DNA from: an uncultured Lachnospiraceae bacterium
GTDB taxonomy: Bacteria; Bacillota; Clostridia; Lachnospirales; Lachnospiraceae
Reading direction: 5' to 3'
Length of the DNA: 64,000 nucleotides
Assembly: GCA_951802115.1 (NCBI GenBank)
Contig: CATOPL010000011.1
Coordinates: forward strand, 1 to 64,000
In this document: positions 1 to 64,000 of the stretch, piece after piece
Layout of the letters: every line of letters starts with the position of its first letter
Position numbering within the stretch: position 1 is the first letter of the stretch
Made by a program: the position numbers and the translations under genes
Notes under the pieces: model-generated
Seen by the model: only the letters and a program-made list of their open reading frames with translations
What the model was told of the DNA's origin: nothing
The model's database searches: none

Positions 1-179
1 ATGTAAGCCCAACATGCATTTTCAAAACAGATTGGCTGGATAGCCTTTACCTGTGCATAGACATCTAGCCCTGCGTCTTTTGTAATCTTCTCTGCTTCCT
101 CAATCGAAGCAATTCCATAGCTGCTTAATACAGCGTTGATTTTATCAATACGTCTCTCATATGATTCAAATAATGCCAT
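1..179 (-). CDS. GGGtGRT family protein, N-terminal part (runs off left edge)
   Basis: The first 59 residues of a protein whose remainder lies beyond position 1. It opens MALFESYERR and continues with a conserved stretch ending in PICFENACWAYI. I recognise this as the start of the clostridial GGGtGRT family, a protein of roughly 330 residues and unknown function. An AGGAGG ribosome binding site lies at about 188-194, directly before the ATG at 179. The start codon is 21 nt downstream of the NifU-like gene stop, so the two form a transcription unit, which is the usual arrangement of this family. Its biochemical role is not established; association with an Fe-S scaffold is the only clue. Confidence 0.75.
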   Translation of the reverse strand, partial: MALFESYERRIDKINAVLSSYGIASIEEAEKITKDAGLDVYAQVKAIQPICFENACWAY

Positions 180-200
180 TTTTGTCTACCTCCTCGGAAA

Positions 201-893
201 TTACTCTTTACGCGGGTCAATGATCTTAACCGCATCTGCCACACGGCCATACTGGCCTTTTGCTTTTTCCCATGCAGTGTTGGGGTCATCACCCTTTTTG
301 ATAAAGTCAGTCATCTTTCCAAGGGACACATACTGATATCCGATAATCTGATTGTCCTCATCCAGAGCAATACCGGTTACATAGCCTTCTGCCATCTCCA
401 GATAACGGGGGCCTTTTGCCAGCGTACCATACATAGTACCGATCTGAGAACGAAGTCCTTTTCCAAGATCCTCGAGTCCTGCGCCGACTGCAAGTCCGTC
501 CTCAGAAAATGCAGACTGGGAACGTCCGTAGACGATCTGCAGAAACAGCTCTCTCATAGCGGTATTGATGGCATCACATACCAAGTCTGTGTTCAGAGCT
601 TCCAGAACCGTTAAGCCAGGAAGAATCTCAGAAGCCATAGCTGCAGAATGAGTCATACCGGAACATCCGAGGGTCTCAATGAGAGCCTCCTGGATCACGC
701 CTTCCTTCACATTCAGAGACAGCTTACAGGCGCCCTGCTGCGGAGCACACCAGCCGACACCGTGGGTAAAGCCGGAGATGTCTTTCACTTCCTTCGCCTG
801 CACCCATTTTGCTTCTTCCGGAATCGGAGCGGCGCCGTGATGAACGCCCTGAGCTACCGGACACATTTCTTCTACTTCACGTGAATAAATCAT
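201..893 (-). CDS. NifU/IscU-like iron-sulfur scaffold protein
   Basis: A 230-residue protein related to NifU/IscU-type iron-sulfur cluster assembly scaffolds. Cysteine motifs that could hold a cluster are visible: MCP near residue 11, GWCAP and GACKL near residues 48-57, and LGCSGMTHSAAM near residue 76. It is longer than classic IscU (about 130 residues) and belongs to the clostridial subtype encoded next to GGGtGRT proteins. The start is supported by AAAGGAG a few bases upstream of position 893. It is separated from truA by 145 bp holding a terminator, so it is probably a separate transcription unit from the cobalamin operon. The role in cluster assembly is inferred from family membership. 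Confidence 0.75.
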   Translation of the reverse strand: MIYSREVEEMCPVAQGVHHGAAPIPEEAKWVQAKEVKDISGFTHGVGWCAPQQGACKLSLNVKEGVIQEALIETLGCSGMTHSAAMASEILPGLTVLEALNTDLVCDAINTAMRELFLQIVYGRSQSAFSEDGLAVGAGLEDLGKGLRSQIGTMYGTLAKGPRYLEMAEGYVTGIALDEDNQIIGYQYVSLGKMTDFIKKGDDPNTAWEKAKGQYGRVADAVKIIDPRKE

Positions 894-1003
894 TTGTTTG
901 AAACTCCTTTCAAGTTATCATATTAGGCCTGTACGGGTAAGGCCTCATATACTGTTATTTTCTCACAAATTCAGCAGTTCGTCCAGCAGTTTTTTCCTGT
1001 TTG

Positions 1004-1034
1004 TAAAAAATAGCGGAAAATCTGTCGTTTTCTG
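1004..1034 (-). terminator. intrinsic terminator after truA, end of the cobalamin operon
   Basis: Read on the minus strand just after the truA stop, GC-A-GAAAA pairs with TTTTC-C-GC around a seven-base loop and is followed by TATTTTTTA. The position fits the end of the long cobalamin/truA unit. The stem is short and A/T rich, so strength is uncertain. Confidence 0.55.
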
Positions 1035-1038
1035 CCTT

Positions 1039-1782
1039 TCACATTGTCCTATATTCCACATTCATCAGCATCAGGCCTTCCGGAGGCATCAGGCGTCCGG
1101 CGTTCGCCCGGTCTCTGCTGTCCAATATGTTTTTCACAGACTCAGCCTTTCTGAATCCAAGTCCCACTTCCACCAGAGTTCCTGTCAGAATCCGCACCAT
1201 ATGGTACAAAAATCCGTCGCCGGTATATGTAATCTCGACGCCGGCGCCTTCCCTGCAGATCCCAATCTCTTCCACCGTCCGTACCGTGGACTTTCTGAAT
1301 CGTTTCAGAGAACAAAATGCCCGGAAATCATGGGTTCCCTGAAGATATTCCGCCGCAGTTCTCATAGCCGCCATATCCAGAGGCTCCTCCACCTGTGCCA
1401 GAAAACGCCGTCCAAATACATTCATGACCGGATCGTTCCAGATCCGGTACACATAGGTCTTTCTCACCGCGTGCAGCCGCGCGTGAAATCTCGGAGCTGC
1501 CTCTTCCACTGACAGTACGGCAATATCTTCAGGAAGATACCGATTCATATAGGTTCTGATCTCCTCCACATTCCTGTCCTTTGCGCAGCGAAAACTGATC
1601 ACCTGTCCCGCCGCATGAACGCCCGCATCCGTCCGACCGGAACCATGTACCTCTACATCGGCGCCTTCCAGTCTCGATAAAAGGGCTTCCAGCTTTCCCT
1701 GTATTGTATGTTCCGTATTCCCCTGCACCTGCCACCCCCGGTAACGGGTGCCTTCGTATTGTATGACTGCTTTATAATTCAT
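1039..1782 (-). CDS. truA: tRNA pseudouridine(38-40) synthase TruA
   Basis: A 247-residue protein of normal TruA length that converts uridines 38-40 of the tRNA anticodon arm to pseudouridine. The catalytic aspartate lies in the family signature GSGRTDAGVHA near residue 50, and the typical opening YKAVIQYEGTRYRGWQ is present. It starts 2 bp after the cobO stop, so it should be co-transcribed with the cobalamin genes although it has no role in that pathway. A terminator-like hairpin follows its stop. The identification is secure from the signature motif and overall layout. Confidence 0.95.
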   Translation of the reverse strand: MNYKAVIQYEGTRYRGWQVQGNTEHTIQGKLEALLSRLEGADVEVHGSGRTDAGVHAAGQVISFRCAKDRNVEEIRTYMNRYLPEDIAVLSVEEAAPRFHARLHAVRKTYVYRIWNDPVMNVFGRRFLAQVEEPLDMAAMRTAAEYLQGTHDFRAFCSLKRFRKSTVRTVEEIGICREGAGVEITYTGDGFLYHMVRILTGTLVEVGLGFRKAESVKNILDSRDRANAGRLMPPEGLMLMNVEYRTM

Positions 1783-1784
1783 GT

Positions 1785-2318
1785 TTACATCTCGATCCCT
1801 TTTCGCGCCGGCACTCCTTCATCAAAAGGATGCTTCACTTTCTTCATTTCCGTCACATAATCTGCCAGCTTCACAAGTTCTTCTCCCGGATCCCTTCCGG
1901 TCAGTACTATTTCCAGCCCTTCCGACCGCTCCGTGAGAAAAGAAAGCGCTGTCTTCTGGCAGATCATTCCGTGGTTATAGGCGCTCATAAACTCGTCAAT
2001 GACCAGCAGATCATATCCCTCATCCTCCGCCTTCACTGTCGCATCCTCAAAAAGATGGGTATAGGCATGGGCCGCCTGCTCCTTCTGCTCTTCTGTCATA
2101 TTCCAGTAAAATCCAAACTTTTCTGTACAACAGCAGTAATCAATCCCCAGTTTCTTCAGCATTTTCACTTCGCCGGAGGTTCCGTCCTTCATACACTGGC
2201 AGAACAATACCTTCAGTCCGCATCCTGCCGCCCTCACTGCAAGCCCCACCGCCGCTGTTGTCTTACCCTTGCCGTCTCCACAGTAAATATGCAGACATCC
2301 TTTTTTTACATTACCCAC
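1785..2318 (-). CDS. cobO: corrinoid adenosyltransferase (CobO/BtuR type)
   Basis: A 177-residue ATP:cob(I)alamin adenosyltransferase, which transfers the adenosyl group of ATP to Co(I) corrinoid to give the coenzyme form. The P-loop GDGKGKTTAAVGLA is at residues 14-27 and a Walker B-like LLVIDEF is near residue 104, both typical of the CobA/CobO/BtuR family rather than the PduO or EutT families. Its start overlaps the end of cbiB by 13 bp, showing translational coupling. In the anaerobic pathway this step acts on cobyrinate diamide or later corrinoids and feeds cbiP and cbiB. Confidence 0.93.
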   Translation of the reverse strand: MGNVKKGCLHIYCGDGKGKTTAAVGLAVRAAGCGLKVLFCQCMKDGTSGEVKMLKKLGIDYCCCTEKFGFYWNMTEEQKEQAAHAYTHLFEDATVKAEDEGYDLLVIDEFMSAYNHGMICQKTALSFLTERSEGLEIVLTGRDPGEELVKLADYVTEMKKVKHPFDEGVPARKGIEM

Positions 2319-3274
2319 AAGATCGCTCCTTTCATGATCAGAAATACCGCCAGCGCCAGAATTGCCGTACCGTAAAGAAGCCGGTTCGCACGCCGGATAT
2401 CCCCGTATTCCACCGGACGGTCCGCATTTCCGATTGTCGGCTTTTCATACAGTTTTCCAAAATAGTATGCGTTTCCTGCCAGCTGAATATGCAGCGCCCC
2501 GGCCGTAACCGCTTCTGTATGCGCAGAATTCGGACTGCTGTGATTAAAACGGTCTCTCACATATACGTTCCATGCACTGACCGCATCCATCCCCAGAAGA
2601 CCGGAGGCGCATATCATCAGCACCGCTGACAGCCTGGCCGGAATATAATTAAGCACATCATCAAACTTTGCCGCTGCCCTGCCAAAATACAAATAACGTT
2701 CATTTTTATATCCTACCATGGAGTCCATGGTGTTAACCGCCTTATAAAAATAACCCAGCGGCGCTCCGCCAATTATCATAAACAAAAGCGGCGCAACGAT
2801 TCCATCCGACGTATTTTCCGCCACGGTTTCCACCGCCGCTTTCGTGATGCCGATATCATCAAGCACAGCCGTATCCCTTCCTACCACCATGGAAACCGCA
2901 TGACGTGCATTTTCTACATCGCCCGCCTTCAGTGCATGATATACTTTCATCGTCTCGTCTTTTAAAGATCTTGTGGCAAGAAGCTGATAACACATCACGG
3001 TTTCCAGTGTAAACCGGATATACGGATGCACTCTTCCCGCCAGTAAAAGCAGCCCCCATGCAGACGCCGCAGTAATTCCGGCTGTCAATGCCAGCAGAAA
3101 AATCCCCGCTGCCAGTTCACCTTTTTTTGTCCCGGGAAAAAGATAACGCAGCAGCTTCTCCAGACCGCTGATCAGATGTCCCACCAGACGGATCGGATGA
3201 TAGAGCCAGTGCGGATCCCCGATCATAAGATCCAGTAAAAATCCAAATCCTACGGCAAGCATTGATAATTCCAT
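2306..3274 (-). CDS. cbiB: adenosylcobinamide-phosphate synthase CbiB
   Basis: An integral membrane enzyme that attaches aminopropanol or its phosphate to adenosylcobyric acid. The reading frame extends upstream, but the ATG at 3274 is chosen because it follows a GGAAGGAAC ribosome binding site and gives the typical start MELSMLAVGFGFLLDLMIGD. That makes 322 residues. The conserved DPHWLYHPIRLVG follows the first membrane helix, and VAENTSDGIVAPL and NSAHTEA are present further on. It overlaps the phosphatase gene upstream by 25 bp and cobO downstream by 13 bp. Its partner substrate is made by the threonine-phosphate decarboxylase CobD at 20271-21359. Confidence 0.93.
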   Translation of the reverse strand: MELSMLAVGFGFLLDLMIGDPHWLYHPIRLVGHLISGLEKLLRYLFPGTKKGELAAGIFLLALTAGITAASAWGLLLLAGRVHPYIRFTLETVMCYQLLATRSLKDETMKVYHALKAGDVENARHAVSMVVGRDTAVLDDIGITKAAVETVAENTSDGIVAPLLFMIIGGAPLGYFYKAVNTMDSMVGYKNERYLYFGRAAAKFDDVLNYIPARLSAVLMICASGLLGMDAVSAWNVYVRDRFNHSSPNSAHTEAVTAGALHIQLAGNAYYFGKLYEKPTIGNADRPVEYGDIRRANRLLYGTAILALAVFLIMKGAILWVM

Positions 3275-3912
3275 AAGTCTGTTCCTTCCACAGGTGTCAG
3301 TACATATCCGCACCCGTTTTTAACCTGATAGTCAAAATAATCTTTTTTCGGAAATCCAAAACGCTCCATAATCGCCATAATTGTCCCGCCGTGCACCACC
3401 AGAGCGACTCGAAGCGGCAGGTTCTGACTTCTCCCCTCTGAAAAACCCATTCCCGGAGTCTCTGTTCTGGTTTTGCTTTTTCTGTCGGCGAAAAACTGCA
3501 TCTCCAGCTCCCTGATCTGCAGAACCAGCTCTGCAAATCCCGACTGGCAGCGGCGCTTAAACGCTTCCATAGATTCTCCACCCGGAAACGGCAGTGTTCC
3601 TCCGCTGTCAATCCAGGCCTGATACACCGGATCATCGCTTAGTTCCTGATAATTCTTGTTCTCAAAATCTCCGAAATCGCATTCCTGCAGCACCGGCACC
3701 GGCACCACGGAAATCTTTTCCCACAGAATCTGCGCCGTCTCCACACATCGCCTCATAGGGCTGGCATAGATCCTGTCCGCCGACGGATAAACACTGCCTT
3801 TGAGCAACCGAATCCCTTCCTTGCAAAGCGGCTCATCCGTCCGGCAGCCGATGTATCGTCCCTCCAGATTTCCCTGTGTCATGGAATGGCGGAGCAATAT
3901 GATCTCAGCCAC
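3250..3912 (-). CDS. histidine phosphatase, likely alpha-ribazole phosphatase (CobC-like)
   Basis: A 220-residue member of the histidine phosphatase (phosphoglycerate mutase-like) superfamily. The catalytic histidine is in LLRHSMTQGN near residue 8, where most members have RHGET, and a second histidine is in VVHGGTIMAIM near residue 175. Its place between cbiB and the cobU/cobS genes suggests it removes the 5' phosphate of alpha-ribazole phosphate or of adenosylcobalamin phosphate, the CobC step. It overlaps the short CobU-like gene by 8 bp. The RHS rather than RHG signature and a variable stretch around residues 140-160 leave some doubt about exact substrate. Confidence 0.8.
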   Translation of the reverse strand: MAEIILLRHSMTQGNLEGRYIGCRTDEPLCKEGIRLLKGSVYPSADRIYASPMRRCVETAQILWEKISVVPVPVLQECDFGDFENKNYQELSDDPVYQAWIDSGGTLPFPGGESMEAFKRRCQSGFAELVLQIRELEMQFFADRKSKTRTETPGMGFSEGRSQNLPLRVALVVHGGTIMAIMERFGFPKKDYFDYQVKNGCGYVLTPVEGTDLWNYQCLP

Positions 3913-4285
3913 CTTTGATCACCGTCCCGATCCCGCAGACTACCCGATGCACCTGTTTTGCTTCCCTTGCCACCTGACAGCAGACCCGCCCGGTCTTCTC
4001 CCTGTACGCCCGGTCAAAACGATCTGTGGGAACCACTCCATATCCGAGCTCATTTGTCACCAAAATAATTTCCGGATTCTTTCTGGTCAGCGCTTCCAGT
4101 GAAAAACTCTCTTCTGTTTCCATAAGTCTGCGGATATATTCATGAAAATGAAACAGAAGCTTTGTCTTATAAATTTCCTCCGGCGGGCACACCGCCCCGT
4201 CCGCAGCTTCCTCCCTGCCGATCCCAAAAGTTTTACATGCATAGGCAGTCTTCCCCTGAAAACATCCCCCTGTTACAAGTATCAT
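3905..4285 (-). CDS. short CobU-like adenosylcobinamide kinase/guanylyltransferase homologue
   Basis: A 126-residue protein that begins MILVTGGCFQGKTAYA, a P-loop of the CobU type, and later has ILVTNELGYGVVPTDRFDRAYRE, which matches the CobU region NExGxGIVP. It lacks most of the middle of CobU, including the RHRxRR segment with the guanylylated histidine, so it is about 70 residues shorter than the full-length CobU at 5097-5630. It may be a divergent kinase-only enzyme or an accessory protein; it is not simply a decayed copy because the reading frame is intact and coupled to its neighbour by an 8-bp overlap. The substrate is unproven. Confidence 0.7.
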   Translation of the reverse strand: MILVTGGCFQGKTAYACKTFGIGREEAADGAVCPPEEIYKTKLLFHFHEYIRRLMETEESFSLEALTRKNPEIILVTNELGYGVVPTDRFDRAYREKTGRVCCQVAREAKQVHRVVCGIGTVIKGG

Positions 4286-4335
4286 ATTTTTCCTCTCCCG
4301 CTGTTTTTAATCGTTCACTACCGGCCGGCCTTTTT

Positions 4336-5100
4336 CTATAAAAATCTGCCTCCCAGCATCAGGGTGCAGGCAGATGCCAGTTCACACACCTGCACAAAAA
4401 AACCGGCAATATCTCCTGTCGTACCTCCAAACTCTTTCATGGCCATACCGTAATAATAGACATAGACAATAAAAGCAGTGCCAAACAAAATCAGCGCATA
4501 CCGCCAGTCCCACCAAAAAGCTGCTCCCGCGCAGACAAGCATCCACAGGCCAAGCACAGTCTTCAGCACCCGCTTCTGCGCCGCATCGGCAAACATCCCC
4601 AGAGATCCTTTCTTGTTGGCGCAGGGAAACGTCGACAGCGCCATACCGCTGAGTGTCCGGGACAGCACATATCCGATGCCCAGTACCGGCAGAACCTCGC
4701 TCTCCATCTCGCTCCACACTCCCAGGGCAAGAATGAAGTAGGCGCATCCCATAATAACTGCAAAAGCGCCTGCGTGAGAATCTTTGAGAATCTCAAGTTT
4801 CCTCTCCTTTGGCTGCCAGGAGCTTAATGCATCTGCTGTATCCAGATATCCGTCCATATGGATCCCTCCGGTCACCAGAAGAGGCAGCAGCACGAAACCG
4901 ACCGCTCGCATCAGGCTTCCAAGCCCGGCCGCAGCACAGATCTGTCCATATCCCCAGACCAGACATCCAATGACAACTCCGATCACCGGGAAAAAACAGA
5001 TCATATATTTCATATTTTCTTTATCCCAGTCCGCCCGCGGTACCGGTATCTTGGAAAACATTGCCAATGCGATCAGAAAACTGTTCCATACTCTTTTCAT
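4336..5100 (-). CDS. cobS: adenosylcobinamide-GDP ribazoletransferase CobS
   Basis: A 254-residue polytopic membrane enzyme that joins adenosylcobinamide-GDP and alpha-ribazole (phosphate) to give cobalamin (phosphate), the last assembly step. The signature GGIHMDGYLDTADALSS at about residues 79-95 carries the acidic metal-binding residues, and SRTLSGMALS is seen near residue 146. The start MKRVWNSFLIALAMFSKIPVP is typical. The ATG overlaps the stop of cobU by 4 bp, so the two are translationally coupled. It acts in the cytoplasmic membrane together with CbiB. Confidence 0.95.
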   Translation of the reverse strand: MKRVWNSFLIALAMFSKIPVPRADWDKENMKYMICFFPVIGVVIGCLVWGYGQICAAAGLGSLMRAVGFVLLPLLVTGGIHMDGYLDTADALSSWQPKERKLEILKDSHAGAFAVIMGCAYFILALGVWSEMESEVLPVLGIGYVLSRTLSGMALSTFPCANKKGSLGMFADAAQKRVLKTVLGLWMLVCAGAAFWWDWRYALILFGTAFIVYVYYYGMAMKEFGGTTGDIAGFFVQVCELASACTLMLGGRFL

Positions 5101-5630
5101 ACCATTTCCTCCGGATTTCCTTTATGAACCAGCGGAACAGAGTAGACTACCTCCACCACCGCATCTGCCATGGATGCAATCTGCCTGTTAATCTCCGACA
5201 GATATTTCTGATAAATTCTGGTCTCCGGATCATAATCCACCCCGTCAGAAAAAATCTCGTTGGTCACAATCAGCAAATGCTCACACTGACCAAGAAGCCT
5301 GTGAACGCCTGCCAGAATCTCCTCTGCACATCGCTCTTTCGCACCGCCTTCCTGATACAGCTCATTGGCAGTCAGATTAGACATACACTCAAGAAGAACT
5401 GTGCCGTAACCGGTCACATCCGCGTTTTTCAGCCCTGTATAACATTCCAGCGTCTTAAAGCCCTTCTCTGCCCGCATCTTACGGTGGCGCCGGATCCGAA
5501 GACGACACTCTTCATCAAAAGGATACATGGTCGCTATATACAGACGGGGCATTTTCTGAAGTCTGAGCACCATCTTTTCTGCATACTCTGATTTTCCGCT
5601 CCCGCTTCCGCCGGTGATCAATAACAGCAT
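5097..5630 (-). CDS. cobU: adenosylcobinamide kinase / adenosylcobinamide-phosphate guanylyltransferase CobU
   Basis: The bifunctional enzyme that phosphorylates adenosylcobinamide and then transfers GMP to it. From the ATG at 5630 the protein is 177 residues, starting MLLLITGGSGSGKSEYAEK with the P-loop at residues 7-14; an upstream in-frame extension lacks a good ribosome binding site, whereas GGGGAG lies 9-10 nt before 5630. The RRHRKMRAEKGFKTLE segment contains the guanylylation histidine, and VTNEIFSDGVDYDPETR corresponds to the NExGxGIVP region, though it is not an exact match. It is coupled to cobS by a 4-bp overlap. A second, shorter homologue lies at 3905-4285. Confidence 0.92.
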   Translation of the reverse strand: MLLLITGGSGSGKSEYAEKMVLRLQKMPRLYIATMYPFDEECRLRIRRHRKMRAEKGFKTLECYTGLKNADVTGYGTVLLECMSNLTANELYQEGGAKERCAEEILAGVHRLLGQCEHLLIVTNEIFSDGVDYDPETRIYQKYLSEINRQIASMADAVVEVVYSVPLVHKGNPEEMV

Positions 5631-5705
5631 TGCCTGATCTCCCCTTCCTTTTATGCTCGCACTATACAAATACCGCAATCATATTCTGCCGGTCATTATT
5701 CTGTC

Positions 5706-7154
5706 TCAGACAATATCTGTTGAACAGAAAATCTTTCCCTGCTCCCGGACACCGCTGCTCTGAGAAGCACAACACTGCTCATATTGACGGCACGCATTCA
5801 GAAAATGACAGGGCACCTGCAGATTCGAATAATAGAAAAGGTGCGGAAACCCTGCATACAAGGTCTGTGTCCCGTGAACACAGTCCCATTCTCTTTTTCC
5901 AACCGGTTTTTTCGCATGAAAGCCCGCACCGCAGCTTTCGCTGTCCCAATAATGAAATTCGTGTCCCCGAACCTTAATTCCCAAAGGCCCCAGAAGCTGA
6001 TCTTTTTTTGCTTCCAGCGTAATGTAACCAAAACGCGAAAGCTTTTCTGTCCGGTATGCTTTTGCATCCAGGATGCCCGCCATAGGATAAAATATTCTGT
6101 CCGTACCCTCCAGTTCCCGGTGCAGATACAAAAATCCGCCGCATTCCGCAATGCAGGGCATACCGCCTTCTACAGCTTTCCTGACAGCTGTCCTCATGGA
6201 CACATTCCGGCTGAGAGCCTGCGCGTGAAGTTCCGGGTATCCGCCGCTTAAGATGATACCTGACACCTCTTTAGGAAGCTCAGCGTCTCTGAGCGGTGAA
6301 AAAGGCACCAGCTCTGCTCCCAGCTTTTCCAGAAGTTCCAGATTATCCAGGTATGTAAAGCAAAACGCATCATCCTCAGCCACTGCAACGCGGACTTTTC
6401 TTCCGTTTATCTTTCTGATCTCCGGCGGATAAAACGCAGAAGCACCCGTGAAGCTCTTCTCAGCGTCATATTCTCTGGAAAAATGAAGCATACTGTCAAG
6501 ATCCAGCGTCTTTTCCAACGCTTCTGCCAGACAATTCAGCTTTTCTTTCAGCTTCTCAATCTCCCCCGGCATCACCAGTCCCAGATGACGGCTGTCTAAA
6601 GAAAGCTCCGTCATCTTCGGCACATAACCGAATACCTGAACATCAAGCTCCTGAAGAATCAAGTTTTTTAACTGCCCGTAGATCACAGGCGAGATCTGAT
6701 TCAGAATCACACCGCAGATACGGCTGTCCTGTCTGTACTCCAGAAAACCTTTGATCATGGCAAGTACAGACAGACTGGCGCCCCTTCCGCTGATGATCAA
6801 AACCGCCGGAAGATTCAGCGTACGCGCCACATCATAGGTACTTCCTTCAGTCCGAATACCGCCCAGACCATCATAATATCCCATAACCCCTTCTACGACC
6901 GCCACATCACAGCCGTCAGCATTTTTAGCGTACAGATAACGGGTCGTATCCCCATCTGTAAAAAATGTATCCAGATTCCGGGATTTCGTTCCGATCACTT
7001 TCCCATGAAACATAGGATCGATATAATCCGGACCGCATTTAAAAGATGCGGTCTTCAGTCCCCGGTTTACGAACGCCTGCAGAATGCCGCAGGTAATAAG
7101 CGTCTTTCCGCTCCCGCTTGCAGGAGCAGTCAGAAGTATCCCCGGCGTCCTCAT
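5706..7154 (-). CDS. cbiA: cobyrinate a,c-diamide synthase CbiA
   Basis: A glutamine amidotransferase that amidates the a and c side chains of (cobalt-)cobyrinic acid. From the ATG at 7154, which has a GGGGAGGAAGGAT ribosome binding site, the protein is 482 residues. The N-terminal ATP-binding domain opens RTPGILLTAPASGSGKTLIT with a P-loop, and the C-terminal glutaminase domain has the nucleophile in CIAECGGFLYLH and a histidine in GHEFHYWD. An upstream in-frame extension of 71 residues is an overlap with the CbiT end and is rejected. The start overlaps the stop of cbiJET by 4 bp. Confidence 0.94.
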   Translation of the reverse strand: MRTPGILLTAPASGSGKTLITCGILQAFVNRGLKTASFKCGPDYIDPMFHGKVIGTKSRNLDTFFTDGDTTRYLYAKNADGCDVAVVEGVMGYYDGLGGIRTEGSTYDVARTLNLPAVLIISGRGASLSVLAMIKGFLEYRQDSRICGVILNQISPVIYGQLKNLILQELDVQVFGYVPKMTELSLDSRHLGLVMPGEIEKLKEKLNCLAEALEKTLDLDSMLHFSREYDAEKSFTGASAFYPPEIRKINGRKVRVAVAEDDAFCFTYLDNLELLEKLGAELVPFSPLRDAELPKEVSGIILSGGYPELHAQALSRNVSMRTAVRKAVEGGMPCIAECGGFLYLHRELEGTDRIFYPMAGILDAKAYRTEKLSRFGYITLEAKKDQLLGPLGIKVRGHEFHYWDSESCGAGFHAKKPVGKREWDCVHGTQTLYAGFPHLFYYSNLQVPCHFLNACRQYEQCCASQSSGVREQGKIFCSTDIV

Positions 7155-9202
7155 ATCCTTCCTCCCCGGCAGGTTATGATGTAGACCGGATTCTGCCCCG
7201 TCATCAGGTGATATTGTCCAAGTGTTTTCGCCTTTGCAATACTCACAGAAAGAATCTCTTCTTCTGTCACCGGAAGCATCTTCAGACATTCCGTCACCTC
7301 TGCCAAAGTCTCCAGCGTCACCGTATTGATGATCATGCGGATCCGGGGATTTTTTCTCAGCAGACACTCCATAATCTCCTTCAGATTTCCGGCGGAACCG
7401 CCAATAAATGCATGCGTCGGCAGAGGAAGGCTCTCCAGCGCATCCGGCGCCAGACCGCAGATCACCTCAATATTCGGCGTTCCAAAATTTCGTTTGTTTT
7501 TTTCAATCAGTCTGCAGGCTTCTTCTTTTCTCTCAATGGCATAAACCATGCCGTCGGCCGCCTGCAGAGCCATCTCCACAGATACAGATCCGGTACCGGC
7601 GCCCACATCATAGACCACTGCATCCCTGGTCAGGCGAAGCTTAGCCACAGACAGACTGCGGACCTCACTCTTTGTCATGGGTGCCTTTCCCCTCAGAAAC
7701 GCTTCGTCGTCCACACAGGCGCGTACCCCTCCGAAATACTCCCGATTCACGATCAGCGCCACGCAAAGTCCGTCATACAGCCCACCGGCAAGCTCCTCCG
7801 GTGTTCCGCAGGTAATCTTTTCCTCCGGGTAGCCAAGCCGCTCCCCGATTGACAGCCACACGTGAGAAAGCCCGTATTCCCGTAACTCCCTGCACAGATT
7901 CCCCACACTGTCCGCTCCGCTTAATATCGTAAACGTCTTTTCATGAGACCGGACTGCTCCTATCAGATTGGTTTCCCTCCCGTGAGCGCTTTTCAGACAC
8001 ACATCTTCCCATGCAAGATGCAGTTTTCCACAGAAATATACCACTGAGGAAATACCGCAGATACTGCGAACCTCGCAGTCCGTACCTTTCAACGCCTCAT
8101 ACAGCTTTTTTGCTCCGCTGTAAAATCCGATGTCGCCGGATAAAAGTACGGCCGGACGGACATACTCCGGATGCATACGAATATAATCCGCAATCCGCTG
8201 CGCGTCATAATCTTTGTAAAAAGGCTTGTCCGCACGACCCGCCGCCTCCAGCATTCTGCCGGCGCCGATCAGAAGATCCGCATCGGCTACCGCCTCTGCC
8301 GCTTCCACTGTCATGCCTGACAACGTTCCCATACCGATACCGATGAGAGTCACGATTTGTTCCCGCATATCCTGACCTTTGTACGCTGTCTCTTTATCAA
8401 CCGAACTGTCCTCTTCCGGGGTGACCGGTATCCCTTTCCTGCTCTCCTGCAGTCTCTCTGACAGTATCCTTATGACTTCCTCATAAGAATATCCTTCGTT
8501 CTCCGGCGGCCTGCCCACCAGTACTACCCTGGCTCCCGCCCTGGAAGCCGCGCGTATTTTTTCTTCAAACCCTCCGGCTTTACCGGTCTCTTTTGTTACC
8601 AGATATCTGCAGTCAAACTGCCGGAGCATAGCCGTATTCAGTTCTTCGCTGAAGGGCCCCTGCATACAGATCAGATTTTTCCCGCGAAACCCCAGTTTCT
8701 CACATGCGACCGCTACTTCGCCGGTAGAGAGTACACGTGCAAAAACACGCTTCTCATAATCCGGAATGACGGTATATTTCGCCAGTTCCTTGCTGCCGGT
8801 AGTTGCCAGGATATTGCCTCTCGTACCTGCCAGATACGCCGCCGCTTCTTCTACAGAAGAAACCCGTACTGCATGTTCCGTGCCTGCTGTATCGCTTTTC
8901 CTGATCAGGCGGAGATATTCTGCTTCTGTGTCCCTGCATGCCAAAGATACATTCCGAGAGACAACAGCCGCATAAGGATGCGTGGCGTCCACGACCAGAT
9001 CCGCAGCTTCTTTCCGGATAAATTCTGCCATCTGTTTTTGATCCATTCGTCCTGTATGCACTCTCACATATTCACTTTGCGGCAGCAAAGTCTCTCCATA
9101 TTCTGTAGCCACACATGCAGTCACCCGGACGCCCCGTCCGGACAGATATTCCGACAGCTCTCTTCCTTCCACTGTTCCGGCAAATATAATCACCGACTCC
9201 AT
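7151..9202 (-). CDS. trifunctional CbiJ-CbiE-CbiT fusion (precorrin-6A reductase + precorrin-6B methyltransferase/decarboxylase)
   Basis: A 683-residue fusion of three cobalamin enzymes. Residues about 1-255 are CbiJ/CobK, starting MESVIIFAGTVEGRELSEYL and containing VDATHPYA. Residues about 283-490 are CbiE, a tetrapyrrole methyltransferase with VTLIGIGMGT and LLSGDIGFYSGA. Residues about 497-683 are CbiT, with the SAM-binding DVGAGTGSVSVE near residue 532 and TVTLETLAE. Together they reduce precorrin-6A, methylate C5 and C15 and decarboxylate the C12 acetate. The ATG at 9202 has GGAGG nine nucleotides upstream. CbiE-CbiT fusions (CobL) are common; addition of CbiJ is less usual. It overlaps cbiA by 4 bp and follows cbiG by 4 bp. 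Confidence 0.93.
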   Translation of the reverse strand: MESVIIFAGTVEGRELSEYLSGRGVRVTACVATEYGETLLPQSEYVRVHTGRMDQKQMAEFIRKEAADLVVDATHPYAAVVSRNVSLACRDTEAEYLRLIRKSDTAGTEHAVRVSSVEEAAAYLAGTRGNILATTGSKELAKYTVIPDYEKRVFARVLSTGEVAVACEKLGFRGKNLICMQGPFSEELNTAMLRQFDCRYLVTKETGKAGGFEEKIRAASRAGARVVLVGRPPENEGYSYEEVIRILSERLQESRKGIPVTPEEDSSVDKETAYKGQDMREQIVTLIGIGMGTLSGMTVEAAEAVADADLLIGAGRMLEAAGRADKPFYKDYDAQRIADYIRMHPEYVRPAVLLSGDIGFYSGAKKLYEALKGTDCEVRSICGISSVVYFCGKLHLAWEDVCLKSAHGRETNLIGAVRSHEKTFTILSGADSVGNLCRELREYGLSHVWLSIGERLGYPEEKITCGTPEELAGGLYDGLCVALIVNREYFGGVRACVDDEAFLRGKAPMTKSEVRSLSVAKLRLTRDAVVYDVGAGTGSVSVEMALQAADGMVYAIERKEEACRLIEKNKRNFGTPNIEVICGLAPDALESLPLPTHAFIGGSAGNLKEIMECLLRKNPRIRMIINTVTLETLAEVTECLKMLPVTEEEILSVSIAKAKTLGQYHLMTGQNPVYIITCRGGRI

Positions 9203-9206
9203 TTTC

Positions 9207-10256
9207 TCAATCCTCCATCCAGACGGCATAATCCATCGCTGCCGCCGCCACGGTTACCCCTTCCCGGGCGGTTTTCACGATCAGCAGTTTCCTGGTCCCT
9301 GCTCCCTTTAAGGCAGCTCGTTCACAGACATTTCCAATGCCCGTAACCGACCTCACAAAATCCGACTCTTCAAACCCGTTCTCCGATTCCACCTGTGCAA
9401 GTTCCCCGGAAGTGTAAGTCTCAAAAGGAACTCCCAGACGCTCTGAAAAAGCCAGTATTCCTTTCTCTTCTTTCTTCAGATCAATCGATGTAATTCGGCA
9501 GACACTCTCCAAAAAGATCTGATGCTCTTCTAGTGCCTGCATCACCACATCGCTTACGCGCGTTTCCTCTGTTCCTTTTCTGCACCCGATTCCCAGTACC
9601 GTAATCCGGGGAACCAGAAAAAGAGTATGTGCAAAAGGCGGTCGTTTTCTGATATCCACGGCAAACCCCACCGGAGGGACTCCTTTTGTATCCAGCTCTT
9701 CCGGCACGACACCGAATATCGGCCAGGCGCTTCGCATTCCCACGCGTCTTCCCGCCACCAGCTCCGCTGCAATCTCCTTTGCAGTTTCCATCGAGTCCAG
9801 ATACATCCCTCTTTGTGCTGCAAAAGCATCCACTGCAAATTTCCCATGCAGATCTGTGGCCGTTGTAATTATCGGTTTTGCATCCAGGATCTCCGCCACA
9901 AGACGCGCCATGGCATTGGCTCCTCCGATATGCCCGGACAGAAGAGCGATCACATGTCTCCCCTGCTCATCTACGGACAGAACCGCAGGGTCCGTCTTTT
10001 TACTGCGTATATACGGCGCGATACTCCTTACTGCAATCCCTGCTGCCCCAATAAAAATCAGCACATCAGCCTTTGAGAACTGTTCGCATGTCCATTCTTT
10101 CAAAGGCGATGAAAGTATCCGGACATGTTCCAGCAAAGCCGCATCCTTTTTCTTCACCCATGCCCTGCAGGAAATATTTTTTTCCGGCAGCTTCTCTGCC
10201 AGATTCTGCGCCAGCCGCGCTCCATGATCCGTAAAACTGATAATCTCCGCTTTCAT
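9207..10256 (-). CDS. cbiG: cobalt-precorrin-5A hydrolase CbiG
   Basis: A 349-residue enzyme of the anaerobic pathway that opens the delta-lactone of cobalt-precorrin-5A and releases acetaldehyde. The N-terminal half shows VLIFIGAAGIAVRSIAPYI and VIALLSGHIGGANAMARLVA, typical of CbiG, and the C-terminal CobE-like domain starts near VLGIGCRKGTEETRV and ends with the alanine-rich TVAAAAMDYAVW. Its presence, with CbiD, shows that the oxygen-independent ring contraction route is used. The gene lies 69 bp downstream of cbiD and 4 bp upstream of the cbiJET fusion. Confidence 0.94.
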   Translation of the reverse strand: MKAEIISFTDHGARLAQNLAEKLPEKNISCRAWVKKKDAALLEHVRILSSPLKEWTCEQFSKADVLIFIGAAGIAVRSIAPYIRSKKTDPAVLSVDEQGRHVIALLSGHIGGANAMARLVAEILDAKPIITTATDLHGKFAVDAFAAQRGMYLDSMETAKEIAAELVAGRRVGMRSAWPIFGVVPEELDTKGVPPVGFAVDIRKRPPFAHTLFLVPRITVLGIGCRKGTEETRVSDVVMQALEEHQIFLESVCRITSIDLKKEEKGILAFSERLGVPFETYTSGELAQVESENGFEESDFVRSVTGIGNVCERAALKGAGTRKLLIVKTAREGVTVAAAAMDYAVWMED

Positions 10257-10325
10257 TCTCTTCCTCCGGATTTTTGATTCTTCCGCCCGATTCTGTATCT
10301 TCCCGTCTCATAAGCCGCACTGTAC

Positions 10326-11537
10326 TCAGACAGGCAACTGATGAGAACTTTCATGATTCCGGCCTGCTATCTTTTCTGACAGCTCCTTTGCTTTCCCGGT
10401 CTGACCCAGAACTCCGTACACTTTGGAAAATGTAATAATCTCTACCTCAAGGCGGTTCTGAACACGCTGATTCACATAAAATTCCATCCGCTCCGTCAGC
10501 CGTTCCATCACCCGCGCAGTCAGTCCTTCTTTCTGCAGCCAGCTCAGCGCATCGTCGGTAGTCACGCTTTTCATCATCTGAGAAAGCAACGGAACCGGCG
10601 CTCCCAAAAGCGCCGCGTGAACCGTCAGAAGCTCCATACGTGCATCGGCGTTATGAGAATGTGTGTTCATGATTCCGCCGGCAAGCTTTACAAATTTTCC
10701 GATGTGTCCCACCAGCAGCACGCCTTCTGCCCCGAATTCCGCAGCGGCATCCAGTGCCTCTCCTACAAAATTGCTGCATTTTACCGCATCCTCCAGACGG
10801 AGACCGTGTCCGTACGTCTCCAGAAAATCCAGGCCGTAATTTCCCGGTACAATCAGAAGATATTTCATCCCGTTTGCCAGTTTCTGTCGGATCTCCACGC
10901 GAATCGTATCAATCAGCGCCTGTTCGCTCATAGGTTCCACAATCCCGCTGGTGCCAAGAACCGAGATGCCGCCTGCAATGCCAAGTCTGGGATTAAAAGT
11001 TCTCTCTGCCAGCGCCTCCCCCTCCGGAATGGAAATGATAACCTGAAGTTCTCCGGTAAAACAAAACTGTGTGCAGACTTCCAGCACATTTTCACAGATC
11101 ATCTGTCGGGGGACCCTGTTAATCGCCGCCGCCCCCACCGGCTGTTCCAGCCCCGGCTTTGTAATCCGACCCACGCCTTTGCCGCCGTCGATATGAATGC
11201 GGCTGCTGTCCAGGGCGCCCGGATCAGTCTTCTGACTTTTATCTTTCGGAACCTGAACATGATAGGATACTTCTGCATAGATCCATATTCCGTTTGTCAC
11301 ATCCGGATCGTCTCCGCCGTCTTTTTGGACTGCACATTTTACAGAGTCCTGCCCTCTGCTGACATCCAGCACCTGCAGATGCAGCGGAATCCGCTTCGGC
11401 GTCATCAGGTCTATGTAACCGGTCGTTTTTCCTGATAACAGCATAAACGCCGCCGCCTTTGCCGCCGCCGCCGCACAGGAACCTGTTGTATAACCATACC
11501 TCAGTTTTTTATTGTTTTTGTAAATAAACTGTTCCAT
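10326..11537 (-). CDS. cbiD: cobalt-precorrin-5B (C1)-methyltransferase CbiD
   Basis: A 403-residue enzyme that methylates C1 of the corrin ring in the anaerobic pathway. The diagnostic N-terminal motif LRYGYTTGSCAAAAAKAA starts at about residue 12. GGISVLGTSGIVEPMSE and VGHIGKFVKLAGGIMNTHSH in the centre are also characteristic. It lies 8 bp downstream of cobT and precedes cbiG. Length is slightly above the usual 360-380 residues, partly due to a segment around residues 85-100. Identification is secure. Confidence 0.95.
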   Translation of the reverse strand: MEQFIYKNNKKLRYGYTTGSCAAAAAKAAAFMLLSGKTTGYIDLMTPKRIPLHLQVLDVSRGQDSVKCAVQKDGGDDPDVTNGIWIYAEVSYHVQVPKDKSQKTDPGALDSSRIHIDGGKGVGRITKPGLEQPVGAAAINRVPRQMICENVLEVCTQFCFTGELQVIISIPEGEALAERTFNPRLGIAGGISVLGTSGIVEPMSEQALIDTIRVEIRQKLANGMKYLLIVPGNYGLDFLETYGHGLRLEDAVKCSNFVGEALDAAAEFGAEGVLLVGHIGKFVKLAGGIMNTHSHNADARMELLTVHAALLGAPVPLLSQMMKSVTTDDALSWLQKEGLTARVMERLTERMEFYVNQRVQNRLEVEIITFSKVYGVLGQTGKAKELSEKIAGRNHESSHQLPV

Positions 11538-11545
11538 GTATTCTT

Positions 11546-12607
11546 CTACACCTGATGCGTATATGCCTCCACTTTTCCTCCGTCCCAGGTCGCCAGATGA
11601 TAGTAGACGTTTACCGCCTGATCGATCAGCGACAGCGCCATGATCGCCCCGGTCCCTTCGCCCAGATGCATACCTGCCTGCAGCGGCGCTGTCATTCCCA
11701 GGCGTTCTACCACCAGCCTGGACGCCGGCTCTGCCGAACAGTGGGTACAGATCATATATTCCTTTGCCGTCTCACAGAGCATTCCTGCCAGATACGCCGA
11801 GATCGCTGAAATAAATCCGTCAATCAGAATCGGCATTCGACAGTAAGCAGCTCCCAGATAACATCCAGCCATACCTGCAATATCCAGTCCGCCGATCTTG
11901 GAAATCACATCAACCGCGTCGTTTTTATCCGGCTGATTTATTTCAATCGCTTTTTTGATAACCGCTATCTTCCTCTCAAGCCCCTCAGAGGAAAGCCCTG
12001 CACCGCGCCCGGTGACGGTTTCGACTTCCTGCTCGAATAAAACCGCGGCACAGGCAGAACTGGTAGTTGTATTTCCGATTCCCATTTCACCGGTCACAAT
12101 CAGATTATATCCATCCTTTTTTAGGTCGCATACCACTTCGACCCCTGTTAATATCGCCTGCAGACACTCCTCCCTGGACATGGCCGGACCTTGTGCAATA
12201 TTTCCCGTTCCATACCGCACAACCCGGTTCTGAATCCGCGGGTGCTTTCCGTCTGTCAGCGAACCGATATTTACCGGTATCAGTTCGCAGCCTGCAAGTT
12301 TACACATGACGCATGCCGTCGAGAGACTGTCCCCCATATTTTCCAGCACCTGTATGGTCACTGAACTGTCCGTCTGCGTCACACCTTCCTCGACTACTCC
12401 GTTATCGGCTCCCATGATCACTGCCGCTCTCCGGTCCGGATGAGGACGGGAGGTTCCATAGATACCTGCGATCTGCACCAGTATCTCCTCCAGACGGCCA
12501 AGCCCCCGAAGCGGTTTACACAAAGAATCCCAGCACTGCCAGGCATCCTTCATGGCCTGTTTATCCACAGGCCGGATTCCGTTTATGATTTCTTCCAGAT
12601 TCTGCAT
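11546..12607 (-). CDS. cobT: nicotinate-nucleotide--dimethylbenzimidazole phosphoribosyltransferase CobT
   Basis: A 353-residue enzyme that converts nicotinate mononucleotide and a lower-ligand base into alpha-ribazole phosphate. The catalytic glutamate sits in the C-terminal LQAGMHLGEGTGAIM, and the phosphate-binding segments GEMGIGNTTTSSA and GRGAGLS are present. It supplies the nucleotide loop consumed by CobS. The gene is 61 bp downstream of cbiC and 8 bp upstream of cbiD. No dimethylbenzimidazole synthesis genes (bza or bluB) are in the window, so the native lower ligand cannot be told from here. Confidence 0.95.
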   Translation of the reverse strand: MQNLEEIINGIRPVDKQAMKDAWQCWDSLCKPLRGLGRLEEILVQIAGIYGTSRPHPDRRAAVIMGADNGVVEEGVTQTDSSVTIQVLENMGDSLSTACVMCKLAGCELIPVNIGSLTDGKHPRIQNRVVRYGTGNIAQGPAMSREECLQAILTGVEVVCDLKKDGYNLIVTGEMGIGNTTTSSACAAVLFEQEVETVTGRGAGLSSEGLERKIAVIKKAIEINQPDKNDAVDVISKIGGLDIAGMAGCYLGAAYCRMPILIDGFISAISAYLAGMLCETAKEYMICTHCSAEPASRLVVERLGMTAPLQAGMHLGEGTGAIMALSLIDQAVNVYYHLATWDGGKVEAYTHQV

Positions 12608-12668
12608 GTCTTTTTCTCTCCTGTTAAAATTTCGCTCCGGTTTTTAAAGCAACCACGCAGAAGCGCAC

Positions 12669-13298
12669 TCACACCCCGGTATACAGCATGGCGTTGCAGA
12701 TCGTCGCCGCGATATTGCTGCCGCCTTTTCTCCCCCTGGGCACAATATACGGTACTCCCGCCGTCATGATCAGTTCCTTTGCTTCCACCACATTGACGAA
12801 CCCAACCGGCGCTCCAATGATCAACGCGGGACGAATCTTTCCTTCTTGAATCAGTTCATACAGCCGGATCAGCGCCGTAGGCGCATTTCCTACGGCAAAG
12901 ATAACCTCCCGGTCCAGAGCGGCTCCACGCTCCATGCAGACTGCCGCCCGGGTGCATTTCCTTTGACTGGCTTCCCTTGCCACATCTTCATCCGACATAA
13001 AACAGAAAGCTTCCCCTCCGTATTCTTCCAGTTTTTTCTTGTTAATACCGGACCATGCCATCTTTGTATCGGTCACCACGGCCGCCCCCCGCCGCAGAGC
13101 TTCCACCCCCAGCATGGCCGCCCGTTCTGAGAAGCACAGATTATCCGCATAGTCAAAATCTGCAGAAGTATGAATGCACCGTTTCACAATGGAAAACTCC
13201 GGTTCCGGCCAGGTTCTTCCATTCAGTTCCTCCGTGATAATCTCCATGCTCCGTTTCTCAATTTCCGTCGGTTTTACGATCTCTATTCTGTCAAGCAT
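12669..13298 (-). CDS. cbiC: cobalt-precorrin-8 methylmutase CbiC
   Basis: A 209-residue enzyme that moves the methyl group from C11 to C12 to form cobyrinic acid. The catalytic histidine is at residue 43 in KRCIHTSADFDY, the same number as in the well-studied CobH/CbiC enzymes. VGNAPTAL and GAPVGFVNVVEAKE in the C-terminal half complete the family signature. Its ATG shares one base with the stop of cbiP, giving tight coupling. Length is normal. Confidence 0.95.
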   Translation of the reverse strand: MLDRIEIVKPTEIEKRSMEIITEELNGRTWPEPEFSIVKRCIHTSADFDYADNLCFSERAAMLGVEALRRGAAVVTDTKMAWSGINKKKLEEYGGEAFCFMSDEDVAREASQRKCTRAAVCMERGAALDREVIFAVGNAPTALIRLYELIQEGKIRPALIIGAPVGFVNVVEAKELIMTAGVPYIVPRGRKGGSNIAATICNAMLYTGV

Positions 13299-14794
13299 CA
13301 GATTCCCGCCTCCAGTATCTCATATATTTTTTTCATGTCAAACGAACGTCTCACCAGATCCGCAAGTCTGTCATATTCCTGTTGTTTGTGAGCTTCCAGA
13401 TCAAAGCTCCATGTTCCGTACTCCATCCCTTTTGCTGCCATCAGTTTTCGGATCATCGCCTCTGCAAAACCTGAGGTATCAAAGAGTCCATGAAGATAGC
13501 TTCCCATCACACTGCCGTCCTCATTCGAAAGCGCATCCAGCCTTCCGTCTGAGAGTCGGATCAGTTCCAGACATCCGCCCAGATTCTCGGATTTTCCCAT
13601 ATGAATCTCATATCCGGTCACATCCCGCCCTTCCCAGCTTTTCCAGAGACCAGCGCCCTGCTCCATCCTGCCTGCAGTCTGTGTCCGGGTTTTGATCTCA
13701 CAAAAGACCGTTCTTATATCCAGAAGTCCCATCCCCCGCATAGAACCTCCATGTTCCACCCCGCAGGGATCCTCCAGCACTTTTCCCAGCATCTGAAAGC
13801 CTCCGCAGATACCGATAACCGGAGTTTTCTTTTCCGCCTGACGGAGAATCAGCGTCTCCATACCGGATTCCCTCATCCACTGCAGATCGTCCATCGTATT
13901 CTTTGTCCCGGGCAGCATAATCAGATCCGGATCACCCAGCATCCCGGGTTTCTGCACATATCGCAGCGACACTCCATCCATCCGTTCAAATATGGAAAAA
14001 TCTGTAAAATTTGAAATGTGCGGCAGATGGATCACTGCCACATCCAACCCGGTCCCTCTCTCTGTCTGCGTCAGCCGGTCTGACAGGCTGTCCTCATCAT
14101 CAATATCCAGCGATTCCATAGGAACTACCCCCAGCACCGGAATATCCAGCTTTTCCTCTATCATCTGAAGCCCCGGCTTTAAGATCTCCACATCTCCCCG
14201 GAACTTATTGACCACAAGTCCCTTGATCATCTGCTGCTCATCTTTTTCCAGAAGTTTCACCGTTCCGTACAAAGCCGCAAAAACACCGCCTCTGTCAATG
14301 TCACCTACCAGAAGCACCGGGGCTTTTGCCATTTTCGCCATTCCCATATTGACGATGTCATTTTCCCGCAGATTAATCTCAGCCGGACTTCCGGCCCCTT
14401 CAATAACAATGATTTCATATTTCTGCGCCAGTCTGCCGTAAGCTTCCATCACATCTGACTGAAGTCTTTTTTTGTCCCGGTAATAGTCCATGGCTTTCAT
14501 ATTTCCCCGGACTTCTCCGTTCACAATTACCTGACTGCCCACATGACTGGTCGGTTTTAACAGAATCGGGTTCATCTCCACCGCAGGCTCAATCCCGCAG
14601 GCCTCCGCCTGCATGGCCTGCGCCCTCCCAATCTCCAGTCCGTCTTTCGTAATATAAGAATTCAACGCCATATTCTGCGATTTAAAGGGAGCAACCTTAT
14701 ACCCGTCCTGCATAAACACCCTGCAGAGTCCCGCTGTCAGAAAACTTTTTCCTGAATTCGACATCGTTCCCTGCACCATGATTGCCTTCGCCAA
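13298..14794 (-). CDS. cbiP: cobyric acid synthase CbiP
   Basis: A 498-residue glutamine-dependent amidase that adds four amide groups to adenosylcobyrinate a,c-diamide. The N-terminal ATPase domain has the P-loop GTMSNSGKSFLTAGL at residues 9-23 and KSQNMALNSYIT, a CbiP hallmark. The glutaminase domain has the nucleophile in IGICGGFQMLG and the histidine in GSYLHGLFD. The stop overlaps the cbiC start by one base. The DUF4132 gene ends 48 bp upstream of this start, so the two are probably on one transcript. Confidence 0.95.
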   Translation of the reverse strand: MAKAIMVQGTMSNSGKSFLTAGLCRVFMQDGYKVAPFKSQNMALNSYITKDGLEIGRAQAMQAEACGIEPAVEMNPILLKPTSHVGSQVIVNGEVRGNMKAMDYYRDKKRLQSDVMEAYGRLAQKYEIIVIEGAGSPAEINLRENDIVNMGMAKMAKAPVLLVGDIDRGGVFAALYGTVKLLEKDEQQMIKGLVVNKFRGDVEILKPGLQMIEEKLDIPVLGVVPMESLDIDDEDSLSDRLTQTERGTGLDVAVIHLPHISNFTDFSIFERMDGVSLRYVQKPGMLGDPDLIMLPGTKNTMDDLQWMRESGMETLILRQAEKKTPVIGICGGFQMLGKVLEDPCGVEHGGSMRGMGLLDIRTVFCEIKTRTQTAGRMEQGAGLWKSWEGRDVTGYEIHMGKSENLGGCLELIRLSDGRLDALSNEDGSVMGSYLHGLFDTSGFAEAMIRKLMAAKGMEYGTWSFDLEAHKQQEYDRLADLVRRSFDMKKIYEILEAGI

Positions 14795-14842
14795 TCACTT
14801 CACCTCTTCTCATAAGTCTTTCTTTCACAAAAACGCTTCCTG

Positions 14843-17800
14843 TCAGATATCTGCTGCAATCTGGGCAATCACCGCCGGATCTTTTATCTTCTGATCCTCA
14901 GCAAACATCAGAATCTTGGACAGAATCTCGGCCGTTTTAGGATCTTCATCCACAAAAGGCAGAAAAATCTTTCCCCGGTGCTGGGAATGCACCGGCAGCA
15001 CATGAAGCATGGCGTTTCCCACCTGATGAATTACGCCGCTGCCAAGATGCACCGTATACTGTCCAAATTTCCCTTCGATCAGCGCATGATTTCTCTGAAG
15101 CCGGACATTGTTCACTTTCAACAATCTCAGATTTTCTTCCACGATAATCCGCCTCATCTCTACAGTGGAACGACTGGATTCCGGATCCACGCCGCCCACA
15201 TATGCGGTACTTACCGCCAGATCCACATCCCGCATGACCTCACTGTAGATCCGTTCCGGAATCTCGCCAATCCGAAGTTCCGAAAAGTCCGTCCGGTCAT
15301 AGAAAACCACAGCCTCCAACGTTGGCGCCTCGATATCGCTGGGAGAGAACCAGTCAGCCAGAGCCAGCAGTACTGCAATAATGTTCTCGCCATAATAAAT
15401 TTTCTGCAGTCCGCTCTCATAATCCGCTACCCATCGCCGGCCCTGGAGCGTCGCCACCGTCTTTTGGGGCTGAATCTGATATCCGCAGAACAGACGCGTC
15501 TTTCTTTTTTCCAGTTCTTCCGGAAGCTTTACATATAATTCCCGAAATACCTGCTTAAAAGGCTGGCGAAGTTTTCGCTCAAACAACATTCTTTGATAAT
15601 CCTGCCAGTGCCCTTCTCTGTATAAATCACAGGGATGTGCAATCCTTACTTTTGTTTCCGGCGCAATGGCTGTCGTCTTCCCGGACCAGTCTGTGAATCC
15701 TTCTCCGGACAAAAATCCCATGATCTTTGCCTTCCTGGTTTCCTCCCCCGCTTCTTCCATTATATACACCAGCGATTCCGTCAGCGGACGTATAACGGGA
15801 TTATTTAAAAACGCCCGCAGTTCCCAGACCTCAAAGACCGTTCCGTCCTCCATCGACTGTTCCAGCATACTTTTGGTCCTTGTATGCTGTTCTTTTAATT
15901 TTTTAACAATCGCCTGACATTCTGCCGCTGCCGGAATTTTCTTGTACTTCGCCGGCAGAGACTTCAGTATTTTCTCTCCCCGCCTGAACTGCAGACTGCT
16001 CCTGCCTGTCTCATCCACAAAAATCCGCGTCGACGCATCGTCTATCGGCTGCCAGTCAAAATATTTGTCATACGACGTCGTCAGTCTGGTTTCCATACGC
16101 AGCATCAGACGGGTCACATCCGCAAATCCCGCATTCATACTCAGATTTCGGAGCGCCATATCCGCCGCTCTGTTTTCGCTGGCACGCCTTTGCGCCCCAA
16201 ACTGCCTGCTCTCTTTTCGGTATTCCTGTATACATTGATAACGGACCAGCAGCTCCTTTTCCCGCTCTTTTCTGTCTCTGGAAAGCGGCAAAAGCGGCAG
16301 ACTCATAAGCAGATCTTTATTTCTCTTTCCGGCGATCTGTGCCTTCAGCGTTTCAAAATCAGTCTTTCCAAGGGCGGCATCCGCATATTTTTTTGCCCTG
16401 GCATGAGCCGTCCCATAAGAAGAATATTTTGCAGCCTGATACAAAAGCTGGAAATTTTTCTCTCCAAGCTGACTGTACGCATCCTGGAACCATACTACAT
16501 CAAAAGCTCCGTCACACAGTTCTTCCCTGGACAGCGGCGTATACCTTGCCACCATGGCCATGATTCCATCATCCAGCCACTCGCTGGTATGCGCCATAAA
16601 ATAATAGCATCCGCTCTGCAGCCCGGGAAACGCCAGATATGTCTCCAGCAGCGGTATCCACTGAGGCGCATACATGGCAAGTTCTGTAAGCCGCTTTCTG
16701 GTAATCTTGCTGCCTTTTAACGCCCGGCGAAGATCCTCTGCTGTCTCCTCTTTTTTCGGATAGCATCTCATAAGCAGACTGCTTAAAACCCTGCGCCTGT
16801 CTTCTCCATTTCCAAAATAATAAGCATTCCGGTCCAGCACATCGTTCCCAATAGCGTTCAATAGCCGGATCAGAACCGGTATCCCTTCTACCATACAAAT
16901 ATTTGCCATATATTTGGAAAACGGCGTCGCCTGTTCGCCCCGGCTGAGTTCTACCTCCAGCACCTTCGGCATCACCTCTTCATACAGTTCCAGCATCAAC
17001 TGTACTTCCGGCGCCGACGAATCCAGCGGCCGTTCTTCTTTTCTCCATTGACCAAAAAGCATATGGTCATTTCTGAAACCCAGACTGCCGGCAGACGAAT
17101 CCCGGCAGTATTTTGCCACTGCTGTCACAAGCCCCAGCAGCTGCCCCAGGTCATAAAATGCAAATACCGCTTTATAGAACTGATCTTTATCCCAGATCCC
17201 TCTGATACAACATTGAACCAAATCCGAAAAGTTCACAAGATCGTTACTGAATCTGCTGCCGGCGGCATTTAGATAATCCATTCTCCTGTTGTCCTGGCCC
17301 ATACGAAACCGCAGGGAAAAAGCATCTTCAAAGTGCTTCCCGTCTGCCATACCAAGCCAGACAATCAGATTGTCAAAGACAGGAAGACGACCGTTTCGTG
17401 CCAAAAGCCGCGCCTCTGTTCTCCACGGCATAACTCTGTTCACATCAGAATCCACCGAATATGTCAGTACTGAAAATAATTTTGCAATCCCTACGAGTCC
17501 CCAGTGTACCTTTGTCTCCCGGGGCACATATTTTCGAAACAGCAGTTCCACGACAGTCTCCGTCTGACGCGGAAAGCTTCCCCGGATAACCAGATTTTTA
17601 AATGGCTGTTCTTTTTCCGTTCCTTTTCCAAATACCTTCCGGTACAGGTCCGTGTGTCTGCCGTAATCATCTCTTCCATGATAGCATACCTGGTACAAAT
17701 AGACTTCCAGAACAAGCTGCGGATCCTTGATCTCTTCCTCATAAAACTGCTCCCACAGTTCTCCGAACGGATATCCGTCCCAGCCGCCTCTTTGGTCCTG

Positions 17801-19948
17801 TCCGCGGACCAGTATGACGCCGAGCAGCTGTTCCTCTCCCCCGTTATCCTGATATTCCAGATCTTTATGCGCCCCGATCCAGGCGTCCAGCCGCTCCAGT
17901 ACACGAATACATGCCGCTTCCCCATAGACAAACAGTTCTGACGCCTGTGAAACATCAACATGAACTTTTGGAATAACCCACTCCTTCTTCGGATCATAGA
18001 GCCCATAGCCTGGAGTTTTCAGAATTTCCTGCGCCCGGCTGCGCTCTCCGATCAGTTCTTTCAAAAGAATCCGTTCCTTTTCCGTCGGGTTTTCATATTC
18101 CTTCAGTACCGGGATTACCCTCCGGTACTCTGAAGATCTTTTTTCCTTGAGATAGCAGGCCAGTTCCAGACCACCCATATGGCACTCTTCAGACTTTTCA
18201 TGTAAAAGCCTGCTGATACAGTCTCTAAGTGCGTCCGGTTCCTGGTGCTTGAGGATCTCCAGCGTCTCCGTACGCCCTTTTTTATATTTCATGTTACCTT
18301 CGATCTTCCGGTAATCCTCCGGCAGAAGGCAAATATACTTCACCAGTGTAAACGCCACATTCCGGGTATTATTCTCCTGACTGTGAAGGCAGTCCAGAAG
18401 AATCTGTTTTCTTATCTCCGTTTTCGGCCTGCACAGAAGAACACGTGCAGCCAGATGCCTTCCCTCGCCAATCATTGGCAAAAGTCCTGCCGCCTCGTCC
18501 AGATATACATCCTCCTGTATCGCCCAGGCCAGCAGACACATACGGATCACCACATCTGACCGGCTCATAGATACCTTATACCAGGGGAAAATACAGGGTG
18601 ACAGTTCCAGCCCCTTTTTCGGAAGTCTTTCCACAAAACTTTTCAAAAGCTCATAGGCACGTTCAGCCTCTTCCCTGCTCAGAGACAGTTTCTCAGGCGT
18701 AATCATCCTCGGCATCTGTCCCTTGTCATAAGAAGGAGAATACCAGTATCTGCTGCAGCCGCTCGAATGATATTCCACAATCTCGTCAAAGCGTTCAAAC
18801 ACGTCTCCCATAAAATACGGCAGATAACATGCAGCCAGCTCCAAATCTTCCGGATATGTAAACAGAATCTTTTTTGCTGCTTTCATAGACATCTGGCGAC
18901 TCTGAAAGGCTTCCAGATAATACGACGCAGTCATCATCTGATGTCTGGTTCCATCCTCTGCCAGGCCAAGAATCACATCCGACGCTTCTTTCACATCATA
19001 AAAAGCTTTTGCCCAGAGAGCACAGCAGAGAGCTACCGCGTCCTCCCCTTTTAATTGCTCTTCCAGAAAAACCGGTTCCCGCAGACATCTCCCCATAAGT
19101 TTTAACAGTTTGTCCGCCATCCGTTCCATGCTTTTATAGTCATAGATACCAATCCAGGTACTGACCGCCCGCTTCACGGAAGAATAACGGATCAGCCCAT
19201 GATCTTCGATCACCTGAAACAGATACTGAAACGCTTCTGCTCTTCCTTCATCCATCGCCTCGCAAACCGCCTGTCTGACTCCCTCCTGAAGTCTGGCGGC
19301 GACTAGAAAATCACCCAGAGTCCGGTACAGACTCTCATCTTTGCTCATAACAATACCCCGGAGCAGTTCACGGCTGATCATCAAGGTATTATTGTCTCCC
19401 AGAAGAAGATCCTTTACCGCCTGGATCGTCTTCTCGTTCCCATGATCAATCTGAGCTGCCAGCATTCCGGCATAGAACCAGCTCTCATCTCTTGCATCAT
19501 TGCAGATCTCAGGCGGCACATTTCCGGTCAGTACATCGGAAAGCTCCTTATCATAAAAGCGTAACCTGGCATACGCCCACAGAAGCCGGACACCGTCTTC
19601 CACAAAAGGCGTATAGCTTTTTCCCCGCACGCTGCGCCGGAATATTCCTGCGGATGCCTGGAAACAGTTCATCTCATCCAGCGCATAATAAAACTCCTCC
19701 TGCTGCTCCAAACGCACGCACGCTGCCACCAGCCCGGAAAGATGCTGTCTGTAGACCTCACTGGGTTTTCTTGCATCTCTGGCCAACAGAAGTCCTTTGA
19801 TCCAGTTGCAGGCTTCCTGATCGATCCCTGTGAACAGAGAACCGCTCCGATCCAGCACTGGCAGCAGTTTTCTCTCTGTTTTTGACAGCCCGGAAGTTTT
19901 CTGCATATTTTTTACAAACTGTTCCTTAAGCTTTGTATGGTCTGACAT
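14843..19948 (-). CDS. giant DUF4132 domain protein (MolR/YehI-related), unknown function
   Basis: A 1701-residue soluble protein, by far the largest gene here. Most of the first 1200 residues look like helical repeats without a recognisable catalytic motif. A DUF4132-type core is seen from about residue 1230 (containing GFADVTRLMLRMET), followed by a conserved C-terminal domain rich in motifs such as HPCDLYREGHW, AYVGGVDPESSRSTVEMRR and LHVLPVHSQHRGKIFLPF. Escherichia coli YehI/MolR is the best known relative. No AAA+ (MoxR/YehL) or VWA partner is nearby, unlike the enterobacterial yeh locus. It sits inside the cobalamin operon between the small gene at 19976 and cbiP with short spacers. The reading frame is intact. 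Its role is unknown, and a cobalamin function is only suggested by position. Confidence 0.8.
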   Translation of the reverse strand: MSDHTKLKEQFVKNMQKTSGLSKTERKLLPVLDRSGSLFTGIDQEACNWIKGLLLARDARKPSEVYRQHLSGLVAACVRLEQQEEFYYALDEMNCFQASAGIFRRSVRGKSYTPFVEDGVRLLWAYARLRFYDKELSDVLTGNVPPEICNDARDESWFYAGMLAAQIDHGNEKTIQAVKDLLLGDNNTLMISRELLRGIVMSKDESLYRTLGDFLVAARLQEGVRQAVCEAMDEGRAEAFQYLFQVIEDHGLIRYSSVKRAVSTWIGIYDYKSMERMADKLLKLMGRCLREPVFLEEQLKGEDAVALCCALWAKAFYDVKEASDVILGLAEDGTRHQMMTASYYLEAFQSRQMSMKAAKKILFTYPEDLELAACYLPYFMGDVFERFDEIVEYHSSGCSRYWYSPSYDKGQMPRMITPEKLSLSREEAERAYELLKSFVERLPKKGLELSPCIFPWYKVSMSRSDVVIRMCLLAWAIQEDVYLDEAAGLLPMIGEGRHLAARVLLCRPKTEIRKQILLDCLHSQENNTRNVAFTLVKYICLLPEDYRKIEGNMKYKKGRTETLEILKHQEPDALRDCISRLLHEKSEECHMGGLELACYLKEKRSSEYRRVIPVLKEYENPTEKERILLKELIGERSRAQEILKTPGYGLYDPKKEWVIPKVHVDVSQASELFVYGEAACIRVLERLDAWIGAHKDLEYQDNGGEEQLLGVILVRGQDQRGGWDGYPFGELWEQFYEEEIKDPQLVLEVYLYQVCYHGRDDYGRHTDLYRKVFGKGTEKEQPFKNLVIRGSFPRQTETVVELLFRKYVPRETKVHWGLVGIAKLFSVLTYSVDSDVNRVMPWRTEARLLARNGRLPVFDNLIVWLGMADGKHFEDAFSLRFRMGQDNRRMDYLNAAGSRFSNDLVNFSDLVQCCIRGIWDKDQFYKAVFAFYDLGQLLGLVTAVAKYCRDSSAGSLGFRNDHMLFGQWRKEERPLDSSAPEVQLMLELYEEVMPKVLEVELSRGEQATPFSKYMANICMVEGIPVLIRLLNAIGNDVLDRNAYYFGNGEDRRRVLSSLLMRCYPKKEETAEDLRRALKGSKITRKRLTELAMYAPQWIPLLETYLAFPGLQSGCYYFMAHTSEWLDDGIMAMVARYTPLSREELCDGAFDVVWFQDAYSQLGEKNFQLLYQAAKYSSYGTAHARAKKYADAALGKTDFETLKAQIAGKRNKDLLMSLPLLPLSRDRKEREKELLVRYQCIQEYRKESRQFGAQRRASENRAADMALRNLSMNAGFADVTRLMLRMETRLTTSYDKYFDWQPIDDASTRIFVDETGRSSLQFRRGEKILKSLPAKYKKIPAAAECQAIVKKLKEQHTRTKSMLEQSMEDGTVFEVWELRAFLNNPVIRPLTESLVYIMEEAGEETRKAKIMGFLSGEGFTDWSGKTTAIAPETKVRIAHPCDLYREGHWQDYQRMLFERKLRQPFKQVFRELYVKLPEELEKRKTRLFCGYQIQPQKTVATLQGRRWVADYESGLQKIYYGENIIAVLLALADWFSPSDIEAPTLEAVVFYDRTDFSELRIGEIPERIYSEVMRDVDLAVSTAYVGGVDPESSRSTVEMRRIIVEENLRLLKVNNVRLQRNHALIEGKFGQYTVHLGSGVIHQVGNAMLHVLPVHSQHRGKIFLPFVDEDPKTAEILSKILMFAEDQKIKDPAVIAQIAADI

Positions 19949-19975
19949 GGTCTGATCTCCTTTGCCTTACACTCC

Positions 19976-20248
19976 TTACCCTTCGATCTGCGCCCAGTCC
20001 GGTCCTTCTTTCACATCGCCGGCTACATGGATGGAGTGTCCATAAAACAAATCTCCGTCACCGAACCAGAATTCAAAGACTCCGTCAGGCTCAACCTGGA
20101 TAGATTCCAGCTCCATATGTTCCATAAACTGTTCACGGCTGACCGGCTGTTTCTTTTCCTTCTTCAGACGTTCCAACTCTTCCTGCAGACAGTTTTCCAA
20201 CCGCTTCTGATATTCTTTCGTCCGAATGATGGCTTCCCACATTGTCAT
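19976..20248 (-). CDS. small acidic protein resembling the end of DUF2262-type proteins
   Basis: A 90-residue protein starting at an ATG with AAAGGAAACG directly upstream. The N-terminal half is a charged helix ([16 protein letters not shown]), and the C-terminal half, [22 protein letters not shown], resembles the DGDLFWGH motif in the DUF2262/DUF6985 group. It ends 22 bp before the cobD start side and 27 bp from the DUF4132 start, so it is likely co-expressed with the giant gene. Function is unknown; pairing with the DUF4132 protein is an inference from spacing only. Confidence 0.6.
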
Positions 20249-20270
20249 CGTTTCCTTTCTTTAAAACCGA

Positions 20271-21359
20271 TTACTTCTGCTTAAAAACGGTCCGGACTTC
20301 TATCACTTTCTTCATGGCATCCGTAAGCCTCTTATTTGACTGATGATCTTTCACCGCAATTCGATAGTAGTCCTTATCCAGTCCCCGGTAATTTCCGCAT
20401 TTCCGGATCAGAATTCCGTATGGCAGCAGGCGTTCATACAGATCACAGATTCCGGCAGCCCGAAAAAACAGATAATCCGCCTGTCCATCCCAAACCTGTA
20501 CACCCAGCGCTTCCAGTTCCGCTTTCAGATAAGAGCGCTCTCTTTTCACCAGCAAAACTGCACGCCGTTTGTATTCCTTCTCCCCAAGCGCCGAGATTCC
20601 GGCGGCAGATGCAAGAACACTGACTCCCCAGCACTGTCCGGCCGACTCCATACGATCTAAAAGCTTTCTGTTTCCACTGATCCCATATCCCAGCCGGATA
20701 CCCGGCATTGCGTACATTTTTGTAAATGATTTCAGTATAAATAAATTCTCTGTTTTTTGTATGTACGGAATCAGAGATCTTTCCTCCTGACCGGTAAAAT
20801 CCAGAAAACACTCATCCAATACCAGCAGTGTCCCGCATCTGTCTGCTTTTTCCAGAATCCCAAGTAACAGATTCTGCTCCATTAAAAGCCCGGTCGGATT
20901 ATTGGGATTGCAGAGAAACAGAAGATCCACCGATGGGTCAATCAGTTCCAGAATAGTATCTTTGACCTCAAAGTCCTCTTTCAGTTCATGAAATCTGCAC
21001 TCTGTATTCGTCTGTTTCAACGCTTCTTCATATTCCGCAAACGTGGGCGCAGTCAGAACCGCCTTCTTCGGACGAAGCGCATAGACCAGACGATAGATCA
21101 GATCCGCCCCGCCGTTTCCGCAGATGAACGTCTCTTTTGCCAGTCCATGCTCCGCTGCCAACGCCTTTTTCAACTTCCGGCACAGCGGGTCCGGATAATG
21201 CACGGCATCCTGCAGCGCTTGTTCAACTGCATCCCGTACGCTCTTGGGCATCCCCAGCGGATTGATATTTGCAGAAAAATCCACAAGCCCGATTCCGTTT
21301 TCTCCACGTATCTCTGTTAAATATTCATCATATATATTTCCACCATGTAACAATTTCAT
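20271..21359 (-). CDS. cobD: threonine-phosphate decarboxylase CobD
   Basis: A 362-residue PLP enzyme of the aspartate aminotransferase fold that decarboxylates L-threonine phosphate to aminopropanol phosphate, the linker used by CbiB. The N-terminal LVDFSANINPLGMP is diagnostic for CobD as opposed to histidinol-phosphate aminotransferase. CNPNNPTGLL and VLDECFLDF bind the cofactor, and the PLP lysine is in LKSFTKMYAMPGIRLGYG. The cysteine-rich C-terminal extension of some CobD proteins is absent. It lies within the riboswitch-controlled operon between the DUF2971 gene and the small gene at 19976. Confidence 0.92.
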   Translation of the reverse strand: MKLLHGGNIYDEYLTEIRGENGIGLVDFSANINPLGMPKSVRDAVEQALQDAVHYPDPLCRKLKKALAAEHGLAKETFICGNGGADLIYRLVYALRPKKAVLTAPTFAEYEEALKQTNTECRFHELKEDFEVKDTILELIDPSVDLLFLCNPNNPTGLLMEQNLLLGILEKADRCGTLLVLDECFLDFTGQEERSLIPYIQKTENLFILKSFTKMYAMPGIRLGYGISGNRKLLDRMESAGQCWGVSVLASAAGISALGEKEYKRRAVLLVKRERSYLKAELEALGVQVWDGQADYLFFRAAGICDLYERLLPYGILIRKCGNYRGLDKDYYRIAVKDHQSNKRLTDAMKKVIEVRTVFKQK

Positions 21360-21562
21360 CTTTGTTTTGCTGCCTGTCTGTGAAAATCACACATCACATA
21401 TCGGTTCCGCACCCTCAGAACATGTTGCAAATTCATTCTTTTCTTTCCGGCGCGGCGCTTTTGACATGGCAATACCTCTTTCTCCAGCATTCATAACTGC
21501 ATAATAGTGCCTGCTATCTGTCTCGGACATGGTTCCCGAAGTGCGCTTGAAAAAACAGCGTA

Positions 21563-22408
21563 CTATGCCGGCGGTCTCCGCAGCGGACAATTTGACAATG
21601 ACACATGCTCCGCCAGTTCATTCAGACCGTGATCCTGCAGATAATCCTTCAGAATCCACGCGGACTGTGTGGATTCCGGTCCAATAATAATCTCTGCAAT
21701 CAGGTCTTCCAGCCCGATTCCGATTTTCCAGCACATGGATTCCAGATCCAGCGGATAATACTTTTTAATCCGTTCTTTGGTCACATGATAACAGGGATTC
21801 ACATCAAAATATTCCTTCTCATACGGATAGACCACAAGCCGCACTTCATTTTCAGAAGCAAAAGACGGATGTTTATAGACTACCGAACAAATCCATGCGT
21901 CATGCATCGCATGTTTAATCTGCGGATTGTCTCCCGACAATTCCGTACCGCTCAGAGCCAGCTGATAAAACACATCTACAAGCCCGTGTTCTGTCATGTC
22001 ATCCTGATAGAACACCTTCTGCAAAGACAGATCCCCCTCCGCCATCTTCTGCAGCAGCTCCCCGTGAAAAGCTATGCATACACCTCTGCCGCGGTTCCCA
22101 TACCGCTCCCACTGAGCAGCGTCATCCCGGTAAAAAGAAAAGCAGGCCGCATATGCAGAATAGAAAAACTCCTTTTTCAGCTCCTCTTCAAACAAATCCT
22201 GAACTTCTTCTGCCAGATCCTTCTTTCCGTCTTCCTCCAGCCTTTTTACCACTGCCTGACAAAGACCGCTGATAAAAAGGCGCATTTCCGCTGCATCGTT
22301 CATATTCAGAACATTATTGACGCGCAGCTGCGCACGCCGCAGAATCCCGTCCAGCGCCTGAAAGTCTGTATAGTGATAGAAAATATCATGATCGAATTTT
22401 TGTGCCAT
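21563..22408 (-). CDS. DUF2971 domain protein
   Basis: A 281-residue protein of the DUF2971 family. It opens MAQKFDHDIFYHYTDFQALDGIL, with the typical YHYT start, and carries LRVNNVLNMNDAAEM and CFSFYRDDAAQWERYGNRGRGVCIAF. The ATG at 22408 is preferred to the upstream in-frame start because AAAGGA lies 7 nt before it. DUF2971 proteins are widespread, poorly characterised, and often near mobile or defence genes; a role in cobalamin synthesis is not known. It ends about 200 bp before cobD; that gap holds no convincing gene. Confidence 0.8.
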   Translation of the reverse strand: MAQKFDHDIFYHYTDFQALDGILRRAQLRVNNVLNMNDAAEMRLFISGLCQAVVKRLEEDGKKDLAEEVQDLFEEELKKEFFYSAYAACFSFYRDDAAQWERYGNRGRGVCIAFHGELLQKMAEGDLSLQKVFYQDDMTEHGLVDVFYQLALSGTELSGDNPQIKHAMHDAWICSVVYKHPSFASENEVRLVVYPYEKEYFDVNPCYHVTKERIKKYYPLDLESMCWKIGIGLEDLIAEIIIGPESTQSAWILKDYLQDHGLNELAEHVSLSNCPLRRPPA

Positions 22409-22461
22409 TACAAGTCCTTTCTGATCCAAATGAACGCGGCACAACAGAGTTCACCATAGTC

Positions 22462-22842
22462 TCAGACACCTGCATACAGCAAAACCCCCACCGCCGCAAT
22501 GCACCCAAAAGCAATGCTCCTGCTCCGTCTCTGTTTACACCAGCGCAGCGCTGCCGCTCCTGCAGCAATCTGTAATATCAGCATAAACACGCAAAACTGC
22601 CAGCGCCGGAAATAAGGTTCCCATTCCATCGTCAATCGATAGCATTCACCGACATATATTGCCAGAAAACGATCCGCCAGCAGACAGATCCATATACCTT
22701 CGAGCAAAATCCATCTGCTCATTGTTCCGCTGCGGATCAGATGACGCAGAAAAAAGAACAGCAGGATATAACCAAACCAGAACAAAAGCACCACGCCTGC
22801 TGTTTCTTCGATATATATTCCCGGAATCGGATTATCCACCAT
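22462..22842 (-). CDS. small four-helix membrane protein, unknown
   Basis: A protein of about 126 residues with four predicted membrane helices: around VVLLFWFGYILLFFFL, ILLEGIWICLLADRFLAIYV, FCVFMLILQIAAGAAAL and IAFGCIAAVGVLLYAGV. It overlaps the stop of the hemC-cobA-hemD fusion by 11 bp, which suggests translational coupling. The start is uncertain: the ATG at 22842 has AGGAG unusually close, and a GTG follows at once. I do not recognise the family. Its place in a cobalamin operon could mean a transport or membrane-anchoring role, but nothing in the sequence shows it. Confidence 0.55.
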   Translation of the reverse strand: MVDNPIPGIYIEETAGVVLLFWFGYILLFFFLRHLIRSGTMSRWILLEGIWICLLADRFLAIYVGECYRLTMEWEPYFRRWQFCVFMLILQIAAGAAALRWCKQRRSRSIAFGCIAAVGVLLYAGV

Positions 22843-25222
22843 ATCTCCTGTCATACAGCAGAACATCCCTTATTCCTTCCGCCGTATATTCCACCGCTGA
22901 CCGGTGTACGCGTATCCCTGCTGCTTCTGCAGCCTTTTCGGTCACCGGTCCGATACAGACTGCTTTTGCTTTCATGTTTTTTACATCCGTCATATTCGCA
23001 AATGCTTTCACCGCCGACGCACTGGCAAACGTCACATAATCTGCCTGCGGAAGAATCCGGTTCAGCTCTTCTTTTTTCCGCTCGTCCACCGCCGTATGGT
23101 AAATCGACAATGCTTTGTATGCAATGTCCGCTTTTTCCAATGCCAGATTCAATTCCCTGGACGCCTCTTCTGCCCTCAGCAGCAGAACCCGATCCTCTTT
23201 TTTCAGTGTCGGCACCCATTCTTTTGACAGATCACGGCTGCTATATGCTGTCGGTACAAAATCCGCATGGATTCCCCTGGATGCCAGCGCGTTTCTGGTA
23301 CCTTCTCCAATCACTGCAAAACGCAGTCCTGCCAGCACACGTATATCCTTTCCGCATGCCATCAGATAGTTAAAGAAAAGGTCCACTCCGTTACTGCTGG
23401 TAAATACTGCCCAGCTGTACTGTTCCAGCTTCTCTACCGCCTCTGACAGTTCTTCTGTAAACAGAGGCTCTGTATGAATCAGACTGTAGGAGATGACTTC
23501 TGCACCTTCTGCTTCCAATGCCCGGCACTGACTTTCGACCATTTTTTCCGTGCCGGTCACCAGCACGCGTACGCCTGCAAGAGCGCCGTTCCCGTACCAT
23601 GCGATCTCATCTTTTAAAGACACTACATCGCCTACAATGGTAATTGCCGGCGTCTGAATTCCTGCCTGCTCTGTTTTTTCCACAATATTCTGGAGTGTTC
23701 CCACCGCCAGACGCTGCCTGCTCGTTGTTCCCTCCTGAATCACAGCCGCCGCTGTGGCAGGATTTTTTCCGTTTTCCATCAGATTTTTTGTGATATTCGG
23801 GAGATTTTTAAGTCCCATGAGGAAAACCAGTGTCCCTTCTTCCTTTGCCAGTGCACTGTAATCCAGTACCTTCTCTTCTTTGTGATTTCCTTCATGACCG
23901 GTGATCACATGAAAAGAAGACGCATACTCTCTGTGTGTCACCGGAATTCCCGCATAGGCAGGAGCCGCATAACAGGAAGATACGCCCGGCACGATCTCGA
24001 ATTCAATTCCAGCCGCTCTGAGCTCCTGTGCTTCTTCTCCTCCTCTTCCGAAAATAAACGGATCTCCACCTTTCAGACGGACTACTTTTTTTCCTTCTTT
24101 CGCCAGTCGAATCAGAAGTGCATTTGTCTCTTCCTGCTTCAGGTGATGAGCTGAAGCACGTTTTCCGGCATAAATCAGCTCTGCATCTTTCCTTGTCTCA
24201 TTCAGCAGAGTATCTGTAGCCAAACTGTCATAAATAACCGCATCTGCCTCCCGGATACAGGCCAGACATCTTTGCGTCACCAGATTCTTGTCTCCTGGTC
24301 CGGCCCCTGCCAGCCAAACTTTTCCTCTGCACAACTCCGCAGCCAGTTCCCGGCCCAGTTCTTCTGCCAGTTCTGTACAAAGACCCGTCTTTTTGCTGCC
24401 TGATGCTTTTTTCAGATGCCTGCCATCCGGAGCAAACAATACTTCCATATGAAGTATCTCTCCTTCCAGCCAGGAATATGCTGCCGCCGGAGCATTACAG
24501 CTGCCGCCGATCGCTGCCAGATATGCCCGCTCTGCATACAGAGAAACTGCTGCCTGCCGGTCATGGATCGTCTTCAGCAATTCTTCCAAATGTCCTTTCC
24601 GGCTTTCCACCGCCAGAATCGCCTGTCCCGCCGCCGGAAGGCACAAAGAACGATCCAGATATTCATAATGAAAGTCGCTGTTTTCCGACAGCCCAAGACG
24701 CTCAATCCCTGCCGCCGCCAGAACGATCGCATCATATTGGCCTTCTGACAGTTTCCGGAGTCTGGTCTGTACATTTCCCCGGATCATCCGGATCCGGACC
24801 AGCGGATTGATCATTTTGATCTGCAGTTCCCGGCGAAGGCTGCTGGTACCCACTACGATGCCGGGCTTCAAATCCTGCAGTCTGGTCCCGTCACAGGTAA
24901 CGATCACATCTTCTGCCGATCCGCGGCTTAAAACCGCCCCGATCCCCAGCTCTCCTGGAAACTCCATCGGCATGTCTTTGGCACTGTGCACTGCCAGGTC
25001 AATCTCTCCGCTTAACAGTGCTTCTTCCAGCTCTCTTGTAAACACGCCTTTCCCGCCGAAAGAAGTCAGTGAACGATCCAGAAGCTCGTCCCCTTTCGTC
25101 GACATTTCCACAAACTCCACCTGAACCTCCGGAAATATCTCCTCTATCTTTCTTTTCACTATATCCGTCTGGACCAGCGCGAGCCTGCTCTTTCTGGTTC
25201 CGATCCGAATTATATTCTGCAT
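22832..25222 (-). CDS. trifunctional HemC-CobA-HemD fusion (uroporphyrinogen III and precorrin-2 synthesis)
   Basis: A 796-residue triple fusion that should turn porphobilinogen into precorrin-2 in one polypeptide. Residues 1-300 are hydroxymethylbilane synthase (HemC), starting IRIGTRKSRLALVQT, with the dipyrromethane cysteine at residue 242 in IGGSCNAPAAA. Residues about 301-545 are SAM:uroporphyrinogen III methyltransferase (CobA), with VWLAGAGPGDKNLVT, LKGGDPFIFGRGGEEA and PAYAGIPVTHR. Residues about 548-796 are uroporphyrinogen III synthase (HemD), starting VRVLVTGTEK. CobA-HemD fusions are known in clostridia; HemC joined to both is rarer. It lies 77 bp downstream of cbiH and overlaps the membrane gene. 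Confidence 0.94.
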   Translation of the reverse strand: MQNIIRIGTRKSRLALVQTDIVKRKIEEIFPEVQVEFVEMSTKGDELLDRSLTSFGGKGVFTRELEEALLSGEIDLAVHSAKDMPMEFPGELGIGAVLSRGSAEDVIVTCDGTRLQDLKPGIVVGTSSLRRELQIKMINPLVRIRMIRGNVQTRLRKLSEGQYDAIVLAAAGIERLGLSENSDFHYEYLDRSLCLPAAGQAILAVESRKGHLEELLKTIHDRQAAVSLYAERAYLAAIGGSCNAPAAAYSWLEGEILHMEVLFAPDGRHLKKASGSKKTGLCTELAEELGRELAAELCRGKVWLAGAGPGDKNLVTQRCLACIREADAVIYDSLATDTLLNETRKDAELIYAGKRASAHHLKQEETNALLIRLAKEGKKVVRLKGGDPFIFGRGGEEAQELRAAGIEFEIVPGVSSCYAAPAYAGIPVTHREYASSFHVITGHEGNHKEEKVLDYSALAKEEGTLVFLMGLKNLPNITKNLMENGKNPATAAAVIQEGTTSRQRLAVGTLQNIVEKTEQAGIQTPAITIVGDVVSLKDEIAWYGNGALAGVRVLVTGTEKMVESQCRALEAEGAEVISYSLIHTEPLFTEELSEAVEKLEQYSWAVFTSSNGVDLFFNYLMACGKDIRVLAGLRFAVIGEGTRNALASRGIHADFVPTAYSSRDLSKEWVPTLKKEDRVLLLRAEEASRELNLALEKADIAYKALSIYHTAVDERKKEELNRILPQADYVTFASASAVKAFANMTDVKNMKAKAVCIGPVTEKAAEAAGIRVHRSAVEYTAEGIRDVLLYDRRYGG

Positions 25223-25299
25223 ACTGCCTCCCGTTTGCTATATTTTTGTGCGTACTGCACACTCAGGAATCAGTTCCCTGATATACTCATATCTCGATC

Positions 25300-26031
25300 T
25301 TATAATGAATATCCCCGGGGGGTGATCATCCGTGTATTTCTCACATATGTCTGCGAATTACCGATAATGACCACACTGAACATATCGATTTTCGCATCCT
25401 TCAGCTTCTCCAGCACAGTAATATTTACCGTCTCGTCTTTTCTGCCCGCATTGCGTACAATTCCCACCGGCGTCTCCTTTTTTCGGTATTTCATCAGGAT
25501 ATCCGCCGCCTGCTCCACATAACCGGTTCTCTTTTTACTCTTCGGATTATAAAGACAGACAATCAGATCTCCCTGCCCTGCACAATCCACCCGTTTCATG
25601 ATCAAATCGAGCGGTGTCATCAGATCGCTCAAGCTGATCACTGCAAAATCATGCATGAGCGGCGCCCCCAGTACCGAGGCAGCCGCACTTGCCGCTGTCA
25701 CCCCCGGTACAGTTTCAATTTCAATATCTGCATGTTTTTCCTCTGCCACCTGGTAGATAATCCCGGCCATGCCATAGATCCCGCTGTCCCCGCTGGACAC
25801 CATGGCAACGGTCTGATCCTTCCCGGCTTCTTCTACCGCCATCTCACAGCGTTTTACTTCCTGCATCATCGGAGTCGCAATATAATGCTTATCCGGAAAG
25901 TATTCTTTTATTATATTGACGTAAGTCGTATATCCTGTCACCACATCCGCTTTTCTGATCACCTCAATGGCTTTCTCCGTCATATGTTCATATCCGCCGG
26001 GCCCAAAACCCACTACATATAATTTTCCCAT
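25300..26031 (-). CDS. cbiH: cobalt-precorrin-3 C17-methyltransferase CbiH (CobJ-type)
   Basis: A 243-residue tetrapyrrole methyltransferase that methylates C17 and triggers ring contraction. It starts MGKLYVVGFGPGGYEHMTEKA, and has VVTGYTTYVNII, SSGDSGIYGMAG and the C-terminal RNTRMITPRGY, typical of CbiH/CobJ. The ATG at 26031 is chosen since AGGAG lies 9 nt upstream, while the ATG nine bases earlier directly abuts that site. It is the single-domain form, without the extra C-terminal domain seen in some species. It sits between hemA and the HemC fusion in the operon. Confidence 0.93.
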   Translation of the reverse strand: MGKLYVVGFGPGGYEHMTEKAIEVIRKADVVTGYTTYVNIIKEYFPDKHYIATPMMQEVKRCEMAVEEAGKDQTVAMVSSGDSGIYGMAGIIYQVAEEKHADIEIETVPGVTAASAAASVLGAPLMHDFAVISLSDLMTPLDLIMKRVDCAGQGDLIVCLYNPKSKKRTGYVEQAADILMKYRKKETPVGIVRNAGRKDETVNITVLEKLKDAKIDMFSVVIIGNSQTYVRNTRMITPRGYSL

Positions 26032-26127
26032 CTTTTCCATCTCCTGTGAAAGTTTTTACACCTGTTCCTTTTATGCTTCGTGTCCCATTGACACTTCTTC
26101 TCCAGGCAGACATTTACCGTCTATCGT

Positions 26128-27306
26128 TCACTCCATTTTCATTCGCTCAAAAAATGCTTTCAGTGCATCCGGGCTGGAATTGTCACGAATCCGGTAAAAC
26201 ATCTTGTCGATCGCCTTTTCCAGTCCCTTTTTTTCTGCTTCCTGAAGCATCCATGCTTTCATTCTGCCAATCTCTGGAAGCGCCTGCTGAAATACCATCC
26301 ACCGCTCAAAATCCAGACGAATCTCCTCTAATATCTGGTCCGCCGCCTGTGCTTCATGCTGTTTTTTTTCGTTGTTGGCTTTTGCCAGCTCCTGAAAATC
26401 GTCGACATCGTAACGTCGGATCCCAGGCAGCCATTCCACTTTCGCCTCAATATCAATCGGCACGGCCAGATCTACCAGAACTCTCATTTTTGAAGTTTTC
26501 AGACACTTTGCCAGCTTGTCGTATGTAATCGTGTAATGAGGACTGCTGGTTGCACTGATGATGACGTCCATCTCATCCATCAAGCCGTACCTGTCCTCAT
26601 ATTCCATCACCCGATATGTTACTTTATGGTGCCTGTCCGCGCAGGCCTGTCTCATATTTCTGGATGTAATATAGACCTCTGCTCCTTCAATGCACTGCAG
26701 ATTTTTGAGCACAACACTGCCGATCTTGCCGGAGGCGCCAATCAGCATGACTTTTTTGCCATGCAGCGAACTCAGCGTCTTTTCAGCCGCTTTCACAGCC
26801 ATGGTCGCCATAGACACCGTCGTACGGGACAGATCCGTCTCTGTTTTCACTTTCTTTGCTGCAGTCACTGCATACCGAAACAGCGTATTCAGATATACTT
26901 CGCATGTTCCCGCCCGTCTCGCCTGTTCATGAGCGCGCTTCACCTGTCCCAGAATCTGATCCTCCCCCATTACCATAGAATCCAGCCCGGCCGCCACATG
27001 GAACAGATGTCTCACCGCTTTTGTTCCGCTGTAGAAACGCACATAATCCCCGATATGTTCCACATCTGCAGCCCCGGCGAATTCCAGAAGAAGTTCCTGC
27101 ATATCTGTAAAATGATTTCCTGAATATTCCGACCAGGCATAGACTTCTGTCCGATTGCAGGTACTGATGATAATACACTCCTGCGCATAGTTTCTTTCCA
27201 GCATCTGCTTCATCAAATCCGCCTGCACATTTTCCGGAAATGCAAACAGTTCCCTGATGGAGAGAGGAGCATTCTGATGACTGATGCTGATCAGTGAGAT
27301 CCCCAT
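26128..27306 (-). CDS. hemA: glutamyl-tRNA reductase HemA
   Basis: A 392-residue NADPH-dependent enzyme that reduces glutamyl-tRNA(Glu) to glutamate-1-semialdehyde, the entry step of tetrapyrrole synthesis. The catalytic cysteine is in IIISTCNRTEVYAW near residue 50, and the MGEDQILGQVK segment and nucleotide-binding VMLIGASGKIGSVVLKNL are present. The C-terminal dimerisation helix is shorter than in many bacteria. Its ATG shares a base with the cbiF stop. Placing hemA under the cobalamin riboswitch suggests that its flux is devoted to B12. The following enzymes, HemL and HemB, are not in this window. Confidence 0.94.
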   Translation of the reverse strand: MGISLISISHQNAPLSIRELFAFPENVQADLMKQMLERNYAQECIIISTCNRTEVYAWSEYSGNHFTDMQELLLEFAGAADVEHIGDYVRFYSGTKAVRHLFHVAAGLDSMVMGEDQILGQVKRAHEQARRAGTCEVYLNTLFRYAVTAAKKVKTETDLSRTTVSMATMAVKAAEKTLSSLHGKKVMLIGASGKIGSVVLKNLQCIEGAEVYITSRNMRQACADRHHKVTYRVMEYEDRYGLMDEMDVIISATSSPHYTITYDKLAKCLKTSKMRVLVDLAVPIDIEAKVEWLPGIRRYDVDDFQELAKANNEKKQHEAQAADQILEEIRLDFERWMVFQQALPEIGRMKAWMLQEAEKKGLEKAIDKMFYRIRDNSSPDALKAFFERMKME

Positions 27307-28061
27307 TACTCCGTCACTCCTTTTCGGAATTCTGTTGTAAATGTCTTGTCATACAGTTTCGAAAGTTCATATTCATCACCCAGGAAATTACCTACTACCG
27401 TCAGTGCCGTTTTTTTAATGCCTGCGTCCTTTACCCGGCCAGCAATATTCGTCAGATCTCCATACACGATTTTCTGGTCCTCCCAGGTCGCCTTGTAAAC
27501 TACCGCCACCGGCGTCTCCGGTTGATACGCCTGCCTGAGCACCGCAGACATTTCCTCCAGCATGCCGATACTCAGAAAAATAATCATTGTCGCATTGTGC
27601 TTTGCCAGATCCAGAAGTTTTTCTTTCGGTGGCATGGGAGTTCTTCCTTCCATGCGGGTCAAAATCACTGTCTGACTCACACCTGGAAGTGTGTATTCTT
27701 TTTTCAGCACAGCCGCCGTTGCCAGAAAAGAACTGACGCCGGGTATCACCTCATATTCGATTCCCAGCTCGTCCAGCCGATCCATCTGTTCCCGATGTGC
27801 ACCGTAGATCGCCGGATCACCGGTATGCACTCTTGCCACTTTGAGCTTCCTTTCCTCGGCATCCTTCATGACCTGAATCACTTCGTCCAGGTTCATAGTG
27901 GCGCTGTTGTAAATAACCGCGCCTTCTTTTGCATCTGCAAGCACCTGCGGATTGACCAAAGACCCTGCATAGATTATTACGTCCGCGCTGTCAATGATCT
28001 TCTTCCCCTTAATTGTCAAAAGTTCAGGGTCCCCAGGACCGGCTCCAATAAATGATACCAT
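27306..28061 (-). CDS. cbiF: cobalt-precorrin-4 C11-methyltransferase CbiF
   Basis: A 251-residue tetrapyrrole methyltransferase, the first gene after the riboswitch. It opens MVSFIGAGPGDPELLTIKGKK and has VIIYAGSLVNPQVL, ARVHTGDPAIYGA and YEVIPGVSSF, a pattern typical of CbiF/CobM. It adds the C11 methyl group. An AGGAGAG ribosome binding site is about 9 nt upstream. Its stop overlaps the hemA start by one base. Confidence 0.95.
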   Translation of the reverse strand: MVSFIGAGPGDPELLTIKGKKIIDSADVIIYAGSLVNPQVLADAKEGAVIYNSATMNLDEVIQVMKDAEERKLKVARVHTGDPAIYGAHREQMDRLDELGIEYEVIPGVSSFLATAAVLKKEYTLPGVSQTVILTRMEGRTPMPPKEKLLDLAKHNATMIIFLSIGMLEEMSAVLRQAYQPETPVAVVYKATWEDQKIVYGDLTNIAGRVKDAGIKKTALTVVGNFLGDEYELSKLYDKTFTTEFRKGVTE

Positions 28062-28127
28062 CTTTTATCTCTCCTGTAATGATATTTTAAAAGGTTTCCG
28101 ACAGTTCAATTTTCATTCCCATATATA

Positions 28128-28159
28128 TAAAAAAACCTGCAACACTGATCGCTGCAAGT
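28128..28159 (-). terminator. riboswitch-associated intrinsic terminator
   Basis: On the minus strand ACTTGCAGC pairs with GTTGCAGGT (nine pairs, two of them G-U) around a seven-base loop, and seven T residues follow. It lies between the cobalamin aptamer and cbiF, 67 bp before the cbiF start. The layout fits premature termination when cobalamin is bound. The alternative antiterminator pairing was not resolved by eye. Confidence 0.75.
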
Positions 28160-28291
28160 CCTTCCTACAGTCAGACACCCTGCACGCTTCGCTCCGCATG
28201 GAATACTAAACCCTGCCGGCATCGTGTTCTGTCTGATATTCTTTCCCTCATACTGTATTCCGGATCTGCTTTCGTCGGAAGCTCCCCTTTT

Positions 28292-28478
28292 ATCAGAAAG
28301 CAGGTTTCCTGGCTTACGGTTGCTGATGTAACATACACCAGTTCCTCGCTCCATCTTCCCTTCTCGCCCCGCGGCAATGGGATACGTCAGATTTTGCTCC
28401 CGCTTACAGTGACCGGATCGTTCAGGATTCTCACCTGATTCCCTTTTCTGCCCGATAATCCGGGCAGCACTTTCTGAT
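28292..28478 (-). promoter_or_regulatory. cobalamin (B12) riboswitch aptamer
   Basis: A class-I-like cobalamin riboswitch leader. The B12 box, AAGCCAGGAAACCTGC on the minus strand, is at about 28300-28316. The outer P1 stem is a perfect nine-base pairing of ATCAGAAAG (28470-28478) with CTTTCTGAT (28292-28300). Between them are GGGAATCAGGTGAGAATCC and GGTCACTGTAAGCGGGAGC, standard core segments of the aptamer. It controls the whole downstream cobalamin operon, repressing when adenosylcobalamin is plentiful. A terminator follows at 28128-28159. Confidence 0.93.
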
Positions 28479-28494
28479 GTTTTCTCTGTGAAAA

Positions 28495-28523
28495 AGCATA
28501 CCATATTTTCGGTGGTTCGTCAA
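28495..28523 (-). promoter_or_regulatory. sigma-A promoter of the cobalamin operon
   Basis: TTGACG and TATGCT separated by exactly 17 bp on the minus strand, ending 17 bp before the outer stem of the riboswitch. The predicted start site, about 7 bp past the -10 box, places the aptamer at the very 5' end of the transcript. Confidence 0.75.
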
Positions 28524-28662
28524 ATTTTCCTGGTTTGTTTTCCTCTTTTTCTTCCCCTTTAATCAAATTTCAGGATTTCTGTAATTCTCTCTGACTTTCC
28601 ATCTCGTCCCACTTTGCAAGATACATTTTATCGTATATAATCTTATTAACATGGGTGGACTG

Positions 28663-28902
28663 CTGTATTTATCAAAAACTATACTTATTGACTTTCATTT
28701 ATAAGTAAAATTCCTTGTAAATTAGCCAACATCCAGCCTGTCACGGCTAACTATTTCTTTAAGCCTCATTTGAAGGGCGCCGGTCCTTAGGGCGCGTGTT
28801 TTGCGCCCTTAGTACCGCTGCGTCCCTTCACTAAGCGCAAGCGGGGGCTGAAAGAAATAGTTAGCCACAGCGGGCGTCCTGGTTAGCTACTGTATTTATC
28901 AA
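28663..28902. repeat. 13-bp direct repeats flanking a palindromic element
   Basis: CTGTATTTATCAA occurs at 28663-28675 and again at 28890-28902, on either side of the palindrome at 28745-28866. The repeats could mark duplication of a promoter-proximal segment or of an insertion target. The stretch 28524-28997 otherwise holds no gene that I can support. Confidence 0.6.
28745..28866. repeat. 122-bp nested palindromic element
   Basis: The outer arms, GGCTAACTATTTCTTT at 28745-28760 and its exact complement at 28851-28866, extend inwards with AGCC/GGCT. A second pair (TGAAGGG 28771-28777 with CCCTTCA 28824-28830), a third (CGGT with ACCG) and a fourth (AGGGCGC 28789-28795 with GCGCCCT 28803-28809) nest inside. 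The result is a long branched hairpin in either orientation. It could be a structured RNA, a palindromic repeat or a miniature inverted-repeat element; no coding potential is seen. Confidence 0.7.
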
Positions 28903-28997
28903 TAAGTATATTTGTTAAACATTGACAAAGATTGCTGCAGACCACTCTGTCTTGTCTGCCCCGCAAACTTATAAAATATATCGGAGTTGATGATACC

Positions 28998-29894
28998 ATG
29001 AAATTTTACCGGCAATCGAAAAAAAAAGAACGGGCTGTCCTGCCTGTTCTGCTGATCCTGGGAATCGCCATCTGCATCGTTACGCTGACGGTCAGTCTTT
29101 TTCTCTTGATCCCGCCATTTACCATAAAAGATGTTTTTTCCCGTGCAGAATCTTTACGAACTTATTTTGCACAACAGATTGCATCCTTTACAGAAACTGC
29201 GTTGTCCTGGATTGACACTTCGGAGCAGGAACCCGTAAAGGCTGCCGACACAGAAGTAATTGAAAAAGAAGCCATACCTTTTATGGAATCTACCGGAGAA
29301 CCCGGCGATATTTCCAGCCTGCAGGCTGAATACAACGATCCTGTCGACCAGATCTATCTGAATATGCTTGATACCAGCTGTGGTCCCATGCTTTACTATC
29401 ATCAGGGAGATATCCGCTGGGGAGACTTTCTCTATGGAGACAATGATCCCCTGAAAAAATACGGCTGCGGACCCACAGCTGTCGCCATGGTTGTCAACAG
29501 CTTCAGCGATACCGCCGTTGATCCGACGGATATTGCGGTTTGGTCCTCTGACAACGGATACTATGCTCTTCACGGCGGCTCTTATCACAGTTTGATCCCG
29601 GACGCACTGGAAGCTTACGGACTTCAGGTCGAAAGTGTTACGGACCGCTCCTGCGAACACGCGTCGGAGCTTCTCTCCTCAGGCCATATTCTGGTCGCTC
29701 TCATGGGCCGCGGCACACTGACTCAGAACGGACATTTTGTACTGTTTACAAAGCTTCTTGACAATGGTAACGTCTACATCGCCGACCCGGTCAGCTACGA
29801 ACACTGCACACTGGAATGGGATCTGGAACAGCTTCTGTCAGAACTGAAAAAAAGCTACGACAGCGGCGGACCACTGTGGGCAGTACGTCCATAA
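28998..29894 (+). CDS. membrane-anchored C39-like (papain-fold) peptidase
   Basis: A 298-residue protein with a positively charged start (MKFYRQSKKKERA), one membrane helix at about residues 14-36 and an outward domain of the C39_2 peptidase type from about residue 120. The likely catalytic cysteine is in KYGCGPTAVAMVV, the histidine in NGHFVLFTKL, and an aspartate in YIADPVSY. WSSDNGYYALHGGSYHSLIP is also typical. The ATG at 28998 is preferred, with GGAG about 11 nt upstream. It is the only plus-strand gene of its neighbourhood and ends at a bidirectional terminator. Substrate is unknown; such proteins often act on peptides or peptidoglycan at the cell surface. Confidence 0.8.
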   Translation: MKFYRQSKKKERAVLPVLLILGIAICIVTLTVSLFLLIPPFTIKDVFSRAESLRTYFAQQIASFTETALSWIDTSEQEPVKAADTEVIEKEAIPFMESTGEPGDISSLQAEYNDPVDQIYLNMLDTSCGPMLYYHQGDIRWGDFLYGDNDPLKKYGCGPTAVAMVVNSFSDTAVDPTDIAVWSSDNGYYALHGGSYHSLIPDALEAYGLQVESVTDRSCEHASELLSSGHILVALMGRGTLTQNGHFVLFTKLLDNGNVYIADPVSYEHCTLEWDLEQLLSELKKSYDSGGPLWAVRP

Positions 29895-29939
29895 AGCATA
29901 TCCTGACATCTGCGGCAGACTGCAGTCTTTCCCATTATA

Positions 29940-29974
29940 AGAAGACGGCAGATCCTTCTGCCGCCTTCTGTTTT
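29940..29974. terminator. bidirectional terminator between convergent genes
   Basis: AGAAG-A-CGGCAG pairs with CTGCCG-C-CTTCT around six bases, followed by GTTTT on the plus strand. It lies between the stops of the C39-like peptidase gene (plus) and the FliD-like gene (minus). Confidence 0.75.
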
Positions 29975-30003
29975 AAATATCATAGAAAATTCTCTGTATG
30001 GAC

Positions 30004-30948
30004 CTATCCGATCGTGTTCAGAAGCATTCCTACTGCATAATAATTGGTAAGATTGAATGCTCCGCTCTTCGCAAAGTTCGCAAAAGAAGTAAACGAGTCG
30101 TTCATTACCGACTTGTTGGATGAACCTTTGGAAGCACTGGTCGAAGTGTTCGTCTTTTTAGAGGTCTCGTCTGTAGAAGTACTGTCTTTGCCAAGAATCT
30201 GTTCAACCGGTGAATCCAGTACTCTGGTCGCCTTGGTTCCCACACGTTCTGCAATACCATACTGACCGCCTACTGTCTCTTTCACAAAGTCATAGCTCTG
30301 TTCCAGAGATTCAGTCAGTTTCTTCTTATCAACAGAAAGATATCCATCCTTATCCTTGCTAAGACCAAAGGTCTGCAGCGCCTTGTCCGTCAATGTGTAG
30401 CTTTCAAAGCTCGCCATATCAGATGCTGCCGTCGCGGTTGTACCGTTATTGTTCTTCAGGAAAGACATCGTGCTATTGTAGTCATTTGCAAACTTCTCAA
30501 TCGCAGACACAATGTTGCCAAAAGCTTTCTCTACAGAATCCTGTGCATTCTTGATCGCATTCGGATCGCCGCTTTTTGCCGCTTCATCCGCTTTCGCCAG
30601 AGCCTGCTCATACTTGTCAAACACATTGTCTTTCTCAAAGCTCTGAAGCGCTGCCGATGATTTTTCCAAATCCGTAAGTGCCATCTGATAGCTCCTCAGA
30701 TATGCAGAAGGGCTGGACGACGTTCCGTACTTGTTATTGACAGAACTCGTATTACTTGAGCTGCCGGTAGTACTAGAAGTACCGGAGGTACCCGTTGTGC
30801 TGTCGGTAGATGTATATTTATCCTTCAGCTCTTCCGCTTTCTCATTCGAACTGTTGACCCAGGACTCATAGTCCATATTGTTGTTGTAGCCGGTATTATA
30901 GCCGTAGCCATAATTCGCACCTACACCGCCGATTCCATTTGTTGCCAT
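30004..30948 (-). CDS. small FliD-like secreted flagellar protein
   Basis: A 314-residue protein from the ATG at 30948, which follows AAAGGAG. There is no signal peptide. Residues about 10-35 are Gly/Tyr/Asn rich and about 45-75 Ser/Thr rich. From about residue 85 it is helical, and LTDKALQTFGLSKDKDGYLSVDKKKLTESLEQS matches in kind the FliD C-terminal pattern (the parts LGLSKDKDG and LSVDKKKL), followed by an Asp/Ser/Thr-rich tail. A sigma-28-like promoter lies at 31082-31108. I infer a late flagellar protein exported by the flagellar secretion system, perhaps an accessory cap or filament protein. It is distinct from the full fliD at 44182. Confidence 0.65.
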   Translation of the reverse strand: MATNGIGGVGANYGYGYNTGYNNNMDYESWVNSSNEKAEELKDKYTSTDSTTGTSGTSSTTGSSSNTSSVNNKYGTSSSPSAYLRSYQMALTDLEKSSAALQSFEKDNVFDKYEQALAKADEAAKSGDPNAIKNAQDSVEKAFGNIVSAIEKFANDYNSTMSFLKNNNGTTATAASDMASFESYTLTDKALQTFGLSKDKDGYLSVDKKKLTESLEQSYDFVKETVGGQYGIAERVGTKATRVLDSPVEQILGKDSTSTDETSKKTNTSTSASKGSSNKSVMNDSFTSFANFAKSGAFNLTNYYAVGMLLNTIG

Positions 30949-31081
30949 GTTATTCTTCTCCTTTCCGGTATCATTATACCTTTTCAGCAGAGAACTCTGA
31001 TGATCTCCCTGCCCTCTGTTGTAAAAGGATCTCTCCTTATGCAACCATATATCAAACAATGAATAACCCCTTCTGTATAGT

Positions 31082-31108
31082 ATATCGCCTGTTTTCAATG
31101 AAATATAA
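31082..31108 (-). promoter_or_regulatory. sigma-28-like promoter of the FliD-like gene
   Basis: On the minus strand TTAT (31105-31108), 15 bp, then GGCGATAT (31082-31089), one mismatch from the sigma-28/sigma-D -10 consensus GCCGATAT. The -35 block TTAT differs from the textbook TAAA but recurs at the other flagellar sites here. Confidence 0.5.
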
Positions 31109-31175
31109 GCCTGCTCTGGCAAAATAAGGATGCAAATACAGCGGGCGCCTTCTTCCGGCATCCCGCTGTTTTCTC

Positions 31176-32252
31176 TTATCCTAAAATGTTCAGTCTCTCT
31201 TTTGCCGGCTCATACCCCGCCTGCGCCGACATCTGATAATATCTGACTGCCGGTTCTATCTGTCCGGACACCTCATACCATGTCCCCAGATTGTACGCTG
31301 CTTTAAAAGATCCGGTTCCTACCACGCCGCCCAGTTCCGGACGTTCCCCCAGCTCCAGGCATCTTTTATAACATCGCTCAATATTCGGAAGCAGACCGAT
31401 ATACCGTTCCACATCAGACAGTACCCGTTTCATATAGAAAAGCCCGCATACAAAACAGAAATCCGACCATCCTCCCAGAATGGGCTCCTCCCGCTCCACC
31501 ACTGCGCCGGCTTCATTCAGGCATTCCACAGTCCCGACATCCAGCAGCGTATACAAATATAACACCACGCCGCCCGGACGATAAGCTTCCTCCCTTTTGG
31601 TCAGACGGTAAAAAGCGCGAAAACACGGCAGGCTTTCCTCCAGCCGCTTCAGATTCCGAAAGGTTGATGCCAGCTGAAACTGGTAGTATCCGTCCTGTGG
31701 ATGTTCCTTTGTCTCCCGAATCAGATACGGCAGATTCCTCTCTCCCTTATCAGCATACAAATATCCGTCATGATCCGCCTCCAGCGGAGTCTGATAGCAG
31801 GGATAATTTCCCATCGGCTGCTCATGAATCCGCCCGGTATAACGGACTCCCCGCGGAAACAGACGCGGAAGAACAGAAGCGCTGACGCTGACCCCGTCCT
31901 CATCCGGATAAGAATCATACCGCAATATCCCGCCCAGCCATATTCCCTCCCGTCCGGAAAGAATGTTTTCCAGCCTGCTGCGCTCATATGGCCGGATAGT
32001 TTCATCCGCGTCCAGGATCAGATTCCAGTCCCCGTCGGACTGTTCCAGAGCATAATTTCTGGCAGCGGAGAAATCATTGATCCAGTTGAAAGAAAACAGC
32101 TCGGCGCCCATCTCCCTTGCTATCTCTCTGGTCTGATCCTCCGATCCGGTATCCACGACAATCATCCGATCCACAAGAGGTCTTGCCGCCTGGAGGCATT
32201 TTTTCAGACAACGCTCTTCATTTTTTACGATCATCACCAGATTGATCTTCAT
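31176..32252 (-). CDS. family 2 glycosyltransferase with TPR/Sel1-like C-terminus
   Basis: A 358-residue glycosyltransferase. The GT-A domain starts INLVMIVKNEERCLKKCL and has IVVDTGSEDQT and the nucleotide-binding LILDADETI near residue 80. The C-terminal third contains helical repeats ending AAYNLGTWYEVSG and AVRYYQMSAQAGYEPAKE, like TPR or Sel1 repeats. Its start overlaps the PilZ gene stop by 4 bp and it lies in a flagellar group, so modification of flagellar proteins is a reasonable guess. It differs from the GT2 enzymes of the island at 55-64 kb. Confidence 0.8.
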   Translation of the reverse strand: MKINLVMIVKNEERCLKKCLQAARPLVDRMIVVDTGSEDQTREIAREMGAELFSFNWINDFSAARNYALEQSDGDWNLILDADETIRPYERSRLENILSGREGIWLGGILRYDSYPDEDGVSVSASVLPRLFPRGVRYTGRIHEQPMGNYPCYQTPLEADHDGYLYADKGERNLPYLIRETKEHPQDGYYQFQLASTFRNLKRLEESLPCFRAFYRLTKREEAYRPGGVVLYLYTLLDVGTVECLNEAGAVVEREEPILGGWSDFCFVCGLFYMKRVLSDVERYIGLLPNIERCYKRCLELGERPELGGVVGTGSFKAAYNLGTWYEVSGQIEPAVRYYQMSAQAGYEPAKERLNILG

Positions 32253-32896
32253 AACTCTTCATCTACCTGCAGACCATGTTTCTTTTGCTTTTCCAGCTGC
32301 CCCTGGATCTGCCTCACATACACAAAATTCCGGATATCCGCTTCTGTACCCGGCGTCAGATCCAGAAACTGGCATCCGTATCCATAACCGCCATGCAGAT
32401 CCTGCACCCGAAGCACCCTTGCATTTACTCTGTGATGGTCTGTTTTAAATTTATGTACAAATGTAATTCTCTGATTCTGATTCAGTTTCTGAGCTGTAAC
32501 AAAATACATGCCTCCGGCACTGATATTCTGAATTGTTCCCGTAACGCTCCGGCCGTCTTCCACCGCAAATTCTGATGCAATCTGCACTTTTACCCGTATA
32601 TCTTTCTGCCTCTGAACCGACTCATAAACTTTTACCAGAACACAGTCTGCCATCCATGGTTCTCCCGTTTCAAAAACCTTCGGATTTTTCTTCAGCGTCA
32701 TATCGCACAGACAGCGGAGCAGCCCATGCTGTCCGTCATAGAAATCCACGATCACTTTCAGTCTGGCGTTCCGAAGCTTCGGAGTACTGAAAAAAAGCTG
32801 CAGCACGTTCTCCTTCACTTCATATACTCTTGCCCTGGATAAAGGTTTCCTGTCCGTACCATAGACCAGACAGCTCTCGCAATCCTTCAGTCTCAT
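32249..32896 (-). CDS. PilZ-domain protein (YcgR-like)
   Basis: A 215-residue protein with an N-terminal YcgR-like beta domain (about 1-95) and a C-terminal PilZ domain (about 100-200) that would bind cyclic di-GMP. The PilZ entry RQKDIRVKV and NISAGGMYF match the arginine and (D/N)xSxxG motifs, although the first arginine is one place off the strict RxxxR spacing. YGYGCQFLDL and a final helix follow. In flagellated bacteria such proteins slow or alter motility at high cyclic di-GMP. It lies between the lytic transglycosylase and the glycosyltransferase and overlaps the latter by 4 bp. Confidence 0.85.
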   Translation of the reverse strand: MRLKDCESCLVYGTDRKPLSRARVYEVKENVLQLFFSTPKLRNARLKVIVDFYDGQHGLLRCLCDMTLKKNPKVFETGEPWMADCVLVKVYESVQRQKDIRVKVQIASEFAVEDGRSVTGTIQNISAGGMYFVTAQKLNQNQRITFVHKFKTDHHRVNARVLRVQDLHGGYGYGCQFLDLTPGTEADIRNFVYVRQIQGQLEKQKKHGLQVDEEL

Positions 32897-32952
32897 TTTC
32901 TGCCCCCTTTTTTCTCCTCTGTCATCAAATCCAACCCCTGCAGAATTCTCCG

Positions 32953-33915
32953 TCAGACGCTCATCGTTCCCACCTGACCGCCAGCATTCATCATCAGTTG
33001 AAGCTTCACCAGTTCTACCAGATTGTACAGATCATCCTTATCCTGAAGTTCATCGTCTTCTCTGTCTTGTACAGATGCGCCCAGCAAAAGACTCAGCAGA
33101 TTTGTTGAAGAACCATAGACAGATGACATACCATACAGACTTCCCATACCGGTCAAAGCGGAAGAACCGTAACCGCTGCCAAGCCCTGCCAGTTCTGAAG
33201 TTCCGTACAGATTTCCTGAAGAATGAAAGCCGTACTGGCTACCGGTCGTAGCAGAAGAACCCAGAAGACTGCCAAGACTGTCCACTGAAGAAGACGTTCC
33301 CAGAAGACTGCCAAGACTGTCCGTCGTGGAAGACGCTCCCAAAATACTGTCCAAGCTGCTGGAATAGGAACTTCCCGGCGTCTCTTTCCTGCTGTTCACA
33401 AATGTTCCCGCATACAACGGCGAACCACTCATATAAGAAGTTACCTTTTTTACATAATTCTGTGTCTCCGCATACGGCGGAATTCCACCGTATTTGGCCA
33501 CACTCCCCGGACCTGCATTATATGCTGCAAGCGCAAGACTGACATCGCCGCCATATTTTTCCAGATTGCTTTTCAGATACTTGGCGCCGCCCATAATATT
33601 CTGTCTGGCGTCAAAAGGGTCTGCAACCCCCAGTGAACTGGCCGTTGCCGGCATAAGCTGCATCACGCCAATCGCTCCGGCATGAGAAACCGCACTGGGA
33701 TTAAAGTTGGATTCTGCTTTCGCCACCGCCTTTAACAAATCCACTGAAACACCGTATGTTGATGCTGCCTCCTCAAAAATGGCATCCATACTCTCTGCGG
33801 TATTTTCATACACATCCCTGAACTTCAGCTTACCATCCGATGTTCCCTTTTCATATGCTTTCTCTGCCTGTGAAGCCATACCGTATAATTCGGCTGCCGA
33901 CACTCCGTCTATCAT
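32953..33915 (-). CDS. flagellar-associated lytic transglycosylase (SLT domain)
   Basis: A 320-residue protein with an SLT-type lysozyme-fold domain at about residues 50-165. The catalytic glutamate is in AVAKAESNFNPSAVS, followed by GAIGVMQLMPATA and ALAAYNAGPGSVAKYGGIPPY. It would cut the glycan strands of peptidoglycan to let the flagellar rod through. There is no signal peptide, so export by the flagellar secretion system is likely. The C-terminal half is a Ser/Gly-rich region with 13-residue repeats (DSLGSLLGTSSSV) and SxYGxSS segments. It lies 59 bp downstream of the FlhB-like gene. Confidence 0.87.
   Translation of the reverse strand: MIDGVSAAELYGMASQAEKAYEKGTSDGKLKFRDVYENTAESMDAIFEEAASTYGVSVDLLKAVAKAESNFNPSAVSHAGAIGVMQLMPATASSLGVADPFDARQNIMGGAKYLKSNLEKYGGDVSLALAAYNAGPGSVAKYGGIPPYAETQNYVKKVTSYMSGSPLYAGTFVNSRKETPGSSYSSSLDSILGASSTTDSLGSLLGTSSSVDSLGSLLGSSATTGSQYGFHSSGNLYGTSELAGLGSGYGSSALTGMGSLYGMSSVYGSSTNLLSLLLGASVQDREDDELQDKDDLYNLVELVKLQLMMNAGGQVGTMSV
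33260..33365 (-). repeat. 39-bp tandem coding repeats in the transglycosylase gene
   Basis: The 24-bp block at 33260-33283 recurs exactly at 33299-33322, giving a 39-bp period, with a third weaker copy towards 33365. It encodes a 13-residue Ser/Leu/Gly repeat. Copy number may vary between strains. Confidence 0.7.
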
Positions 33916-33974
33916 ATTTGACGCACTCCTTCCCTACTGCCTTTTTTCATATCTGTCCGTCAGCCCCTGCTATA

Positions 33975-34316
33975 TCACTCTTCCAGGGCCGTATCTTCTA
34001 TTCCCTCCGGGCGGTCTTCTGCCGCACCCGTATCCGGGTTCTCCCGCTCCGGCACATAACCGAGAAAATAAATATAAATATCCACAATCGCCTGATACAG
34101 CTCCGTCGGTATCTCCGAACCAAGCTGAAGCTGAGTCAGAAGCGTTGCCAGAGAGTCGTCTTCATAAACAGGAACTCCCGCTTCCATGGCGGTTTCCGTA
34201 ATTCGTTCCGCCAGATATCCCATACCGGAGGCAACGATGACCGGCGCGCCGTTCTTATCCGGATTATACTTCAGCGCTACGGCCTTCTGCCTCATCAAAT
34301 CATCAAATTCTGACAT
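33975..34316 (-). CDS. FlhB C-terminal-like protein (YlqH-like)
   Basis: A 113-residue protein matching the cytoplasmic domain of the flagellar export switch FlhB (FhlB/EscU type): RQKAVALKYNPDKNGAPVIVASGMGYLAERI at residues 9-39 has the parts KAVALKYNP and APVIVASG, and ETAMEAGVPVYEDDSLATLL follows. The membrane part and the autocleaving NPTH motif are absent. Bacillus YlqH is the best known stand-alone version. The start overlaps the FliK-like gene by 14 bp, the same order as ylqG-ylqH. It probably modulates flagellar type III export. Confidence 0.85.
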   Translation of the reverse strand: MSEFDDLMRQKAVALKYNPDKNGAPVIVASGMGYLAERITETAMEAGVPVYEDDSLATLLTQLQLGSEIPTELYQAIVDIYIYFLGYVPERENPDTGAAEDRPEGIEDTALEE

Positions 34317-35748
34317 TGATCGTTGTCTCCTTTTCCCGTATTTCCGGAAATACTTCCGTCACCTTTCTGTCCCGCACACGACCATACACCGAAAACTGCC
34401 CCAGCCGAATTCCGTTCTTTTTCAAAATCTCCGATACATCCGCCTGAATCTTCTTATCCTGCTTTGTCAGGTGAGGCGGCACAAAAAGCTGCATCTTTGA
34501 TTCGCGGTCCTGAAGAGTCATAAGCAGTTCAAATTTGCCGAGACTCTGGATATCAAACTTCAAAAACAATTTGATTTTCCTTCCCTCTTCCTCACTTCCT
34601 CTTCTGGCATCCGGATCAACCCACATCTCCGACACGACGTTGTTATCCTCATATTGAAATGGAATCATAAAATGCAGAAGCGGCATATATACGCTTTCAT
34701 TCATGAGCATGCCGTTCATGATTGTATAGAACTGCTGTACATTCTCCAGACCGGCCTGACCGTTGGCGCCCCGCAGAAGCAGATTCGCCAGATTGTCTGC
34801 AAACTCCGCCATCACCGGCCTCTGAGCCGACGATGCATCCGCACCCGCCTGCAAAAGACGGGCCAGGCTCGACTGTTCGTCTCCCTGAAACAGTTTGGCA
34901 AAATCCCGGTCGTCCATCAGACGGTCAAACATCTGAAGTAGACGCCCCTCATCCCCGTTCTGATAGCGCACCGCATTGAAAATCAGCAGCATCGTCGCAT
35001 CGCGAACCGCTCCAAAGTCATGTGTCCGTGATATATATTCAGAAAGGAACGGAATCATTCTGCCATTTAAAATGCCGGTATTTCCCGCCGTATCTCCGTT
35101 TGCCGCTCCCCAGTTCATTAATTCCGCCAGTCCCCGGAACTCTTCCCGGAAAGACCGCAGCATCAACTGTTCAATATCTTCTGTCAGAGAATGCATCTGC
35201 TGCAGCAGATGTGAGCCGGAGGCATAGTTATTATATCCTTTTAAAAATGCCAGCGCTGCATCTTTAAAGCTGTCTGAAGCATTCGGAGTCAAAGCAGAAC
35301 GGAGCTTGTTAAAAAAGTCTCCGCTGAATCTTGCCTGCAGCTCCTGCTGTCCCTGGAGAAACTGAAGAAGATCCTCCGGAGAATCCATTCGAAGAGACAT
35401 AAGGAACTGGTCCACAAGTGCAGTAATCTCTGTATTTCCTGAAGCCTGAAAGATAGACGCATCAGTAAACAGCAGACGCTCCAGAGCCCCTGCCAGGTCC
35501 TGGTTTTCACCAAGGCCTTTGATAAATGCACTGTAATTGCTCTCATAATTGATAGCTCCAAGCACATCATTCTGCCCCGTATCCCCGGCCTGCTGCCCGT
35601 CTCTGCCGTCTGCGCGAACCACACGGGTCGGATCTACCGGATTGCGGACCACAGCGTTGTCGCCTGCATTCCTGGGGTCCATGGGACTTGGTGTGTTCCG
35701 GTTGTCTGTATTCAGGTTTGGAGTCGTCACCTGTAATATATTAGCCAT
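34303..35748 (-). CDS. FliK-like / YlqG-like flagellar protein
   Basis: A 481-residue protein without signal peptide. The first 70 residues are Asn/Pro/Asp rich and disordered-looking, the centre is helical, and the C-terminal 100 residues (KLFLKFDIQSLGKFELLM, then MQLFVPPHLTKQDKKIQADV) look like the FliK C-terminal hook-length domain. In Bacillus, YlqG occupies the same position directly before YlqH. The gene is preceded by GGAGG and, further up, by a sigma-28-like promoter at 35800-35827. Whether it is a true hook-length ruler or a paralogue is not decided. Confidence 0.65.
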   Translation of the reverse strand: MANILQVTTPNLNTDNRNTPSPMDPRNAGDNAVVRNPVDPTRVVRADGRDGQQAGDTGQNDVLGAINYESNYSAFIKGLGENQDLAGALERLLFTDASIFQASGNTEITALVDQFLMSLRMDSPEDLLQFLQGQQELQARFSGDFFNKLRSALTPNASDSFKDAALAFLKGYNNYASGSHLLQQMHSLTEDIEQLMLRSFREEFRGLAELMNWGAANGDTAGNTGILNGRMIPFLSEYISRTHDFGAVRDATMLLIFNAVRYQNGDEGRLLQMFDRLMDDRDFAKLFQGDEQSSLARLLQAGADASSAQRPVMAEFADNLANLLLRGANGQAGLENVQQFYTIMNGMLMNESVYMPLLHFMIPFQYEDNNVVSEMWVDPDARRGSEEEGRKIKLFLKFDIQSLGKFELLMTLQDRESKMQLFVPPHLTKQDKKIQADVSEILKKNGIRLGQFSVYGRVRDRKVTEVFPEIREKETTINVRI

Positions 35749-35793
35749 ACTTCCTCCAGCTTTTGTTTTATATATTCTTATTTCTATCTCAAT

Positions 35794-36042
35794 TTATATA
35801 TATCGGCAAATTTTATATTTTTCATAAGCCTGCTCCGACGCAGAACGCCCGACGCTACTTTCCATATCCATGTTGCCTGAACGACCGACGCAGGCAGATC
35901 TTCTCTTTGTCCGTAGACAAGGCCGCTGATCTGCAATGCAGCCGGTGAAATGCTCCTTCATCCGGAAGGCAAACAGTGCCTGACAGACCAGACACACCGC
36001 AAAACAACACATACCGGCAGCGGATAATAAAGATTCAGGCAC
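35794..36042 (-). CDS. possible small single-helix membrane protein
   Basis: An 82-residue open frame from a GTG at 36042. Residues 5-28 (LLSAAGMCCFAVCLVCQALFAF) would make one membrane helix, followed by a charged tail. A good sigma-A promoter sits at 36076-36104, about 35 bp upstream, but no clear ribosome binding site precedes the GTG, and its 3' end runs over the sigma-28-like promoter of the next gene. It may be a leader transcript rather than a gene. I do not recognise any homologue. Confidence 0.3.
   Translation of the reverse strand: MPESLLSAAGMCCFAVCLVCQALFAFRMKEHFTGCIADQRPCLRTKRRSACVGRSGNMDMESSVGRSASEQAYEKYKICRYI
35800..35827 (-). promoter_or_regulatory. sigma-28-like promoter of the FliK/YlqG-like gene
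   Basis: TTAT (35824-35827), 16 bp, then GCCGATAT (35800-35807) on the minus strand. The -10 box is a perfect match to the motility sigma consensus. The gene start is 52 bp downstream. Confidence 0.6.
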
Positions 36043-36075
36043 AATCCAGAATGTGTTTTTTACATATTCTTATTT

Positions 36076-36104
36076 ATTATACTCCACCAGCCGCAGTACG
36101 GCAA
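36076..36104 (-). promoter_or_regulatory. sigma-A promoter upstream of the small open frame and FliK-like gene
   Basis: TTGCCG (36099-36104), exactly 17 bp, then TATAAT (36076-36081) on the minus strand. It would give housekeeping transcription of the YlqG-like group in addition to the sigma-28-like promoter downstream. Confidence 0.6.
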
Positions 36105-36176
36105 GAAAAAATTTGCAGGAATAGCCGTTGCAACGGAGTTAAATACTAAATAAAACCTGAATTATTCCGGTTAAAC

Positions 36177-36203
36177 TTATCCTGTCGAAAAAAATGCCGA
36201 TAA
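36177..36203 (+). promoter_or_regulatory. sigma-28-like promoter of the flgM operon
   Basis: TTAT (36177-36180), 15 bp, then GCCGATAA (36196-36203), a perfect -10 match to the motility sigma factor, about 75 bp before flgM. It is divergent from the site at 35800-35827. The rest of the gap from 35828 to 36278 holds only the sigma-A site and the doubtful small frame. Confidence 0.6.
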
Positions 36204-36278
36204 ATATTGTAAAGATATATTTTGAGCCTGAACAGACAGCCTGTCTGCCTGTACGCTTGTTAGAAAGGAGGCTTTTCC

Positions 36279-36578
36279 ATGAATGTCAAATTTCAGACTT
36301 TAAATCCCTCTTACCGCACACCGGTATCTGCTCCCCGCAGACACGCCGCACAGTCAGAAAAAACAAAGGGAAATTATGATACGGTAACGATCAACGGACC
36401 ACGAAGCAGCCAGGAGGAAGACGGCAGCTTTGCCCGCATTCTGTCTCAGAGAGCCGCTTCCCAGATCGGCCGCGGCGCCAGCCCGGAACGGGTGCGAGAG
36501 CTCGGACAGCAGGTTGCAGATGGCACTTACCATCCGGATGCACAGAGAATCGCGGGCCGACTGCTGGGACTGAACTGA
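36279..36578 (+). CDS. flgM: anti-sigma-28 factor FlgM
   Basis: A 99-residue negative regulator of the flagellar sigma factor, held inactive until the hook is complete and FlgM is exported. The C-terminal half has the FlgM pattern RVRELGQQVADGTYHPDAQRIAGRLLG (the parts VRELGQQVADGTY and IAGRLL), which wraps around sigma. The N-terminal half is disordered, as usual. AGGAGG precedes the ATG. It heads the flgM-flgN-flgK-flgL operon and is itself preceded by a sigma-28-like promoter, giving the usual feedback. Confidence 0.88.
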   Translation: MNVKFQTLNPSYRTPVSAPRRHAAQSEKTKGNYDTVTINGPRSSQEEDGSFARILSQRAASQIGRGASPERVRELGQQVADGTYHPDAQRIAGRLLGLN

Positions 36579-36609
36579 ACAATTACCGAAAGGAGCCCGA
36601 CTACAGAAT

Positions 36610-37086
36610 ATGAACCAGACAACACATGATCCATTCGAAGAATATACTGCCGTGATCCAAAGTCTGACCACTGTGGCAAAAGACATTGCCCGTGTAGAGC
36701 AGATCAAGACAGCAGCTGCAACCGAGAAAAAGCATGAGCTGCTTGACGACTGCATCCAGGAAGAACAGGCACACCTTTTGAAGCTCCGGGGGCTTGAACA
36801 GCGGCGCATGAAGCTTCAGGATGCATTAGGATGGAACTCTTTTACTTTGCATCAGATACTTGATGCCGCCCTGCCCGAGCAACAGGAAGCTTTGACCCCT
36901 CTGTTTGGAAAACTGGAACGACAGCTGGAACAGCTGCAGCAGGCCCGTGAAGCTTCTGAACAGATTATCAAAGTGCGGCTTCATGAACTGGAGATTTTCA
37001 CCCGTCAGGGCGCATCCTATGACAATGCCGGAAATATCAGTCACACCGGAGCATCTCAGGCCAGAATCCGCAGCAAATATGTCTGA
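36610..37086 (+). CDS. flgN: flagellar chaperone FlgN
   Basis: A 158-residue, largely helical protein with long coiled-coil stretches (IARVEQIKTAAATEKK, LEQRRMKLQDALG, LERQLEQLQQAREASEQ), ending in a flexible tail. Size, helical content and position between flgM and flgK identify it as the FlgN export chaperone for the hook-associated proteins FlgK and FlgL. The start lies 31 bp after flgM. Confidence 0.82.
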   Translation: MNQTTHDPFEEYTAVIQSLTTVAKDIARVEQIKTAAATEKKHELLDDCIQEEQAHLLKLRGLEQRRMKLQDALGWNSFTLHQILDAALPEQQEALTPLFGKLERQLEQLQQAREASEQIIKVRLHELEIFTRQGASYDNAGNISHTGASQARIRSKYV

Positions 37087-37146
37087 TTTTCATCAGAATT
37101 TTGGCATAATTATAATAGTAAACATAATATTTGGAGGAAAAAACAT

Positions 37147-38913
37147 ATGGTACGAGCAACTTTCGCCGGTTTTTCGACGGCACTCTCCGCTATACAGGCC
37201 AACCAGAAGCGGCTGGACGTCGTCGGTCAGAATCTGGCTAATATGAATACAGTGGGATATACCAGACAGACGCTTGAGACATCCAGTATCAATTATCGAA
37301 CGCCTGTCTCTAATTATATGAACGGAGCCGAGGTCATTGTCGGTTTCGGTGTAAGTATGGACAGAGTTTCGCAGATCCGTGATCCTTATCTTGATGTTCA
37401 GTACCGGAGCCAGATGCAGAAAGCCGGATATACAGAAGGACTTCAGGCCTCTCTCGACAGGCTTGCACAGGTATTTGACGAATCAGATGTCGAAGGAATC
37501 CATCAGGCTTTTGTCAACATCCGCTCTACTCTGCTCGCAATGCATGACGCGCCCAAAGTTAATCTGCCGATTTACGAGACGGAACTGCGCACCAGAATGC
37601 AGGCGCTGACGAATCTGCTGAACGACTCTTCCAGACAGATCGACGAAGCGGAACGGCTGGAATTTATCAAGCTCAAAGGAGAAGGTTCCAGTGAACAGGG
37701 CGCCGTGGAGAACGTCAATAATATTCTGATGCAGATCGGCAATCTGAACCGTCAGATCAAGCAGAATCAGATCCTCGGCCAGCAGAGTCTGGAGCTGATG
37801 GATGAACGAAACGTCCTTTTGGATGAACTTGCAAGTTATATTCCGATCGAAGTTACTTATTATAAAGATGAGATGCATGACGGCATTAATGCGGATCCTG
37901 ATGCCGCCAAAGCAGAACTCTATCACCTTGACAGCAACGGCAATCCTCTGTTTAAAAAAGAGTGGCCGGACGACCTGCGGGTAGAGATGGTTTATCTGGA
38001 CCAGGACGGCAACCAACAGCGTCTGACGCTTGTAGAAGGAACTGAAGGAACTGGCAGCCAGAACTATGGAAGACTCGAGATGACCGGAGACAGTACGGAT
38101 CCGACCAATTTTGAGTTTACTTTTATTGGCAGCGAAAAAAATCTTGCAGATCCAAAGGCGCAGGAAACTCTGACACTGACAAAAGACGATATGCTGAATA
38201 CAGCTGACAAAAAAATCAATCAGCTGACAAGTGGTTCTATTCAGGCCAGCCTTAATATGCTCTGGAAAGACGGAACGACAGCAGGAATTTCCGATGTCAA
38301 CGGATATGAGTATTACAGAAATCAGATTGATCTTCTTGCCAAATCTTTTGCCGATGTCATGAATACAATAAATATTTATGGTGCGAACCAGGCTGTTAAT
38401 CCGGTGGATCCCGACAAACAGTTTCTGCTTTTCAATAAAGACGATAAAGGCAAGGACAATATTACTGCCGCCAATATAGGAATCAACACCGAATGGGTCA
38501 ATGGAAATGTACAGATAAGCACGGCAGGAGAAAGCAGCACGGATACGGTCCTGAACATGCTTGAAGCCATGAAGGCGACCTGGCCATACAGTTCCGGTAC
38601 CTCAAACCTCCCGAATATCCTGGGCGCAAACAATCCTGATCTGAAAAACAATTCATTTGCCGATTATATCAACCATGTTTCAACAGTACTGGCAAATGAT
38701 TCCTATAACAATGCAGCAGCTTTAAAAACAAATGTGACTGTATTGAACGCTATTCAGGATTCCCGTGATTCCGTATCCGGAGTCAGCATGAACGAAGAAG
38801 CGTCCAACATGATGATGTTCCAGTCCGCTTACAATGCAGCATCCCGTCTTATGACTGCCCTTGACGAGGTATTAAACACACTGATCAGCAACACCGGTAT
38901 CTGCGGACGTTAA
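37147..38913 (+). CDS. flgK: flagellar hook-associated protein 1, FlgK
   Basis: A 588-residue hook-filament junction protein. The N-terminal D0 region TFAGFSTALSAIQANQKRLD and the rod-protein motif VGQNLANMNTVGYTRQ are present, and the C-terminus ends in SGVSMNEEASNMMMFQSAYNAASRLMTALDEVLNTLI (visible parts VSMNEEASNM and AYNAASRLMT), typical of FlgK. A GGAGG ribosome binding site lies at 37133-37137. Flagellar type III export is expected, with FlgN as chaperone. Confidence 0.95.
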   Translation: MVRATFAGFSTALSAIQANQKRLDVVGQNLANMNTVGYTRQTLETSSINYRTPVSNYMNGAEVIVGFGVSMDRVSQIRDPYLDVQYRSQMQKAGYTEGLQASLDRLAQVFDESDVEGIHQAFVNIRSTLLAMHDAPKVNLPIYETELRTRMQALTNLLNDSSRQIDEAERLEFIKLKGEGSSEQGAVENVNNILMQIGNLNRQIKQNQILGQQSLELMDERNVLLDELASYIPIEVTYYKDEMHDGINADPDAAKAELYHLDSNGNPLFKKEWPDDLRVEMVYLDQDGNQQRLTLVEGTEGTGSQNYGRLEMTGDSTDPTNFEFTFIGSEKNLADPKAQETLTLTKDDMLNTADKKINQLTSGSIQASLNMLWKDGTTAGISDVNGYEYYRNQIDLLAKSFADVMNTINIYGANQAVNPVDPDKQFLLFNKDDKGKDNITAANIGINTEWVNGNVQISTAGESSTDTVLNMLEAMKATWPYSSGTSNLPNILGANNPDLKNNSFADYINHVSTVLANDSYNNAAALKTNVTVLNAIQDSRDSVSGVSMNEEASNMMMFQSAYNAASRLMTALDEVLNTLISNTGICGR

Positions 38914-38938
38914 TCGATAAATTAATGGAGGTATAAAA

Positions 38939-40036
38939 GTGCGAGTAACAAATACGGCAATTACCAGAAATTACACCAATAAAATGAACAGCGTTCAGCA
39001 AAGACTGAATAAAAGTATCAACAAGATCGGCGGCAAAGCATACGAGACCGCTGCTGAAAGTCCTCTTTCCTATTACACCGGGAAAGAGATCGACAATCAG
39101 TTCCAGGAGGCGCTGTCCAAGTCCAGACTCCTTACCGATGTCAAATCCAGACTCTATCAGCAGGAAAAGGGCGCCTATGATATTCAGACCACTCTCTCTG
39201 CTGCCAAAAATGATATTGTGCTGAAGTCCACCACTGCCACTACATCGGACACTGCCCTGGCAACGCTTCGGGAAGATCTGCTCCAGAAGGAGCACAATAT
39301 AGTCAATGATCTGCTGACACAGTATCAGGGTTTTTATATTTATGGCGGCAACGACATTTCCACTCCGCCTTTCAATCTCAGTTCAGACGGTAAAACACTT
39401 ACCTACAGCCATGTCTTTCCCGGAGAGACCAATGTGACAGAGTTTACAATGGAACTGAAAAATGGTAAGTTTGAATTAACATCCGGTAACGGTCAGGACC
39501 TGATTCGCGCAATGTCCGAACAGGGATATATGGACCTGGGTTACGGGGATATCCGCGACAGAAGCAGTCTTCTGGATACTTATACCGGCGGTATGAATAT
39601 ACTGACTGGAATCACCTCTGAAGCCGTCAAAACCGGTGCTGTTTCAGAGGCAGATATTATGGAAGCATTGACAAATGGTCCTCTCGGACTGACTGCCAAA
39701 GCAATCACTTCTCTGGATACCTATCTGAACTCCGGCAGCTCCGACCGTACGACACTGAACAAAGAGCTGGGCGATATTGTCGATCAGATGACCGTAAGCG
39801 AGCATACGACAAGCACTGTCTATTCCGACCTTGGCAACAAATACAATCTTCTTGAAAAAATGGAGACCAAGTTAAAGGGTATTCAGGATTCTCTGACGGA
39901 ACAATACACAAATACGGTAGGTGTGGATCCATATACTGCCATTTATGAAATGTACAACAATCAATATTCATACAGCGCTGCACTTCAGGTTGGTTCCAAT
40001 ATTTTGGGATCTTCCCTGTTCGATTTTATGAGATAG
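38939..40036 (+). CDS. flgL: flagellar hook-associated protein 3, FlgL
   Basis: A 365-residue protein starting at GTG, eight bases after GGAGG. The N-terminal helix RVTNTAITRNYTNKM and C-terminal SAALQVGSNILGSSLFDFM resemble the flagellin-like D0 ends of FlgL. YIYGGNDISTPPF in the middle corresponds to the conserved FLFGG-type motif. It joins FlgK to the filament and follows flgK by 25 bp. Confidence 0.92.
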   Translation: MRVTNTAITRNYTNKMNSVQQRLNKSINKIGGKAYETAAESPLSYYTGKEIDNQFQEALSKSRLLTDVKSRLYQQEKGAYDIQTTLSAAKNDIVLKSTTATTSDTALATLREDLLQKEHNIVNDLLTQYQGFYIYGGNDISTPPFNLSSDGKTLTYSHVFPGETNVTEFTMELKNGKFELTSGNGQDLIRAMSEQGYMDLGYGDIRDRSSLLDTYTGGMNILTGITSEAVKTGAVSEADIMEALTNGPLGLTAKAITSLDTYLNSGSSDRTTLNKELGDIVDQMTVSEHTTSTVYSDLGNKYNLLEKMETKLKGIQDSLTEQYTNTVGVDPYTAIYEMYNNQYSYSAALQVGSNILGSSLFDFMR

Positions 40037-40070
40037 AAATTTTTTCTGTTTCCAGAAAGGAGGTTTTTTT

Positions 40071-40697
40071 ATGCAGCAGCTTATAAAAATCACTTCCGTA
40101 CCCATGCGCACGGTACGATATACACAGAATGCACGTCTGGTCAGTTCTGATTCTGTGGATCTGGAAAGGAGAAAGGCACTTGCACGTCAGATGTCATTTC
40201 ACCGCAGTGCAGGCAAAGGCAGTATGCCCATGAAAGACATTACAAAGATCAACCGGACATTTTCCAAGCGTACTGCAGCTGCACCTCAGGGACAGAATAT
40301 ATCCCATCATCAGGCCGCATTCCATCAGACACAGTCCAAAGTCCCTCCGTCTTCTGCGCAGACCGCTCCTTCAACAGCGAATACGGCAGCGTCGGCAATG
40401 ACGGCGGCACCGGATTTTACAACAACGAATACAGCCTATACAGAAGTGGCAGCAGCAATCACAGCAACGACAGTGTCAACAGGAAGCGGAACATCTGTGA
40501 ATTTCGGTTCTTCCTATGCCGTGGAAAGAGGATCTTTGGAGATGAAAGTAGCAAAAGGAGATCTCACTTTCCTTCCGCCAATGGTGATGACCATTGTTAC
40601 TCAATACCCGGAACTGCATTTTGAGTATCTGGGAGATTTTAATTATGTTCCCCCACGTGATCCGCAGGTTGGTGGGAATCTGAATCTAGCCACATAG
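40071..40697 (+). CDS. YviE-position protein (possible DUF6470), Ala/Thr-rich
   Basis: A 208-residue protein between flgL and fliW, the place held by yviE in Bacillus. The start has AGGAGG just upstream. The middle (about residues 95-155) is a low-complexity Ala/Thr/Ser stretch. The last 50 residues, LEMKVAKGDLTFLPPMVM and EYLGDFNYVPPRDP, look like the YviE end with its VPP segment. Function in flagellar assembly is unknown. Homology to DUF6470 is suggested by position and the end motif rather than full-length similarity. Confidence 0.6.
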   Translation: MQQLIKITSVPMRTVRYTQNARLVSSDSVDLERRKALARQMSFHRSAGKGSMPMKDITKINRTFSKRTAAAPQGQNISHHQAAFHQTQSKVPPSSAQTAPSTANTAASAMTAAPDFTTTNTAYTEVAAAITATTVSTGSGTSVNFGSSYAVERGSLEMKVAKGDLTFLPPMVMTIVTQYPELHFEYLGDFNYVPPRDPQVGGNLNLAT

Positions 40698-40712
40698 GAG
40701 CGTTTATAAAAT

Positions 40713-41189
40713 ATGACTATCGAGACAGATTATGGTACAGTACATTACAACGAAGAAGATCTGATCATTTTTTCAGACGGATTGTTTGGTTTTCCGGATC
40801 TGAAAAGATATCTTCTTTTAAGACTTGATGAAGAAGCAGAAGACGACCTGATGCTCGTGTTATTGTCCGTAGACGAAGCAAAAATAGGATTTGTAGTTGT
40901 TAATCCGCTTTTTCTCTGTCCTGACTATTCTCCTACACTGACTCCTGAAGAGCTTGCCTGCCTGGGAGTAAAGGAAAGCGGAGAACTTGCTTTTTATGCG
41001 ATCTGTGCTATGCACAGCAATTATTTGGATAATACGGTAAACCTAAAATGTCCTTTGGTAATTAATCCGGAAACCCATTGTGGAATCCAGGTGATTTTAG
41101 AAAATTCATCTTATGAATATCGTCATGAAATGCGTTCTTTCCTTGCAGAGAATGATTCTGTAATTACCGAGGACGGAGGAAATAACTGA
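40713..41189 (+). CDS. fliW: flagellar assembly factor FliW
   Basis: A 158-residue FliW protein. TDYGTVHYNEEDLIIFSDGLFGFPDLKRY at residues 4-32 is represented by the typical GLFGFPDLKRYLLL, and VVNPLFLCPDY and CPLVINPETHCGIQVIL follow. FliW binds either flagellin or CsrA; when flagellin is exported, FliW is free to inhibit CsrA and allow flagellin translation. It is 2 bp from csrA, the classic pair. Confidence 0.95.
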   Translation: MTIETDYGTVHYNEEDLIIFSDGLFGFPDLKRYLLLRLDEEAEDDLMLVLLSVDEAKIGFVVVNPLFLCPDYSPTLTPEELACLGVKESGELAFYAICAMHSNYLDNTVNLKCPLVINPETHCGIQVILENSSYEYRHEMRSFLAENDSVITEDGGNN

Positions 41190-41191
41190 TC

Positions 41192-41464
41192 ATGCTGATA
41201 CTTCGACGAAAAAAAAATGAGAGTCTTTTGATTGGCAATAATATCCGGATCACAGTAGTTGAATGTGCAGGAGATGGGGTACGTCTTGCGATCGACGCTC
41301 CAAAACAGATCTCTATTCTCAGAGAAGAACTGTCAGAAGCCGAACAAAGCAATAGAACTGCTCTTGCTCCCGGCGCCGATTCTGTACTTAAGCTTCAATC
41401 TATTCTAAAACACAAACATGATGCTGAAAAAGCTTCAGAAAATCAGATACCCAAAGTTGAATAA
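41192..41464 (+). CDS. csrA: carbon storage regulator CsrA
   Basis: A 90-residue RNA-binding translational repressor. MLILRRKKNESLLIGNNIRI and VRLAIDAPKQISILREEL are the CsrA core; the C-terminal tail of about 30 residues is longer than in enteric CsrA and is usual in FliW-containing bacteria, where FliW contacts it. The expected target is the flagellin leader RNA, which is not in the window. The gene ends at a strong hairpin. Confidence 0.95.
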   Translation: MLILRRKKNESLLIGNNIRITVVECAGDGVRLAIDAPKQISILREELSEAEQSNRTALAPGADSVLKLQSILKHKHDAEKASENQIPKVE

Positions 41465-41500
41465 ATATTGGCTTTAATCAGCAAATTGGGAGTTGTTTAT

Positions 41501-41559
41501 AAAATATACTCCTGTCTGTTCACCCAGTATTACTGAATAAACAGACAGGAGTATATTTT
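41501..41559. terminator. strong bidirectional terminator
   Basis: A perfect 20-bp inverted repeat, AAAATATACTCCTGTCTGTT at 41501-41520 with its exact complement at 41540-41559. It has A/T runs on both sides and so can stop csrA on the plus strand and the 41599-42771 gene on the minus strand. Confidence 0.85.
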
Positions 41560-41598
41560 GTGACAGCTCCATTCTTATCGTCAATAAAATAACTGCTC

Positions 41599-42771
41599 TT
41601 ATCTTCTCAAAGCTCTTCCCAACAGTCTTATTCCTCTGAGCAGCCAAAAAACCGGAAGCAACACCGGCACTTTTTCCAACAGCGGATAAATAGAAGCCAT
41701 ATAATGATAATCCGGAAAAACCCATCCGAATTTTCTCTTCACACTCTCCCAACGCTCTTTTGCCTTTTCTTTTCTCTGACGCTTTTCTTCTTCTTTTTTT
41801 TCTTTTTCCAGCTCCTTATGTACCATTTTCCAAAGTTTCAGAGCCTGATCATCCGTCTCGTGGTTAATAATACCTCTGGTAAGCAAACGTTCTTCCAGAA
41901 TATCATATGCAGACATATCCTCCGGCAATCCCTCATACCAGGTATCCTTTCTGTCTCCAAACCACATATAGGAAATCCTGAGAATCTTATCCGCCAGTAC
42001 ATCCACCTCGAAATCCTTCAGCCTTCTGTGAACTGCATCCATGCGAATCCTGTCCCTCAAAGTTCTGTGAAAGATCTGTATTTCAATCACTTCCCTCATC
42101 GTCAGCTCATCCGTCACATAGCGATATGCCGCTGATGCCATACGATAGATAAACTCATCTTCCACAGACAGCGCCCGGATTCGCTTATAAGATTCTCTCC
42201 CGCAGGCATTCTCTATCAGACGATGCATACCCTTAACATATTTTGCCGTTCGGAAAGGCAACACATGGTACAAATCAACAGAAACTCCGGATACCTTTGT
42301 AAAACGCTCTCCCGGACCCTGGTGCATCTCATCGGTTTCATAGCCCAGATCGATCAGATATCCCCTTGCCAGTGAGTAACTCCCCTCATCCAGATAAATC
42401 CGGAGAGGGCTTGTATCCGCCGCCTCCGGAATCCGATAAAACTCACGAACCACCTCTGAAGTAAGTATTGTACATGAGATATTGCGCATATCCAGCCACA
42501 TCAATACTTCTTTTATCGATTCTTTATAGTTTTCGCCAAACATCAGAGACTCCTGATATTTGTCAAAAAAACGCTGCTGCCATTTTTCCGGCACAGACTC
42601 TCTGTAACCGAGAATTCCCAGATAAACAATATTGGCAACTTTATGATAATCCGCTATGCGATACATTCTTTCCCAGTCAAGACGGTTATAGTTCACTCGC
42701 AGATCATCCTGACGAATAATCGAAGATACAATTCCCACCAGGGAACGCCCATCAAACAGCAACTGATTCAT
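41599..42771 (-). CDS. nucleotidyltransferase-family-like protein (NTP_transf_5 type)
   Basis: A 390-residue protein resembling the putative nucleotidyltransferase family PF14907 (for example WERMYRIADYHKVANIVYLGIL and VSVDLYHVLPFRTAKY, each of which fits this family). The usual acidic metal-binding pair is hard to find, with YLDEGSYSLARGYLIDLGYE in the place of the catalytic region, so activity is doubtful. A long charged coiled coil (KELEKEKKEEEKRQRKEKAKE) lies near residue 320, and the C-terminus is hydrophobic. It follows the fliT-like gene by 17 bp. Related proteins occur in polysaccharide and flagellar glycosylation loci. Confidence 0.65.
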   Translation of the reverse strand: MNQLLFDGRSLVGIVSSIIRQDDLRVNYNRLDWERMYRIADYHKVANIVYLGILGYRESVPEKWQQRFFDKYQESLMFGENYKESIKEVLMWLDMRNISCTILTSEVVREFYRIPEAADTSPLRIYLDEGSYSLARGYLIDLGYETDEMHQGPGERFTKVSGVSVDLYHVLPFRTAKYVKGMHRLIENACGRESYKRIRALSVEDEFIYRMASAAYRYVTDELTMREVIEIQIFHRTLRDRIRMDAVHRRLKDFEVDVLADKILRISYMWFGDRKDTWYEGLPEDMSAYDILEERLLTRGIINHETDDQALKLWKMVHKELEKEKKEEEKRQRKEKAKERWESVKRKFGWVFPDYHYMASIYPLLEKVPVLLPVFWLLRGIRLLGRALRR

Positions 42772-42788
42772 AGCTTTCCTGCATCCGT

Positions 42789-43202
42789 TTACCGGACCTC
42801 AGCTCCGTAAAATGAATCCTTTCCGGCCGCCCTTCGATTGAGTTTCTCATCAATCACACGCAGCCTGTCAATTACGGTCTGAGTTTTCCTCCTGATTTCA
42901 TAGATTTTCTTCTCTTCCGGGCTTTCCCCGATACTCTCCTCCGGATCCGACTGAATCAAAGTACGTATTTTTTGAAGCGCTTTTCTGCTTATGCTGCACA
43001 TCTGCCAGATTTCATGTGTGCATTCATCAAACTTTGCCATCTCATCTGCGCGCATCTGGAGAACCAGAGAAACTGATACCTCATCACCCCGCGCCATCGC
43101 ATCCGATAGTTCATTTGTCAGACGATCAATCTCTCTTATAAAGTTGTAACGCCTCTGAAAAAGAACCATGACCTTTCTCATGTCCAGTTCTGTTTCTGCC
43201 AT
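42789..43202 (-). CDS. FliT-like helical flagellar chaperone
   Basis: A 137-residue, highly charged, helical protein (RRYNFIREIDRLTNELSD, IRRKTQTVIDRLRVIDEKL) directly downstream of the fliS pair. Position, size and helical nature fit a FliT or FlgN-like chaperone for FliD, but no signature motif proves it. It starts 4 bp after the second fliS. Confidence 0.55.
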   Translation of the reverse strand: MAETELDMRKVMVLFQRRYNFIREIDRLTNELSDAMARGDEVSVSLVLQMRADEMAKFDECTHEIWQMCSISRKALQKIRTLIQSDPEESIGESPEEKKIYEIRRKTQTVIDRLRVIDEKLNRRAAGKDSFYGAEVR

Positions 43203-43206
43203 ATCC

Positions 43207-43611
43207 CTATCCTCTTACCTCTCTCTGAGCAGGTATACGCATATCATTCACCTGCCTGCTTGCACCGTCAAAAGCCTCCCGCAGCTCAGACAGAATATGA
43301 CGAATACGTCCAATCTCCTCCTGCTTTCTCTCTCTTCCGGCCTTCACTACACTCAGGTCATAAATCAGATACTCATAAATCCGCTTCAGATCCCAGCTGA
43401 TCTGATACTGCATATCAAGAATTTCTATCAAATAACGAACAATCTTCGAAACACGTTTCAGACAGTCATCATAATCATCATAATTTCCATCTATCAGAGA
43501 CTGCTCCGCTCTTATAAGACGTTTAATCGTCTCATCAAATAAAAGCAGCAGGAGCTCTCCATTTGACATGGAATAAATACTTTTTTCTTTATATTTACTG
43601 TATCCGTTCAT
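43207..43611 (-). CDS. fliS: flagellin export chaperone FliS, second copy
   Basis: A 134-residue FliS protein. SMSNGELLLLLFDETIKRLIRAEQSL and AGRERKQEEIGRIRHILSELREAFDGA contain the usual FliS signatures (parts LLLLLFDETIKRL and LSELREAFDG). It binds the flagellin C-terminus and prevents premature polymerisation. Its ATG overlaps the stop of the first fliS by 4 bp. The two copies are clearly paralogous but differ at many places, so they may serve different flagellins. Confidence 0.9.
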   Translation of the reverse strand: MNGYSKYKEKSIYSMSNGELLLLLFDETIKRLIRAEQSLIDGNYDDYDDCLKRVSKIVRYLIEILDMQYQISWDLKRIYEYLIYDLSVVKAGRERKQEEIGRIRHILSELREAFDGASRQVNDMRIPAQREVRG

Positions 43612-44003
43612 CTGATCCCTTCCTCAACGTTCTGCTCATCTACCTGTTTGCTGGCACCATCAAAACCTTCCCGCAATTCTGTAAGAATATGGAGGATACG
43701 TCCGATTTCTTCCCGTTTACTCTCTTTTCCCGCTTTTATAACACTAAGATCATAAACGAGATATTCATAAATCCGTTTCAGATCGCCGCTGACTGAATAA
43801 TTCATATCCAAAATATCCTTCAAATAACGGACAATCCTCGAAACACGTCCCATACAGTCGTCAAATTCATCATAATTCTTATCTTCAAGCAGCTGTTCTG
43901 CGCTCGTAAGACGCGCGATGGCCTCATCATAAAGCAGCAGCAAAAGCTGCGGACCTGACATGGATTTAATATCTTCTTCACTGTATCTGGTTTGCTCGTT
44001 CAT
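43608..44003 (-). CDS. fliS: flagellin export chaperone FliS, first copy
   Basis: A 131-residue FliS protein from the ATG at 44003, which follows GAGGAAGGA. SMSGPQLLLLLYDEAIARLTSAEQLL and IGRILHILTELREGFDGASKQV (parts LLLLLYDEAIARL and LTELREGFDG) identify the family. It is coupled to the second copy by a 4-bp overlap and lies 178 bp downstream of fliD. A nested hairpin lies just upstream at 44039-44119. Confidence 0.9.
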   Translation of the reverse strand: MNEQTRYSEEDIKSMSGPQLLLLLYDEAIARLTSAEQLLEDKNYDEFDDCMGRVSRIVRYLKDILDMNYSVSGDLKRIYEYLVYDLSVIKAGKESKREEIGRILHILTELREGFDGASKQVDEQNVEEGIR

Positions 44004-44038
44004 CTGGATTCCTTCCTCAAAAAATTTTTCTGTCAAAA

Positions 44039-44119
44039 CGTGTTTGAAAATTATTTTCCGTCAGCTGAATGTTACGCTTGATGGGGCATTCAGCCAACAG
44101 GAATAAATTTCCAAACACG
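44039..44119 (-). repeat. nested hairpin between fliD and fliS
   Basis: CGTGTTTG at 44039-44046 pairs with CAAACACG at 44112-44119, with A/T-rich partial pairing inside, and GCTGAATG pairs with CATTCAGC in the centre. There is no T-run, so it is more likely an RNA-processing or stability element than a terminator. Confidence 0.5.
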
Positions 44120-44181
44120 CTTTCGTACTGTGTACACAGGCAAAGATGCATGTCACGACAGTTCCAACACATATTTCTTCA

Positions 44182-46896
44182 TCATCCTGAAATCTGAGAA
44201 AGATAACTGGACTGACTGTTAAACTGGTTAATCATACTCTCCATATAAGTAAACTGCGAAATATAACGCTCCTGCTGCGTTTTAAGCGTCAGCTTGAGAC
44301 GTTCAAGCGTCTCATTCATCGTCTTAAGCTGTGTGTAGATCTGATTATCATAAAGAGTCGTCGCTTTCTTTGACGTTCCGGCTATCTCAATCAACGCACC
44401 ATAAGACCCCTTTGAGCCATTGCTGGCATTTTTGGAAGAATAGCGGGTTGCATATGGAGTAAACGCCTCATCTACAACAGTCGCAAGACCTTTTGACACC
44501 TCTCCTCCGCCTGTAAATATATTAGATACCAGCTCCGGATCACTCTGCATTGCCTGTTTGAAAGCCGACTCATTAAATACCAGAGTACCGCCGTCCAGAT
44601 AATCATCTGAATAAGTGATTCCGATCTTTTCCAGATCAGCATAGCTGGCGCCGCTGCTCATCAATTTTGTAAAAATACCCTGCACATCCATACTCAATCC
44701 GCGCATGGTAGAATCATTGTACAGAATTCCCTCTTTCGCCTTTGCTTCCCATTTTTCGATCTCATCTTCGCTCATTTCAGCCTTCTGGGCATCCGTCAGC
44801 ACACCATAGCTGCTGTCAGGACGGGTAGTAACCTGCTTATTGATCTCCTTCACCAGATTATTGAAAGATTCAACAAAGCTTTTCACTCTCTCTGTTGCCC
44901 CGTCTACATCCGCCGCTGCACTGAAGGTAACCGCTGCGGAGGTATCTGCTTTCCATTCTTTATTCAATACAAGACTGTAGCCGTTTGTTGCATCACCCTC
45001 TACCCGGTAACCTTTATGATTCACCAGATTTCCGTCTGCGTCCTTATAAATCTCGCCTTTTACCGCATCTTCTTCGTCAATGTCTATATCATATTCTCCG
45101 GTAACGCTGTTGTAGGCCTTAAAAATACGTTCGTTGGTAGCGCCGTTGACCGAAAACCTTCCTTCTACCGGAACAGAATCTGTATACTCACCGCCAAATA
45201 CACCGGACACCGTAACGCTCATACCTTCCAGATCAAAAGTGTTCGAAGAACGATTCAGAATCACGTCCCCGTTGCCATAGCTGACGGAAATGATTGCGTC
45301 CTGGCCTTCGGTAAAGCTTCCGCCGCCGAAAAGCTTCTCCGCCAGATCAGAATCCAGACTGATGTCTCTGCCTTTTCCCGTCTCACTGGACACCAGCATA
45401 AATTTTCCGGTAGCATTCGAATAGGTCGCCTTTACGCCTGCGTCTGAAGCATTGATCTTTGACAAAATATCGCTGATACTGCTGTTAGCAGTAAGACCTT
45501 TAATTTCCACACCGTTAATCTTAAGATTCAAAGATCCGTCAGATGATGCATACTGTCCAAGATCACCAAGTCTGTCTTTCAGCGCCGACTGAGACAGCTT
45601 TCCGCTCAGATTAATCTTGCTGGATTCTCCGTCCGTAATCCCAAGATTGTTCAGGAGTTCTTTATCTCCTGATCTGATCGATACCGTACTGGAAGTGCCG
45701 GTAACGCTGTCAGATTTTGCGGAGAAAGAAAGCCCTTGATCCTTATCGGCGTTAACAGTCACTGCACCTTTTCCATATGCCAGATCCAAACGCTTCTGAA
45801 GATTGTTCTTCATAAGTTCCAGCTGCTCTTCCGCTGTCTTTCCGGCATAATCTTTTGCCTCATCCGCTGTGATCAGTTCGATCTCCTTCTGATTTCCGTC
45901 AAAGTTGAAAGTCAGCTTCTTACCGGTCAGATATGAAAGCGCTGTCTGTGTATTCAAAGCGCTGTCTGTAAAGGACACCGTCTGTCCGCTTCCAAACTCA
46001 GAAAGAGATAACCCCTTTGATTTTGAATCGTCATCTCCGTCAGGCGCCTTATATCCCAATGCCGTCAGTGCCGAAGAACTTTTTCTGATACCGATACTAT
46101 TGGCAGAACCCGCAGTCTTCTCCTCGATTGTAATGCCTGTACCGTCCGCTTTGGCAACAAACTGAACTGCATCGGAAAGCGTGGTCTCGCCGACTTTCAG
46201 CTCCTGTTGTTCCAGAGATTCGTTCAGCTGGGATGCCAGCTTCCGATAAAACTCTTCCTCCGGCAGGCCGTCGGCGTTCGTATAATCGATCGTCCTGGTC
46301 ACTTCTTTCCCGTCGACCATCTCTTTATATGTGCCTGAGAACTTAAACGTCGTCTCAAAACCAACGCTGCCGTCATCATTGTAATTACCGAAAACAAGCT
46401 GAGTTCCCTGCAGTTTGGAAGATGTCCATTCCGTGCCCAGATCCGTCAGGGTTGTCTGCAGCTTTCCGCCCAGCGCATCAGACTCCCGCATGGATGATGT
46501 AGCCAGCTGTCTGACAGATGTTATGGAGACATTGGCTGCCAGCTCTGAGGAACCTGTCGCTTTTACAAAACAGGTCGATTCATCCTTTCCATGAACGGTA
46601 ATTACGCTTTTGGCAAAAATAGAGGAATCCACCAGACTCTTGCCGGATGAATAACTGAGATAGTCATCAGCCAGCCCCAGAATCTGATCTGTGATACTCT
46701 GATATGCTTCCTGCTTCCATCCCAGCTTTGTAATCTCCGCCTGCTGTGCGATGACTCTGTTATTCGCGTGCAGCGTCATTGCTTCGATGATGGAGTCACG
46801 GTCAATACCGGACACCATACCGCCAAAACCGCGCAGTGATGTATTTCCCAAACTGTTGGAACTTGATACACTGTTTGTACTTGATAAACTTGCCAT
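44182..46896 (-). CDS. fliD: flagellar cap protein FliD (hook-associated protein 2), very long
   Basis: A 904-residue filament cap protein. The N-terminal LRGFGGMVSGIDRDSIIEAMT and the C-terminal MNETLERLKLTLKTQQERY with FTYMESMINQFNSQSSYL are typical D0/D1 ends. It is nearly twice the usual length of about 450-500 residues; the extra sequence lies in the central outward domains (about residues 180-650), with repeated beta-rich modules such as GNGDVILNRSSNTFDLEG. A sigma-28-like promoter lies upstream at 47022-47049. The ATG follows GGAGAG. Confidence 0.93.
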   Translation of the reverse strand: MASLSSTNSVSSSNSLGNTSLRGFGGMVSGIDRDSIIEAMTLHANNRVIAQQAEITKLGWKQEAYQSITDQILGLADDYLSYSSGKSLVDSSIFAKSVITVHGKDESTCFVKATGSSELAANVSITSVRQLATSSMRESDALGGKLQTTLTDLGTEWTSSKLQGTQLVFGNYNDDGSVGFETTFKFSGTYKEMVDGKEVTRTIDYTNADGLPEEEFYRKLASQLNESLEQQELKVGETTLSDAVQFVAKADGTGITIEEKTAGSANSIGIRKSSSALTALGYKAPDGDDDSKSKGLSLSEFGSGQTVSFTDSALNTQTALSYLTGKKLTFNFDGNQKEIELITADEAKDYAGKTAEEQLELMKNNLQKRLDLAYGKGAVTVNADKDQGLSFSAKSDSVTGTSSTVSIRSGDKELLNNLGITDGESSKINLSGKLSQSALKDRLGDLGQYASSDGSLNLKINGVEIKGLTANSSISDILSKINASDAGVKATYSNATGKFMLVSSETGKGRDISLDSDLAEKLFGGGSFTEGQDAIISVSYGNGDVILNRSSNTFDLEGMSVTVSGVFGGEYTDSVPVEGRFSVNGATNERIFKAYNSVTGEYDIDIDEEDAVKGEIYKDADGNLVNHKGYRVEGDATNGYSLVLNKEWKADTSAAVTFSAAADVDGATERVKSFVESFNNLVKEINKQVTTRPDSSYGVLTDAQKAEMSEDEIEKWEAKAKEGILYNDSTMRGLSMDVQGIFTKLMSSGASYADLEKIGITYSDDYLDGGTLVFNESAFKQAMQSDPELVSNIFTGGGEVSKGLATVVDEAFTPYATRYSSKNASNGSKGSYGALIEIAGTSKKATTLYDNQIYTQLKTMNETLERLKLTLKTQQERYISQFTYMESMINQFNSQSSYLSQISG

Positions 46897-47021
46897 TATC
46901 TCTATTCTCTCCTTTCGCTTCCTGCGCAGGTCCCCATCCGCCTCTCCTGATCCATCATGGCTGATCTGTAACCGTACCTGCTGTCATGCTTTGAAAAAAA
47001 TCATTTTTTATCTATACTTAT

Positions 47022-47049
47022 TTATCGACGTGTTGTATAATAATCATAA
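47022..47049 (-). promoter_or_regulatory. sigma-28-like promoter of fliD
   Basis: TTAT (47046-47049), 16 bp, then GTCGATAA (47022-47029) on the minus strand, one mismatch from GCCGATAA. The fliD start is about 125 bp downstream. Confidence 0.45.
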
Positions 47050-47096
47050 TACTTTGGAAAATCATTTTTACATTCTTTCACTTTGGAGGTACTGTC

Positions 47097-47891
47097 TTGG
47101 CTATCATTATTACAGTTTCAAACCAGAAGGGCGGTGTGGGCAAAACCACTACATCCGCGGCACTGGCCTCCGGGATCGCTCTGACCGGCAAAAATGTTCT
47201 GGGTATCGATCTGGACCCCCAGGGCAATCTGGGGTTCTGTCTGGGCGGCGGGACTGAGAACCGTTATACGGTCCTGGATGTCTTAAACGGTTCTGTTCCG
47301 GTCGAAGAAGCGCTGGTCGAAAGCGAAACCTGCGATCTTCTGGTCTCCGATATCAGCCTGAGCAGCAACGGTCTGGAAAACATTCCCGGCAGACGTGAAT
47401 ATATCCTTAAAAATGCCATAGCACCTGTGATCGATCGGTATGACTATGTCATCATTGATACTCCGCCGGCACTGAACCTTTTAACGGTTAACGCCTATTC
47501 CACTTCTGACCATCTGATCATTCCCATGGCTTCTGATATTCTCAGCCTGGTCGGACTTGCGCAGCTTAAAGAAACCATTGAATCCGTACGCAGTACCTTT
47601 AATCCGGGTCTGAATATCCTGGGAATTCTGCTCAACAGATTCAATAAGCGCACGCTTCTGGCACGCGATGTTCTCGACATGGCAAGTCAGCTGGCGGAAC
47701 AGATCGATTCGAAGGTGTTCAAAACAAGAATTCGTCCTGGAGTAGCGATTGCAGAGGCTCCGGCCCACGGCGAAAGCATTTTTACATATAATATTAATTC
47801 AGGAGCGGTGCTGGATTACCTGGATTTCATCAGAGAAATCGCACCGGAAATTCATTTGGAATTAAAAAAGGAGGAGTCAGATAATGGCTAA
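47097..47891 (+). CDS. ParA/Soj-type ATPase in the flagellar locus
   Basis: A 264-residue Walker-type ATPase starting at TTG, seven bases after GGAGG. The deviant Walker A KGGVGKTT is at residues 11-18, DLDPQGNLGF is the Walker A' region, and YVIIDTPPALNLLT the Walker B. It is the short Soj type without an N-terminal DNA-binding domain. There is no parB or parS nearby; its partner is instead the ComFB-domain gene, which overlaps its stop by 8 bp. In other bacteria ParA-like ATPases position flagella, pili or chemoreceptor arrays. I infer such a cell-positioning role here. Confidence 0.88.
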   Translation: MAIIITVSNQKGGVGKTTTSAALASGIALTGKNVLGIDLDPQGNLGFCLGGGTENRYTVLDVLNGSVPVEEALVESETCDLLVSDISLSSNGLENIPGRREYILKNAIAPVIDRYDYVIIDTPPALNLLTVNAYSTSDHLIIPMASDILSLVGLAQLKETIESVRSTFNPGLNILGILLNRFNKRTLLARDVLDMASQLAEQIDSKVFKTRIRPGVAIAEAPAHGESIFTYNINSGAVLDYLDFIREIAPEIHLELKKEESDNG

Positions 47892-48519
47892 AAAAACAAA
47901 CAAAACATCACATATACTGGATCTGCTGACAAATGGTCCTGCACCGGAGGTTGGCGGTTCTGCTTCTTCAGGCGGTGTTCAGTCACACACGCCGATCCCC
48001 AAAAAAGTCACTGTCGTAGACGAGGGAAGCCGAAATGATAAGCTTTCTCAGGAGATTCTGAGCAATCTTACAGATGAGCTGGAAAACGAGGTTCTCCAGG
48101 ATTCCAGTACCGTTTCCGATGCGTCTCCTGCAGAACCGGCCGATGCACAGCCACAGGAAACTGCTCCGGTTTCCCCGCAGACAGACACAGTACAGTCTGA
48201 GGAGCTGGATATCGAGCTGGAAATCCTTCCTGATGAGGAAGAGGAAGAATACCATTTTGTCAACGTTATGGAAGAATTGCTCATGAAGCAGGATCTTGAC
48301 AGCATTCTCAGACAGTACGACGTATGCACCTGTCCCCGCTGCAATGCCGACGTGCGTGCGCTCACGCTGACTTCTCTGCCGTCCAAATACGTAGTGATCG
48401 GCAAACGGTCATTCTCACCTGTACTGAACTACTATGAGAATAAATTTAAGATCAGTATGCTGACCGCTCTGAACAGAGCGTGCACGACTGTACGTGAAAG
48501 ACCTCATCACAAGAGATAA
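47884..48519 (+). CDS. ComFB-domain protein with long acidic linker
   Basis: A 211-residue protein. The first 120 residues are disordered-looking and rich in Ser, Pro, Gln and acidic residues. Residues about 124-205 form a ComFB-type domain: VNVMEELLMKQDLDSILRQYDVCTCPRC (parts VNVMEELL and YDVCTCPRC) with a CxCxxC cluster at 148-153, then ALTLTSLPSKYVV. ComFB-domain proteins have been reported to bind cyclic dinucleotides. It is coupled to the ParA gene by an 8-bp overlap and ends at a strong terminator. The N-terminus may be the ParA-interacting tail; this is inference. Confidence 0.75.
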   Translation: MAKKTNKTSHILDLLTNGPAPEVGGSASSGGVQSHTPIPKKVTVVDEGSRNDKLSQEILSNLTDELENEVLQDSSTVSDASPAEPADAQPQETAPVSPQTDTVQSEELDIELEILPDEEEEEYHFVNVMEELLMKQDLDSILRQYDVCTCPRCNADVRALTLTSLPSKYVVIGKRSFSPVLNYYENKFKISMLTALNRACTTVRERPHHKR

Positions 48520-48529
48520 ATCTATAAAA

Positions 48530-48590
48530 GGGGCCGCTCCCCGCAATCAGCGCCAATGTAAAAGCTGATCACGGGAAACGGCCCCATTTT
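48530..48590. terminator. bidirectional terminator between ComFB and FkbM genes
   Basis: GGGGCCG...CCCG...ATCAGC pairs with GCTGAT...CGGG...CGGCCCC in a long interrupted stem at about 48530-48585, followed by ATTTT. It separates the plus-strand ParA-ComFB pair from the minus-strand glycan island. Confidence 0.75.
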
Positions 48591-48619
48591 GCATAATTCA
48601 CTGACTTCACCAGAGCAAT

Positions 48620-49849
48620 TTATATTGCCAGTAATACAATCTCCGCCGGTCCCCACTGCCATCCATTACTTCTGAGATAAAACCGGTAATCCGGATTCAT
48701 ATCTGATATCATTCTGGGAATCTTCCAGATATCTTCATTATTGTGGTAAACCGATATCAGCAGCCGCGGCTGCTCTTCCCGGATATGCCTCTCGCAACCT
48801 AACAGAGCGTCCTGTTCCGCCCCTTCAATATCCATTTTAATTAAAGTTATCTTTTCATCAATGTCGCTGTCCAGACTCACAATCTCGATCTCTGTCCCTG
48901 AATGGTCGTCTGTAATTTTATTAATCGTTGACAGCGGGCCGGAAGTCACATAACTGCCCATACTGTTTTTACTGCCCACCGCTTTATTTCTGTATTCAAT
49001 ATCAGGATACTGAGCCAGGTTTTTCTTCATTTCTTTCACACTGGACGGATCAATTTCATAGCAGAATATTTTCTTATACTTGCCATAAGTGCGAATGTAA
49101 TTTTCAACGGAATCACCGGTCCATGCTCCCAGGTCAACCACCACTTCCCGTTCATCGCATCGCACCAGATCCAGATCAAAATAGTCTGTAAAATTACCTT
49201 CTTTCATGACATTGATGTACTCCAGATCAAACGTAAGCCAGTTATACAGCATACTGCAGAGGACAATTTTTGATCTCCAGTCCCCCAGCCTGTGATACAG
49301 CCATAGAAAGTCCTTTCTGTGCTCTTTCAGGGCTGTCACTCTGTTTACAATAACATCATACCGATCAGCGGCCGTATCCAGAGTTCCCCACATTTCACTG
49401 TATTCCTGATAATAGATACAGAACTTTTTTATCAGCTCTTCTCCCTGACCCAGCAAAGACTCTTTTGCCTTTTTCACAATTACGTCAAAATCCACAAAGC
49501 AGATATAGTCCATCAGCTTTAGAAATTTCTCATCCCAGACATTCTTTGCATAATATCTCCGCTCCAGAATCTGTGTCATACCGTCTTTCCAATCGCTGTA
49601 GCATCCTGCCAGTTCTTCTCTGCATTCAAAATGCATCATTTTCTTTTCCAGGCACTCCAGATCACAGAAGCTGACTTTTTTGCTTCCTGTCAGTTCAAAA
49701 TTGAGCGTTTCGATCACATAGCCCAGCTCCCATGTCAGACGGATCATCTCTTCCTCATAATCCTTTTCGCACAGAATTCGAATACGGTCTATTACTGTGC
49801 CTGCTTTATCAAGCTCCCCTTTTATCCGGTTATACTCCGCCCTGTTCAT
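48620..49849 (-). CDS. FkbM-family methyltransferase
   Basis: A 409-residue protein from the ATG at 49849, which has AAAGGAGG eight bases upstream. The C-terminal half (about 215-405) is an FkbM-type SAM-dependent O-methyltransferase: EVVVDLGAWTGDSVENYI is the SAM-binding motif, FCYEIDPSSVKEMKKNL the second, and LIKMDIEGAEQDALLG is diagnostic. The first 200 residues are helical and unrecognised. It is the last gene of the minus-strand island and probably methylates a sugar or an attached group of the glycan. Confidence 0.85.
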   Translation of the reverse strand: MNRAEYNRIKGELDKAGTVIDRIRILCEKDYEEEMIRLTWELGYVIETLNFELTGSKKVSFCDLECLEKKMMHFECREELAGCYSDWKDGMTQILERRYYAKNVWDEKFLKLMDYICFVDFDVIVKKAKESLLGQGEELIKKFCIYYQEYSEMWGTLDTAADRYDVIVNRVTALKEHRKDFLWLYHRLGDWRSKIVLCSMLYNWLTFDLEYINVMKEGNFTDYFDLDLVRCDEREVVVDLGAWTGDSVENYIRTYGKYKKIFCYEIDPSSVKEMKKNLAQYPDIEYRNKAVGSKNSMGSYVTSGPLSTINKITDDHSGTEIEIVSLDSDIDEKITLIKMDIEGAEQDALLGCERHIREEQPRLLISVYHNNEDIWKIPRMISDMNPDYRFYLRSNGWQWGPAEIVLLAI

Positions 49850-49894
49850 TCCGTTCACCTCCTTTAACGATTTTTATATATTTATTGATCATGA

Positions 49895-51721
49895 TCAATC
49901 TCCCCTTTCCGCCCGGAAAATTTCCTTTATAGCTTCCACAAAGGAGTCATTTTCCTCCTGCTTTCTGACCGCAAGCCTGATATACTGTTTTCCATTATTT
50001 ATTTTAGGGGTCAGATCTTTAATTAACATATGATATTTTATCAATAATATTTTTGTTAATTGTGCCGAAGAAAGGCCGCCCCTAATTTCGCACATCACAA
50101 AATTCGCCTGCGTAGGATAGACTCCCAGTCCTGGAATTTGCTTTAAAGTATCTGTAAAATTCCTGCGCACATCTTTAAATCTGCCGATCGCCTCTGCATA
50201 TTCTCCGTTGTATTTTTCAGCAATCTGCATATAAAATTCCGCAAAAGAATTCATGTTCCAGATGGAGACGTTCTTCTTCAGCCTTTTTATCAAATCCGTC
50301 CGGGCAGAAGCCAGTATACCCAGACGTAGCCCTGGGACTCCGTAAGATTTGGATATACTTTTTACTACGATCAGATTGTGATACTGCTCTAGAATCCTGT
50401 TGTCTATCAGCGTATTGTCCAGGCTGTCCGCAAAATCGACAAAACTCTCGTCTACAAGCAGATCAATCTTTTTCTTTTCACACCACCGGCACAATTCCAA
50501 CAGGCCTTCTTTTTCAATAAAATTACCGCTGGGATTATCCGGATTGACCAAAACAAGCATGTCAATCTTCTTTCCGGAAAAGAATTTCATAATATGATCA
50601 GCCTGATATCGAAAGTTCAATGAAGCCGTATCAAAAATAACTCTGCGATCCCTGCCGCACCTGTTCGGATACTCTTCAAACGTCGGCCTGATAAAACCGA
50701 CCGTCCCTTCATACAGATCAAAAACGCTTTTGATTAATTCCGCCGCGCCGTTTCCGGTTATTATATAATCCTGTTTAACGCCAAAATTCTTGGCGGCCAG
50801 CAATGAATTCACATACATACCGGAAGGATACTGAGTAAGCAACGCATCAAAATTACTCTTGATTTCATCCATTAATCTCTGCGGAGGAAAATAGGGATTT
50901 ACCAGATAACAATAATCCAGCAAATGCGGATATCTCCAGTATCCGCCATAGCGCTTCTGCATCTTTTGAACCCTGGCTTCCTCACTGTCGGCAAAAATAG
51001 ATTCCGCAATATCAAGATCCTGTATATCATCAATTTCATACCAGCGCTGCCCTGCCAGACGTTTGGCCTTGATCTCAGGATTATCCAGTATCGTAATCAC
51101 CTTCAAAACCTGTTCATAATATTCATTATTTCCAAGCGCCATCGTATACGCCTCCAGAAAAGGCACATAATAATTGCAGGAAAAATGTCTGCTGAATTTA
51201 TAAATATTCACTGTTTTATAATAGAATGGTATATCCTCAAAGACGATTTTTCTGCCGCTGATAAACGCCTGAATATTATCTTCATCATCCAGTTTGACGA
51301 CCGTTCCGTCCATCCAGTTCTCGTATTTATCCACCAGAGCCAGCGTCTCTCTCTCATCTTCAAGCAGCCAGGTCAGCACACTGTCTTCAAAGATCAGATC
51401 TGACTCCAGCAATAAGGTATCGTCTTCCTTCAGCTGTTCTTTCGCCAGAGCCAGAGAATAAATATTGTTTGTTTTATAATAAACAGAATTATCAATATAT
51501 TCAACAGGCGTCTTCACATCCAGAGAGGCAATATAATCCATCAGCTTTTTCCCTTCGTAACCGACCACGATCACGATCCTCTTCAGATTCAGCGCGTCCA
51601 GCTGAGCCAGCATCTTTTCAATCAACGTAACGCCATTGACTCTGATCATACATTTTGTATGATTCATTGTCAGATCTTTCAGCCTCTTTCCCATTCCGGC
51701 TGCCAAAATAACCGCCTGCAT
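49895..51721 (-). CDS. fused nucleotidyltransferase (LicC/PntC-like) and CobD/HisC-like PLP enzyme
   Basis: A 608-residue two-domain enzyme. Residues 1-245 are a sugar-phosphate-type nucleotidyltransferase: LAAGMGKRL at 6-14, HTKCM at 21-25, and the metal-binding ESD at 106-108, closest in style to choline-phosphate or aminoethylphosphonate cytidylyltransferases. Residues about 265-605 are a fold-type I PLP enzyme: LVNPDNPSGNF at 391-401, LLVDESFVDF at 421-430, and the PLP lysine at 458 in KSISKSYGVPGLRLG, like CobD or HisC. Such fusions occur in flagellin-modification loci (to my recollection PA1090 of Pseudomonas aeruginosa and CD0242 of Clostridioides difficile). It could make an amino-phosphate by decarboxylation or transamination and activate it with CTP. 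Confidence 0.85.
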   Translation of the reverse strand: MQAVILAAGMGKRLKDLTMNHTKCMIRVNGVTLIEKMLAQLDALNLKRIVIVVGYEGKKLMDYIASLDVKTPVEYIDNSVYYKTNNIYSLALAKEQLKEDDTLLLESDLIFEDSVLTWLLEDERETLALVDKYENWMDGTVVKLDDEDNIQAFISGRKIVFEDIPFYYKTVNIYKFSRHFSCNYYVPFLEAYTMALGNNEYYEQVLKVITILDNPEIKAKRLAGQRWYEIDDIQDLDIAESIFADSEEARVQKMQKRYGGYWRYPHLLDYCYLVNPYFPPQRLMDEIKSNFDALLTQYPSGMYVNSLLAAKNFGVKQDYIITGNGAAELIKSVFDLYEGTVGFIRPTFEEYPNRCGRDRRVIFDTASLNFRYQADHIMKFFSGKKIDMLVLVNPDNPSGNFIEKEGLLELCRWCEKKKIDLLVDESFVDFADSLDNTLIDNRILEQYHNLIVVKSISKSYGVPGLRLGILASARTDLIKRLKKNVSIWNMNSFAEFYMQIAEKYNGEYAEAIGRFKDVRRNFTDTLKQIPGLGVYPTQANFVMCEIRGGLSSAQLTKILLIKYHMLIKDLTPKINNGKQYIRLAVRKQEENDSFVEAIKEIFRAERGD

Positions 51722-51734
51722 CGCCTACCTCCTG

Positions 51735-52853
51735 TTATCCGTAAAATTCCTCAAGCGCTTCGAATGATGTGATTCCATAATTCTGTGGTATCGCCGCTTC
51801 TGCAAGATCTTTTCCCACAAAACGATCGTCGTCATAATAGGCCTTCCCGGAAACCCCGCAATACCATTGTAAAATTTTATCCATATGACCTGCCGGAACG
51901 CCGGCCAGTTCTGCAAACCCTTTTAAAATACACAATCCATACGGAAAGTCTTCCAGAAAATAGCGGGAGTTAAAATCCGGGACATAAAAACCGTTTTGCC
52001 GCACCATGGGAGATAAAATATTTTTCAGACTGTGAATACTCTGCATTTTGTGAGTCATTTCCGTTGCCGTCCGAACTTCGTAATGCTGCTTCAGCGGCTT
52101 TACTCCCTGCAGATTCATATGAGCCGCCGTTTCAAAAGCCCGGCATACAGACTGCAACTCCTCGTCACAGCCAAGCAGCAGCTCTGAAGCAGAATCCGTC
52201 CACTCCGCGTAAAAATACAGATTGCGATCCCACGTCATTCCCCTTTGATAATTTCCAAACAGATCATAAAGTCTGGAAGTATGAAGAATCGGATTGGATG
52301 GTGTAAGCGTCACTGTCAGGTAATTGTCCAGCGGCTCGCAATCCATTTCAAAAAGTCCGGACATCAGGCGGGCGATCCTCTTGGTTTCCCTGCAAGGAAC
52401 TGCTGCTATACGGACTCCCTTTTTCTTGGCCACATTTACACTGCTTCCGTATACTGTAAGTCTGGAAATGTGGGTGACGCGGTCAAAACCTGCAAGTATT
52501 ACTCCCTTTTCCAACATTTCTCTGCAGAAAAATTCAACCCCTCCTGTACCGGGCATTATACAGAATATCGTTCCGGCATCTAAATATGGCAGACACCTTT
52601 GAATCTCCGTCTCCGTCAAAAAAGACGGAACCGTCAGGAAAACAACTTCCGCATTTGCCAGCGCTTCTTCTGCATTCCCTGTGACTTTTTCTAACACTGT
52701 ATGCACTGTGATTTTCTTCTCCGTATCATAACTGGACAACCCCTTTTGCCATTTCTCCGGATGTCCGGTTAATACAGCAACCTGATTTTTTCCCGCCAGG
52801 TCAGCCGCGACTGCCGTCCCGATATTCCCTCCGCCAATCACACAAATCTTCAT
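51735..52853 (-). CDS. opine dehydrogenase-like NAD(P) enzyme
   Basis: A 372-residue protein of the NAD/NADP octopine/nopaline dehydrogenase family. The N-terminal Rossmann motif is CVIGGGNIGTAVAADLAG at about residues 4-21, EVVFLTVPSF follows, and the C-terminal catalytic domain has TPSNPILHTSRLYDLFG with a probable catalytic histidine. Family members couple an amino acid amine to a 2-oxo acid by reductive amination. It is 13 bp from the NTase-PLP gene and overlaps licD by 4 bp, so it should act in the same pathway, perhaps making an N-carboxyalkyl amine. Substrate is unknown. Confidence 0.8.
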   Translation of the reverse strand: MKICVIGGGNIGTAVAADLAGKNQVAVLTGHPEKWQKGLSSYDTEKKITVHTVLEKVTGNAEEALANAEVVFLTVPSFLTETEIQRCLPYLDAGTIFCIMPGTGGVEFFCREMLEKGVILAGFDRVTHISRLTVYGSSVNVAKKKGVRIAAVPCRETKRIARLMSGLFEMDCEPLDNYLTVTLTPSNPILHTSRLYDLFGNYQRGMTWDRNLYFYAEWTDSASELLLGCDEELQSVCRAFETAAHMNLQGVKPLKQHYEVRTATEMTHKMQSIHSLKNILSPMVRQNGFYVPDFNSRYFLEDFPYGLCILKGFAELAGVPAGHMDKILQWYCGVSGKAYYDDDRFVGKDLAEAAIPQNYGITSFEALEEFYG

Positions 52854-53740
52854 TTCTTTATATACCTCTTAAGATATTCGCCATACGGCATGTCCGGGTC
52901 AAAAATAACCCCCTCATGATCTGACGTCCCTTGAACAAACTGATGATAGTCTCCATAACATTGCGTCAAAACTTTGTCATATTCCGCCGGCGCCGGAATC
53001 TGTATATGCTCGAACGGAAGATATATAATGTCTTTCATCCAGTCTTTATAGACGCTTTTACTTCCGGTTCCGTTTAACTCACTGGAAATATAATTGACCT
53101 TCTGCGTACTGCCAAACTGCGAAAGACAGAAAGCGTCAAATATTTCACACTTTTTCCAGATGTCTTTCTGCATGAAATCTAAAAAAAACTCAGTAAAACG
53201 GCCCAGTTTTCCCTGTTCCAGCGCATCCAGTATCAAAAACGGATCATAAATCGCGTTACAAAGCAGCCTTTGAAGCATATCTACCATAAGAAATTCTTCA
53301 TTTACGCCGTCGTACACACTGTCAAAGGGAAAAATATCAATGAAAATTCCCTGATGAAGGCCTTCTGGCGGATCAGTAAATTCAATCGCCGTCGTCCGAT
53401 TATCCATAATCTTGGAAAAATTGTATATTCTTTCATCTGTATAACAATTCTGATAAAAATAAGGCTCCGTAACCTCCTGCTGCGCGATCACCTTAAACTT
53501 CTCATAATCATCCCGAAACATCACGACGTCAAGGTCGTCGTCCCAGGGAATAAATCCCTGATGACGCACCGCTCCTAAAAGCGTTCCGTAATACGCATAA
53601 TATACCAGCCCATGTTTTTTACAGATTTCATCAAATTTTTCCAGTATCTCAAGCTCTTTTGCCCACACCTTTTTCCGTTTTTCCGTCACCAGAAAACCGG
53701 AACGTACTTCTTCCCTGTAAAACGACGCCGCAAACTCCAT
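52850..53740 (-). CDS. LicD-family phosphotransferase, copy 2
   Basis: A 296-residue LicD protein. HGLVYYAYYGTLLGAVRHQG and FIPWDDDLDVVMFRDDYEKF at residues 44-83 form the nucleotidyltransferase-fold core with the acidic triad. Members transfer phosphocholine or similar groups from CDP-carriers to surface glycans. The gene is closely similar to its upstream neighbour at 53827-54717, with strong conservation of the first 90 residues (EEVRSGFLVTEKRKKVWA) and lower similarity later. It is coupled to the opine dehydrogenase by a 4-bp overlap. Confidence 0.9.
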   Translation of the reverse strand: MEFAASFYREEVRSGFLVTEKRKKVWAKELEILEKFDEICKKHGLVYYAYYGTLLGAVRHQGFIPWDDDLDVVMFRDDYEKFKVIAQQEVTEPYFYQNCYTDERIYNFSKIMDNRTTAIEFTDPPEGLHQGIFIDIFPFDSVYDGVNEEFLMVDMLQRLLCNAIYDPFLILDALEQGKLGRFTEFFLDFMQKDIWKKCEIFDAFCLSQFGSTQKVNYISSELNGTGSKSVYKDWMKDIIYLPFEHIQIPAPAEYDKVLTQCYGDYHQFVQGTSDHEGVIFDPDMPYGEYLKRYIKK

Positions 53741-53826
53741 CCTTTATCCTCCGATACTTTCTCAAATATTGATTTCATTCCTTTTCTGCCCCAAAATATG
53801 CCACCCGCCTTTATATAAATACGCGT

Positions 53827-54717
53827 TTATCCTTTTATATATTTTGAAAAATATTCATCGTACGGCATATCCGGGTCAAAAACAATCCCTTCATGGGCAG
53901 ATTTTCCTTGGACAAACTGATGCCAGTTTCCATATTCCTGCGTCAGAATCTTGTCATATTCCGCCGGCACCGGAATCTGTAAATGTTCAAAAGGAAGATA
54001 AATAATATCTTTCAGCCAGTCATTGGGCACGCTTTTACTAATATCGGATATCTCATAAAGTATCACATTAGATTTTTTTGTTTTTCCAAACTGTGAAAGA
54101 CAGAACTCCTCAAATATTTCCACCCTCTGCGTAACATCTTTCTTCATAAAATCCAACAGAAAAGCAGAAAATCCTCCCTCAAATCCGTTCTGCTCAATCT
54201 CTTCCAATATACTGGCCGGCTTTGTAACTGCCGCCCAAAGCGCTCTTTGAATCTTTGCAATCGCAGAAAATTCTGTATTGATACCGTCGCAGACACTGTC
54301 AAAAGGAAAAATATCAATAAAGATTCCCTGATTAAAGTCCGCCGATACATCCTCAAACTCAATGGCAGTCGTTCTGCAGTCTCTGATCTTGGAAAAGCCG
54401 CACGTCATATCCTCTGTACAAAGGTTCTGGAAATAATATGGGCTGATTACTTCCTGCGCCGCAATCGCCTTAAACTTTTCATAATCATCCCGAAACATAA
54501 TAACATCAATATCGTCATCCCAGGGGATAAATCCCTGATGGCGCACTGCTCCCAGAAGCGTGCCGTAATACGCATAATACACCAGTCCGTATTTTTTACA
54601 GATCCGGTCGAACAGCTCCAGAATCTCAAGTTCAACCGCCCACACCTTTTTACGCTTTTCTGTCACCAGAAAGCCGGAACGCACCTCTTCTTTAAAAAAC
54701 GACTGCTCTACTCCCAT
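53827..54717 (-). CDS. LicD-family phosphotransferase, copy 1
   Basis: A 296-residue LicD protein from the ATG at 54717; the longer in-frame start lacks a ribosome binding site. YGLVYYAYYGTLLGAVRHQG and FIPWDDDIDVIMFRDDYEKF show the acidic active site. It is a tandem paralogue of the next gene, so the two probably add the same or a similar phospho-group at two positions or to two glycans. It starts 23 bp after the CgeB-like gene and ends 86 bp before copy 2. Confidence 0.9.
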   Translation of the reverse strand: MGVEQSFFKEEVRSGFLVTEKRKKVWAVELEILELFDRICKKYGLVYYAYYGTLLGAVRHQGFIPWDDDIDVIMFRDDYEKFKAIAAQEVISPYYFQNLCTEDMTCGFSKIRDCRTTAIEFEDVSADFNQGIFIDIFPFDSVCDGINTEFSAIAKIQRALWAAVTKPASILEEIEQNGFEGGFSAFLLDFMKKDVTQRVEIFEEFCLSQFGKTKKSNVILYEISDISKSVPNDWLKDIIYLPFEHLQIPVPAEYDKILTQEYGNWHQFVQGKSAHEGIVFDPDMPYDEYFSKYIKG

Positions 54718-54740
54718 CGTACCCTGTATTCCTTTCTGTC

Positions 54741-55901
54741 TCAAAAATCAAACATCTCCCGCACCCGATGCCGGTACGTATGTTCCGCCGCCACTTTATC
54801 ATGCCCGCTTCTGGCAATGGCTTCACGCTCTTCTTCATGTTCGAGATAATAATCAATTTTCTGCAGCAAATCTTCTTTGCTTTCATAATAGACAAAATCT
54901 TCTCCCGGTACAAAGAAATCCAGAAAATCAGCCTGGAAATTACTGAGCAGAAAACCGCCGCAGCCCATAATGTCGAAAGCCCTCAGCGGTATACCGCTTT
55001 TCATTCCGCGAAGGGTAATATTCAGATTGATCTTACTTTGCATGAAAATCTGCGGCATTTCTTCATAATAATCAGCCGGTCCGTGATTGCAGAGATTCGG
55101 AAGCGTAAAATCTTTATAATAAGTGAAAAAATCAACCGTATGATTCCTGGCGATCGCATCCAGCAGGTCGATTCGTTCTACAGCCGTAATTCTGCGGTTG
55201 ATAATGGCATTCGCATAGCTCCACTCGTCTGATACTATGGATCCTGGTTCCCGCTTGATCGGATATGCCCTGGACAGATCCTCCATAATCGGGCTTAGCA
55301 CTTCTTCTATAAAATTATACCCCTGTACCTTCATCTGCGCCGCTATCAAAGCGTTCAGATACCCTTTTGTATAATCTGACAAAAAGGGCATCATCTGATC
55401 AAAATAATTGGCTTTTTCCAGATAAAGCGAACCGACAAAAGAAATGTCATAAGCATACTGCAGCGGCTTCTCCAGACTGGCTCTGACGGCATCCAGACGT
55501 TTTGTATCGGCAGCCATAGGCATATAATGCACTGTGGAAATCCCGGCGTTGTGAAACTCCAGATACAGCTCTTTATCAAAAACATAAATAATATTACATG
55601 GATTCAGTACCGTTCTGGAGTAAAGCCGGCCATAGGGACTGTCATAGATCCAGGAAATATAACGTATTTTTTCTCTGTTGCAGAAATTGGAGATCGCCGG
55701 ATAATAATTGACGGTAAATATTACATCCGGCGCTTTTTCACGTAGCACAGTACGCAGTTTATCTTCAACCTCCGGAAGGTCCGCATAGGTTTTTTCCATG
55801 AAAAAAAACGGCGGATAGATCAGGCTGTGTCCTTCCTGAAGGAATGCCTCTTCCAGATCTTTTTTTCCTGTACTGCTCCACTCCAGGTATAATATTTTCA
55901 T
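54741..55901 (-). CDS. CgeB-like glycosyltransferase, array copy A
   Basis: A 386-residue protein from the ATG at 55901, with GGAGG eight bases upstream. The N-terminal domain starts MKILYLEWSSTGKKDLEEAF and has VIFTVNYYPAISNFC and YISWIYDSPYGRLYS; the C-terminal GT-B domain has KINLNITLRGMKSGIPLR, DIMGCGGFLLSNFQADF and VPGEDFVYYESKEDL. It belongs to the CgeB/Glyco_trans_1_2 type of nucleotide-sugar transferases. The last 100 residues are almost identical to the other copies. It precedes the LicD genes and follows a GT2 gene by 24 bp. Confidence 0.85.
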   Translation of the reverse strand: MKILYLEWSSTGKKDLEEAFLQEGHSLIYPPFFFMEKTYADLPEVEDKLRTVLREKAPDVIFTVNYYPAISNFCNREKIRYISWIYDSPYGRLYSRTVLNPCNIIYVFDKELYLEFHNAGISTVHYMPMAADTKRLDAVRASLEKPLQYAYDISFVGSLYLEKANYFDQMMPFLSDYTKGYLNALIAAQMKVQGYNFIEEVLSPIMEDLSRAYPIKREPGSIVSDEWSYANAIINRRITAVERIDLLDAIARNHTVDFFTYYKDFTLPNLCNHGPADYYEEMPQIFMQSKINLNITLRGMKSGIPLRAFDIMGCGGFLLSNFQADFLDFFVPGEDFVYYESKEDLLQKIDYYLEHEEEREAIARSGHDKVAAEHTYRHRVREMFDF

Positions 55902-55925
55902 TTCAAGTACCTCCAACCATTGTTT

Positions 55926-56960
55926 TCACATACATTCTCTTAAAAACTGATTGATAAAACCCGCCTGCTCATCTGTAAGTTCCATATCCAGAAGCTCTAA
56001 AAGCGCGTAATCCCAGGCTGTTGCCGTACAGTTCATATATCCGTTTTTGCGGATATCCGGAAAGAGTTTCAGCGTCATGTCCACATAAAACCGCAGCTCC
56101 TCCTTCTGCAGAGTGCACCCTTTCTGAAGCAGCATCATCAGGCTTAATCCAAGTCCCCAGTTCCAGAACTGATATTCCAGTTCCGGATAATATTTTTCAA
56201 GCAGCCCTCTGGCCGACATATCTTCCATCATAGCCAGCCACACGCGCGGATTATCCCATCGGTGTGTACGCTCCCAGTCGCTTCGCATCGTACTTCCGGA
56301 TGAGAGATACCAGACATAGAGACATTCGTCAAGAAAATAATGTCTTGTCTCGTACAGTCTGACTGGCACCACAAAGGAAGGCTCTTCAAACATCAGATGC
56401 TCGGCAAAGGTAATCTGATGTTTCTGAATCAAAGATGTCCGGTACAGCTTCTGCTGCGAACCATACGTCACCTGTCCGTTGACCTGCAGAAGAAACTCTT
56501 TCTTTTTCTCTTCTGTATCCAGTTCAATCAACCGGCTCTGTGTCCCTTTTTTCAATTCGACATTTGCTCCGCGGTCTGTGACGTTTTCTCCTGTAAATTC
56601 AACCACATCCGCATCATATTCTTTCGCAGCCTGATAACAGTGCTCCAGCGCTTCCTTCAGAAGCCAGTCGTCTGCATCGCAGAAGCAGAGATACTCGCCG
56701 CCTGCATAAGAAACGCCTGCATTTCGGGCCCCCCCTTGCCGCATGTTTTCCTCCAGAAAAATAACCATAACGGTGTCCGGAAAACGCTGTTCATATTTCA
56801 GCAGCAGATTCCGTGTCTCACCATGATCCGTTGACGCATCGTCTACCAGAATAATTTCCATGCTGTCAATGCCGAGTGTCTGATTCACAAGCTGTTCTAC
56901 GCACTTATCCAGATACGCAGCTGCATTATAGCACGGAACCACCACACTTACCTTTTTCAT
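55926..56960 (-). CDS. family 2 glycosyltransferase, subtype I, copy 1
   Basis: A 344-residue GT-A enzyme: VSVVVPCYNAAAYLDKCVEQ at the start, IILVDDASTDHGET, the RQGGARNAGVSYAGGEYL acceptor region and the metal-binding FCDADDWL. The C-terminal 150 residues are helical with conserved aromatic residues. It resembles most closely the gene at 62766-63812 (both have GGARN and FCDADDW), rather than the subtype II genes. It alternates with CgeB-like genes, 24-32 bp apart, in one operon. Confidence 0.9.
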   Translation of the reverse strand: MKKVSVVVPCYNAAAYLDKCVEQLVNQTLGIDSMEIILVDDASTDHGETRNLLLKYEQRFPDTVMVIFLEENMRQGGARNAGVSYAGGEYLCFCDADDWLLKEALEHCYQAAKEYDADVVEFTGENVTDRGANVELKKGTQSRLIELDTEEKKKEFLLQVNGQVTYGSQQKLYRTSLIQKHQITFAEHLMFEEPSFVVPVRLYETRHYFLDECLYVWYLSSGSTMRSDWERTHRWDNPRVWLAMMEDMSARGLLEKYYPELEYQFWNWGLGLSLMMLLQKGCTLQKEELRFYVDMTLKLFPDIRKNGYMNCTATAWDYALLELLDMELTDEQAGFINQFLRECM

Positions 56961-56992
56961 CTATGCCTCTCCTCTTTTACCTGTTTCGCTTT

Positions 56993-58162
56993 TCACCCGC
57001 CGAGCATGCCGAGCATCTCTCTGACCCGGTGCCTGTACGTATGTTCCGCCGCAACTTTGTCATGACCGTTCCTGGCAATGACTTTTCGTTCTTCTTCATG
57101 TTCCAGATAATAGTCTATTTTCTGCAGCAGGTCTTCTTTGCTTTCATAATAGACAAAATCCTCTCCTGGTACAAAATGCTCCAGAAAACCTGACTGGAAA
57201 TTACTGATCAAAAAGCCTCCGCAGCCCATAATATCGATCGCACGAAGTGGAATACCGCTTTTCATACCGCGAAGAGTAATATTGAGATTGATTTTACTCT
57301 GCTTAAAGATCCGCGGCATCTGATGATAATATTCCGCAAAACCGTGATTACGCAGATTGGGAAGTGAAAAACCTTTATACTGTGTAAAGAAATCAACGGT
57401 ATGATTTCTCGCAATCGCATCCAGCAGATCGATTCGTTCTACTGCTGTGATCCTGTGATTAATAATATAATTTGCATAATAATATTCCTTCGTCTCAAAG
57501 CATCCTGGTTCATGCTCAATCGGACATGCGCGTGACAGATCGTCAAGAACCGGTCCCAGAACGTCTTCAATAAAATTATACCCCTGTATCTTCAGCTGAG
57601 CTGCCATCAGTGCATCCAGATACCCTTTTGTAAAATCCGACAGAGAAGAAAAGATCCCATTGATAAAACCGTCATCCTCTACATACAAAGACCCAAGAAA
57701 AGAAACATCATACAAATACGGCAGAGAATCCGACGGAGCTTCCCCAATCGCATCCAGACGCTCCGTGTTGGCCGCCAGAGGCAGATAATGCACCGTTTTA
57801 ATACCCGCATTATGGAATTCCAGATACAGCTCTTTATCGAATACATAGATCACATTGCACGGATTCGTAACGGTCACGGAATAAAGCCGGCGGTAGGGAC
57901 TGTCATACGTCCAGGAAATGTAGCGAAGCTTATATTTTTCGCAGAGGTTTGAGATTGCCGGATAATAGTTCACGGAAAATGCAATATCCGGCGCTTCCTC
58001 GCGCAGCAGGGAAGCCATCAGACGCTCTACTTCCGGAAGATCTCTGTATGTTTTTTCTTCAATGGAAAACGGCGGATAGATCAGGCTGTGTCCTTCTGCA
58101 ACAAACGCCTCTTCCAGGTCTTTTCTGCCCGCACTGCTCCAAGCCATCATTAATATTTTCAT
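56993..58162 (-). CDS. CgeB-like glycosyltransferase, array copy B
   Basis: A 389-residue paralogue of copy A. It opens MKILMMAWSSAGRKDLEEAF and shares IAFSVNYYPAISNLC, YISWTYDSPYRRLYS, DIMGCGGFLISNFQSGF and the C-terminal HDKVAAEHTYRHRVREML. The part around residues 150-220 (SLYVEDDGFINGIFSSLSD) differs from other copies and may set the acceptor. It lies between two GT2 genes of different subtype. Confidence 0.85.
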   Translation of the reverse strand: MKILMMAWSSAGRKDLEEAFVAEGHSLIYPPFSIEEKTYRDLPEVERLMASLLREEAPDIAFSVNYYPAISNLCEKYKLRYISWTYDSPYRRLYSVTVTNPCNVIYVFDKELYLEFHNAGIKTVHYLPLAANTERLDAIGEAPSDSLPYLYDVSFLGSLYVEDDGFINGIFSSLSDFTKGYLDALMAAQLKIQGYNFIEDVLGPVLDDLSRACPIEHEPGCFETKEYYYANYIINHRITAVERIDLLDAIARNHTVDFFTQYKGFSLPNLRNHGFAEYYHQMPRIFKQSKINLNITLRGMKSGIPLRAIDIMGCGGFLISNFQSGFLEHFVPGEDFVYYESKEDLLQKIDYYLEHEEERKVIARNGHDKVAAEHTYRHRVREMLGMLGG

Positions 58163-58233
58163 TTTTTATCACTACCTTTATTATCGTTCGACAACTATTC
58201 TCCCGGGGTCAGCACTCCGGTTCGTTGCTGTTT

Positions 58234-59271
58234 TTATAAATCATTTGACACTCCCCAGCTCTTTTTAGCCTGACTTATCATCTGCTGAAATTCTGTCTCA
58301 CTGACAGATGAATAAAGAATTTTCAAAAAGAACTGATATAATTCTGAAAAGTCTGATGCATACCGATTCTCTTTATAATCCGGAATATGAATTGCAAGAA
58401 ATTCACGTTCCAGCTGAAAAAACGAAAACGGAGCAACATCAAACCGGAAAATCATCAATTTTACAAAACCGGCAGCATCGCTCAAGGCATCATACTCCAG
58501 AATGTCCCCATACTGCTCAAAAAGACCGCGTCTGTGATAATCTTCCCACTTCATCATCTGTACTGTAAACCAGTCCAGATGGTACATCTCGTTCCTGGAC
58601 ATAACTGTTCCATGCGGATTCATATAATAATGATATAAATATTCCTTGACTACACAGACACCCTCTGCATAGAGATGCAGAAGCGGATACCAGTACATAT
58701 CTTCATACATCAGCCCTTCCGGAAAAAAGATATTGTTCCTGAGCAGAAATTCTCTGCGAATGATTTTTGCATGTACTCCGGGTCCCAGAAGCATATTTTT
58801 AAGCAATGTCTGTGAAACATCTTTTGTGTCTGCAGCAAGATATTGCACACTCCCTTCCCCGCGGTTCTTTTCCGCATAAACAAGAGTTTCGGAAGAATCC
58901 CTCACCCAACCGCAGACTGCCACATCGCAGGCACACTGCAGCACAGAACAATAAAGTTTCTCAAAAAAATCCGGCTCCAGCCAGTCATCCGCATCCACAA
59001 AAGAAATCCAGTCCGCAGAGGCGACAGAAAGCCCCAGATTTCTGGCCGCTCCCTGTCTGCGGTTCACCTCCTGGCGCAGAAGAAGAATATTGTCAGGAAA
59101 CTGCTGTTCCCATTTCTGCAGGCAATTCCAGGTATCATCGGTGGAAGCGTCGTCCACACAGATAATTTCCAGATCCCTGATCCCGATGGTCTGGTCAATC
59201 ATCGAAGTCATACACCTGTCAATATAAGAAGCCACATTATAACATGGAATAATCACACTTATTTTTCGCAT
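58234..59271 (-). CDS. family 2 glycosyltransferase, subtype II, copy 1
   Basis: A 345-residue GT-A enzyme: ISVIIPCYNVASYIDRCMTS, ICVDDASTDDTWNCLQKWE, NRRQGAARNLGLSVASADW and the metal-binding FVDADDWLEPDFF. Its nearest relative in the window is 61674-62708. The C-terminal domain has MYEDMYWYPLLHLYAEG and EYDALSDAAGFVKLMIFRFD, which recur in that gene. It lies 71 bp upstream of CgeB-like copy B. Confidence 0.9.
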   Translation of the reverse strand: MRKISVIIPCYNVASYIDRCMTSMIDQTIGIRDLEIICVDDASTDDTWNCLQKWEQQFPDNILLLRQEVNRRQGAARNLGLSVASADWISFVDADDWLEPDFFEKLYCSVLQCACDVAVCGWVRDSSETLVYAEKNRGEGSVQYLAADTKDVSQTLLKNMLLGPGVHAKIIRREFLLRNNIFFPEGLMYEDMYWYPLLHLYAEGVCVVKEYLYHYYMNPHGTVMSRNEMYHLDWFTVQMMKWEDYHRRGLFEQYGDILEYDALSDAAGFVKLMIFRFDVAPFSFFQLEREFLAIHIPDYKENRYASDFSELYQFFLKILYSSVSETEFQQMISQAKKSWGVSNDL

Positions 59272-59325
59272 ATACCTCTCCTGTTCTGAAAGCAGATGAA
59301 GCGCACTTTGCGACGTTCAAATTTC

Positions 59326-60480
59326 CTACAGATCTAACATCTCCTTTACCCGGTGTCGGTAAGTGTGCTCTTTTACCACTTTGCCATGTCCTCTTTTGGC
59401 AATCGCTTTGCGTTCCTCTTCATGAAGCAAATAATAATCAATTTTCTGTAGCAGATCTTCTTTATTTTCATAATAGACAAAATCCTCTCCCGGCACAAAA
59501 AAATCCAGAAAATCCGCCTGAAAATTACTGAGCAGAAATCCTCCGCAACCCATAATATCAAAAGCCCTGAGAGGTATCCCGCTGTGAATCCCCCTCAGAC
59601 TGATGTTCAAATTAATTTTACTGTTCTTAAAAACAAGCGGCATCTCGCTGTAATAGTCAACAGAGCCGTGATTGCACACATGATTCATCGTAAAATCTTT
59701 TCCCCATGTAAAAAGATCAACCAGATGCTTTTCCGCGACCACACTCAAAAGATCAAGCCGCTCCAACGTCGTAAGCCGGCGGTTAATAATATATTGTGCA
59801 TAAAGATACTCCCTTGTCTCCAGCCCATCCGGCTGAATCCCAAGAGGCAAAGCTTTCCACAGCTCATCAATAATAGGAGACAGAATTTCCTCCACAAAAT
59901 CATAACCTTGTATCTGCAGCTGGGCATTCATAAGCCCTCCCAGATAACCTCTCGCATAATCAGACAGGGCCCCCGCCACCCGATCAATATAATTGTATTT
60001 TATCTTTTCCACATAAAGAGATCCGACAAAAGATATATTATAAAAAACCGGCGCCAAATATGTTTCTTTTACAGCATCCAGTCGTTCTGCATTGACTGCC
60101 AGAGGCAAATATTGAACCGTAGAGATCCCTGCACGGTGGAACTCGGAATACAGAGTTTTATCAAACACATAAATGACATTGCAGGGATTGATCACCGTTC
60201 TGGAATAGAGCTCACGATGCGGACTGTCGTAAACCCATGAAATATATCTGACCATTTTCTCATTGCAGACCTTGGATATAACCGGAAAATAATCAACAGA
60301 AAAAACGGCATCCGGCCTCTCTTTGTCCAACGCCAGCAACAGACTGTTCTCCATCTCCCGAATCGGACGCCCGTCTGCAAGCACAAACGGAAAGCATATC
60401 AATTCATGCTGCTCTGCAGCAAACGCCTCTTTCAAATCACGTTCTCCGACACTTGACCATTCCGCAAATAATATTTTCAT
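59326..60480 (-). CDS. CgeB-like glycosyltransferase, array copy C
   Basis: A 384-residue member of the array, the most divergent of the complete copies in its first 280 residues (MKILFAEWSSVGERDLKEAF, then FVLADGRPIREMENSL). The end is again highly conserved: DIMGCGGFLLSNFQADF, VPGEDFVYYENKEDLL and EHTYRHRVKEMLDL. The ATG overlaps the stop of copy D by 4 bp, so C and D are translated together without a GT2 gene between them. Confidence 0.85.
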   Translation of the reverse strand: MKILFAEWSSVGERDLKEAFAAEQHELICFPFVLADGRPIREMENSLLLALDKERPDAVFSVDYFPVISKVCNEKMVRYISWVYDSPHRELYSRTVINPCNVIYVFDKTLYSEFHRAGISTVQYLPLAVNAERLDAVKETYLAPVFYNISFVGSLYVEKIKYNYIDRVAGALSDYARGYLGGLMNAQLQIQGYDFVEEILSPIIDELWKALPLGIQPDGLETREYLYAQYIINRRLTTLERLDLLSVVAEKHLVDLFTWGKDFTMNHVCNHGSVDYYSEMPLVFKNSKINLNISLRGIHSGIPLRAFDIMGCGGFLLSNFQADFLDFFVPGEDFVYYENKEDLLQKIDYYLLHEEERKAIAKRGHGKVVKEHTYRHRVKEMLDL

Positions 60481-61646
60481 AAGTCAAGCATCTCCCTGAT
60501 TCGATGTCTGTAGGTATGTGCCGCCGCCACCTTATCATGACCGTTTCTGGCCACTGCCTGACGCTCCTCTTCATGAAGAAGATAATAATCTATTTTCTGT
60601 ACCAGATCCTCCTTACTCTCATAAAAAACAAAATCTTCTCCCGGTACAAAGAAATCCAGAAATTCATTTTGATAATTGCTGAGCAAAAACCCGCCGCAGC
60701 CCATAATATCCATGGCACGCAGTGGAATTCCGCTCTTTATGCTGCGAAGTGTAATATTCAGATTGATTTTACTTTGTTTAAATATCAGCGGCATCTTATA
60801 ATCATAGTTCACACTCCCATGATTGCGCACATTGGGCATCTCAACTTCTTTTACATGAGTAAAAAGATCAACCGTGTGATTTCTGGCAGCCGCCTCCAGA
60901 AGATCCATACGCTCTATCGTCGTAATTCTGCGGTTGATCACATATTGTGCATAGTGATGTTCCAGTGTTTCCAGACCATCCGGAGTAATTTCTATCGGAA
61001 ACACCCGATACAGGTCCTGAATCACAGGAGCCAGCAGATCCTGAATAAAATTATAGCCCTGTATTTTCAGCTGAGAAGCCATAAGACCTTCCAGATACCC
61101 CTTCGCGTAATCCGGTATGAGAGACATCATCTTGTCAAACACATTGATCTTTTCCACATAGAGGGAACCTACAAATGAAATATCATAGGCAAAAGACGGT
61201 GTCCCGACAGCGTCCGCTGTGATAGCATCCAGACGTTTTGTATTGGCTGCCAGCGGCATATAGTGTACAGTGGTAATTCCGGCATTACGGAACTCCTGAT
61301 ATACTTCTTTATCAAAAACATAGATCACATTGCATGGAAAAATGACAGTTGCAGAATAAAGCAGCACATGAGGCCAGTCATAGATCCAGGAAATGTATCT
61401 GATATTCTCTCTCCTGCAGACTTTGGAGATCACCGGAAAAAAATCTATCGAAAAAACCGCATCCGGCGTCTCTTTGCGCAATGTAGAATGAAGCCTGTCT
61501 TCAATCTCCTGATCATGCCTGAGATCCGCTTCCTTCACATCAAAAGGAAAAAAGACCAGTTCATGTCCTTCCGCAGTAAATGCCTCTTTGATGTCCACTC
61601 TTCCAAAGCTGTCCCACTCAACAAACAGTATTTTCATGCCTTTCAT
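60477..61646 (-). CDS. CgeB-like glycosyltransferase, array copy D
   Basis: A 389-residue member of the array: MKILFVEWDSFGRVDIKEAF, VFSIDFFPVISKVC, YISWIYDWPHVLLYS, DIMGCGGFLLSNYQNEF and HDKVAAAHTYRHRIREMLDL. Two ATGs are possible, at 61646 and three codons in; ribosome binding sites are weak for both. It lies 27 bp downstream of the subtype II GT2 gene and is coupled to copy C. Confidence 0.85.
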   Translation of the reverse strand: MKGMKILFVEWDSFGRVDIKEAFTAEGHELVFFPFDVKEADLRHDQEIEDRLHSTLRKETPDAVFSIDFFPVISKVCRRENIRYISWIYDWPHVLLYSATVIFPCNVIYVFDKEVYQEFRNAGITTVHYMPLAANTKRLDAITADAVGTPSFAYDISFVGSLYVEKINVFDKMMSLIPDYAKGYLEGLMASQLKIQGYNFIQDLLAPVIQDLYRVFPIEITPDGLETLEHHYAQYVINRRITTIERMDLLEAAARNHTVDLFTHVKEVEMPNVRNHGSVNYDYKMPLIFKQSKINLNITLRSIKSGIPLRAMDIMGCGGFLLSNYQNEFLDFFVPGEDFVFYESKEDLVQKIDYYLLHEEERQAVARNGHDKVAAAHTYRHRIREMLDL

Positions 61647-61673
61647 CCCACATCTTTCATTACAAATTCTTTT

Positions 61674-62708
61674 TCAGTCCTCAATACCCCAGTATTGTTT
61701 TGCCTGCTTTATTATCTGCAGGAAACCTGTTCTGTCGGCAGGTGCATACAGCGCTTTCAAAAATTCTCCATAAATACCTGTCAGATCTTCCGCATATTTG
61801 TTTTCCTGATAATCCGGCACCTGTTCCTGTACGATCTCTCTCACCAGCTGAAAAAAAGAAAATGACGGTTCATCATATCTTAGAATGAGCATTTTTATAA
61901 GTCCCACCGCGTCCTGCAGACAGTCATACTCCAATTCTTCACGGTAATCCCGCAAAAGACCACGCCGGCTGTACTCCTTCCACTTCATCAGCCATACTGT
62001 GACCCAGTCCATATGATAATCTGTATTTTTCACCAAAATCGTCGAGTGACGATTGACAAAATAATGATACAGCTTCTTTGGGATCCGATAGACCTCTGTA
62101 ACATAAATATGCAGCATCGGAACCCAGTAATGATCCTCATATGTCAAATCTTCCGGAAAAAAGATCTGAAAATCCAGAAGAAATTTCCTGCGGATGATCT
62201 TACCCCACGCCGCTTCCCCCACAATAGAAGCTGCTATCAGACCCTTCTTTGCCTCGTCTGTATCCGCCACAAGATACTGATCTTCCCCATCTCCTCTGTC
62301 TTTCTCATCAAAATAAACGAGAGTATCTGAAAAATCTCTCTCCGCTTCACAGCAGACCACATCACAGCTGTACTTTGTCACAGGCCGGTAGAGAAGCTCC
62401 AGATAATCCGGTTCCAGCCAGTCGTCTCCGTCTACAAAAGCAATCCAGTCGGCTGATGCATACTGCAGTCCAATATTTCTGGCCGTTCCCTGCCGCCGGT
62501 TCACTTCCTGACGGATCAGCAGTATATGTTCCGGAAACAGACACTCCCATTTCTGCAGGTGAAGCCATGTATCATCTGTGGAAGCGTCATCGATACAGAT
62601 AATCTCCAGGTTGTCCATCCCCATCGTCTGGGCAGCAATCGAAGCCATACACCTGTCAATATATGCTGCCACATTATAGCATGGTATGATTATACTTACT
62701 TTCCGCAT
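61674..62708 (-). CDS. family 2 glycosyltransferase, subtype II, copy 2
   Basis: A 344-residue GT-A enzyme with VSIIIPCYNVAAYIDRCMAS, ICIDDASTDDTWLHLQKWE, NRRQGTARNIGLQYASADW and the metal-binding FVDGDDWLEPDYL, where DGDD replaces the DADD of the other copies. The C-terminus matches 58234-59271 in LTYEDHYWVPMLHIYV and ILRYDEPSFSFFQLVREI. It is preceded by the subtype I gene at 62766, so the two GT2 subtypes are adjacent here. Confidence 0.9.
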   Translation of the reverse strand: MRKVSIIIPCYNVAAYIDRCMASIAAQTMGMDNLEIICIDDASTDDTWLHLQKWECLFPEHILLIRQEVNRRQGTARNIGLQYASADWIAFVDGDDWLEPDYLELLYRPVTKYSCDVVCCEAERDFSDTLVYFDEKDRGDGEDQYLVADTDEAKKGLIAASIVGEAAWGKIIRRKFLLDFQIFFPEDLTYEDHYWVPMLHIYVTEVYRIPKKLYHYFVNRHSTILVKNTDYHMDWVTVWLMKWKEYSRRGLLRDYREELEYDCLQDAVGLIKMLILRYDEPSFSFFQLVREIVQEQVPDYQENKYAEDLTGIYGEFLKALYAPADRTGFLQIIKQAKQYWGIED

Positions 62709-62765
62709 ACCTTCCTCCTGTTTTCCAAATCTTACAACAGTGCAGACATGTTCCAGGACTCCGTA

Positions 62766-63812
62766 CTAGGACCGTGTACACTCTGCCATCAGCCGGTTTG
62801 CCGCCTGCACACTCTCATCCGTAAACTCCATATTCAGCCATCCCAGCAGCATTTGATTCCAGACCCTGTTCTCCATGCTGCTGTTATCCTGCAGATATTT
62901 ATTTTCCCTAATATCGGGAAACAGCCTCTGTATCGTCTCCACAAGAAATTTCCATTCGTCTTTTGTCAAAACATAATTTACGAACAGCATGGCGAGCATA
63001 TATCCGACTCCCAGTCTGAGGAATAAATATTCGATCTCCTGTCGATATGCCGAAAACAGCCCCCTCTGCTCCAGCTCGCCCGTAAGCAAAATCCAGATCC
63101 GCAGATTATCCCACCGGTGTTCCCGCCCCCAGTCACCGCGTATGGTACTGCCCGGAGACACATAATAAACGTAAAGCTGCTCATCCAGGAAATAATGTCT
63201 TCTGGCGTACATTCTGACCGGCAGGGCAAACGAAACTTCCTCAAAAATAAAATGCTCCGGAAAAACAATCTGATTATCCCGGATCATAGACAGTCTGTAC
63301 AATTTGTTCTGCGAACCATAATCCCCTGTTTTCAAATCTAAAAGATACGCTTTTCTCTTTTCTTCGGTATCCAGTTCTGTCAGATGACTGTCATCCCCGC
63401 ACTTCAGATCAATGTGCATATCCCGGATGCCAACATTGATCCGTTTAAATTCAACCACATCCGCATCATATTTCTTGGCTGCATGATAACAGTGTTCCAG
63501 TGTTTCCTCCAGCATCCAATCATCCGCATCACAAAAAATCAGATATTCCCCGCCGGCATAAGAAACTCCAACATTTCGCGCACCGCCCTGCCGCAGATTT
63601 TCTTCCAGAAAAACTGCCATAACCGTCTCCGGAAACTGTCGTTCATATTCCATAATCAGGCTCTGTGTGGCGCCATCGTCCGTGGAAGCATCGTCTACCA
63701 GAATAATCTCCATATTTTCTATCCCAATCGTTTGATGCAAAAGATATTCCACACATTTGTCCAGATACTCAGATACATTATGACACGGAACAACTACACT
63801 GATTTTTCCCAT
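62766..63812 (-). CDS. family 2 glycosyltransferase, subtype I, copy 2
   Basis: A 348-residue GT-A enzyme from the ATG at 63812, which has GGAG eight bases upstream; the longer in-frame start is rejected. VSVVVPCHNVSEYLDKCVEY is the usual opening, IILVDDASTDDGATQSL and RQGGARNVGVSYAGGEYL follow, and FCDADDWML is the metal-binding site. It resembles 55926-56960 along its whole length. It lies 117 bp downstream of the partial CgeB-like copy E. Confidence 0.9.
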   Translation of the reverse strand: MGKISVVVPCHNVSEYLDKCVEYLLHQTIGIENMEIILVDDASTDDGATQSLIMEYERQFPETVMAVFLEENLRQGGARNVGVSYAGGEYLIFCDADDWMLEETLEHCYHAAKKYDADVVEFKRINVGIRDMHIDLKCGDDSHLTELDTEEKRKAYLLDLKTGDYGSQNKLYRLSMIRDNQIVFPEHFIFEEVSFALPVRMYARRHYFLDEQLYVYYVSPGSTIRGDWGREHRWDNLRIWILLTGELEQRGLFSAYRQEIEYLFLRLGVGYMLAMLFVNYVLTKDEWKFLVETIQRLFPDIRENKYLQDNSSMENRVWNQMLLGWLNMEFTDESVQAANRLMAECTRS

Positions 63813-63928
63813 CTTATCTTCTCCAAAGTTTTGCAACTTGCCTTTTCATCCCACAGATCAAAAAGAAAATTTCCCATCCTTACATATTTGTAAAGTCTCC
63901 GGGACTTGTCCGGCTCATCGCTGTTTAT

Positions 63929-64000
63929 TCACAAATCCAGCATCTCTCTTACCCGATGTCTGTACGTATGCTCTGCCGACACCTTGTCATGTCCATTTTG
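63929..64000 (-). CDS. CgeB-like glycosyltransferase, array copy E (C-terminal end only)
   Basis: The last 23 codons of a gene that starts beyond the right edge. The translation ends NGHDKVSAEHTYRHRVREML-DL, matching the ends of copies A to D. It shows that the array continues outside the window. Nothing else can be said of it. Confidence 0.8.
   Translation of the reverse strand, partial: QNGHDKVSAEHTYRHRVREMLDL

Follow-up and report, generated by a model that had tools for sequence, protein, structure and literature searches.

An opine dehydrogenase beside a nucleotidyltransferase-PLP fusion and LicD transferases: a candidate route to N-carboxyalkylated phosphoethanolamine on glycans in an uncultured Lachnospiraceae bacterium

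A candidate pathway for opine-type glycan decoration

Within a 64,000-nucleotide stretch of DNA from an uncultured Lachnospiraceae bacterium (hereafter the window), a nucleotidyltransferase-PLP fusion, an opine dehydrogenase (OpDH) and two LicD transferases lie side by side. We propose, with a probability of about 0.52, that together they form a CDP-activated "phosphoryl tailoring" pathway, which places an opine-type, secondary-amine phosphoethanolamine on a glycan, most likely the flagellin glycan. The PLP domain would form phosphoethanolamine by decarboxylating O-phospho-L-serine (or aminopropanol phosphate from O-phospho-L-threonine), and the fused LicC/PntC-like domain would convert phosphoethanolamine to CDP-ethanolamine, as its family and active-site Glu suggest. 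OpDH would yield N-(1-carboxyalkyl)ethanolamine phosphate by reductive condensation of the free amine, carried by either the phosphate or its CDP form, and a 2-oxo acid that is probably pyruvate. Going by what is known of the family, LicD would take the group off CDP and attach it to a sugar hydroxyl. The proposal draws on the gene identities, their recurrent co-location, swaps in the type of dehydrogenase and of transferase, conserved catalytic-type residues and the predicted OpDH fold, all of which were observed.

Gene content and flagellar setting

The five genes of the set are minus-strand ORFs (48620-54744), located where the initial annotation had placed them, and Pfam and NCBIfam matches confirm what it had named: an FkbM methyltransferase, the fusion, OpDH and two LicD proteins. 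Methyltransferase and fusion are 36 bp apart, fusion and OpDH 13 bp, and the two LicD genes 86 bp, while OpDH and LicD overlap by 4 bp; with ATG 54717, the start originally assigned, the second LicD lies 23 bp from the adjacent glycosyltransferase. The genes had been called tightly packed, which holds for three of the five junctions, and the spacing of 4-24 bp given for most pairs is roughly right.

The first of the island's repeated glycosyltransferase genes follows (54741..55916, minus strand; DUF3880 + Glyco_trans_1_2). Domain searches identified a further minus-strand block (55926..60480) of alternating GT2 (55926-56960 and 58234-59271) and DUF3880 glycosyltransferases (56993-58162 and 59326-60480). 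Adjoining the island is the flagellar filament cap FliD (44182..46896, minus strand; PF07195 117.8 bits, PF02465 28.1), and FliS is encoded at 43207-43611 (PF02561 72.1 bits). The island also holds two flagellin genes (contig C11, 65262-66071 and 66257-67123). Fusions of this kind had been said to occur in flagellin modification loci; among the loci searched, 6 of 105 have flagellin genes close to the fusion, a minority setting. The flagellar precedent itself needs correcting: the source excerpts call C. difficile CD0242 a nucleotidyltransferase and mention no PLP domain. The characterised nucleotidyltransferase-PLP fusion is PntC-AEPT, from phosphonate metabolism (PMC6697681, in excerpt).

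The FkbM-family methyltransferase (48620..49858, minus strand; PF05050 42 bits, cut-off 22.7; TIGR01444 59.2 bits, cut-off 37.7) had been counted as a pathway member. That role is not borne out: phmmer retrieved no relative of it in the other fusion loci searched, and it is either unrelated to the module or a local addition.

The nucleotidyltransferase-PLP fusion

The core of the module is a single ORF of 608 aa (49895..51721, minus strand), which matches NTP_transf_3 at aa 3-122 (44.8 bits, cut-off 27) and Aminotran_1_2 at aa 315-598 (101.8 bits, cut-off 19.7). The N-terminal domain (aa 1-240; 51002..51721, minus strand) resembles PDB entries 6pd1 (4e-14) and 1jyk (1.4e-12); this similarity and the NTP_transf_3 domain both place it in the LicC/PntC cytidylyltransferase family. 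Fusion E106 aligns with Glu104 of Tde-PntC, and the Glu is kept in 94 of 94 fusions aligned. Tde-PntC Glu104 contacts the primary amine, and LicC has Asp at the same position (PMC6697681). The second amine-contacting residue of Tde-PntC, Glu196, aligns with fusion Tyr202, which adjoins Glu203.

PntC-AEPT of Treponema denticola (Tde1415; PMC6697681, in excerpt) is similar in several respects: a LicC-like cytidylyltransferase is N-terminal to an amine-making PLP enzyme, activation is by CMP, a cell-surface target is proposed, and Glu occupies the first amine-contact position. In contrast, the PLP domain here is class I/II and CobD-like, not class V, and an opine dehydrogenase is added. A scan of 10 proteins at 48620-60480 showed neither a PEP mutase nor a class V transaminase.

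The C-terminal PLP domain (aa 251-608; 49895..50971, minus strand) is probably an O-phospho-L-serine/threonine decarboxylase, as predicted from sequence, tree and fold. The best NCBIfam match of the fusion is CobD (TIGR01140) at 167.6 bits, far below the cut-off of 290.55; thus, the fusion is CobD-like but not CobD by this test. The PLP-lysine motif is retained, and a W-N-x-N motif is present in 79 of 80 fusions (the best 80 of 468 related stretches). The nearest PDB entry by sequence is 6oux (SMUL_1544, a decarboxylase), with which the domain groups in the tree, apart from HisC (100/100, with a long-branch warning). Fold comparison, based on a poor model of the fusion (pLDDT 68), ranks 6oux and CobD at the top. 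These closest relatives, the SMUL_1544 and CobD decarboxylases (6oux, 1lc5), function in cobamide biosynthesis and are standalone proteins, whereas the domain here is fused, in a protein below the CobD family cut-off.

Alternatively, the PLP domain may be a transaminase that turns a keto-phosphate into serinol phosphate or a similar compound, with the remaining steps as proposed. Support for this comes from jejuni capsule precursors (PMC13276843, in excerpt). Moreover, unfused PLP partners at three loci (L156, L219, L220) group with HisC 8bj1 (98/97, tree) and match HisC with higher scores than CobD, and by sequence these HisC-like partners are perhaps transaminases. However, the fused domains themselves fall with SMUL_1544 and on the CobD side of the tree, not with HisC, and we consider the transaminase improbable.

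Opine dehydrogenase and its possible substrates

OpDH (372 aa; 51735..52853, minus strand) matches the octopine/nopaline dehydrogenase family PF02317 (110.5 bits, cut-off 30) and PDB 3c7a (4.3e-37). Its AF2 model (pLDDT 91.9) has the two-domain fold, with a TM of 0.88 to octopine dehydrogenase 3iqd. The catalytic-type residues His191, Arg297 and Asp302, aligned to 3c7a, are present in 37 of 37 aligned sequences; the catalytic Asp of octopine dehydrogenase is, we presume, Asp329. We infer that OpDH is an NAD(P)H-dependent enzyme that condenses an amine with a 2-oxo acid. It shares the two-domain fold, His-Asp dyad and Arg sensor with octopine dehydrogenase, in which the sensor is Arg324, and with CENDH (3c7a, 1bg6; PMC2924402, in excerpt). 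Unlike these enzymes, OpDH sits in a bacterial surface-glycan setting, and its predicted amine is an aminoalkyl phosphate. In octopine dehydrogenase, the arginine carboxylate is reported to be coordinated by His212 (PMC2924402, in excerpt). A His of this type is conserved in OpDH, yet ethanolamine has no carboxylate; octopine dehydrogenase is also reported to bind agmatine, which has none (same source, in excerpt). One OpDH of the same clade is located in a 2-aminoethylphosphonate (AEP) operon, and in the tree this phosphonate-linked OpDH is nested within the fusion-linked clade (99/94, 95/84).

These observations bear on whether the pathway instead resembles that of C. difficile type A flagellin, in which case activated phosphoserine/threonine would keep its carboxylate, the PLP domain would be a transaminase or inactive, OpDH would make a true opine on the alpha-amine, and the methyltransferase would N-methylate. 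The locus here is flagellar, and octopine dehydrogenase uses an amino acid substrate (PMC2924402, in excerpt). Type A and P. aeruginosa b-type flagellin glycans contain phosphate-linked N-methyl- or N,N-dimethyl-threonine, with CDP-threonine proposed as donor (PMC10714395 and PMC11833859, in excerpt). Those glycans resemble our prediction in their phosphodiester-linked amino compound and nucleotidyltransferase step; they differ in their carboxylate-bearing threonine and TagF-like transferase, and the excerpts mention neither a PLP fusion nor an opine dehydrogenase. The retained PLP-lysine motif and conserved CobD/SMUL_1544-type domain argue against this route, as does the same-clade OpDH in the AEP operon, where the product lacks a carboxylate. 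A CD0241-type phosphatase and a TagF-type CD0244 were absent among the 10 proteins scanned (48620-60480). Altogether, we regard a type A-like route as unlikely.

The substrate of OpDH could also come from elsewhere, as a sugar amine or as AEP, with the island merely shared. The window's genome has one PEP mutase match (contig C2:89209-90060), in a separate phosphonate locus, where it is part of an NTP_transf_3-CTP_transf-PEP mutase triple fusion adjoining a TPP enzyme; the stretch also contains four LicD matches. AEP may thus be a substrate of OpDH in this genome. However, a search at E<=0.001 gave no PEP mutase match in 7 of 12 OpDH genomes. This and the co-occurrence data below, which cut both ways, make a substrate from elsewhere quite unlikely.

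Co-occurrence of the genes

We ranked 468 stretches related to the fusion by similarity to the window's copy and took the best 80. OpDH is on 36 of these 80 contigs, a fraction inflated as a general rate by the choice of close relatives; all 36 are on the fusion's strand and 34 lie within 200 bp. A non-homologous dehydrogenase, PF02423, is on 16 of the same best 80 (13 within 130 bp). Its nearest PDB entry is 4m54, a "putative ornithine cyclodeaminase" that we take to be SbnB. Both types are on 2 of the 80 (hypergeometric P(<=2) 0.003, ignoring kinship) and neither is on 30, some of these contigs being incomplete. Among 45 loci with full flanks of 5 kb on each side, 14 have neither dehydrogenase in that range.

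Strong OpDH matches are rare: 8 of 391 class genomes exceed 300 bits, and 2 of 100 family genomes exceed 200 bits, while 15 of 100 family genomes have a fusion above 500 bits. In this family draw, the 15 fusion loci include one with OpDH (the window itself), two with the ornithine cyclodeaminase type and 12 with neither, five stretches being incomplete. With a dehydrogenase at only three of 15 loci, the enzyme is an optional add-on, and OpDH is an optional module, as many fusion loci lack it or carry the other dehydrogenase. The suggestion that an opine enzyme acts on the amine is supported by the recurrent fusion-OpDH pairing and the AEP operon, though less strongly than hoped, given these 15 loci.

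Seen from the dehydrogenase, the draws gave 12 genomes with OpDH, five of which have the fusion beside it. Two have a separate nucleotidyltransferase, PLP enzyme and LicD; two have a PLP enzyme, LicD and a TagD-type cytidylyltransferase; and one has an AEP operon with a nucleotidyltransferase and LicD. The remaining two have neither fusion, cytidylyltransferase nor other listed partners in the stretch seen. These two genomes, and the lack of OpDH at most family-draw fusion loci, favor a substrate from elsewhere; the 34 of the best 80 contigs with OpDH directly beside the fusion, both on the same strand, speak against it.

LicD A (52850..53740, minus strand; PF04991 149.6 bits, cut-off 22.6) and LicD B (53827..54744, minus strand, starting at ATG 54717 or TTG 54744; 149.9 bits, same cut-off) are tandem relatives with 67% identity and a common acidic WDDDxDV stretch. 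The sole PDB match of LicD A is FKRP (2.6e-4). Within 5 kb either side, 35 of the 45 fusion loci have LicD (24) or a TagF-type transferase (11, ten of them above the PF04464 cut-off), never both; the two occur together at one locus when the range is widened to 9.5 kb. This recurrence supports the originally suggested logic of PLP enzyme, nucleotidyltransferase and LicD. In the Lic-1 phosphocholine pathway (LicA-LicB-LicC-LicD; PMC10434233, in excerpt), LicD similarly moves a CDP-activated amino-alcohol phosphate onto a glycan; there choline is imported, whereas here the amine is predicted to come from the PLP enzyme and to undergo an N-carboxyalkyl step.

LicD and OpDH might be near the fusion only because glycan islands gather modifying genes. 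The window's genome has nine LicD matches, and LicD is not commoner at OpDH-bearing (13 of 22) than at OpDH-lacking (11 of 23) full-flank fusion loci. Yet OpDH, though rare, lies directly beside the fusion on the same strand, LicD and TagF-type transferases alternate, and in the stretch seen none of 13 lower-scoring OpDH loci has either the fusion or LicD. Chance gathering is thus very improbable. Overall, the neighborhood search proposed in the initial annotation mostly supports the core, in that fusion-OpDH and fusion-LicD/TagF pairings recur; the FkbM gene does not share in this. The contigs that have both fusion and OpDH are assigned to Bacillota, Spirochaetota, Actinomycetota and Desulfovibrio, although most are metagenome-assembled and may be taxonomically misplaced.

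Implications

The predicted residue has a listed counterpart, which speaks for the proposal: one review names N-[(R)-1-carboxyethyl]ethanolamine phosphate among the abbreviations in the legend of a figure on K. pneumoniae capsules and P. mirabilis O-polysaccharides, where the setting is Gram-negative polysaccharide (PMC9630907, in excerpt). Our literature search found no biosynthetic genes for it, and the proposed pathway, if correct, would provide concrete enzymes.

More broadly, and more tentatively, at somewhat less than even odds, either of two unrelated opine-type dehydrogenases may make the N-carboxyalkyl form of a CDP- or CMP-activated aminoethyl phosphate or phosphonate, in a modular pathway of anaerobic gut bacteria that serves flagellin and surface polysaccharides and that we did not find described in the literature searched. 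If true, this would explain how N-(1-carboxyethyl)ethanolamine phosphate is made, and it would predict a phosphonate twin, N-(1-carboxyalkyl)-2-aminoethylphosphonate. Opine chemistry is mainly known from metabolism and metallophores; here it would enter cell-surface decoration. As fusion and OpDH are spread over several phyla, a single set of assays would annotate many loci. A carboxylate-bearing secondary amine alters the charge of phosphoethanolamine, a change that may be sensed by host lectins, antibodies and phages.

Gene set and flagellar setting

The initial annotation placed five consecutive genes here, and these ORFs were confirmed on the minus strand of the window. Pfam and NCBIfam assign them to an FkbM methyltransferase, a fusion of NTP_transf_3 and Aminotran_1_2 domains (a nucleotidyltransferase, NTase, joined to a PLP enzyme; here, the fusion), a PF02317 opine dehydrogenase (OpDH), and two LicD proteins that share 67% identity. 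The LicD pair is adjoined by alternating genes for DUF3880 and GT2 glycosyltransferases (54741-60480, minus strand), which suggests serial duplication in a flagellar glycan island. On the other flank of the five genes are FliD (PF07195, 117.8 bits) and FliS. Past the window, on the same contig (C11), two flagellin genes lie on the same strand (65262-66071, PF00669 136.9 bits; 66257-67123, PF00669 115.8 bits), followed by a further LicD gene (69427-70113). Because FliD/FliS, two same-strand flagellin genes, and the extra LicD are nearby, we interpret the region as an island for flagellin modification.

Between FliD and the island, on the strand opposite to its neighbours, a gene pair encodes a ParA/MinD-type ATPase (AAA_31 164 bits, CbiA 88 bits) and a ComFB-domain protein (47097-48519, plus strand). 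An NTP_transf_5 "uncharacterised nucleotidyltransferase" (41599-42771, minus strand) is encoded near FliS. Scans for promoter-like sites (46 vs 36.4 in shuffles, sd 5.7) and terminator-like sites (10 vs 13.0, sd 4.0) were uninformative.

Neighbourhoods of the fusion

The genome_contigs scan yielded 468 stretches encoding fusion relatives, of which the best 80 by similarity to the window's fusion were retained (59-66% identity). Among these best 80 of 468, 36 encode an OpDH, all of one family, always on the fusion's strand (36/36) and in 34 cases within 200 bp. Another dehydrogenase, the ornithine-cyclodeaminase/mu-crystallin (OCD) type, which is unrelated to OpDH, is encoded in 16, with 13 within 130 bp of the fusion. 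The pairing of fusion and dehydrogenase that the initial annotation proposed thus recurs across neighbourhoods. The OCD-type family is PF02423 (two members checked), and its nearest PDB entry is 4m54, which we take to be SbnB, an enzyme with similar secondary-amine chemistry. Both dehydrogenases occur together in 2 of the best 80 stretches and neither in 30; this overlap is below expectation (hypergeometric P 0.003, for related loci and uncorrected for kinship). At the 45 loci whose flanks extend 5 kb or more in both directions, a dehydrogenase lies within 5 kb in 31 (OpDH 22, OCD-type 10, both 1), leaving 14 with none.

Within 5 kb at the same 45 loci, LicD is found at 24 and the alternative, TagF-type transferase at 11, with both at none; within 9.5 kb, the counts are 26, 13, and 1. 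The PF04464 cut-off is passed by 10 of the 11 TagF-type proteins, while in the eleventh (L117:7499-9751) the 60KD_IMP membrane domain alone is detected, the protein otherwise being like TagF-60KD_IMP fusions. Such fusions of PF04464 to the YidC-like 60KD_IMP domain are encoded near the fusion at L074:14708-16843, L115:7783-9942, and L146:11482-13404. LicD is no commoner at fusion loci with OpDH (13/22) than at those without (11/23; Fisher p 0.55); therefore, LicD and OpDH each appear tied to the fusion, not to one another.

The FkbM methyltransferase was also proposed as a pathway member, and this is unsupported: it had no phmmer relatives (E<=1e-4) across 105 loci, a search that a remote FkbM could escape, and at 1e-5 in a second locus set, the window itself was the only match. 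We have dropped it from the pathway.

Other genes were seen beside the fusion: a GNAT (cluster 17) in four loci and an ATP-grasp protein (cluster 28) in two, with one member of each checked, and a SAM methyltransferase gene immediately after the fusion at locus L039. These partners could act on an amine or acid. Downstream of one fusion-OpDH pair, NTP_transf_3 is fused to a choline/ethanolamine kinase-like domain (L110:15436-17223). At L094:10001-11821, the fusion is split into two ORFs, either broken or a sequencing error.

Domains of the fusion and the dehydrogenase

The PLP domain of the fusion is CobD-like but scores far below the TIGR01140 cut-off, and equivalence to CobD was rejected. 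By sequence, its nearest PDB entry is 6oux, whose title names SMUL_1544, a decarboxylase; the same entry leads the fold matches of the fusion model, although that model is weak (pLDDT 68). SMUL_1544 converts phosphoserine to ethanolamine phosphate. A 35-row tree, which carries a long-branch warning, places the 14 fused PLP domains with 6oux (100/100), on the CobD side, and groups HisC 8bj1 with the three unfused PLP partners (98/97). Those partners may be transaminases that supply another amine, e.g., serinol phosphate. Elsewhere in the window, a separate CobD-like protein (20271-21359, minus strand; TIGR01140 290.1 bits, cut-off 290.55), a porphobilinogen deaminase/tetrapyrrole methylase/HemD protein (22832-25222), and a cobalamin riboswitch (28282-28489, minus strand) together form a cobamide-type locus.

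The top PDB matches of the NTase domain are PntC-AEPT and LicC. In Tde-PntC, two Glu are positioned to contact AEP's primary amine; the LicC counterpart is Asp (PMC6697681). E106 of the fusion aligns with the first amine-contact Glu in 94/94 fusions; at this position, the unfused NTases have Asn (loci L156 and L220) or Glu (L192). The second amine-contact Glu, Glu196 of Tde-PntC, falls opposite Tyr202 of the fusion, adjacent to Glu203.

The nearest folds to the AF2 model of OpDH (pLDDT 91.9) are those of octopine dehydrogenase (TM 0.88) and CENDH, with metallophore opine dehydrogenases next. His191, Arg297, and Asp302 are kept in 37/37 sequences, lower-scoring ones included, and align with octopine-dehydrogenase residues. 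That enzyme is described as having a His-Asp dyad, His212, and Arg324, with His212 holding the carboxylate of arginine; agmatine, which has no carboxylate, also binds (PMC2924402). The analogy is not easy, since ethanolamine has no carboxylate for such a His to bind.

Links to phosphonate loci

Locus L192 encodes in a row an NTase, PEP mutase, class V aminotransferase, phosphonopyruvate decarboxylase, OpDH, and LicD, which is the known 2-aminoethylphosphonate gene set; the mutase scores 413.8 bits with TIGR02320 (cut-off 319.55) and the decarboxylase 442.7 bits with TIGR03297 (cut-off 312.5). The L192 OpDH nests within the fusion-linked OpDHs (support 99/94 and 95/84). The simplest reading, drawn from a single phosphonate locus, is that OpDH would act on 2-aminoethyl-P, as phosphonate at L192 and as phosphate beside the fusion; the fused PLP domain is then predicted to make phosphoethanolamine. 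PEP mutase was matched in 5 of 12 OpDH genomes, our own genome included, and not in the other 7; only in G434 does it stand beside OpDH.

On contig C2 of our own genome (~89.2-91.2 kb), an NTase that had been taken for a choline-kinase fusion is instead a triple fusion, NTP_transf_3-CTP_transf_like-PEP mutase (L160:6807-8813), with a TPP enzyme, Wzx, Wzy, and four LicD matches as neighbours. This is a second tailoring locus of the genome, of phosphonate type.

Distribution

Strong OpDH matches were found in 2/100 family genomes (>200 bits; 12/100 at E<=1e-3) and 8/391 class genomes (>300 bits); at E<=1e-10, the class count is 115/391, with those outside the strong eight scoring <=159 bits. The order draw gave 7/295, four common to the class draw, and the genus gave 2/17 at E<=1e-3, the strong match being our own genome. 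Combined, these overlapping draws yield 12 OpDH genomes; two further draws, the class draw around a Treponema genome (1/198) and the phylum draw of G783 (1/20), returned the seed itself. Of the 12, the fusion adjoins OpDH in five (G000, G301, G360, G411, G608), while two have a separate NTase and PLP enzyme with LicD (G017, locus L156; G778, L220), and two have a PLP enzyme, LicD, and TagD-type cytidylyltransferase (G713, L219; G257, L197, which adds an OCD-type gene). OpDH lies in an aminoethylphosphonate operon in one (G434, L192) and lacks any such context in two (G200, L193, beside Wzx and TagF-type genes; G413, L196). At 13 lower-scoring OpDH loci (L198-L210, several short), neither fusion nor LicD was found.

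At L197:4623-9350, a class V aminotransferase and OCD-type and octopine-type dehydrogenases are encoded behind two LicD genes, along with a TagD-like cytidylyltransferase fused to a Gfo/Idh oxidoreductase; the same cytidylyltransferase-oxidoreductase fusion follows OpDH at L219:7381-8727.

The plasmid collection contained six records with OpDH relatives, four of which were inspected; the other two are from Rhizobium (H3) and Proteus (H6). Those of Burkholderia and Paraburkholderia neighbour oxidase, dioxygenase, and tyrosinase genes, and that of Serratia neighbours siderophore genes. A Proteus record (H63) was considered as an O-antigen cluster but seems not to be one. Its region is unannotated, scanning it gave no match to the fusion or LicD, and by eye the neighbours are like the Serratia set. 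There were eight fusion matches; the one inspected, from Fusobacterium (H7), has the fusion and LicD, and no OpDH match was found at its locus.

In the plain family draw, 15/100 genomes encode the fusion at >500 bits; the weaker matches, in all 100, are HisC/CobD-like and NTase domains. Partners at the 15 loci, counted in the visible stretch only as 5/15 are shortened, are OpDH in one (the window's own), an OCD-type gene in two (G098, G077), LicD in five, and a clear TagF-type protein in two. The dehydrogenase is scarce here and therefore appears to be an optional part, commoner near fusions resembling the window's.

Proposed pathway

N-[(R)-1-carboxyethyl]ethanolamine phosphate is a Proteus residue. 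It is listed (R-Cet-EtnP) in the legend to a figure showing capsules of K. pneumoniae and O-polysaccharides of P. mirabilis (PMC9630907). In the open-licence PMC literature, we found neither a biosynthesis for this residue nor an opine dehydrogenase linked with LicD.

Our best explanation, to which we give slightly better than even odds (roughly 0.52), with confidence reduced because of the family draw, is a CDP-ethanolamine-type tag that OpDH would N-carboxyalkylate and LicD would transfer. More generally, the activated group would be CDP-ethanolamine or a close analogue, its amine may optionally be N-carboxyalkylated by one of the two alternative dehydrogenases, and a LicD or TagF-type transferase would move it onward. 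The initial annotation, which proposed a phosphodiester-linked, opine-like amine pathway, was largely right in this core, given the recurring fusion, dehydrogenase, and LicD/TagF, and unsupported as to its methyltransferase. Set against Lic/Pnt tailoring, the pathway, with the chemistry predicted here, is a variant within that category and not a category of its own.
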